Shown one piece after another: positions 1 through 37,206 of a stretch of DNA of 37,206 bases. Origin of the DNA: Ignavibacteriales bacterium (GTDB lineage: Bacteria; Bacteroidota; Ignavibacteria; T3Sed10-11). The stretch spans positions 1 through 37,206 of the forward strand of contig PWYR01000048.1 of the NCBI GenBank assembly GCA_003567775.1, read 5' to 3'. A program made the position numbers and the translations under genes. The notes under the pieces are model-generated. The model did no database searches. It had not been told where the DNA came from and worked only from the letters and a program-made list of their open reading frames with translations. Every line of letters starts with the position of its first letter. Position 1 is the stretch's first letter.

Positions 1-98
1 GGGTCGAACGATTTCCACGTACGAATAACCATAGATAACAACGATAAATTTTAGAAAAGAACCATTAACCAATAACAATGAACCATTAACCAAACCCA

Positions 99-701
99 AT
101 GCCAACATTAGTCCTCGCAACAGCAAACGAACACAAAGTTAGAGAAATAAAAGAAATATTAAACGATCCGTCGGTTGAAATTATAACAGCGAAGGATCTT
201 GGAGTCGAAGATAAGCTTCGCGAAGACGGGAAAACATTCGAAGAGAACGCGTTGCAAAAAGCACGCGCAATTTATAAAGCGACGGGTGAACCGGCGCTTG
301 CAGACGATTCGGGACTTGAAGTGTATTTTTTAAACCATCGGCCCGGTGTGAGGTCGGCGCGTTATGCCGGCGAAAATGCAACCGATGAAGAAAACAACAA
401 AAAGTTACTCAAGGAATTGGGGCCGTTATCGTTCCGTCGGAGAACTGCGCGATTCCGTTGTGTGATTGCGTTTGCAGCCGATGGCATTGAAGAGGTGGTA
501 TCCGGCGGGTGCCGCGGTATTATTCTCGAACAGCCGCGCGGAACGAACGGGTTCGGTTACGATCCGCTTTTTAAACCCGATGGGCATGAAAAAACATTCG
601 GTGAAATGGAATCCGGGGAAAAACACAAAATCAGTCATCGCTCGCGGGCATTGCAAAAAATGATGCCGGTGCTGAAGGAGTATTTTACGAGTGCAGGATG
701 A
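99..701 (+). CDS. rdgB: XTP/dITP diphosphatase (RdgB/HAM1 family non-canonical purine NTP pyrophosphatase)
   Basis: 200-aa ORF with N-terminal LVLATANEHKVREIKEIL, ALADDSGLEV, GVRSARYAG and GTNGFGYDPLF motifs typical of the family. Confidence 0.95.
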   Translation: MPTLVLATANEHKVREIKEILNDPSVEIITAKDLGVEDKLREDGKTFEENALQKARAIYKATGEPALADDSGLEVYFLNHRPGVRSARYAGENATDEENNKKLLKELGPLSFRRRTARFRCVIAFAADGIEEVVSGGCRGIILEQPRGTNGFGYDPLFKPDGHEKTFGEMESGEKHKISHRSRALQKMMPVLKEYFTSAG

Positions 702-728
702 GTGTGCAACGCACTTTTCTCACCCCAA

Positions 729-3700
729 TCATGCTGCGCTGTGCTTTTCTTCTGCCAATAGCTCTTGTGCTTCTTTAACCGGTACATATTTTACAAACTC
801 GCTGTGTTTTTGATGCCACGCATCGAGTATTCTCTTTCCGAGCGGGCTCTCCGTTTCCTTGACGTAATCCATCAATAAATCGTATAGTTCCTGTTTATCC
901 TGTTCGGTTAGGTGAACCGATGTAATGTACTTCTCATTTACGCGATCCGACTGATTACCGAGAATAAATAGCTTTCCACCCGTCATTCCCGCACCGAGAT
1001 TATAATGAACGGAGCCGAGGATAACGACACGTCCGTTTGTCATATACTCGCATGCATGTAACCCTGCACCTTCAACAACTGCCGTTGCTCCACTGTTTCG
1101 AACGGCGAACCGGTCGCCCGCTCTGCCGTTGATATAAACAATTCCAGCCGTGGCGCCGTACAGCGCACAATTGCCGATGATGGTGTTATCCCCGTTATTA
1201 AATCGGGTCCCGCGGGGCGGACAAACGACAACTTTACCTCCCGACATCGATTTGCAAACCGAATCGTTCGCTTCACCGAACAATCGCACCGATACTCCCT
1301 CGACCAGATAGGCGCCGAAACCCTGTCCGGCGCTTCCGGTGAACTCGAGCGAGACGGTACCGGAATAATCCTCAATCGATTCGTGTAATTCCTGTACCCG
1401 TTTAAGATGATTTAAGTGTTTACGCACCGCGAGATTTCCACATACCGTCGCCATCGTTGCGCGATCGGTATTATGAATTACGTATGAAAGCTGAACGTCG
1501 CGATTGTTTTCGATTGCTTCATTTGTGTCGTCAACAATTTGTTGGTTGAGCGTACTCAACCCTTCGTTAAACAGGTCGGTGCTTTGGCTATCGTCGATCA
1601 ACATCTTATCGAAGAAATAACTGAGATCCAGCTTCCGGTTCTTTATTACATCGGCATGTACCGGATTCGGCGCGAGCATATCTGTCCGTCCGATCAAGTC
1701 ACGAAGTGTCGGCGCTCCAAGTTTCGATAGATGCCCGCGTATCTCGCCTGCGAGATGGTGCATAATTGATATGACATGATCCTTTGACCCTTTGTATTTC
1801 TTTTTGAATTTCGGATCGTGCGTAGCAATGCCTGTCGGACAAGTATTTTTCTCACATATCCGCGCCATTACACATCCTTCGGCAACGAGTAATAATTTAC
1901 CGAAATCAAATTCTTCGCCGCCGAGTATTGCCGCAATGATAATATCCAATCCTGAACTCAAACCACCGTCGACCGACAGTACAACGTTTTTTCGAAGATT
2001 ATTTTCGATAAGTGCTTTGTGTACTTCAACCAACCCGATCTCCCAGGGCAGCCCGGCATGCTTCATGGAACTGAGCGATGCCGCACCGGTTCCACCGTCA
2101 CCGCCGCACACTTTGATGCTGTCTGCTCCTGCTTTGGCAACACCCACCGCAATAGTGCCGATATTCCAACCTGCAACAAGCTTCACGTTTACTTTTACAT
2201 CAGGTTTAAGCTGCTTGAATTCATAGATCATTTGTTTCAAATCTTCAATGCTGTAAATATCGTGTAGCGGTGGAGGTGAAATAAGATCGACACCCGGGTT
2301 GGAATGCCGTGCTCGTGCGATATCGGGTGTGACCTTGACACCCATAAGTTGTCCGCCTTCACCCGGTTTCGCCCCCTGCGCAATCTTGATTTGAATTTCA
2401 TTTCCTGAAACAAGATATTGCGCCGTTACTCCAAAGCGGCCGGATGCCACCTGCTTTACCGCTGCGGTGATACCCTCGGTAAAGTAATATGGATTCTCAC
2501 CGCCTTCACCGCTATTGCTTTTGGCGCCGATTTCTTTCATCGCAAGAAAAATATCGCGTTGTGATTCCGCACTTATCGCACCAAACGACATTGCACCTGA
2601 GCCGAATGTTTTAAAGATATCCTTTTCCTTTTGCACTGAATCGATGCTTATCGGTTGATCAATGTATTGTAAGGCAAATAAATGACGAATGTTTACCGGT
2701 TCATCATTTGCACCAAGGTTAAGATAGTCCCGATATAATGTTCCTGCCTCTTCCCGAGTTTGCGATTCACGGACAAGTTTATGAATAATCTTCGACCGGA
2801 TGTTGGTCATTGAGTGGCGCTCACCTCGTTCGACTTTATTGTGTTCTTTGTACTGGAATGTTTTGAGCAAATTTTCACCCGAACAGTTGTCAACTCTGTT
2901 GAGAATGTCGGATACCAATTCATCGAATCCGATCCCTCCGATTGCACTTCTGTTATTATGGTAAAACATCGAAAGTATTTCTTCGCCAAGTCCTACCGGT
3001 GTGAACAATTTCGAACTTTGATAACTCTTTGCGACAGCTATGCCGCATTTCGACATAATTTTCATTAATCCGGTTTCAAACGAAGTGAGTAAATTGCGTT
3101 CGTTTTCATCCGCGGTACCCTCCTTATGTTGGCGGGCAATCGAAAGCGAGAGATACGGACACACTGCAGATGCGCCAAACCCGATGAGAGCAGCAACGTG
3201 ATGTGTTTCACGAATTTCACCCGAGTGAACTATAACCGATATATTCAACCGGAACCCTATTGCATTCAGTGCGTTGACGACTGTCCGTAATGCGATAAGA
3301 CTGGGGATCGGCGGATGTTCGGGTGATGCGTTCTTATCGGTTATGATGATGTTGGTCGCACCATTATGAGCTGCAGTCCGAGTTTGTTGTTCAAGGTTCC
3401 GTAGGGCAAGACGAAAACCGACCGCCCCATGGCGCCGATTGAAAGTTGCATCAAATTCTTTATAAAGTATGCCGTATTTGTTGTTTTCATTTTTGCCTGC
3501 CTCTTTGATAAACCGCATCTGACCGAGACTGAGAACCGGACTATCAAGTTCAATACCATGGACCGGCGGTATAAGTTCTTTTGGGGCAAAGATGTTCGGT
3601 TTTTTGCCAAGATGAATCGTCAGGTCGGTAACAAACTCCTCGCGTAGATAATCCAGCGGGGGATTGGTTACCTGTGCAAAATTCTGATAGAAGTAATCGA

Positions 3701-5102
3701 AGAATGATCGAGGTTCCTTCGAGAATACGGCAAGCCGCGCGGTATCGCCCATCGATCCAATAGGTTCTTTTCCATTTGTTACCATCGGGATTAATATTCT
3801 CGACATATCTTCCTGTGTGTAGCCGAAAATACCCAAACGTTCTGTTGAAGGGAGCGGCTCATCGGTATGTATATACCCGGGTTTGTACAAACGCGCATCA
3901 AACCGAGCTTCATAGTTCTCCTTCGATTTTCCCGGATCTCTGAAATGAACTTTCCCTTTTACAAGATCTACCTTAACACCGGCGCCACCATGTAATGATC
4001 CTTTTTTAAAGATTTTAGACTCATTGATCTTAAACGAACCGGCTTCCGACGAAAGGTAAAAATGGTCGCGGGTCATTGCCCACCGACAGGGTCGGAAACC
4101 GCTTCGGTCAAGGCGTGCTCCGATGGTGCGGCCGTCGGAATATGTTATGAATGCCGGTCCGTCCCATGGCTCCATTGCCCGGCTCCAGAATTTATAAAAA
4201 TCGCTTTCCCGTGCTGCCGGAGGAATCATTATTGCAAGAATATCTTCGAGATGCGGGTTGCTTGAGCGGTACATGAGTGCTTCAACCATTTCATTCAAGC
4301 TACCCGAATCGCTTATCCCCTCGTTCGTCAATAACTCACCAGGTTGTAAACCGAGATAACGCTCGCGTACTTTTGCCCAGGAACGGTTTCCGGTTATTGT
4401 ATTTATTTCCCCGTTGTGACCGATTATTCGAAAAGGTTGTACTTTATCCCACGATGTTCGCGTATTAGTGCTGAACCGGCGGTGAAAAAGATTGAAACGG
4501 GTTTTGTATTCCGGGTTTTGCAAGTCGGGATAGAAACGGTCAAGTGCATCGGCACGTACGAGTGCTTTATAAACGATGGTTGTCGCCGAAAGCGAAACAA
4601 AATAAAACTCTTCTTTAATACCTGCATCAGCAAGCTTCACGCGTGCATGTTGTTTTGCAGTATAGAGCAGTTTATCAAAAGAAGCATCGGTACGAGAATG
4701 TGCCGGTCTTTTGATTACCGCGTGTACTATAGACGGCAGTGTGTTACGTGCAACGGCGCCGAGAATATCCATATTGATCGGGACGTCACGGTATTCAAGG
4801 ATGGATAAACCCATAAATTCAAAGACGTCCTTGAAAATGCCAAGACTCTTACGTTTTCCTTCTGCATTTCGAGAAATAAAGAGCGTAGCGATTGCGACCG
4901 AATTTCTATCGTATCCAAATAATTCGAACGGTATATCGGTCATAATGCCTGCGCCGTCACCGGTTACCCGGTCTGCACCGCAAGCGCCACGGTGTTCAAC
5001 GCACATAAGCGCTTCTAATCCTTCACGCAGATGATGATATGAATAATTACCACGCATACTTGCGATGAATCCTACCCCGCAGCTTCCTTTTTCTTGTAGC
5101 AT
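729..5102 (-). CDS. gltB: Glutamate synthase (ferredoxin/NADPH) large subunit
   Basis: ORF 729..5180. The likely start is ATG at 5102 (MLQEKGSCGVGF), preceded by GAGGAG. N-terminal Ntn Cys (SCGVGF), FMN-binding synthase domain (SGEGGENP, GGDGGTGAA), 3Fe-4S Cys run CVMARICEKNTCPTG, C-terminal GXGXG domain. Confidence 0.95.
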   Translation of the reverse strand: MLQEKGSCGVGFIASMRGNYSYHHLREGLEALMCVEHRGACGADRVTGDGAGIMTDIPFELFGYDRNSVAIATLFISRNAEGKRKSLGIFKDVFEFMGLSILEYRDVPINMDILGAVARNTLPSIVHAVIKRPAHSRTDASFDKLLYTAKQHARVKLADAGIKEEFYFVSLSATTIVYKALVRADALDRFYPDLQNPEYKTRFNLFHRRFSTNTRTSWDKVQPFRIIGHNGEINTITGNRSWAKVRERYLGLQPGELLTNEGISDSGSLNEMVEALMYRSSNPHLEDILAIMIPPAARESDFYKFWSRAMEPWDGPAFITYSDGRTIGARLDRSGFRPCRWAMTRDHFYLSSEAGSFKINESKIFKKGSLHGGAGVKVDLVKGKVHFRDPGKSKENYEARFDARLYKPGYIHTDEPLPSTERLGIFGYTQEDMSRILIPMVTNGKEPIGSMGDTARLAVFSKEPRSFFDYFYQNFAQVTNPPLDYLREEFVTDLTIHLGKKPNIFAPKELIPPVHGIELDSPVLSLGQMRFIKEAGKNENNKYGILYKEFDATFNRRHGAVGFRLALRNLEQQTRTAAHNGATNIIITDKNASPEHPPIPSLIALRTVVNALNAIGFRLNISVIVHSGEIRETHHVAALIGFGASAVCPYLSLSIARQHKEGTADENERNLLTSFETGLMKIMSKCGIAVAKSYQSSKLFTPVGLGEEILSMFYHNNRSAIGGIGFDELVSDILNRVDNCSGENLLKTFQYKEHNKVERGERHSMTNIRSKIIHKLVRESQTREEAGTLYRDYLNLGANDEPVNIRHLFALQYIDQPISIDSVQKEKDIFKTFGSGAMSFGAISAESQRDIFLAMKEIGAKSNSGEGGENPYYFTEGITAAVKQVASGRFGVTAQYLVSGNEIQIKIAQGAKPGEGGQLMGVKVTPDIARARHSNPGVDLISPPPLHDIYSIEDLKQMIYEFKQLKPDVKVNVKLVAGWNIGTIAVGVAKAGADSIKVCGGDGGTGAASLSSMKHAGLPWEIGLVEVHKALIENNLRKNVVLSVDGGLSSGLDIIIAAILGGEEFDFGKLLLVAEGCVMARICEKNTCPTGIATHDPKFKKKYKGSKDHVISIMHHLAGEIRGHLSKLGAPTLRDLIGRTDMLAPNPVHADVIKNRKLDLSYFFDKMLIDDSQSTDLFNEGLSTLNQQIVDDTNEAIENNRDVQLSYVIHNTDRATMATVCGNLAVRKHLNHLKRVQELHESIEDYSGTVSLEFTGSAGQGFGAYLVEGVSVRLFGEANDSVCKSMSGGKVVVCPPRGTRFNNGDNTIIGNCALYGATAGIVYINGRAGDRFAVRNSGATAVVEGAGLHACEYMTNGRVVILGSVHYNLGAGMTGGKLFILGNQSDRVNEKYITSVHLTEQDKQELYDLLMDYVKETESPLGKRILDAWHQKHSEFVKYVPVKEAQELLAEEKHSAA

Positions 5103-5129
5103 CAAATGGTACTCCTCACCGGTTAAGTA

Positions 5130-5170
5130 TAGTAAAACTTCTAATTTATCATAATATTGACTAATGTCAA
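5130..5170 (-). promoter_or_regulatory. Candidate sigma70-type promoter for gltB
   Basis: On the minus strand: TTGACA (complement of 5165..5170), 16-nt spacer, TAAATT; lies about 60 bp upstream of the gltB ATG. Confidence 0.45.
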
Positions 5171-5174
5171 GGGG

Positions 5175-5203
5175 TTGCACTTTCTTTTTCTATTGACTAT
5201 AAT
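5175..5203 (+). promoter_or_regulatory. Candidate promoter for the DUF4905-like gene
   Basis: TTGCAC - 17 nt - TATAAT (5198..5203), with ATG at 5211. Confidence 0.4.
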
Positions 5204-5210
5204 AATATCT

Positions 5211-6083
5211 ATGAAACTTTTCTCATTATTTAAATCCCAACACTATAGGCCGACGTGGGTATACAAAGTCGACGGACGACTCTGGCGTATTCTCTTTTCG
5301 CACGGGCGCCTTGTTGCGGGAGAGCACCGGAAGAATGAGGAAAAAGAGGTCACCTTTTTCTGTATCGACAGTCGAAGCGGGGAAGAGATATGGAGTATGA
5401 GCAAAAAAGGAGAAGGATGGTGGACAACTACCGAAGGAGTGCACGGCAATAATCTCTATCTCCACGCATTTGCAAAACCCGATCTTCCGCATCCAAAGCA
5501 TATTACATCGATCGATATGGAAACCGGCCGCGTGCTCTGGGATCACCCCGAATTGACTTTTTTATACGTACGCGGCGATGCGGTTGTTGCTGAAAAACGC
5601 GAATTCGAACAAACTCTATGCCATCGCCTTGATCCAATGAGCGGTGAAATTCGGGATACAATATATGATCGTGAAACAATTGAAACTGAGCGGCTCGAAG
5701 CGAGAGCAAATGATCCGCACGTTGAGTTGAAATTTCCCGAAATCTATAATCCCGAGTATGCCGACCATAGATTGTTCACTCAATGTATAAGTGCTATTCG
5801 GCGTAAAGAGCGGCTTGTCGATCCGTTGGAAGTATTACCGTTTGGAAATCACCTTATCATGTGCTATCATAAACTAAACAGCTCGCAGTCGAACGGTAAC
5901 ACGCCGCTCACCCATGAGCTTATTATCTACGATAGAAACGATTTAAAAGAATTGTACCGTGATGTACTTTTAGACAATGCCTCGGCGCCGGCGCCCGATG
6001 GGTTTTTTATTAGAGAAAACATGTTATATTACATCAGAAACAGAAACGAATTGGTAGCAGTATCCCTCCAGGAATCACCATGA
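5211..6083 (+). CDS. DUF4905-like / PQQ-propeller-like protein of unknown function
   Basis: ORF from ATG 5211 (the track start at 5157 is TTG). Repeated blocks such as FFCIDSRSGEEIWSM and SIDMETGRVLWDH resemble beta-propeller-like strands. DUF4905 assignment is from memory. Confidence 0.6.
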   Translation: MKLFSLFKSQHYRPTWVYKVDGRLWRILFSHGRLVAGEHRKNEEKEVTFFCIDSRSGEEIWSMSKKGEGWWTTTEGVHGNNLYLHAFAKPDLPHPKHITSIDMETGRVLWDHPELTFLYVRGDAVVAEKREFEQTLCHRLDPMSGEIRDTIYDRETIETERLEARANDPHVELKFPEIYNPEYADHRLFTQCISAIRRKERLVDPLEVLPFGNHLIMCYHKLNSSQSNGNTPLTHELIIYDRNDLKELYRDVLLDNASAPAPDGFFIRENMLYYIRNRNELVAVSLQESP

Positions 6084-6505
6084 TTATAAAGACAGATACC
6101 ATACGCCTTAAAACAAAAGGCAATACAGACATAATCGATATTACCGACAAGGTACAGAAAATAATTGATAAGCACTTAATTCCGACCGGTCAGGTGCTCA
6201 TTTTCGTCCCCGGTTCGACCGGCGGTTTGACTACCGTCGAATACGAACCCGGTCTCATTCAAGATCTTCCCGAGGCATATGAACGCATTGCCCCGACCGG
6301 GAGAACGTATCACCACGATGCGACGTGGGGCGACGGAAACGGTTACGCACATGTACGTGCATCGCTAACCGGACCCTCGCTCACCGTACCGGTGGAGAAC
6401 GGTAAAATGACGCTCGGTACGTGGCAACAGATCATTTTTCTCGATTTTGATAATCGTTCGCGGAGCAGAGAGATTGTCGTACAGGTCTCAGGCGTGTCGG
6501 AATAA
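6080..6505 (+). CDS. YjbQ family protein (UPF0047, secondary thiamine-phosphate synthase family)
   Basis: 141 aa with FVPGSTGGLTTVEYEPG, HHDATWGDGNGYAHVRASL and GTWQQIIFLDFDNRSRSREIVVQV; ATGA overlap with the upstream ORF. Confidence 0.9.
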   Translation: MIIKTDTIRLKTKGNTDIIDITDKVQKIIDKHLIPTGQVLIFVPGSTGGLTTVEYEPGLIQDLPEAYERIAPTGRTYHHDATWGDGNGYAHVRASLTGPSLTVPVENGKMTLGTWQQIIFLDFDNRSRSREIVVQVSGVSE

Positions 6506-6547
6506 TAGTCGTTACCTTGCCCGTTAAACATTTTAAGGAGATATTAT

Positions 6548-8581
6548 ATGCTCACCGATACTGAAAAAATCATTTTTATACTGCTTGCAGCAACGTCTTT
6601 ATATATAGCATATATCCATTTTAATAGAATGTTTCGCATCATTGATCGCGGCGCCGGTGAATTACGATATCGCGAACTTCCGGGGCGGATATTGACAGGT
6701 ATTGCAGCGCTTTTTAATCAAGGAAATATCCTGCGCGACCGACCGGCAACATCGCTCTTTCATTATGCTGTTGCGTGGGGATTTATATTATATGTACTTG
6801 TCAATATCGTCGATGTATTTGAGGGGTACATAGCCGGTTTCCATTTTTTAGGCGATACGATTGCACACAATATTTACCTGCTGATTGCGGATATACTAAC
6901 ACTGGGCGTACTGATCGGAATTATTTATCTGATCGTTAGGAGATTTATTGCGAAAGCGCCTGCATTACAAATACGAGAGAACGTAAAAATTATGCCGGAG
7001 GCGATAAAAGGTATTCCGAAGGATTCTCTCATTGTCGGTGGATTTATTTTTGTGCACGTCGGATTTCGGCTATGCGGGGTTTCGTTTCTGGCGGCGCAGG
7101 AGGGAGGAGATGTCTGGCAGCCGGTGGCGAGTAGTGTTGCGCATGTATGGTATGCATTTTCTTTTTCTCAGGAAGCGCTCGTTGCCGGATGGCATGTGAG
7201 CTGGTGGATCGCTCTTGGATCGATACTCGCCTTTATTCCATATTTTCCGTATAGCAAACATGCTCATCTTTTCATGGGACCGCTCAATTTCATGGTGAAA
7301 GAAAGAGGGAAAGACAGAGCGGCATTAAAACCTATCGACTTTGAGGATGAATCGGTCGAGCAATACGGCGTTGCCCGTTTATCGGATCTTGAACAGCATC
7401 ATATTCTCGATGCTTATGCGTGTATTATGTGCAACCGTTGCCAGGATGCATGCCCTGCATACGTGACCGGGAAAGAGCTGTCACCCTCGGCTCTTGAAAT
7501 CAACAAACGATACTATGTCCGATCCAATGCAAAGAAACTTACGACCGGTGAAAATGGAGATGATCTCCCGCTTCTCGAGTATGCGATCAGTGAAGACGCC
7601 GTCTGGGCATGTACGACATGCGGCGCTTGTGTGGATATATGTCCGGTGGCAAACGAACCCATGGTTGATATAGTTCATATGCGGCGCAATCAGGTTATGA
7701 TGGAAAGTGCGTTTCCGGCAGAATTTAAAAATACATTCCAGAATCTCGAACGAAACTATACCCCGTGGGCATTCAGTCATGCCGATCGGGCGAAATGGGC
7801 GGAAGGTCTCGACATACCGACCGTTAAGGATAATCCCGATTTCGAATATCTCTACTGGGTCGGATGCGCCGGTTCCTACGATAACCGGTATAAAAAAGTA
7901 TCGCGCGCGTTTACTGCATTGTTGAAAATGGCGGGCGTCAACTTCGCAATTTTGGGTGACGAGGAAAAATGCAATGGAGACACTGCACGGCGGCTCGGCA
8001 ATGAATATCTTGCCAATATGATGATGTTGGAAAATGTTGAAATATTAAACGGTTATAATGTTAAGAAAATTATTACAACATGTCCGCATTGCTTTAATAT
8101 CTTCGGCAAAGAATATCCTGATTTTAACGGAAAATATGAGGTTATCCATCATTCCGATTTTCTTATGGAATTAATCAAAGCCGGGAAGCTGCGGGTTTCG
8201 AAAGAACAACAAAAAAAGATTACCTATCACGACTCGTGTTATCTCGGAAGGTATAATTCCGTCTATGATTCACCGCGTGATGTAATCAAGTCGATCGGGG
8301 GTGTGAACTATGCCGAGATGAATAGAATACGAGACAAGGGATTTTGCTGCGGCGCCGGAGGTGGCAGAATGTGGATGGAGGAAACGGTCGGTAAACGGGT
8401 TAATGTAGACAGAACCGAAGAGGCGCTTTCGCTGAAACCGGACGTGATCGGAACCGCATGTCCTTTTTGCATGACTATGATGACCGACGGCGTGAAATCC
8501 AAAGAAAAAGACGAAGATGTTGCAGTGAAAGATATTGCCGAATTGCTTCTTGAAGCTATGGAGGATGATGGACAAACGTAA
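6548..8581 (+). CDS. Membrane-associated (Fe-S)-binding oxidoreductase (HdrD/GlcF/EtfD-like; NarI-like TM domain + 2x[4Fe-4S] + CCG domains)
   Basis: N-terminal TM helices; CIMCNRCQDACP and CTTCGACVDICP ferredoxin motifs; two Cys-rich CCG-type domains (WVGCAGSYDNR, ITTCPHCFN, DSCYLGR, GFCCGAGGGRMW, GTACPFC); AAGGAGAT Shine-Dalgarno. Confidence 0.88.
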   Translation: MLTDTEKIIFILLAATSLYIAYIHFNRMFRIIDRGAGELRYRELPGRILTGIAALFNQGNILRDRPATSLFHYAVAWGFILYVLVNIVDVFEGYIAGFHFLGDTIAHNIYLLIADILTLGVLIGIIYLIVRRFIAKAPALQIRENVKIMPEAIKGIPKDSLIVGGFIFVHVGFRLCGVSFLAAQEGGDVWQPVASSVAHVWYAFSFSQEALVAGWHVSWWIALGSILAFIPYFPYSKHAHLFMGPLNFMVKERGKDRAALKPIDFEDESVEQYGVARLSDLEQHHILDAYACIMCNRCQDACPAYVTGKELSPSALEINKRYYVRSNAKKLTTGENGDDLPLLEYAISEDAVWACTTCGACVDICPVANEPMVDIVHMRRNQVMMESAFPAEFKNTFQNLERNYTPWAFSHADRAKWAEGLDIPTVKDNPDFEYLYWVGCAGSYDNRYKKVSRAFTALLKMAGVNFAILGDEEKCNGDTARRLGNEYLANMMMLENVEILNGYNVKKIITTCPHCFNIFGKEYPDFNGKYEVIHHSDFLMELIKAGKLRVSKEQQKKITYHDSCYLGRYNSVYDSPRDVIKSIGGVNYAEMNRIRDKGFCCGAGGGRMWMEETVGKRVNVDRTEEALSLKPDVIGTACPFCMTMMTDGVKSKEKDEDVAVKDIAELLLEAMEDDGQT

Positions 8582-8602
8582 CAATACAGGATTTCTAATA
8601 GA

Positions 8603-9793
8603 CTATTCCACTGTCGGGTCAATATCCTCAACAATCTGCTGTATTGGATCCACATCGACATCCGGCGTCGGCTCGAATGTGTTGAGGAGCGCTTGTACCT
8701 GTAGGACCAATTTCTTCTTTTCATATCGCGGTGCAAATATCGAACCGTCCAGCATATAAATTCTTTCGGTCTCTTCGTCATAAAATGTATAGTTAATGAA
8801 CGGTCCGCCGCCGCTAAAATCGCTAAACCGCCATAAACCTCTTACTTTAATGCCGTATCGATCTTTAAAATTGGTCTCTTGTATTTCATGATATTCCGGC
8901 GCGATGCGTACGTATGCTTTATCATCCATCGTCCGGTAAAATTGTTGCGTCAGGTTATCGCGCGTTTCTCGAATAAATTGCGGAGTAATCTGATGCGGCC
9001 CGCCATTTTCAATCCAGTGCACAAATATCCATCGTTCCATATCGGGAGGGGTGGCGCGCCGGAGCCATACGAAATTTTGTTCGGGACTATTGATAGCAAG
9101 ATAATAGTCGTGCTGAACGAACATTGTCCAATGATAATCCTCGAGAAATTTTTCACTTAGTTCGGCTTTTGCGTACCGACGTTCACGGGTTACATTTTCA
9201 ATCTCGCGGCGGAGTGTAAAATTATGGAAATGATAAAATAGCCGGTCGGCGTGATGCATAATGTTGTTATATATGCTTTCTAATGTGGGACCGGTCAGAT
9301 ACATAATCATTTGACCGCGTGCATTGCTATGATATCTGTTTATCATAAATTCCTCTTCCGTCATCACAATCTCCTGGACTCTTTCACTGAGCGCCGCGTT
9401 CATATATTGAGCGGTTGTGCCCGTACCATCGAGTGGAGCAACTATTAATACATTCTTTTGTCGCCGGTAGCGCGAGAAATTTTGTATATCTTCACGATAT
9501 AACGTGAATAGAGGTTCCGGCTGCGGGGTAGTGATTTCACGACCGAGCGCTTCACGTAGCACCGGTTCGAGAACGACATAATCGCTTGAGTCTGCAAACA
9601 CTATGATTTCATACATATCTCCTTCGGCGCGCAACTGAACATCGCCCCAATTGATCATCCTGACGGCGACATACGCGACTATCGCAACGACTATTATAAA
9701 TATTAACGGTGTAAACCGGTTTTGTTCACTTTTCATTTTTCTTTGTCTCATCGCCAAACCTCCTCCGGCAATCGGTTCATTTTTTTGATCCAT
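8603..9793 (-). CDS. DUF4837-like membrane-anchored protein of unknown function
   Basis: 396 aa, single N-terminal TM (FTPLIFIIVVAIVAYVAV), GDMYEIIVFADSSDY and PQPEPLF resemble DUF4837; family call from memory. Confidence 0.6.
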   Translation of the reverse strand: MDQKNEPIAGGGLAMRQRKMKSEQNRFTPLIFIIVVAIVAYVAVRMINWGDVQLRAEGDMYEIIVFADSSDYVVLEPVLREALGREITTPQPEPLFTLYREDIQNFSRYRRQKNVLIVAPLDGTGTTAQYMNAALSERVQEIVMTEEEFMINRYHSNARGQMIMYLTGPTLESIYNNIMHHADRLFYHFHNFTLRREIENVTRERRYAKAELSEKFLEDYHWTMFVQHDYYLAINSPEQNFVWLRRATPPDMERWIFVHWIENGGPHQITPQFIRETRDNLTQQFYRTMDDKAYVRIAPEYHEIQETNFKDRYGIKVRGLWRFSDFSGGGPFINYTFYDEETERIYMLDGSIFAPRYEKKKLVLQVQALLNTFEPTPDVDVDPIQQIVEDIDPTVE

Positions 9794-9824
9794 TAAAATT
9801 ATAACAATTATTTTTATCTAAAGG

Positions 9825-10472
9825 TTACCGAATCATATAGATGTCGATATGCGGCAGAAATAGCGTATATCCTATCCAGAGTACGGTCGCAACGCTTACC
9901 GGGATTGCAATATTGTCAAGAAAACCGGACGCTGCTTCCGCAACGGCGCCGATCGCCGCCGCTATAAATCCGATCAGGTACTCTGATATTTCGTAATTAT
10001 ATTTCGGTGTTACCAGTACCACAATACAAGCTGCAATAAAAAAAGCAAGACTTCCTTCGAATGATTTATCGAAAAATTTGCGTTTTCCGTATAATTTCCC
10101 AAAGATAGCCGCGGCGCCGTCTGCGAATGTCAATGTCACCAATCCAATTATCGCTAACAATTTTGGAAAGATGACGATGCATATCGCGGCGGATATTAAT
10201 ACGAAAGTTGCTCCGTTAAGTCTCAGATTGTTTTGATCGCGCTCACTGTTGCGGAGCAGAAAGCCGAAAAATGTATTAAATAATCTTGCAGTCGGTTGAT
10301 GATAATACCGTAGTATATCGACAATAATGAATGCCGCGGTGAGTGGAATTAAAATTGTTAGCGCAGTCGATTTCGGTATAAAATAATATATTACCGGAAT
10401 TGCAAGATTTGTTAAATGAAAAAGTTTTCGCGGAATCTCCGCTCTGAATGAGGGGTTATGAACATCCTGCAT
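9825..10472 (-). CDS. Integral membrane phosphatidate cytidylyltransferase / dolichol-phytol kinase family (SEC59/VTE5-like)
   Basis: Multi-TM 215 aa protein with RKLFHL, TFADGAAAIFGKLYGKRKFFDKSFEGSLAFFIA motif. Confidence 0.75.
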   Translation of the reverse strand: MQDVHNPSFRAEIPRKLFHLTNLAIPVIYYFIPKSTALTILIPLTAAFIIVDILRYYHQPTARLFNTFFGFLLRNSERDQNNLRLNGATFVLISAAICIVIFPKLLAIIGLVTLTFADGAAAIFGKLYGKRKFFDKSFEGSLAFFIAACIVVLVTPKYNYEISEYLIGFIAAAIGAVAEAASGFLDNIAIPVSVATVLWIGYTLFLPHIDIYMIR

Positions 10473-10475
10473 ATC

Positions 10476-12728
10476 TTATTTTCTATTACTTCGTTTATTT
10501 TTTTTCCTATTGTTTGTTGTCTTCCCCTCACTGTTTTCAACTTTTTCATCGTCCTCTATTTGCCGATCCGACTGTGCGGAAGTCTTCCGGCTATCTCCAT
10601 CGGAATCGGCGGCAGTCTCTTTTGTATTATCTTGTGTCTTTTTCTTGGAATGCTTACGAAGTTTTTCGACTGCCGCCTCGAGCGCTTCTTTTTCCGCTTC
10701 CTCACCGTTCTTTTTGGATTTGACCGGCGGCAACTCTTCACCCCGTATGATCATATCGATCTCAGTGGCGTCAAGTATCTCACGTTCAAGCAATACAATT
10801 GATAGCCGGTGCAATATATCGATGTTTTCGCGGAGTATTTTCTCTGCGCGTTTCTCGGCTTTGATGATAATCGATCTGACCTCTTTATCGATTTCTATGG
10901 CTGTTTGTTCGCTGAAGCTTCGTCCTTGCGCCATCTGTCTTCCGATAAATATCTCTTCGCTGTTCTGACCGTAATTTAAAGGACCGAGCTTCTCACTCAT
11001 TCCCCATTCACACACCATCTTACGCGCAAGCTGCGTCGATCGTTCAATGTCGTTCGATGCACCGGTCGTAAATTTATCAAACACGATTTTCTCTGCCACG
11101 CGACCGCCGAGTGCATAGGTAATCATCGCTTCGAGATATTCACGGGGGTATGTATGTTTCTCGTCAATCGGTAAATAGGTGGTGACGCCGAGCGCCCGTC
11201 CGCGTGGAATAATAGTGACCTTATGAACAGGATCGGCTTCAGGAATCATACGTGCAACGAGCACATGACCTATTTCGTGATATGCGGTTGTCTTTTTTTC
11301 GGCATCCGATATAATCATACTTTTTCGCTCCGTACCCATCATCACCTTGTCTTTCGCATCTTCGAAGTCGAGCATAGTAACAACGTTGCTGTTTCTGCGT
11401 GCAGCAAGGAGTGCTGCCTCGTTAACAAGGTTTGCCAGATCGGCGCCTGCAAGTCCTGGTGTTCCTTTCGCAAGCGTTTCAAGATCGACATCTTCAGACA
11501 ATGGTATATTACGGGTATGAACCCGGAGTATACCCTCCCGACCTTTCACATCTGGTCGATCGACAACAACCTGACGATCGAATCTACCGGGTCTCAGGAG
11601 CGCCGGATCGAGTACGTCCGGCCGGTTTGTTGCTGCGATGATAATGACGCCGAGATTTTGCTCGAATCCGTCCATTTCAACGAGAAGCTGGTTAAGCGTT
11701 TGTTCGCGCTCATCGTGCCCGCCGCCGAGTCCTGCACCGCGTTGTCTGCCAACAGCATCGATCTCATCGATAAATACTATACAGGGTGCGCTCTTTTTGG
11801 CATTTTCAAACAGGTCGCGCACACGGCTCGCTCCGACGCCGACAAACATCTCGACGAAATCCGCTCCACTGATAGAGAAAAATGGTACGCCGGCTTCGCC
11901 TGCAACCGCGCGTGCAAGAAGCGTCTTTCCGGTTCCCGGAGGACCAAGTAAAAGTACACCGCGGGGTATTTTACCGCCAAGCCGCTGAAATTTTCCCGGA
12001 TCGCGAAGGAAATCGATTATTTCATATAATTCAACCTTTGCCTCTTCGGCGCCGGCAACATCGTTAAAGTTGAGTTTAGGCGCTCCCTCATTCAACATCT
12101 TAGCGTTGCTTTTACCGAATGAGAATAGTCCACGAGGTCCCCCCGCACCGCCGCTCTGCATACGTCTCATTATAATAATCCAGATGGCGATCAACAAAAT
12201 CCAGGGTAATGCCGAAAGCAGTGCGGTAAGCCAGGCGCGGTCTTCTTTCACTATGCTAAAATCGATGTTGCGTCTCACCCATTCATCGATAATGGAATCG
12301 TCTATGTTGGTGTAGGGGAGTGTCACTACGAATTTTTCACCGACCACCCGGGTGCCGGCCGGTGTTGTCATTTCTTCTGACGAGCGTAATGTGCCGTGAA
12401 AATCAAAGTCGTTCGAACCGGTCTTTTTTATCGTAGCGCTCTTAATTTTATTTTCGTTTAATAGAGTGAGATATTGGTTAAACGTAACTTTGTGCCGGCC
12501 GGCGTCGTCATCACGGAATAAAGACATTATCACGAACACGGCGATAATGATCAACGACCAGCTTAATACGACGCGCAGAACCCGTTTCCAATTGAATTCT
12601 TCAGGTTCTTTTTTATCCTTGTCGTCTCGTTTATCTTTATTTTGTTTATCTTTATTAAACGGTGAATTGAAGAAATTCTTTGATCCGTCGTTTTTATTGA
12701 AAAATTTATTGTGCAATTGATTGTTCAA
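10476..12728 (-). CDS. ftsH: ATP-dependent zinc metalloprotease FtsH
   Basis: Walker A GPPGTGKT, Walker [17 protein letters not shown] region, zinc motif HEIGH, two N-terminal TM helices. The likely start is TTG at 12728 with AAGGAG 7 nt upstream; the ATG-initiated track ORF (12794) overlaps hpt. Confidence 0.95.
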
Positions 12729-12741
12729 TGTGTTTCTCCTT

Positions 12742-13326
12742 TCAGTCCTCTCCGGTAGTAGAAGCATTCCCGTCCGATGACGGGTCAAGTACATAAATAG
12801 ATCTTAAGTTACGCCACTTTTGAGCATAATCGAGTCCGTAACCGATAACAAATTCTGTCGGAATTTCAAAGCCGACATACTCAAGCGGGAAATCTACCTT
12901 TGCCGCCGCTTTTTTGTATAACAGAGTAACAACGCTGAATGAACGAGGGTTCTGTTGTATTATAAGATCGCGAATGTATGCAATTGAAAGACCCGAATCC
13001 ACAACGTCTTCAACGATAATGATATCACGACCTTTCACTTCACAGTTTAAATCTTTTAACATTGTTACATTACCGCTGCTTATTTTTGCATCGCCATAGC
13101 TGCTGAGTTTGAAAAAGTCGATTTCGCAGTCAATTGTAATCTCGCGTATCAAATCCGACATAAAAATAAACGATCCGTTCAATATACCTATAAAAATGGG
13201 TACGCGGTCCTGAAAATCCCGATTCAGCTTATCTGCAAGTTCGGAGATTCGTTTCCGGATCTCCTGCTCGGTTATAAAGATTTTGAAAACTTCTTCGTTA
13301 TTAACGACGATGTTATCTTTTTGCAT
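12742..13326 (-). CDS. hpt: Hypoxanthine phosphoribosyltransferase
   Basis: PRPP motif IIIVEDVVDSGLSIAYIRD, FIGILNGSFIFMSDL; start probably ATG 13326 (MQKDNIVVN), track start 13341. Confidence 0.93.
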   Translation of the reverse strand: MQKDNIVVNNEEVFKIFITEQEIRKRISELADKLNRDFQDRVPIFIGILNGSFIFMSDLIREITIDCEIDFFKLSSYGDAKISSGNVTMLKDLNCEVKGRDIIIVEDVVDSGLSIAYIRDLIIQQNPRSFSVVTLLYKKAAAKVDFPLEYVGFEIPTEFVIGYGLDYAQKWRNLRSIYVLDPSSDGNASTTGED

Positions 13327-14704
13327 GTGGAATATATTCAATTTTTAATATGAGCTGTGTTTTTTCTGTAACTTTGAATCTGTCATCGAGTTGTACTCCG
13401 CACACCCACACTATATCATCCTGTGTAGTAAGCAATGGAATACGGTGTTTATACGATCGCGGTACTTTCATGTCGATAAAAATGTCGCTTACCTTTTTCA
13501 ATGTTTGCATTCCCAGCGGCTGCATCCGGTCGCCTTCCTTCCAGAAGCGCAGTATAAGCGGTTTCGTTATCTTACCGGCATCGATGTATTCGACATATTT
13601 ATTTTTATCGAACAATACCTGTTCGGGTGATATAAACAAACTCCTGACAGTAAAATGCTTAAAACTATATTCTTCGTTTAATTCTATTGATGTTATAAAT
13701 TTTTCGGGATCCGTATTTTCAAGAAATCTGACACCCGATGATTCGCTTTCCACTCTGTAATCCGGCGTTAGCATAACCGAAGCGCCTGCGGGTGATTCGA
13801 CCAGGCGTTGGATCCTTTCTGTTATTTCAAACGATACGGGATAACCGGTGACCCTGCTTGCCGTATCACGAATCACATAGTTTGCAAGTACAGGATGAAG
13901 CGATTTCAGTGCTTTCTTTTCAATGAAATATTCCTCTTCGCCGGTTTTTTTTACCATACCGGCGCTTTGTTTTTTCGCTTCCTGACGAACGTAGTCATCG
14001 ATTGTGCGAACTATTTCACTTGTTCGATTAATTGAAGATGCTACGTTTTCCCGTAATTTCTTATGTATTAACGGAAACACCTCGTTTCTGACTATGTTTC
14101 TTGCATACCGGTCGGATAGATTTGATGAATCTATCCGGAAGGGTATACCTTCGATCCGAGCAAAGTTTTCGATCTCCTTTCGAGGAATATCGATAAGCGG
14201 TCTGATTATCGAATCCCGTTTCGGAGGAATTCCACCGAGACCTTCCGGCCCGGCGCCGCGCAATAAGTTAAGAAATACAGTCTCGGCATTATCGTCGGCT
14301 GTATGACCTGTTGCGATCAGATCGAATCCGTGTATTTGCCGCATTTTCTCAAAAAAAGAGTAGCGTATATTTCGCGCCCGTTCCTGGAACGAACCCGTTG
14401 TATCTTCCACCGGATCGTCCGGTTTAATATTTTTTACATATACCGGTAATCCTTTTTCCGCTGCAATGGTGCGTACCAATTGTTCGTCACCGTCCGAATC
14501 CGCACCCCGTAAACCGTAATTCACGTGCGCCATCCCCAGGGATAAATCGAATTCTTCTTTCAATGCAAGGAGGATTTCGATCAATGCCATTGAGTCGGCG
14601 CCGCCGCTAACGGCTGCAATTATTTTTGCATTTTTTCCGAAAAGCTTTTCCCGGGCGATACACTCTTTAACTACCTGGAAAATGTCATAGTTCTCTTTGT
14701 GCAT
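13313..14704 (-). CDS. tilS: tRNA(Ile)-lysidine synthetase
   Basis: PP-loop AAVSGGADSMAL, HVNYGLRGADSDGDE, ATGHTADDNAETVFLNLLRGAGPEGLGGIPP; C-terminal TilS domain (RFWKEGDRMQPLGM). Confidence 0.94.
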   Translation of the reverse strand: MHKENYDIFQVVKECIAREKLFGKNAKIIAAVSGGADSMALIEILLALKEEFDLSLGMAHVNYGLRGADSDGDEQLVRTIAAEKGLPVYVKNIKPDDPVEDTTGSFQERARNIRYSFFEKMRQIHGFDLIATGHTADDNAETVFLNLLRGAGPEGLGGIPPKRDSIIRPLIDIPRKEIENFARIEGIPFRIDSSNLSDRYARNIVRNEVFPLIHKKLRENVASSINRTSEIVRTIDDYVRQEAKKQSAGMVKKTGEEEYFIEKKALKSLHPVLANYVIRDTASRVTGYPVSFEITERIQRLVESPAGASVMLTPDYRVESESSGVRFLENTDPEKFITSIELNEEYSFKHFTVRSLFISPEQVLFDKNKYVEYIDAGKITKPLILRFWKEGDRMQPLGMQTLKKVSDIFIDMKVPRSYKHRIPLLTTQDDIVWVCGVQLDDRFKVTEKTQLILKIEYIPHAKR

Positions 14705-14870
14705 GCGACGGTTAAATAATTATATCCTAATAATATAGAGAATAATGGGTAGATATTCAATAAATAGAAATTTAATCCGGCTTTTTTTATTGAAATTGCA
14801 TGGAAATCCATATTTTTGTATATTAGATATCTTTAGTTTGTTATTTTATGGGCAGGTGTCCAATCCAAAA

Positions 14871-14922
14871 ATAGCAGGGGTCCCGCAGTCATAACCACGT
14901 CATGGTTGCGGGGTGTTTCTAT
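14871..14922 (+). promoter_or_regulatory. Potential structured 5' leader (hairpin with bulge and internal loop) upstream of speD
   Basis: CCCGC(14882-14886)/GCGGG(14908-14912), 6-nt bulge, AACCA(14893-14897)/TGGTT(14903-14907), loop CGTCA; weak outer pairing ATAG(14871-14874)/CTAT(14919-14922). Confidence 0.35.
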
Positions 14923-14955
14923 AGGTAATGTCACAATTGTGGAGGGCAGAGATCA

Positions 14956-15342
14956 TTGAACGCTCTTGGTATACAGTTAGCAGTCGAACTCTTCGATTGT
15001 GATGAGAATATTCTGAATGATCACAGACTTCTCGAACAATCTCTTGTTGAAGCGGCTACAAATGCCGGCGCTACGGTTGTAAATAGCGTATTCCATCAAT
15101 TTAATCCATACGGTATAAGCGGTGCAGTCATTATTGCTGAATCACACATTGCCATACATACATGGCCTGAGTACCGCTATGCTGCGCTGGATATTTTTAC
15201 CTGCGGGACCGACATAGATCCCAACGGCATAGCCGAAGAGGTGCAATATGTTTTGAGCGCCGACCGGATGCATGTTTCACGCATCCTGCGCGGCGTTACC
15301 GTTGGAGAACAGGAACGGAGCTATGCACAAACGCCGACGTAA
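14956..15342 (+). CDS. speD: S-adenosylmethionine decarboxylase proenzyme (class 1B, prokaryotic)
   Basis: AESHIAIHTWPEYRYAALDIFTCG with the autocleavage Glu-Ser site; TTG start with GGAGGG 9 nt upstream. Confidence 0.95.
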   Translation: MNALGIQLAVELFDCDENILNDHRLLEQSLVEAATNAGATVVNSVFHQFNPYGISGAVIIAESHIAIHTWPEYRYAALDIFTCGTDIDPNGIAEEVQYVLSADRMHVSRILRGVTVGEQERSYAQTPT

Positions 15343-15347
15343 CTGAC

Positions 15348-16229
15348 ATGCAAGGATCAATCAGATATGAGGGTGGCTCCATTTATCTTGAAGAGGTTGG
15401 CCCGGAACATACGATCGTTCGATACGAATTAAAAAAGCTGCTGTACAGTAGGCAAACTCCATATCAGCGTGTAGAGATAGCCGATTCGTACGATTACGGC
15501 AGAATGTTGATTCTCGACGGCTGCGTAAACGTAAGCGAGCGGGATGAAGCAAATTATCATGAAATGATAGCGCATGTGCCGGCGCTGCTGTACCCTCACC
15601 CCGAATCGGTTCTCGTAGTCGGAGGCGGCGACGGCGGGACGGTGCGCGAATTGTTAAAACACGACGGCATGCGGCGCATCGATGTTGTAGAGATAGACGC
15701 CGAGGTGGTTGCCGCTTGTAAACGGTTTTTCCCGTCGCTCGCTTCAAGTTTTGACGATCCGCGGGTGCATGTGTATAATGAAGACGGCACGGAATTCGTG
15801 CAACGAGCTCAATCCTCGAAGTATTCGGTGGTAATTGTCGATTCATCCGACCCGATCGGACCTGCCGAGGGACTCTTTACCCGCGATTTTTATCAATCCT
15901 GCCATCGTATCCTCGATGATAACGGAATCGTTGTTGCGCAATCCGAATCGCCGTATGTGTATCCCGGTATTCTTAAACAGGTATACGATTTGTTCAATGA
16001 AATTTTTAATGCTGTTTATCCTTATCACATTTCCGTCCCGACGTATCCTTCCGGACAGATTTATATGATGATGGGATTAAAGGATGCAGGGGACACTGAG
16101 CAATTTGTGGACTCGCAGGTTCAAAATTTCTTTTCAAACCACAAAGCTGGGTTGAAGTACCTGACTCCAGATATCCTAAAAGGAATATTTCAGCTTCCGG
16201 GAGATGTAAGGAAGGTTTTGCGGGGTTGA
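15348..16229 (+). CDS. speE: Polyamine aminopropyltransferase (spermidine synthase)
   Basis: ILDGCVNVSERDEANYHEMIAHVP, VLVVGGGDGGTVRELLKH, VVIVDSSDPIGPAEGLFT; directly downstream of speD. Confidence 0.95.
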   Translation: MQGSIRYEGGSIYLEEVGPEHTIVRYELKKLLYSRQTPYQRVEIADSYDYGRMLILDGCVNVSERDEANYHEMIAHVPALLYPHPESVLVVGGGDGGTVRELLKHDGMRRIDVVEIDAEVVAACKRFFPSLASSFDDPRVHVYNEDGTEFVQRAQSSKYSVVIVDSSDPIGPAEGLFTRDFYQSCHRILDDNGIVVAQSESPYVYPGILKQVYDLFNEIFNAVYPYHISVPTYPSGQIYMMMGLKDAGDTEQFVDSQVQNFFSNHKAGLKYLTPDILKGIFQLPGDVRKVLRG

Positions 16230-16256
16230 GATAGATTATTGACGAGCATTTGATTG

Positions 16257-16330
16257 TACCGGAGGAGGGACTTGAACCCCCGACACGTGGATTATGATTC
16301 CACTGCTCTAACCACCTGAGCTACTCCGGC
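16257..16330 (-). tRNA. tRNA with CAU anticodon (elongator Met most likely; Ile2 not excluded)
   Basis: Minus strand reads GCCGGAGTAGCTCAGGTGGTTAGAGCAGTGGAATCATAATCCACGTGTCGGGGGTTCAAGTCCCTCCTCCGGTA. Complete cloverleaf, anticodon loop ATCATAA, T-arm GGGGGTTCAAGTCCCTC. Confidence 0.95.
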
Positions 16331-16465
16331 ATTTGTTAAGAAACAACAATATACGCGTAAATTCCATTAAAATCAATAATAACGGATTTGAAGTTGTCAT
16401 ACGGTTTTGCTATTATGTAACTTCATAATCTTTATATCACTTTATGTATTGGAATAATTAAACGC

Positions 16466-17359
16466 ATGCCGGTTGCCGTAAAACCTGAACAATGGGTGTT
16501 GAACCCGCCGAAAGTTGGATCGTTGGATGAATCTTTCAGACGGTGCAAGCATATAGCGAGGAAGCATTATGAGAACTTTCCTGTCGGATCGATTCTTATC
16601 CCGCGTCATTTGCAGCCGTATGTGTTTGCAGTGTATGCGTTTGCCCGTACCGCCGACGATTTTGCCGATGAACCCGGCTACTCCGACGCAGAACGCATAC
16701 TTTATCTGAACGAGTGGGAAGAGCTTTTCCTCCGGTCGCTTGAGAGCCGTACGCGACATCCGATTATGTGGGCGGTGGCGGAAACCATCCGTTCGAAGGA
16801 TCTTCCCGTGCAGTTATTTCAGGATTTGCTTTCGGCCTTTCGCCAGGATGTAACGGTCAAACGGTATAATACATTTAACGAAGTAATGGATTATTGCCGT
16901 CGTTCGGCTAATCCGATCGGCCGTTTGATGTTGATGATCTTCGGTTATCGTGATTCGAAGTTGTTTCGCTATTCTGATGCAATTTGCACGGGATTACAGC
17001 TCACTAATTTCTGGCAGGATGTTTCAATCGATATCAAAAAGAACAGGATTTATTTTCCGGATGACGATATGTTCTCATACGGGGTAAGTGAACTCGAACT
17101 AACCCGGAATAGAAGCAGCCGATCGCTCAGGAACCTTGTCCGATTTGAGGTGGAACGGACCGATGCGCTGTTCAAAATGGGGAAGCCGCTGCTTAAATAT
17201 CTTCGAGGACGATTTAAGTATGAAATCAAATGTGTGCTTATCGGAGGTAAAGCTATTCTCCGAAAAATCGAGAAGAATGATTACGACGTCCTGAAGACAC
17301 GTCCGAAATTGGCATTCCGGGATGCTCCATCGTTGCTATATAAATTTTTACTAAAGTGA
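16466..17359 (+). CDS. hpnC: Squalene synthase-like HpnC (hydroxysqualene synthase)
   Basis: Trans-isoprenyl diphosphate synthase motifs FARTADDFADE and QLTNFWQDVSIDIKKNRIYFPDDD; position in a hpnCDE trio. Confidence 0.9.
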   Translation: MPVAVKPEQWVLNPPKVGSLDESFRRCKHIARKHYENFPVGSILIPRHLQPYVFAVYAFARTADDFADEPGYSDAERILYLNEWEELFLRSLESRTRHPIMWAVAETIRSKDLPVQLFQDLLSAFRQDVTVKRYNTFNEVMDYCRRSANPIGRLMLMIFGYRDSKLFRYSDAICTGLQLTNFWQDVSIDIKKNRIYFPDDDMFSYGVSELELTRNRSSRSLRNLVRFEVERTDALFKMGKPLLKYLRGRFKYEIKCVLIGGKAILRKIEKNDYDVLKTRPKLAFRDAPSLLYKFLLK

Positions 17360-17373
17360 TCATCGAAGGTCCT

Positions 17374-18225
17374 ATGTCCGCCGAAACTGCAAGCGTAATA
17401 ACAAAAAAAAGCCGTTCAAGTTTTTACTATTCTTTTAATCTTCTTCCCAGAGAACAGCGGGATGCCATTTATACCGTGTATGCATTTTGCAAGATGACGG
17501 ACGACATTGTCGATGAAAACGACGGAAGCATAGAGGTTAAGGAATTGCAGCTAACGAAGTGGCGCCGGGAACTGGAAAGATCTGTAAACGGGGGTTCGTC
17601 TTATCCGCTGCTCAATCAATTGAGCCGTACGGCTAAAAATTTTCAGATACCTGTCGAGCATTTCTCCGAACTGATTAAAGGCGTCGAAATGGATTTGAAT
17701 AAAAACCGGTATTCTACCTTTGACGAATTATATACCTATTGCTATCGCGTTGCTTCTACGGTCGGTTTAATGTGCGCCGAGATTTTCAGCTACACTAAAG
17801 AACATACTAAACAATATGCGGTCGATCTCGGTATTGCACTGCAGCTTACCAACATTATGCGGGATGTGAAGTCGGATCTTAAACTCGACCGTATTTATAT
17901 TCCACAGGAAGATATGAAGCGTTTCGATTACTCCGAAAAAGATTTACGGGAGCATATTTATGATGAACGTTTTATCGGTCTTATGCGGCGCCAGGCGGAG
18001 CGGGCACGATCGTTTTATTCGTCTGCCAACGATCATCTTGCCCGCGAAGATAGGAAACACTTTTTTGCCGCGCGCATTATGGAAAAGATTTACTATTCGA
18101 CCCTCCGGAAAATCGAACAAAATAATTTCAATGTATTCGGGAATAAAATCCGTATCAATCGCGCCCGCCAGCTTCTCATTGCATTACAGATATGGTTCAG
18201 TCACAGGGTATTGTCCGTTCGATGA
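17374..18225 (+). CDS. hpnD: Presqualene diphosphate synthase HpnD
   Basis: SRSSFYYSFNLLPREQRDAIYTVYAFCKMTDDIVDE, LQLTNIMRDVKSDLKLDRIYIP; likely ATG 17374 (MSAETAS) with GAAGG SD; track start GTG 17356. Confidence 0.92.
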   Translation: MSAETASVITKKSRSSFYYSFNLLPREQRDAIYTVYAFCKMTDDIVDENDGSIEVKELQLTKWRRELERSVNGGSSYPLLNQLSRTAKNFQIPVEHFSELIKGVEMDLNKNRYSTFDELYTYCYRVASTVGLMCAEIFSYTKEHTKQYAVDLGIALQLTNIMRDVKSDLKLDRIYIPQEDMKRFDYSEKDLREHIYDERFIGLMRRQAERARSFYSSANDHLAREDRKHFFAARIMEKIYYSTLRKIEQNNFNVFGNKIRINRARQLLIALQIWFSHRVLSVR

Positions 18226-19559
18226 AAAAAATTATCATCGTTGGCAGCGGATTTAGCGGACTTGCCGCTGCGGTTAAGCTCTCATCCGCCGGTTACGAAG
18301 TAACGGTTCTCGAACAGCGGTCCCGACCCGGTGGAAGAACGTACTCTTTCCGCGAAAATCAATCCGGCGATATTCTTGATAACGGCCAGCACATACTGCT
18401 TGATTGTTATACACATACTCTTACGTTTACAGCTATTATCGGGTCACAAGAGAATATTCATACGGAACCGGATTTGAATCTTACATTCGCCCATCCGAAG
18501 TGGGGCACGGCGAACCTGCACGTCTCGCGAAAAGTAAACCCACGCGCGGCATTGATCGGGGGACTTGCCGGGTATTCTTTTCTATCTTTCACCGACAGAC
18601 TCAAATTGCTGAAAATCGGGCATCAGCTTTATAACGCCGATGAAATGTATCTGAAAAAGATATCCCGCTTGACCGTAGAAGAATGGCTTCGCGAAACAAA
18701 ACAAAGTGAGAAGTTGAAAAAGTGTTTCTGGTATCCGCTTGCTATATCGGTTATGAATGAATCGACCACATTTGCATCGGCAGAGGTGTTCGTACGGACA
18801 ATGAAGATCGGCGTGTTCGGTGCGAAGGGACCTGCAAATATTATGACACCGCTTCGCGGATTGAGCGATGTATTTATTAATCCTGCGGTTAAATTTATTT
18901 TGAATAATGGAGGGCAAATCGATTTTCACAACCGGGTTGTGGGTTTACAGCAGGAGGGGAATGTTGTAAAAAGATTGTGGTTGCATGGGGGAGATGAAGT
19001 TACGGGCGATGCGTATATTCTTACGGGACAGCCGGTACACATCAATGCACTGCTCGAAGACGCCGGAATCCATTTTCCGAATAATACATCGTACGTTCCC
19101 ATCATTACCTCCAATATATGGTTCGATAAGGAGGTCGATATTCCTCTGCGTACTGGAATGATCGATACTGCATTTCACTGGGTTTTTAAAAAAGATCGTT
19201 CGTTTGCCGGTTCGGACGGGCCAGGTTATGTATCGCTTGTTATGAGCGGGGCGCGCGATTATGCCGGGATGGATCAGGAGAAGTTAACGAATCTCGCTTT
19301 GGAGGAACTTCGAGCTTGTTTTCCATCTCTGCGGGATGCGAATGTCAAATATTCGCGTGTTATAAAGGAACGACGGGCAACGGTATCGATAACACCCGAG
19401 TTTCAAAAACAACGTCCGGGAAACAAAACAATGTTTAAGAATTTATTAATAGCAGGCGACTGGACGCAAACACAATTGCCGGCAACAATCGAGGGAGCGA
19501 TAATGAGTGGATTTGCTGCAGCGGAGATGGTAATGGATGTGGTTACAAAAAAACATTGA
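18222..19559 (+). CDS. hpnE: Hydroxysqualene dehydroxylase HpnE (FAD-dependent amine-oxidase family)
   Basis: Rossmann KKIIIVGSGFSGLAAAVKLSSAGYEVTVLEQRSRPGGRTYSF; C-terminal LLIAGDWTQTQLPATIEGAIMSG; ATGA overlap with hpnD. Confidence 0.92.
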   Translation: MKKIIIVGSGFSGLAAAVKLSSAGYEVTVLEQRSRPGGRTYSFRENQSGDILDNGQHILLDCYTHTLTFTAIIGSQENIHTEPDLNLTFAHPKWGTANLHVSRKVNPRAALIGGLAGYSFLSFTDRLKLLKIGHQLYNADEMYLKKISRLTVEEWLRETKQSEKLKKCFWYPLAISVMNESTTFASAEVFVRTMKIGVFGAKGPANIMTPLRGLSDVFINPAVKFILNNGGQIDFHNRVVGLQQEGNVVKRLWLHGGDEVTGDAYILTGQPVHINALLEDAGIHFPNNTSYVPIITSNIWFDKEVDIPLRTGMIDTAFHWVFKKDRSFAGSDGPGYVSLVMSGARDYAGMDQEKLTNLALEELRACFPSLRDANVKYSRVIKERRATVSITPEFQKQRPGNKTMFKNLLIAGDWTQTQLPATIEGAIMSGFAAAEMVMDVVTKKH

Positions 19560-19628
19560 GATTAGTTTTTTTTTCTCCTGCTTTTTGTAATATATGTAGA
19601 TAAATTGAAATCATTTTTATATACAAAT

Positions 19629-19642
19629 GCTTTTTAAAAAGC
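19629..19642. terminator. Palindrome GCTTTTTAAAAAGC between convergent hpnE and hypE; weak terminator candidate
   Basis: Perfect 14-bp palindrome in the convergent intergenic gap. Confidence 0.25.
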
Positions 19643-19646
19643 TGTT

Positions 19647-20657
19647 TCAACAAATCCTCGGCAACTGCTCGCCCGCCAGCATATCCACTACTCGATTCCC
19701 GCCGATCGATGTTTTAAGCAACACGTATCCGTAATGGTCATCAACCACTTCACCGATAACGCGTGCTTCTTTTCCCTGTGGATTTTTGTGCATCGCTATT
19801 ACAATGTCTTCTGCTTCATCGGCGGGAACGACGGCTAATAATTTCCCTTCGTTTGCAACGTAAAGCGGATCGAGTCCGAGAATCTCGCACGCAGCTTTAA
19901 CGGTTTCTGAAACAGGTATGTCTGATTCGTTGAGTGCGATGCCTTTCTTTGATGTTTGCGCTAATTCATTGAGTGAGCTTGACAAACCGCCGCGGGTGGG
20001 ATCGCGCATCCAGCGGATGTTTTTACTGACGGTCAACATGTCCTGAACAAGATGATTTAACGGCGCCGTGTCGCTCGTTATTGCGGTTTCAAATTCTAAT
20101 CCTTCCCGGATTGACATGATGGCGATGCCGTGTTCACCGATTGGACCGTTAACGATAATTTTGTCTCCCGGTTGAACACGTCCCGGGTGCATCTCTATTC
20201 CTTCGTCGATTACACCGATCCCCGACGTGTTTATGAAAATTTTATCCCCTTTTCCTTTTTCAACGACTTTTGTGTCGCCGGTAACAAGCTGAACACCGGC
20301 GCGTTCACAGGCATTCTTCATATCCGAAACAACACGTTCGAGTTCATCCATCGGCATACCCTCTTCGAGGATGACGCCTGCGCTGATATATAAAGGGCGG
20401 GCGCCGCCGACGGCAAGGTCGTTCACAGTGCCGTGCACTGCAACATCGCCGATACTGCCTCCCGGAAAAAAAATAGGATTAACAACATACGAGTCGGTTG
20501 TAAATGCTATACGCGTCCCGTTAATATTCATAACCGCCTGGTCGCCAAGCGGCGCGAGAAATTCATTGGTAAATGCAGGTAAAAACATCTTGCTGATAAG
20601 TTCGGCTGAGAGCTTCCCTCCGCTGCCGTGACCGAGTAAAATTTTGGTTTTATTCAT
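19647..20657 (-). CDS. hypE: Hydrogenase maturation protein HypE (carbamoyl dehydratase)
   Basis: ILLGHGSGGKLSAELI, FTTDSYVVNPIFFPGGSIGDVAVHGTVNDLAVGGA, MRDPTRGGL, C-terminal PRIC. Confidence 0.97.
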   Translation of the reverse strand: MNKTKILLGHGSGGKLSAELISKMFLPAFTNEFLAPLGDQAVMNINGTRIAFTTDSYVVNPIFFPGGSIGDVAVHGTVNDLAVGGARPLYISAGVILEEGMPMDELERVVSDMKNACERAGVQLVTGDTKVVEKGKGDKIFINTSGIGVIDEGIEMHPGRVQPGDKIIVNGPIGEHGIAIMSIREGLEFETAITSDTAPLNHLVQDMLTVSKNIRWMRDPTRGGLSSSLNELAQTSKKGIALNESDIPVSETVKAACEILGLDPLYVANEGKLLAVVPADEAEDIVIAMHKNPQGKEARVIGEVVDDHYGYVLLKTSIGGNRVVDMLAGEQLPRIC

Positions 20658-20662
20658 ACGGG

Positions 20663-21766
20663 CTATCCAACTCCCTGACGATACCGTCCATAATTATAAT
20701 ACGCAGCACACGCTCCTTCGGACGAAACCATTGTTGCGCCGAGCGGCGTCATTGGAGTGCATTCTTTACCGAATGCCGGGCACTCGTGCGGTTTTTTTAC
20801 ACCTTGCAGTACAAGGCCGCTGATACAGATCTCGGATTCTTGTGAGTGAATGTTCGAAATCCCCGGGAATACTTCTTCTGCGTCATAGGCGGCGAATTCA
20901 TCTTTTAGCATGTACCCGCTGTTGGGAACGATCCCGATCCCGCGCCAGGCACGATCGCCTATTTTAAAGACTTTAAAAATAGTCTCCTGAGCGGGAATAT
21001 TTCCTTCCCGGGTTACCGCGCGGGTGTATTGGTTTTCCACTTCGTATCTGCCTTCTTCGAGCTGTTTGATCAGCATATAAATTCCCTGCAATAAGTCGAG
21101 CGGCTCGAAACCGGTGACTACCATCGGAACCTGGTATTGCTTCGCCATTGGCTCATAATCTTTGTATCCCATTACCGCACACACATGTCCGGCGGCAACG
21201 AATCCCTGTACGCTGTTAAACGGTGAGTCGAGCACCGCTTCCATTGCAGGAGGAACGAGGACGTGTGAAACCAATATTGAAAAGTTATTCAGCCCGAGTT
21301 GTTTTGCTTGCCAGACTGCCATTGCATTGGCGGGAGCTGTGGTTTCAAAACCGACCGCAAAGAAGACCACTTTTTTATCGGGATGTTTTTGTGCGAGTTT
21401 TACGGCATCGAGCGGAGAATAGACGATGCGGACATTACCACCGTCTGCTTTTACGGAGAATAGATCTTTATGTGAACCGGGAACCCGCAGCATATCGCCG
21501 AATGATGTAAAAATAACATCCGGTTGTGATGCAATCTCAAGCGCTTTATCGATCATTTCAAGCGGCGTCACACAAACAGGACAGCCCGGTCCGTGGATCA
21601 GGGTTATGTTTTCCGGCAGCAGTTGGTCGATGCCGGTTTTAACGATTGTGTGCGTTTGTCCGCCGCACACTTCCATAATCGCCCACTTTTTGGTCGTGAT
21701 TTTGTGGATTTTCCGGGCTTCTTTTTTGATCAAGTCGGCGTCGCGATATTCGTCTATATATTTCAT
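20663..21766 (-). CDS. hypD: Hydrogenase maturation protein HypD
   Basis: [41 protein letters not shown]; true start [12 protein letters not shown] at 21766, overlapping hypC by ATGA. Confidence 0.97.
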
Positions 21767-22020
21767 TCCACATCCTCTCCGCCAAGTTCTTCGCCTAACG
21801 CTCCGATTTGTTTCAGATATGAGAGCGTTTCCATAGCTTCTTCCTCGTTGAGTTTGCTGATGCCAAAGCCGACATGAACCACCGTATAATCCCCGACCCG
21901 ACAATCGGGAATATATTCGAGACAAACCGATTTTACCACACCGCCAAAATCGACTTTCCCCATCTTTAGTCCGTTCTCTTCGTATGTTTCGGTTATTTTA
22001 CCTGGAATACCTAAGCACAT
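21763..22020 (-). CDS. hypC: Hydrogenase maturation chaperone HypC
   Basis: [10 protein letters not shown]-terminus (ATG 22020) with the Cys-2 motif; [21 protein letters not shown]. Confidence 0.96.
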
Positions 22021-22161
22021 AGTTTCTCCGTTTTTTGTTATGTGTTTTGAGTTTGCAGCTTTCAGTTTCAAGCTTTAGCGTAATGTAATGTATATCTACA
22101 ACCGTACACTGCAAACAGTAAACAGTAAACTGTAAATAAAAAACTATTGACCATTCACTAA

Positions 22162-24447
22162 TTAACTATTAACTGCTTTATTCATCGCAACAACCGCCTG
22201 TCCCAACGAAAGCCCGCCGTCATTCGGCGGTACACGGGAGTGTGTGTGTACATTCATACCGCGTTGCGACAACAGCGCAACTGATTTCTCGAGCAATAGT
22301 ACATTTTGAAAGACACCTCCGCTTAGTATAACATCTTGCAATCCTGTTTCTTTTCCGACTCGTTCCGACGTATCGGAAATAATCAAAGCCATCGTATTAT
22401 GGAATTTCTGAGAGATTGCTGATACCGGGATTTCCTGCTGAAGATCATCCACGATATTTTTTACTATTCCCTGCCATTTGATTTTCCAGGGAGTTGCGGC
22501 TGTATCAATGTCATAATCATAATACATTGATATATGCTCATCGGCAAGCATTTGTAACTCGATCGCTGCTTGCGCTTCGTAGTTTATAGTTTGTTTGATT
22601 CCACAAAGTGCGGCAATTCCATCAAACAACCTGCCGGCGGCAGAAGTAACCGGTGTATTCAGTTTCTGTCGGATCATTTTTTCAATAACCGGCAATGCAT
22701 TCATTGTCTGTAATGATCTAATAAAGGGAATATCAATATTTATATAGTCGTTTCCAAAAGTGTTATAGAGCAGGGAGAATGCGATTCGCCAGGGTTCTCT
22801 TATTGCTTGCTCTCCCCCTGCGAGCGGGATATGGTCGAAATGAGCAATGCGATTGTATCCGGCCGGAGTTGCTGTCATAATCTCGCCGCCCCAGATTGTT
22901 CCGTCTGGCCCGTATCCGGTTCCGTCAAATGATACTCCAATAACTTCACCGGATAAATTGTTTTCAGCCATACAACTTACAATGTGTGCGTGATGATGCT
23001 GTACCGGTATTTTTAGGGGGATATCGCTTTCGATAGCGTATTTTGTAGATAAGTACTCCGGGTGCATATCATATGCGAGAACTTCCGGAGTAATGTTAAA
23101 TAAATTTTTAAAGTGTTCGATGCCTTCGGTAAACGATCGTAGTGTTTCGTAATTTTCGAGATCGCCGATGTGATGACTTAGAAAAGCAAATTCATTCTTC
23201 ATATAACAGAACGTATTTTTTAGGTGTCCGCCGACGGCGATAACCGGTTGTTTTGTGTGAATATTCAATTTTACGGGATAAGGGACATAGCCGCGTGAAC
23301 GGCGCAGCATTGTTTGCCGGTTGTTCAGGACCGCACCGACGCTGTCGTCGCAGCGCATGTGAATGTCTCGATTATGAACGAGAAAATAGTCTGCTATCGT
23401 ACTCAGCCGTTCGAATGCATCCCGATCTTTATATGCTATCGGTTCTTCGCTGATGTTAGCGCTCGTCATAACTAATGGCATAGCCGCATCGTTGAGCAGA
23501 ATGTGATGAAGCGGCGTGTATGGAAGCATTACTCCTAAATATTTATTGTTTGGGGCAACTTCATTGCCTACCGGAGAATTATCTTTTCTACGAACAAGAA
23601 CGATGGGGCGATTGATCGATTGGATGAATGATATCTCCTGCCGATTTGGTTCGCATAGTCGATCGAGCCAGGTGATATCCGGTATCATTATGGCAAATGG
23701 TTTTTCGATGCGTCTTTTTCGTTTGCGTAATTGTCCAACCGCTTCATTGTTTGTTGCATCGCACGCAAGATGGTAGCCGCCGAGTCCTTTAAGGGCAATT
23801 ATCTTCCCGGCTTTGAGTAGTGTAGTTGTATGACGAACTACATCATCGGCAACGACTATGTTTTGATGGATGTCTGATAAAGTTACCGTCGGTCCGCACA
23901 CGGGACAGGCATTCGGTTGTGCGTGAAATCTGCGATTTGCCGGATCGTTATATTCCCGTTTGCAATCGGAGCACATCGGAAAGATCGACATCGTGGTATT
24001 CGGACGATCATAAGGGATATCCTGTATGATAGTAAATCGAGGTCCGCAGTTCGTACAATTAATAAAAGGATACCTATAGCGACGATCGTTCGGATCGAAT
24101 AACTCGTGTAGACAATCATCGCACACGGCTACGTCGGGGGAGATGAGGGTGAAGCGTTCATCGCTGCCGTTGCTCGCTTTAATGATAAAATCATTGAATC
24201 CTTTGTAATCGATCTCTTGCGATTCTACTTTATCTATCAGTGCAAGGGGAGGGGATGATCGGTTGATTGCATGAATGAATAATTGCATGGATGTGTGATC
24301 GCCTTCCGCTTCAATCTCTACGCCGTGTGCATTATTGCTGACCGTTCCCCTGAGTCCGTATTGTTGTGCTAACCGGTAAATAAACGGTCTGAATCCAACC
24401 CCCTGAACGATTCCCTTTACTATGATCTTTTTTGCAAGCATTTTCAT
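22162..24447 (-). CDS. hypF: Carbamoyltransferase HypF
   Basis: Acylphosphatase domain VKGIVQGVGFRPFIYRLA, zinc fingers CDDCLHEL..CTNCGPRFTI and CSDCKREY..CPVCGP, YrdC domain, C-terminal GGVFQNVLLLEK; start near MKMLAKK (24447) or MLAKK (24441). Confidence 0.96.
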   Translation of the reverse strand: MKMLAKKIIVKGIVQGVGFRPFIYRLAQQYGLRGTVSNNAHGVEIEAEGDHTSMQLFIHAINRSSPPLALIDKVESQEIDYKGFNDFIIKASNGSDERFTLISPDVAVCDDCLHELFDPNDRRYRYPFINCTNCGPRFTIIQDIPYDRPNTTMSIFPMCSDCKREYNDPANRRFHAQPNACPVCGPTVTLSDIHQNIVVADDVVRHTTTLLKAGKIIALKGLGGYHLACDATNNEAVGQLRKRKRRIEKPFAIMIPDITWLDRLCEPNRQEISFIQSINRPIVLVRRKDNSPVGNEVAPNNKYLGVMLPYTPLHHILLNDAAMPLVMTSANISEEPIAYKDRDAFERLSTIADYFLVHNRDIHMRCDDSVGAVLNNRQTMLRRSRGYVPYPVKLNIHTKQPVIAVGGHLKNTFCYMKNEFAFLSHHIGDLENYETLRSFTEGIEHFKNLFNITPEVLAYDMHPEYLSTKYAIESDIPLKIPVQHHHAHIVSCMAENNLSGEVIGVSFDGTGYGPDGTIWGGEIMTATPAGYNRIAHFDHIPLAGGEQAIREPWRIAFSLLYNTFGNDYINIDIPFIRSLQTMNALPVIEKMIRQKLNTPVTSAAGRLFDGIAALCGIKQTINYEAQAAIELQMLADEHISMYYDYDIDTAATPWKIKWQGIVKNIVDDLQQEIPVSAISQKFHNTMALIISDTSERVGKETGLQDVILSGGVFQNVLLLEKSVALLSQRGMNVHTHSRVPPNDGGLSLGQAVVAMNKAVNS

Positions 24448-24477
24448 AAACTCAAAACTCAAAACACGCAACACATT

Positions 24478-25128
24478 TCATTTAACCACGTGCGACTCCA
24501 GCCACGAACACCACTCATCAATTCCTTCACCCGTTGTGCACGATGTCTCAAATATTTTGAGCGACGGATTGATCTGTAATGCATTCTTTTTTAGTGTCTC
24601 GACATTGCAATTCAAATACGGAACAAGATCAATCTTGTTAATTATTAAAACCGATGAGTTCCTGAACATATTCGGATACTTGACCGGTTTGTCGTCTCCT
24701 TCCGTAGTGCTGACAACGACCACTTTGTGTGCTTCTCCCAGATCGTAATTCGCCGGACAGACGAGGTTACCGACATTTTCAATTACGAGTAATTGTGTCT
24801 TATCGAGATCGACATTCTCAAGCGCATCACGGACGAGCCGCGCTTCGAGGTGGCACCCGCCGTTAGTAACGATCTGCACAGCGGGCACATCGAGAGCGGA
24901 TATACGGCGCGCGTCGTTATCGGTCTGAACGTCGCCCTCAATGACGGAGATAATCAGCTTTCCTTTTAAACGTTCGATTGTACGTTCGAGAATGCTTGTT
25001 TTTCCCGAACCGGGTGAACTGACCACATTGATGGTAAAAACTTTGTTGGCATCGAAATCATCGCGGTTTTTCTGTGCGATTTGATCGTTCTTCTCAAGAA
25101 CTTTTCGTTCGATAGTGATAACGCTCAT
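24478..25128 (-). CDS. hypB: Hydrogenase nickel incorporation GTPase HypB
   Basis: VVSSPGSGKTS P-loop, EGDVQTDNDA, TNGGCHLEA, INKIDL; no His-rich N-terminal stretch. Confidence 0.96.
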   Translation of the reverse strand: MSVITIERKVLEKNDQIAQKNRDDFDANKVFTINVVSSPGSGKTSILERTIERLKGKLIISVIEGDVQTDNDARRISALDVPAVQIVTNGGCHLEARLVRDALENVDLDKTQLLVIENVGNLVCPANYDLGEAHKVVVVSTTEGDDKPVKYPNMFRNSSVLIINKIDLVPYLNCNVETLKKNALQINPSLKIFETSCTTGEGIDEWCSWLESHVVK

Positions 25129-25490
25129 AAATTCTCCTTTGGTGAATCATCAATTTCAATTTCGGTTACCTGCAACTCAGTCCCCGATAATATTTTTACA
25201 TTTGCATTGGTACATTCCGGACAAATAAAGAATGGATCGTCGATTTCGAAATCCTTTTTGCATTGGCCGCAGTGTATAACGAGCGATGTAAATTCCATTT
25301 GCAGGACAGCTTTTTCCATACCGGGCGTTTCGGCAGCGAGTACCTGAAAGCCGAATTCCAGGGAGTCAGGTACTATTCCAGCCATCTTACCGATTTTAAT
25401 TGCAACACTCTGTACAGAATGTGAATTCTCTTCCGGCAAATGCTGCGAAACAATGTCGATTATATTTTGTGCTACGGACATTTCGTGCAT
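25125..25490 (-). CDS. hypA: Hydrogenase nickel incorporation/maturation factor HypA
   Basis: MHEMSVAQNIIDIV N-terminus, two zinc-site CXXC motifs (CGQC, CPEC). Confidence 0.95.
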   Translation of the reverse strand: MHEMSVAQNIIDIVSQHLPEENSHSVQSVAIKIGKMAGIVPDSLEFGFQVLAAETPGMEKAVLQMEFTSLVIHCGQCKKDFEIDDPFFICPECTNANVKILSGTELQVTEIEIDDSPKENL

Positions 25491-25516
25491 AACGACTTTT
25501 TACTCCTCATTTTCTT

Positions 25517-25532
25517 TCCCGACTTGTCGGGA
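25517..25532. repeat. Inverted repeat TCCCGAC-TT-GTCGGGA in the hypA leader
   Basis: 7-bp perfect arms, about 27 nt upstream of the hypA ATG (minus strand). Confidence 0.6.
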
Positions 25533-25547
25533 CAGAATTTACTATAA

Positions 25548-25617
25548 AGACACTATTTCTAAGTTAACAAGAAAGTACTAATTATGCGAAGAAATTATGA
25601 ATGTCATTATAGTGTCT
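25548..25617. repeat. 9-bp inverted repeat AGACACTAT ... ATAGTGTCT flanking about 52 bp
   Basis: 25548-25556 and 25609-25617 are exact reverse complements in the hypA upstream region. Confidence 0.5.
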
Positions 25618-25889
25618 GTACCCACCACACGGGCAAGTCGTTGATAGTTCCTCAAATCATTAGAGTGCAATTTAATTCACCGCAATAAATGAGCCAAATT
25701 TGTGATAAAGGAAAACAGTCAAATTAGTCCGATATTCTCGCATTTAATAAATTAAAATCAAGGAAAATTCTCACTTTTGCAAAGATAATAACATAAATCA
25801 TGAAGATTTGAGAATATATTTTTCGAATAAATAAAAATGGGTATTTTTATAATGAACCAATAAACACTACTGGAGGGGGCTATTCTATT

Positions 25890-27863
25890 TCACTCATCTC
25901 CATTTAACACCTGAATCGCCTTATCAACCGACTTATGATCGCCGACAAGAACATACGTATCGTGGGCGGTGATCTTCTCGGATGGAGACGGACTTGTGAT
26001 GGTGTTGCCATTCCGTACAATAGCAATAATGGTTGCGTCCGTACGGGCGCGGAGGTTTAGTTCACTAAGCGTTTGTCCGATATGCGGGTTGTCTTCCTCG
26101 ACATAATATTTCTCCGTTATGCCTGCTGCAAGAATCTCATCAATATGCGTGAGCGAGCTTATCCCCGAACCCTCCTTGACCATCATCTGATACGATTCGC
26201 TCCGTAGGATTGCCATCTGCTGCATAATGACGTTGACCGGTATGTGATAGTTTTCGAGCACTTTGCGGAATATCTGTAATGATGTTTCAAACTCCTCGGG
26301 GATCACTACATTTGCACCGAGCCGTTTTAATTCTTCTATATTGCTTATATCTCTGGTGCGGACTATCGTAAATATATTCGGATTGATGCGGTTGGCAAGC
26401 CGAAGTCCCATTGCAGTTGCACCCGGATCTGAAATCGCAAATACTATACAGCGGGCGCTTTCAATGTGAGCCAGTTCAAGCGTCTCGCGTCTCGTGACAT
26501 CCCCGAATATTACATTCTCCTTTTTTCCGATAAGCCGGTTCACCATCTCGGGATTGAGTTCGATGATGAAATACGGTATTCCTGTCTCTTTCAGCACGCG
26601 GGTTATGTTTTGACCATTCAACCCGTATCCGACGACAATAACATGATGTTTCAATTTCTTGTCGGTTGTGTCGCTCCGTGTGGCGACGGATGCAATTTGC
26701 ATTCTGCTCACTTTTGTTGCGAGCACCGGTGCTACATGCATAAGAAACGGAGTTAACATCATCGTAAAGATAGATGAAGCAAGAAAGGCGTGATAGTATT
26801 CGGTTGTCAGTACATTGTTTACGAGACCGACCGATGCAAGGACAAACGAGAACTCTCCGATCTGCGCCAGACTTAATCCGGTAATGAGAGCAGTACGCAT
26901 CGGAAATTTCATAAACCGTATGACCGCTACTACGATGCCGCACTTTATAATGACAATCCCGATAATCAACGAAATAATCTCTACCGGAACATCAAGCATA
27001 AGCTGAACGTTGAGCAACAAACCTATTGAGACAAAGAAAACACTGATAAATGCATCTTTCAGCGGGATAATATCCGCAAACACCTGATGGCTGTATTCGG
27101 ATTCGGATATCATTAATCCGGCTATAAATGCGCCGAGTGCGAATGAAAGACCCATTGATTCGGTAAGATATGCCGTACCTAAAATCAACAAAAATGTTCC
27201 GATGGTGAAAACTTCCCGAATACGCAGCCGGTCCATAAAATAGATAATTTTTGGAATGAAATAGCGGGCAAGTATGACTATCACGGTAACGGCGAATAGG
27301 GCTACAATTATCTGCAAGCCAATCATTTCTATACGTACTTCATCGGCAATGCCGAGGAGTGGAACAAATAATATCATCGGGACGATCGCAATGTCTTGAA
27401 AAATCAGCATACCGACTGCAATTCTGCCGTGCGGCGCTTCGGCTTCTTTTTTCTCATCGAGGAGTTTGAGAACGATTGCTGTACTTGATAAGCTCAGGAG
27501 CATCCCGAAGAATATGCTCTGATTAAGAGGTATCCCGATGAGATAAAAGAATAACCCGGTAATAAGAATTGTCAACCCTACTTGCAGTCCCCCGGCAATG
27601 ATCAACATGCGTTTCATCTGGATTAATCTCTGAAGCGATATTTCGAGACCGATCGTAAAAAGCAGCAGGACTACCCCGATCTCGGCAAGGATTTCTATAT
27701 GTTCCAATTCGGTGATTAACCTGAAACCGAACGGACCGATGAGAACACCGGCGAGCAGAAATCCCGCAATGCTGGGTATCTTGAATTTATTTAAAATATA
27801 TACGATCGGGACGGATACAAGTAGAATTATGACAACGTCCCTGATTATCGGATATTCCTGCAA
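25890..27863 (-). CDS. Monovalent cation:proton antiporter, CPA2 family (KefB-like, with TrkA-N and TrkA-C domains), copy 1
   Basis: About 12 TM Na+/H+ exchanger domain; HHVIVVGYGLNGQNITRVL TrkA-N Rossmann; C-terminal RCK_C-like domain; TTG start. Confidence 0.9.
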   Translation of the reverse strand: MQEYPIIRDVVIILLVSVPIVYILNKFKIPSIAGFLLAGVLIGPFGFRLITELEHIEILAEIGVVLLLFTIGLEISLQRLIQMKRMLIIAGGLQVGLTILITGLFFYLIGIPLNQSIFFGMLLSLSSTAIVLKLLDEKKEAEAPHGRIAVGMLIFQDIAIVPMILFVPLLGIADEVRIEMIGLQIIVALFAVTVIVILARYFIPKIIYFMDRLRIREVFTIGTFLLILGTAYLTESMGLSFALGAFIAGLMISESEYSHQVFADIIPLKDAFISVFFVSIGLLLNVQLMLDVPVEIISLIIGIVIIKCGIVVAVIRFMKFPMRTALITGLSLAQIGEFSFVLASVGLVNNVLTTEYYHAFLASSIFTMMLTPFLMHVAPVLATKVSRMQIASVATRSDTTDKKLKHHVIVVGYGLNGQNITRVLKETGIPYFIIELNPEMVNRLIGKKENVIFGDVTRRETLELAHIESARCIVFAISDPGATAMGLRLANRINPNIFTIVRTRDISNIEELKRLGANVVIPEEFETSLQIFRKVLENYHIPVNVIMQQMAILRSESYQMMVKEGSGISSLTHIDEILAAGITEKYYVEEDNPHIGQTLSELNLRARTDATIIAIVRNGNTITSPSPSEKITAHDTYVLVGDHKSVDKAIQVLNGDE

Positions 27864-27872
27864 TGAATCACC

Positions 27873-29861
27873 TTATTGTGCTAATTGTATTTCACCGTTT
27901 AAAAATTGTATAGCTTCATCGACTGATTTATGATCGCCGACAAGGACTAACGTGTCATGTCCCCGGATTTTTTCATTCGGAGACGGATTGGGTATTGCTT
28001 TACCGTTCCGCACGATGGCAATTATGGTTGCGCCGGTTTTTGCACGTATATCCAGTTCGCTTATTGTTTCTCCAACGTGCGGGTTATCATCGACGACGAA
28101 ATAGGTTTCGGTTATACCCGCAGCAAGGATCTCATTCAGCCTCGAGAATTGCCGTTCGTGTGTTCCCTCTTTTCGCAATAACTGATACGCTTCGTTACGA
28201 ACGATCGCAATTTGCTTCATTATTACGTTGAGCGGAATATGATATGTCTCGAGAACTTTACTGAAAATCTGTAGTGATGTTTCAAATTCTTCGGGAATGA
28301 TCTCATCGGCGCCAAGCTTTCTGAATTCATCGACGTCGTCAAGTTCACGCAATCGAACAACAGCAAAAATGGACGGATTGCTTTTCTTTGCGAGGATAAG
28401 TCCCAGCTTAGTTGCATGGATATCAGCCATTGCAAAAACGATGCACTGTGCGGTCGCAATACTTGCCTGCTCTAAAATTTCCGGTTTGGTAACGTCTCCG
28501 AATATAACCAATTCATCCTTTTTTCTTAATTCGCTCACCATCTTGGGGTCCATATCTATTATCACGTACGGTATGCCCGTTTCCTTCAATACTCGGGCGA
28601 GGTTTTGTCCGTTCAGTCCGTAGCCGACGATGATAACGTGGTGCTTAATTACCGTATCGATGGGCCCGGTATGTTCCGTAACCGACTCCCTGAACGATAT
28701 GGTGAATTTGTCAATAATCAGAGGAACAAAATATGTAAGCACCGGTACAAGCACCAGAGTAAAAATAGAGGCAGCAAGAAATGCATTATATAATTCGGAA
28801 TCTATGATCCCATAATCCAATCCGACTAATGCAAGAACAAATGAGAATTCGCCTATCTGTCCGAGTAGCAACCCTGCTATCAATCCTGTTCTGAATGGGT
28901 ATCTGAAGGCGAGAAGAGGTAAAATGATAATAGAACTTTTTATAACAATAACGGCTAATACGATTATTGTAAATAAACCGAAATTTGCAAAAACGATGTC
29001 GAGATTCAGTAGTAGCCCGATTGCTATAAAGAAAAGACTATTAAATATATCCCTGAGAGGAATTGCATCGGCAAATACCTGGCGGTTAAATTCCGATTCC
29101 GAGAGAATGATGCCGGTGATAAATGCGCCAAGCGCAAGCGAAACGCCTGCAAGATTAGTAAGGTATGCAGTTCCGAATAGTAGCAACATTATTCCAATCG
29201 TGAACCCTTCGCGTACACGGGCTGCTGCGAGGTAATAAACAATCTTTGGCATCAGATAACGGGCGACGACGACGATCACTCCAACACTACCAAATGATAT
29301 AATAATTCTTTGTATTACTTCTCCGGAAGTGACATCATCTCCGGTAGCTGCGAGCACCGGAATGAGAAGCATCATGGGAACGCCCGCCAGATCCTGAAAA
29401 ATCGTGACACCGGCAGCGAGCCGTCCATGCTGAGAATCGACTTCTTTATTATCGGATAGGAACTTAAGTACAACCGCCGTACTCGAACCGGCGCCGAGCA
29501 TACCGAAGAATAAACTCTGAATAATGGGTAAGCCCGCAAGATGCAATAATAGCATAAAAATAATGAGCGTAAATCCGACCTGAATGCTGCCGGTAATGAG
29601 CAGGATCCTTCCAATCTGCATCAGGCGCTCTATGGAAAGCTCCAGACCGATCGTGAACAGAAGTAGAACAACTCCGAAGGTGGCGAGCATCTCAATTGTT
29701 TCGATATCGGCAATCAATTTGAAGCCGGACGGACCGATAATCATTCCCGCGATGAGAAACCCGACTATACTGGGTATACGAATCCTGTTGAAAAGAAATA
29801 CAATAGGTATTGATACAATAAGGATTATGATGATTTCACGTATAAAACCGATATCAGTCAA
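27873..29861 (-). CDS. Monovalent cation:proton antiporter, CPA2 family (KefB-like, with TrkA-N and TrkA-C domains), copy 2
   Basis: Same architecture and colinear motifs as the adjacent ORF (HHVIIVGYGLNGQNLARVLKETGIPYVIID); TTG start. Confidence 0.9.
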   Translation of the reverse strand: MTDIGFIREIIIILIVSIPIVFLFNRIRIPSIVGFLIAGMIIGPSGFKLIADIETIEMLATFGVVLLLFTIGLELSIERLMQIGRILLITGSIQVGFTLIIFMLLLHLAGLPIIQSLFFGMLGAGSSTAVVLKFLSDNKEVDSQHGRLAAGVTIFQDLAGVPMMLLIPVLAATGDDVTSGEVIQRIIISFGSVGVIVVVARYLMPKIVYYLAAARVREGFTIGIMLLLFGTAYLTNLAGVSLALGAFITGIILSESEFNRQVFADAIPLRDIFNSLFFIAIGLLLNLDIVFANFGLFTIIVLAVIVIKSSIIILPLLAFRYPFRTGLIAGLLLGQIGEFSFVLALVGLDYGIIDSELYNAFLAASIFTLVLVPVLTYFVPLIIDKFTISFRESVTEHTGPIDTVIKHHVIIVGYGLNGQNLARVLKETGIPYVIIDMDPKMVSELRKKDELVIFGDVTKPEILEQASIATAQCIVFAMADIHATKLGLILAKKSNPSIFAVVRLRELDDVDEFRKLGADEIIPEEFETSLQIFSKVLETYHIPLNVIMKQIAIVRNEAYQLLRKEGTHERQFSRLNEILAAGITETYFVVDDNPHVGETISELDIRAKTGATIIAIVRNGKAIPNPSPNEKIRGHDTLVLVGDHKSVDEAIQFLNGEIQLAQ

Positions 29862-30048
29862 TGAAGCTCCCGGTGTCGTACTATTTCGGTTGATTAAAAT
29901 TGTAATAATATATTACGGCAAGACGGGTTAAATAGCAAGCTGATAATTGTACAACAGAAATATTTCCTACTTGAATGGCATTTTAATTTTTTGGATATTG
30001 TGAGATGTAAAACCAAGATATAATGACACTTATCGAACAAGTAAAATT

Positions 30049-31611
30049 ATGACTTTTAAAACAGGCAGCCATCTCCCCTCAATACTTGTTACCGGAGCCT
30101 CGGGTTTTATAGGCCGTAATTTTCTTGAAGCTGCAAAAAATAATTTTAAAATCTACGCGCTGTCGCGGTCAATAACCGATCGGTCGTCAATTGTAAAGCA
30201 TCCGAACATCGAGTGGATCGATGCAGATATCGGCAATTTTTTTTACCTGCACAGTGCTCTCTCCGAGCTTCGCCTGCGAGGTGGCGTTGATTATATTCTC
30301 CATTTAGCAAGCTTTTATGATTTTAATTATGATGATAACCCGGAATATATTCGTACGAACCTTGTAGGTACGAAAAATATTCTGGAAGAAGCGCGCCGTC
30401 TCGATATCAAACGGTTTATATTTGCAAGCTCCCTTGCTGCATGCGAATTTACAAAGGGACACGTTATCAATGAAGAATCGCCGGCAAATGCAAATTTTTC
30501 GTATGCCCGAACGAAGCGCGAGGGTGAGGAAATGGTTAAATCGTATTCCGGTGAGTTTCACTGTGCAATCACCCGATTCGCCGCTGCTTTCAGTGATTGG
30601 TGTGAGTACGGTCCGTTATACGTTTTTTTAAACACATGGTTGACGCGCAACTGGAAATCAAGAATTCTCGGCGGCAAGGGGCAATCGGCTATTACTTATT
30701 TACACGTTAATTGTTTGGTTCGTTTTCTTCTACGGATCATATCAGTTACTCAATATTTACCTCGCGTCGGGACCTTCATTGCCAGTCCCAATAATCCGGT
30801 CAGCCATCTTGAGCTATTCGATCTTGCAACCCGTTATTATTTCGGAAAATCATTCAATCCTATCTTTATGCCAAAACCGGCGGCGGCAATGGGAGTTTAT
30901 GGAATGGACATTCTTGGTAAGATTACCGGTAAAAAGCCGTTCGAACGACCGTGGATGATGCGATACGTAGATAAGCAACTGCGTGTTGATAGTTGGCAAA
31001 CACGAAAAACCCTCGAATGGGAACCGATTGAGCGCTACAAAATCTCAAGGCGATTGTTATTTATTGTTGAACGTATGAAGAGTAATCCCTATGAATGGCA
31101 CAAACGCAACACGAGGATGTTAAAGACGCATCCGGTTAGATCGAATTTTCTCATATATGAAGCGCTCGATATGATCAGAGAAAATGCTGTTAATAAGGTG
31201 ATGGAATATCTATTAAGTGATGATAATAAAGATATGTTTTCGAATTATCGTTTGCTTCATCATTCTACATTGAGGAAAGATCTTACTGCTATTTATCAAT
31301 TTCTATCTTCGTCTATCCGCGGGCATGACAGGATTTCAATGCTTGCGTATGCACGACAGCTTGCGTATGTCCGTACCCGTCAGGGATTTCCGTTTGGAGA
31401 AGTACGCGATGCAATCTCTGCCCTGGGAAGAATCATACATGAAGAATTATTAACCGTACCGTTACTTGAAGGTATGGATCAATTTATTTACGATGAAGTC
31501 TCGCTTACTTTTCAATTAATGGTTGACGAGCTTGAAGACAGTTACGAGGATGCGGAAAAAGAACTCGAGATCGGCTCCTCCACGTTGTACGCATCCCGCG
31601 ACGAAGATTAA
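30049..31611 (+). CDS. NAD(P)-dependent epimerase/dehydratase (extended SDR) with additional C-terminal helical domain of about 160 aa
   Basis: GASGFIG nucleotide-binding motif, SYARTKREGE (YxxxK), then a non-SDR helical C-terminus from about residue 360. Confidence 0.85.
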   Translation: MTFKTGSHLPSILVTGASGFIGRNFLEAAKNNFKIYALSRSITDRSSIVKHPNIEWIDADIGNFFYLHSALSELRLRGGVDYILHLASFYDFNYDDNPEYIRTNLVGTKNILEEARRLDIKRFIFASSLAACEFTKGHVINEESPANANFSYARTKREGEEMVKSYSGEFHCAITRFAAAFSDWCEYGPLYVFLNTWLTRNWKSRILGGKGQSAITYLHVNCLVRFLLRIISVTQYLPRVGTFIASPNNPVSHLELFDLATRYYFGKSFNPIFMPKPAAAMGVYGMDILGKITGKKPFERPWMMRYVDKQLRVDSWQTRKTLEWEPIERYKISRRLLFIVERMKSNPYEWHKRNTRMLKTHPVRSNFLIYEALDMIRENAVNKVMEYLLSDDNKDMFSNYRLLHHSTLRKDLTAIYQFLSSSIRGHDRISMLAYARQLAYVRTRQGFPFGEVRDAISALGRIIHEELLTVPLLEGMDQFIYDEVSLTFQLMVDELEDSYEDAEKELEIGSSTLYASRDED

Positions 31612-31618
31612 TCTGCGG

Positions 31619-31645
31619 AAATCCGCACCTCTAATAACGGATTTT
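31619..31645 (+). terminator. Weak terminator candidate after the epimerase gene
   Basis: AAATCCG (31619-31625) / CGGATTT (31638-31644) stem followed by T-rich sequence; overlaps an alternative hairpin TGCGGA-AA-TCCGCA (31614-31627). Confidence 0.35.
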
Positions 31646-31699
31646 CGTATTTACTTACTCTCTCCGGTTCTGAAAATGCCTAAAATTGCCTCTTTTTTA

Positions 31700-31715
31700 T
31701 GGCACAATGCTTGCC
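31700..31715 (+). promoter_or_regulatory. Candidate sigma-54 (RpoN) -24/-12 promoter for the hydrogenase operon
   Basis: TGGCACAATGCTTGCC versus consensus TGGCACRNNNNTTGCW: matches all defined positions except the last W; 75 bp upstream of the large-subunit ATG. Confidence 0.6.
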
Positions 31716-31789
31716 ATAAACGAATGTATTAAATAACTACACAAAATTCGATAAATTCAACAGTCCTTATTATTCCTTCTGGAGGCATT

Positions 31790-33349
31790 ATGGCTAAAAT
31801 CACCGTTGATCCTTTAAACAGGGTTGAGGGTCATCTAAAAATTGAAGCTGTTGTGGAAAACGGCGTCGTCAAGGAGGCGCGAAGCGCCGGAACAATGTGG
31901 CGCGGGTTCGAAAATATTTTGAAGAACCGTAATCCGCTTGATGCACAGCGTATAACTCAGCGAATATGCGGTGTGTGTCCGATTGCTCATACAATGGCAT
32001 CGACCTTAAATCTTGATGAGGCGTTTGGTATTGCGAATCGCATCCCTGAAAACGGTCGGATCATCCGCAATTTAATATTGGGTTCAAATTTTCTGCAATC
32101 CCACATTCTTCATTTCTATGCACTCGCAGCTCTCGATTTTGTAGATGTAACCGCAGCGGCGGACTATGCCGGTAGTGATAGACATCTTCAACAAGTACAG
32201 TCCTTCATCAAACGCGGATCACTCTATCCGTTTTTCCCGAGATATGAAGGAGATTATCGTTTAAGAAAAAATGAGAACGTACAGGCAGTAAAACATTATG
32301 CAGGGTCGCTCGATATCCGCCGTTTAGCACACGAAATGCTCGCAATTTGGGGAGGCAACATGCCGCAAAGTGTTGCAATCGTACCCGGCGGCGTGACGGA
32401 AAATCCGACGGTTTCGAAAATTGCAGATTTTCGCTTCCGGTTAAAAAAGATAAGTCACTTTATAGAAAATTCCTATATCCCGGATGTGTTAATGGTCGCA
32501 TCGCGTTATCCGGATTATTTCGAGATCGGCGATGGATTAAAAGAATATTTATCATACGGATGTTTCGAGCTTGACAGCGAACCCGATCTTATTAAACGGA
32601 AAAGATTATTCTCAAGCGGAAGAATTACGCTCCGTGATCTGAATAAATTGCCGCTTGATCCGCAAAAAATAACTGAAGATGTGACGCACTCATGGTATAA
32701 ACAAAACGGTGCATTGCATCCGTCGGTTGGAGTCACGGATCCGGATCACAAGAAGGAGGGAGCGTATACCTGGCTGAAAGCACCGCGTTATGACGGAAAA
32801 CCGTATGAGGTTGGTCCGCTCGCACGGCAGGTTATAGCATACGTTGACGGTTACGAGCCGACAGTATCTATGGTCAACGCGGTGCTTGGTCAATTCAATG
32901 CTTCACCTGCGGTTCTGGGATCGACGCTCGGCAGGCACGCTGCACGTGCTATTGAGACAAAGATCGTTGCCGATCGTATGGCTGAGTGGGTGCTTGAATT
33001 GAAACCGGGTGAACCTGTTCATACTCATTTTGAGATTCCTGAATCGGCAACGGGTTACGGTATAACCGAAGCTCCCCGCGGAGGTGTCGGTCACTGGATA
33101 TCGATTAAGAATTATAAAACCGATAATTATCAGGCGGTGGTGCCGACCACATGGAACGGTTCACCGAGAGACGAAAACAATGTGCCGGGACCAATCGAAC
33201 AGGCGCTTGAAGGGACACCGGTGCGTGATGAGAAAAATCCGTTTGAGTTAGTGCGTATCGTCCGCTCGTTCGATCCGTGCCTTGCCTGTGCAGTCCACGT
33301 GGTGACGCCGAAAGGTAACGAGATAACACGATTCGTGGTCGAGGGATAA
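31790..33349 (+). CDS. hybC: [NiFe]-hydrogenase large subunit, group 1 (HybC-like)
   Basis: L1 motif RICGVCPIAH, L2 motif DPCLACAVH followed by a cleavable C-terminal VVTPKGNEITRFVVEG; SD TGGAGG. Confidence 0.97.
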   Translation: MAKITVDPLNRVEGHLKIEAVVENGVVKEARSAGTMWRGFENILKNRNPLDAQRITQRICGVCPIAHTMASTLNLDEAFGIANRIPENGRIIRNLILGSNFLQSHILHFYALAALDFVDVTAAADYAGSDRHLQQVQSFIKRGSLYPFFPRYEGDYRLRKNENVQAVKHYAGSLDIRRLAHEMLAIWGGNMPQSVAIVPGGVTENPTVSKIADFRFRLKKISHFIENSYIPDVLMVASRYPDYFEIGDGLKEYLSYGCFELDSEPDLIKRKRLFSSGRITLRDLNKLPLDPQKITEDVTHSWYKQNGALHPSVGVTDPDHKKEGAYTWLKAPRYDGKPYEVGPLARQVIAYVDGYEPTVSMVNAVLGQFNASPAVLGSTLGRHAARAIETKIVADRMAEWVLELKPGEPVHTHFEIPESATGYGITEAPRGGVGHWISIKNYKTDNYQAVVPTTWNGSPRDENNVPGPIEQALEGTPVRDEKNPFELVRIVRSFDPCLACAVHVVTPKGNEITRFVVEG

Positions 33350-33350
33350 T

Positions 33351-33854
33351 ATGTGGGCAGATTTATATAATAAAAAACCAATTCTCGTCGTCGGTGTCGG
33401 TAATCTCATACAGCGTGATGATGGTTTCGGCGTTCATGCCGTTCGAGCATTAGCCGGTCAAGTTTTGCCCGATAATGTGGATCTGTTCGACGGGGGCTCG
33501 CTCGGTCCGGAAATGCTTCCGTGGTTGGAAGGACGGAGAAAGATCGTGTTTATAGATGCAGTCAACGCCGGTATGGCGCCGGGGACGCTATTCCGGTTTG
33601 AACCGCAGGATTTACAATACCACATGGAAGAGAAGACGTCGATTCATCAAATAGGGTTGATCGATACTCTGTCGATGGCGGAACTGATGGGTGACATACC
33701 GGATGAGGTTGTGATCATCGGAGTACAGCCGAAGGTAATCGACTGGGGAGAGGATTTATCCCCCGAATTAGAAAACGTTGTTCCAAAAGCGATTAATCTT
33801 GTGAAAAAAGAAATTCTTAAAAATACTACCATATTGGAGGAACAAAATGAGTGA
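33351..33854 (+). CDS. hybD: Hydrogenase maturation protease (HybD/HyaD family)
   Basis: VVGVGNLIQRDDGFGVHAV, DLFDGGSLGPEMLPWLE, FIDAVNAGMAPGTLFRF, SIHQIGLIDTL. Confidence 0.95.
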   Translation: MWADLYNKKPILVVGVGNLIQRDDGFGVHAVRALAGQVLPDNVDLFDGGSLGPEMLPWLEGRRKIVFIDAVNAGMAPGTLFRFEPQDLQYHMEEKTSIHQIGLIDTLSMAELMGDIPDEVVIIGVQPKVIDWGEDLSPELENVVPKAINLVKKEILKNTTILEEQNE

Positions 33855-34977
33855 ACAAAAACAATGGTCTCGCAGACAAATACTCTCCTTGTTTGCGAAA
33901 GGTTCCGGTATACTTATGGGAGCAAGCTTGTTTCAGATACCCGGTTTCACGAAACTCTTTGCAGAGGCGGTTGATGAAATACCGGTGCTGTTCTTACAGG
34001 GCGGTAGTTGCACCGGGTGTTCGGTTTCGCTGCTGAATTCGGTCAGCCCGACCATTCAGGATGTACTGCTCGGACAGATACTTCCCGGAACATCGTTGAG
34101 TGTCTTATGGCATTCAAATGTCTCGGCTGCACAGGGACATCAGGTTATGGAAATACTGGACGACGTGAAAAGTCGCCCGAAAGGTAGTTTCGTTCTTGTG
34201 ATGGAAGGAACGATACAAACGAAAGACGACGGAATCTACTGCGAGTTCGGTGAGCGCGACGGTAAACATTATACTATGTACGAGCACCTGCTCGAACTTG
34301 CACCGAATGCGATGGCAATTATTTCGATGGGTACTTGCGCCGCATTTGGCGGTATTCCGGCAGCCCCGCCTAACCCGACCGGAAGTAAGTCGGTGAAAGC
34401 CGTACTCGATGAGCACGGAATCGATACACCTGTTGTCAACGTACCCGGCTGTCCGCCGCATCCCGATTGGGTTGTCGGTACGATCGCAACGGTATTAATC
34501 GGTGGACTCGGCGCCGTTGATGTCGATCAACACGGGCGACCGAAAGCATTTTACGGTACGTTAATTCATGACAATTGTCCGTTACGAGGACATTTCGATG
34601 CAGGCAAATTTGCGCGGGATTTCGGTGAAAAAGGTTGCCTGTATGAACTCGGCTGTAAAGGACCGGTAACACATAGTGATTGTCCCACCCGAAAATGGAA
34701 CAACGGCGTGAACTGGATTATTGGCGCCGGGCATCCATGTATGGGATGCGTCGAACCGTTCTTCCCCCACGGCGATAATATTTTTGAGCGTGTTCCGATT
34801 CATTTCGCAACTGCGCCCGCAACGTATCCGCCAATTGTGACGGATCGTCCATCGAAGGTCGATCCTGTAGTAACCGGTATACTGGGCGCTGCCGCCGGCG
34901 CCGCAGCAGGCGCAGCGGCTATGTCGAAAAAGAAAAAGAAACCGGATGAATCCACGGTAAAAGAAAAGGAGGAATAG
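33847..34977 (+). CDS. hybO: [NiFe]-hydrogenase small subunit, group 1 (HybO-like), Tat-exported
   Basis: Tat motif SRRQILSLF; proximal cluster GGSCTGCSVSLLN and MGTCAAFGG; PGCPPHPDW; HPCMGCVEPF; Ala/Gly-rich C-terminal tail. Confidence 0.96.
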   Translation: MSEQKQWSRRQILSLFAKGSGILMGASLFQIPGFTKLFAEAVDEIPVLFLQGGSCTGCSVSLLNSVSPTIQDVLLGQILPGTSLSVLWHSNVSAAQGHQVMEILDDVKSRPKGSFVLVMEGTIQTKDDGIYCEFGERDGKHYTMYEHLLELAPNAMAIISMGTCAAFGGIPAAPPNPTGSKSVKAVLDEHGIDTPVVNVPGCPPHPDWVVGTIATVLIGGLGAVDVDQHGRPKAFYGTLIHDNCPLRGHFDAGKFARDFGEKGCLYELGCKGPVTHSDCPTRKWNNGVNWIIGAGHPCMGCVEPFFPHGDNIFERVPIHFATAPATYPPIVTDRPSKVDPVVTGILGAAAGAAAGAAAMSKKKKKPDESTVKEKEE

Positions 34978-34980
34978 TCT

Positions 34981-35874
34981 ATGTCAGTCAACAGACGAAC
35001 ATTCCTCAAAACCACCGCAGCCGGCATTGGCGGCGGAGTGCTCGCAACGCAGCAAACGAAAGCCGCGAGACCGAGAAAAGCGCTTGATACCGACATCGCG
35101 ATGCTGAACGATTGCACAAAGTGCATCGGTTGCCGGGCGTGTCAATCCAGATGTAAAGAGACTCACGGACTTGAACGCGACGGAACAGATCTGCGCTATG
35201 ATATGCCGCTCGACCTCAGCGGCCGCAGTTTAACATTGATAAAAATGTATAAGAATGACGATTTCTTTACATTTGTGAAGAAACAATGTCTGCATTGCGG
35301 CGATCCTTCATGTGTATCTGTGTGTCCGGTATCGGCTTTCGAAAAATTAGATAACGGGATCGTGGCGTATAATAAGGATGCATGTATCGGATGCCGTTAC
35401 TGTATGATCGCCTGTCCGTGGGATGCACCGACATTTGAGTACGATAAAGCATTGCCGGTTATACAGAAATGCGACTTTTGCAAAGATGCACGGTTGGCAC
35501 ACGGGTTGGATCCGGCATGTGCCGATGCATGTCCGACCGGTGCGATTAAATACGGAAAACGCGGCGATCTTATACAAGAAGCCCACGAACTGATAAAAAA
35601 TAACCCCGAAAAATATAACGACCATGTATACGGAGAACACGAATTGGGCGGCACCTCAGTATTAGTGCTTGCGCCGAAAGAGGTTCGCTTTGAAGAGTTG
35701 GGATATAAGTTGTACGGGGACATTCCGCCGTTCAGGTTACAGGAAGATATTCAACACGGTATCTTTAAGTATTTCATACCGCCGGTGGCTTTGTATGCCG
35801 TTCTTGGAATGATTGCTTATGCAACCCGTCGTAAAGATAATGAGTCAACAAAAAACGATGATAAGAAAGGATAA
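34981..35874 (+). CDS. hybA: Hydrogenase-associated 4Fe-4S ferredoxin subunit (HybA-like), Tat-exported with C-terminal TM anchor
   Basis: NRRTFLKTTAAGIGGG Tat signal; four Cys clusters (CTKCIGCRACQSRC, CLHCGDPSCVSVCP, CIGCRYCMIACP, CDFCKDARLAHGLDPACADACP); TM near C-terminus. Confidence 0.93.
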   Translation: MSVNRRTFLKTTAAGIGGGVLATQQTKAARPRKALDTDIAMLNDCTKCIGCRACQSRCKETHGLERDGTDLRYDMPLDLSGRSLTLIKMYKNDDFFTFVKKQCLHCGDPSCVSVCPVSAFEKLDNGIVAYNKDACIGCRYCMIACPWDAPTFEYDKALPVIQKCDFCKDARLAHGLDPACADACPTGAIKYGKRGDLIQEAHELIKNNPEKYNDHVYGEHELGGTSVLVLAPKEVRFEELGYKLYGDIPPFRLQEDIQHGIFKYFIPPVALYAVLGMIAYATRRKDNESTKNDDKKG

Positions 35875-35877
35875 ACC

Positions 35878-37050
35878 ATGGAACATAAATGTGCTCCTAT
35901 GAATCAGCGATTGTGGACGCCATGGTTTACTGCCGGTGTCGCAATCATTGCTATTGGCGCTGCTATTCTTATATACCGTTTTATTGCAGGTTTGGGTGCT
36001 GTTACAAATCTCAACGATGGTTTTCCGTGGGGTCTGTGGATAGCATTCGATGTTGTGACTGGTGTCGCACTTGCAGCAGGAGGATTCACTATAGCTGCCC
36101 TTGTATATATATTTAATAAGTGGGAATATTCACCGCTTGTGCGTCCTGCTCTTTTAACGGCGCTTTTAGGATACGCGATCGCGGCTATTGCTATTGTTAT
36201 CGACGTCGGTCGATGGTGGCAAATTTATAATCCCGTATTGCCGCAATACTGGCAGGGGAACTCACCGTTGTTTGAAGTGGCGATTTGTGTGAAGATATAC
36301 CTTACCGTGATGATAATTGAATTCATACCGGCAGTTTCCGAGAAGTATAAAGACAGTCACAAACCGTTTTTCCGATCGTTAGCCAATAAACTCGGACCAT
36401 TTGTAAATAAATATTTAATTATTTTCATATTATTGGGCGTGGTTGTTTCGACGCTTCACCAATCATCGTTGGGTGCGGTGATGATCGCGGCAGTCGATAG
36501 AATACATCACTTATGGTGGAGTCCGTGGATGCCGTTAATGTTCTTGATTTCGGCTATCGCTGCCGGCTTTGCGGTAGTAACTGTTGAATCTTACATTGCC
36601 GCAAAGAGCTTTAAACGCAAACCTGAAAAAGATATGCTTGCCCGGCTTGCGGGTATTATTCCCTATGTTTTAGGCGCCTATTTGCTTCTGAAGTTGTACG
36701 ATCTTATTGCATACGGCAAGCTGCCGCTATTAATAGCAGATTGGTGGGGACTTATTTATATCGTAGAACTGTCAATCTTTGCTTTGATACCAATCTATAT
36801 GTTACGGAAAAAATCGGTGCGCTTTGACATCGGTAAACTGCTTAGCGTATCCGTATTGATGATTGCCGGCATTATACTGAATAGATTGAATACGTATTTG
36901 TTTACGTATCAGCCGAGGCCGGGGAGGACGTATTTCCCGACTCTTGAGGAAATAATCGTAACGGCGGCATTGATATCGTTATTGTTTGTCGGCTATAAGA
37001 TATTGGCGAATTTCTTCCCGGTGATACATGTAAGTACGGAAGAAAACTGA
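35878..37050 (+). CDS. hybB: NrfD/PsrC-family integral membrane quinone-interacting subunit (HybB-like)
   Basis: About 10 TM helices, FPWGLWIAFDVVTGVALAAGGF, VVSTLHQSSLGAVMI; follows the HybA-like gene. Confidence 0.93.
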   Translation: MEHKCAPMNQRLWTPWFTAGVAIIAIGAAILIYRFIAGLGAVTNLNDGFPWGLWIAFDVVTGVALAAGGFTIAALVYIFNKWEYSPLVRPALLTALLGYAIAAIAIVIDVGRWWQIYNPVLPQYWQGNSPLFEVAICVKIYLTVMIIEFIPAVSEKYKDSHKPFFRSLANKLGPFVNKYLIIFILLGVVVSTLHQSSLGAVMIAAVDRIHHLWWSPWMPLMFLISAIAAGFAVVTVESYIAAKSFKRKPEKDMLARLAGIIPYVLGAYLLLKLYDLIAYGKLPLLIADWWGLIYIVELSIFALIPIYMLRKKSVRFDIGKLLSVSVLMIAGIILNRLNTYLFTYQPRPGRTYFPTLEEIIVTAALISLLFVGYKILANFFPVIHVSTEEN

Positions 37051-37063
37051 GAACTTACTTTTC

Positions 37064-37114
37064 GATTCCGCTCGGGTTGCCAGAAATGTCAGACTGAGCG
37101 GAGTCGAAGTCTGA
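37064..37114 (+). terminator. Large inverted repeat/terminator-like element downstream of hybB
   Basis: TCAGACT (37089-37095) GAGCGGAGTCGA AGTCTGA (37108-37114); the upstream segment TTCGATTCCGCTC is a near-inverted copy of GAGCGGAGTCGAA. Confidence 0.55.
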
Positions 37115-37206
37115 TATTATTCACTGAGGACCGGTCAATTATCCTTCGCTCCCTCTTCGATCCACACGCGGATCATCTCAGTTTCGCGGTTTGATACTCT
37201 TCTGAA

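Follow-up and report, generated by a model that had tools for sequence, protein, structure and literature searches.

Why should an SDR enzyme carry a sensor-like helical domain at its C terminus, and why should the gene for it stand directly ahead of a [NiFe]-hydrogenase operon? The question is raised by a stretch of 37,206 nucleotides from an Ignavibacteriales bacterium, here called the window, in which an earlier note had described an epimerase fused to a domain resembling the RsbRD_N domain of stressosome proteins. The open reading frame and the protein sequence quoted in that note match the window exactly (Table 1). In an AlphaFold (AF2) model of the whole fusion (pLDDT 87), SDR secondary structure extends to about residue 345 and is followed by a linker and five long helices (residues 365–389, 405–425, 429–444, 449–468 and 477–515), in agreement with the claim that the SDR portion is complete by about residue 350 and the remainder all-helical. 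We place the boundary between SDR and tail at about residues 350–362 (window ~31100–31132).

Table 1. Features of the fusion gene and the adjoining hydrogenase operon, in window coordinates
Feature	Position	Strand	Basis
SDR/RsbRD_N-like fusion protein, 520 aa	30049..31611	+	ORF; full-length homologues in at least 4 groups
Extended-SDR (NAD-dependent epimerase/dehydratase) domain, residues ~10–345	30076..31083	+	Pfam, AF2 model, Foldseek, conservation (n = 60)
C-terminal globin-like, RsbRD_N-related helical domain, residues ~362–510	31132..31578	+	AF2, Foldseek, RsbRD_N profile, hhalign
Candidate sigma-54 (−24/−12) promoter of hydrogenase operon, TGGCACAATGCTTGCC	31700..31715	+	Consensus match only
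[NiFe]-hydrogenase large subunit	31790..33349	+	PF00374, E 5e-153; NF033181, 694 bits (cut-off 600)
Hydrogenase maturation protease	33351..33854	+	TIGR00072
Hydrogenase small subunit	33847..34977	+	TIGR00391
HybA-like ferredoxin subunit with Tat signal	34981..35874	+	NF008134 over cut-off; PF10518 weak
HybB-like NrfD-family quinone-site membrane subunit	35878..37050	+	PF03916; NF008133, 367 bits, under its cut-off

The SDR part is matched by PF01370 (Epimerase; Pfam) over residues 12–231 with an E value of 5.7e-26, and its nearest folds in the PDB are UDP-galactose 4-epimerases (Foldseek). It contains the TGxxGxxG motif (G16/G19/G22), the catalytic residues S128, Y152 and K156, and an invariant C185. 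Of 60 full-length homologues, 59 have the catalytic Ser, 59 the Tyr and all 60 the Lys, and the combination of TGxxGxxG and Y-x3-K with the serine, present in 59–60 of the 60, places the family among the extended SDRs; given this retention, the domain is probably catalytically active. The fusion shares the Rossmann fold and the Y-K-S catalytic set with the extended SDR epimerases UDP-galactose 4-epimerase and HpnA, but it falls far under all the NCBIfam equivalog cut-offs shown, has motifs of its own (DWCEY and FERPWMMRY) and carries the fused sensor domain. Two more specific identities were rejected: that of the hopanoid-associated epimerase HpnA, since TIGR03466 gives 61.7 bits against an equivalog cut-off of 367.65, and that of C132 and C185 as an invariant redox pair, since position 132 is Cys in just 33 of the 60 sequences.

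An AlphaFold model of the last 150 residues by themselves has a pLDDT of 92 and a pTM of 0.85. A sequence search of solved structures with the tail domain gave no meaningful match, and a fold search was therefore used. All 50 of the PDB matches listed by Foldseek for the isolated tail are phycobiliproteins, sensor globins or globins, including a cytoglobin (TM-score by query 0.54–0.70, E values 0.007–0.04, with no match under 0.001). The comparison with globin-coupled folds that had been suggested earlier thus points to a globin-like fold, with a TM-score of 0.70 (E = 0.02) to the globin-coupled sensor domain of BpeGReg (PDB 6m9a). The fusion resembles such sensors in overall fold and in its sensor-plus-output layout, but it is without their conserved haem histidine and its output is an SDR.

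RsbRD_N (PF14361) is known from sensor proteins. The window tail scores 17.6 bits against this model, under the Pfam gathering cut-off of 24.3, and the assignment to RsbRD_N therefore draws on family and fold. Indeed, isolated tails of homologues score 34.7 bits (L011, E = 3e-8) and 24.3 bits (L037), and the domain is detected in 7 of 15 homologues at E ≤ 1. A profile of the tail finds stand-alone proteins of ~135–185 aa in the same phylum, with E values down to 6e-14, and gives an hhalign probability of 97.7 (E = 1.9e-12) against nine of these stand-alone RsbRD_N-like proteins; of four such proteins tested against PF14361, one goes undetected and the others score 13.9–23.3 bits. A PF14361 search of the organism's own genome found none at E ≤ 0.001, a result for which the strictness of the model accounts. 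On these comparisons, and at superfamily rank, the tail can be placed with RsbRD_N. The resemblance to RsbRD_N proposed in the earlier note is therefore upheld at the level of family and fold: a globin-like fold is present, and the Pfam and NCBIfam models include none that treats the tail as an SDR extension, the two points on which the proposal could have failed. RsbRD_N of stressosome RsbRD proteins and its stand-alone relatives share a sequence profile and a globin-like helical fold with the tail; however, in RsbRD the domain forms the N terminus of a STAS protein, whereas in the fusion it forms the C terminus of an enzyme and ends in an additional long helix that extends past the 104 positions of the profile. 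At L051:1405-2430 there are two stand-alone RsbRD_N/HisK-N-like proteins in tandem, each of ~135 aa.

The tail has no invariant histidine over 60 sequences (in the best column 19 of the 60 have His, and the window has Tyr), which makes haem unlikely, and a haem-binding globin-coupled sensor, for want of a conserved proximal histidine, was ruled out. In its sequence the tail resembles a non-haem sensor, closer to the Bacillus RsbR non-haem globins than to the haem-binding Vibrio form. Crystals of a Bacillus RsbR-type non-haem globin contained a fatty acid, while the Vibrio form binds haem (PMC4976288), and a lipid is on this account the first candidate ligand of the tail. The description "stressosome-type" holds for the domain and not for the system: Pfam finds no STAS match in the fusion protein, and no RsbS or RsbT partner occurs among the annotated neighbours, so that by its own domains and these neighbours it does not qualify as a stressosome RsbR protein.

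The same fusion recurs across phyla. Full-length homologues occur in Ignavibacteria, Caldithrix (Calditrichota), Neomarinimicrobiota, Acidobacteriota and one further lineage, and in sampled surveys the fusion is present in 20 of 196 genomes of the window's class (Ignavibacteria), 11 of 40 of the Caldithrix phylum, 23 of 199 Neomarinimicrobiota and 12 of 199 Acidobacteriota. All 60 full-length homologues examined, from the four named groups, keep both the SDR and the tail. This retention, together with that of the catalytic residues, marks the fused pair as an old, stable unit whose active site is, as judged from sequence, apparently intact, and the constancy of the tail and the stand-alone proteins found by its profile place the domain beyond chance. 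Among the variants are a 653-aa version with apparently two copies of the C-terminal domain (L181:8971-10929), tandem duplicates in Neomarinimicrobiota (L177, L198 and L199), the second copies of which form a separate clade, and a fusion split into two ORFs between SDR and tail by a frame change or stop (L072:8714-10378), which is either an assembly error or a pseudogene.

The hydrogenase operon that adjoins the fusion, as the earlier note had claimed, runs from the large subunit through the HybB-like subunit, and its genes match the small and large subunits, HybA, HybB and maturation protease of the E. coli hydrogenase-2 (hyb) operon. On the opposite strand, 4–10 kb from the fusion, lie maturation genes for AIRS-type HypE, HypD, HypF, HypB-like and HypA proteins (19647-25490), and between these and the fusion are two tandem KefB-type Na+/H+ antiporters with TrkA domains (25890-29861). 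Two squalene/phytoene synthase-type genes and an amine-oxidase-type FAD gene, reminiscent of the hpnC-hpnD-hpnE squalene route, occupy 16466-19559.

The adjacency seen in the window stands; it was called unexpected, which is too weak a word for a linkage found again in several phyla. The fusion adjoins membrane-linked [NiFe]-hydrogenase genes in 23 of 55 fetched loci, either just before the large subunit (the window, L060, L061 and L197), just after the operon (L171, L173, L178, L196 and L199) or convergent to it (L164, L166, L169, L182, L183, L186 and others). The gap between fusion and large subunit is ~0.2–1.6 kb in 23 of 24 same-contig genomes and 4.8 kb in the remaining one. Co-occurrence with [NiFe]-hydrogenase, proposed earlier as a check, exceeds expectation in two phyla but not in the window's own class: the large subunit is present in 17 of 23 fusion genomes against 32 of 199 overall in Neomarinimicrobiota (Fisher p = 2e-11) and in 8 of 12 against 38 of 199 in Acidobacteriota (p = 2.5e-4), whereas Ignavibacteria show no excess (3 of 20 against 28 of 196; p = 0.57), all of these p values being indicative only, as they ignore relatedness and related sequences inflate co-occurrence statistics. 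Because of the Ignavibacteria result, the role of the fusion cannot be hydrogenase-only. HybA/HybB-type genes are present in every linked locus with enough sequence (in L061, where the contig stops short, HybA can still be seen) but missing from 15 of the 20 unlinked hydrogenases sampled; thus, the fusion accompanies HybA/HybB-type hydrogenases and not hydrogenases in general. In a tree of 82 large subunits, some placements in which are affected by long branches, the fusion-linked ones belong to two deep clades, both with HybA/HybB subunits, and the linkage state changes eight times. Among the fusion loci free of hydrogenase are clusters that encode NifX-like proteins, ferredoxin-domain ATPases of the MinD type, an octahaem-type cytochrome, ARMT1-like proteins and CGGC proteins, which is again an anaerobic redox setting.

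A second recurrent neighbour is a membrane protein of ~130 aa that we label TM4; it has four membrane helices as judged by eye and no Pfam match. Its gene lies near the fusion in 40 of the 55 loci; it mostly comes immediately before the fusion gene and often runs into the start of the SDR. The window's genus is an exception in that TM4 and the fusion are apart; the copy of the organism itself is on another contig (L285:7208-7696, G000:C138), directly after ftsZ, and TM4 is next to ftsZ in two relatives too. The E. coli hyb operon is not known to contain an SDR or TM4 gene. In the literature, searched among open-licence papers, neither this fusion nor RsbRD_N in company with an epimerase or a hydrogenase was described. 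What the present analysis adds is that the fusion has been kept in several phyla, together with a membrane partner and HybA/HybB-type hydrogenases.

The candidate sigma-54 site, 90 bp before the start of the large subunit, is the sole site in the 37 kb with at most one mismatch and GG/GC kept; two-mismatch sites number 10 against 12.4 expected, not above chance. Since it sits between the fusion and the large subunit, it weakly suggests that transcription of the hydrogenase operon need not include the fusion. The site recurs at the same place in the sister genome L060 and is absent from L061, and a sigma-54 promoter common to linked loci was rejected, as only the window and L060 have one before the hydrogenase among the linked loci tested. 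One further site precedes TM4 in L069, a locus not linked to hydrogenase, and sigma-54 activator genes lie near 11 of the 55 fusion loci.

The reading that we prefer, with a probability of roughly 40%, joins the two-domain architecture, its deep conservation, the intact catalytic residues, the globin-like fold and the recurrent linkage to TM4 and HybA/HybB hydrogenases: the fusion would be a sensor-gated NAD(P)-dependent SDR accessory of quinone-linked redox complexes in anaerobic metabolism, especially of HybA/HybB-type [NiFe]-hydrogenases. The protein would be an NAD(P)-dependent SDR enzyme that is soluble and probably located in the cytoplasm, and its C-terminal RsbRD_N-type non-haem globin domain may sense a small molecule (a lipid, a quinone-like compound or a redox-state signal) and, once ligand-bound, gate or position the catalytic domain. 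It could then act on a membrane-related substrate at the membrane, with the adjacent TM4 in most relatives, and so support quinone-linked redox complexes, the hydrogenase presumably among them. Against this reading stand the lack of excess co-occurrence in Ignavibacteria, the separation of TM4 from the fusion in the window's genus, and the hydrogenase's own candidate promoter, which leaves co-transcription with the fusion only putative.

Extended and atypical SDRs are also known as assembly or stability factors, such as NDUFA9 of complex I and Ycf39/HCF244 of photosystem II. By analogy, the fusion could be a largely non-catalytic, NAD(P)H-binding factor of this kind for membrane-bound redox complexes, its globin-like domain docking or dimerising and TM4 serving as anchor. 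Such a role would fit the closeness of the fusion gene to those for a membrane complex's structural subunits and maturation protease, as well as the gene for a small membrane partner. However, the Y/K/S set is preserved beyond the needs of a scaffold, and the fusion is also found where no hydrogenase is present; we regard this explanation as rather unlikely. It is unlikely that the protein is an ordinary lipid or sugar epimerase with a structural helical bundle, whose place beside hydrogenases is inherited gene order of no functional meaning. The best named relatives are indeed sugar-nucleotide epimerases and HpnA, squalene-synthesis-type genes lie 10–14 kb off in the window, and many fusion loci have no hydrogenase, but the linked genes vary in order and orientation, are found in four groups and involve two hydrogenase clades with many unlinked ones between, and drift would have scattered a merely inherited order. 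A signalling protein, in which the SDR senses NAD(P)H as NmrA-type regulators do, the tail contacts a partner and a sigma-54 activator output tunes hydrogenase expression, could draw on the occurrence of RsbRD_N in sensor proteins, the activator genes near some loci and the site in the window and L060, but it is improbable given the intact catalytic residues, the lack of a STAS, kinase or receiver domain in the fusion, the majority of loci without a nearby activator and the lack of a sigma-54 site in the other linked loci tested.

Returning to the sensor-gated enzyme, a bolder form of this reading, which we hold to be rather unlikely, is that SDR, non-haem sensor globin and TM4 form a new and widely conserved accessory module that senses a lipid of the membrane or some signal linked to quinones and enzymatically tunes quinone-reactive HybA/HybB complexes, with the hydrogenase as one client of several. 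Globin-type sensor domains usually serve as input to signalling outputs such as cyclases, kinases and STAS domains. If the preferred reading is true, a conserved fusion that joins such a sensor to an enzyme of metabolism would be a rare instance of metabolism gated directly by a sensor. Its repeated siting beside one specific type of hydrogenase, and with TM4, makes it a testable candidate for a so far unrecognised part of anaerobic respiration on H2 in several phyla with few cultured members.
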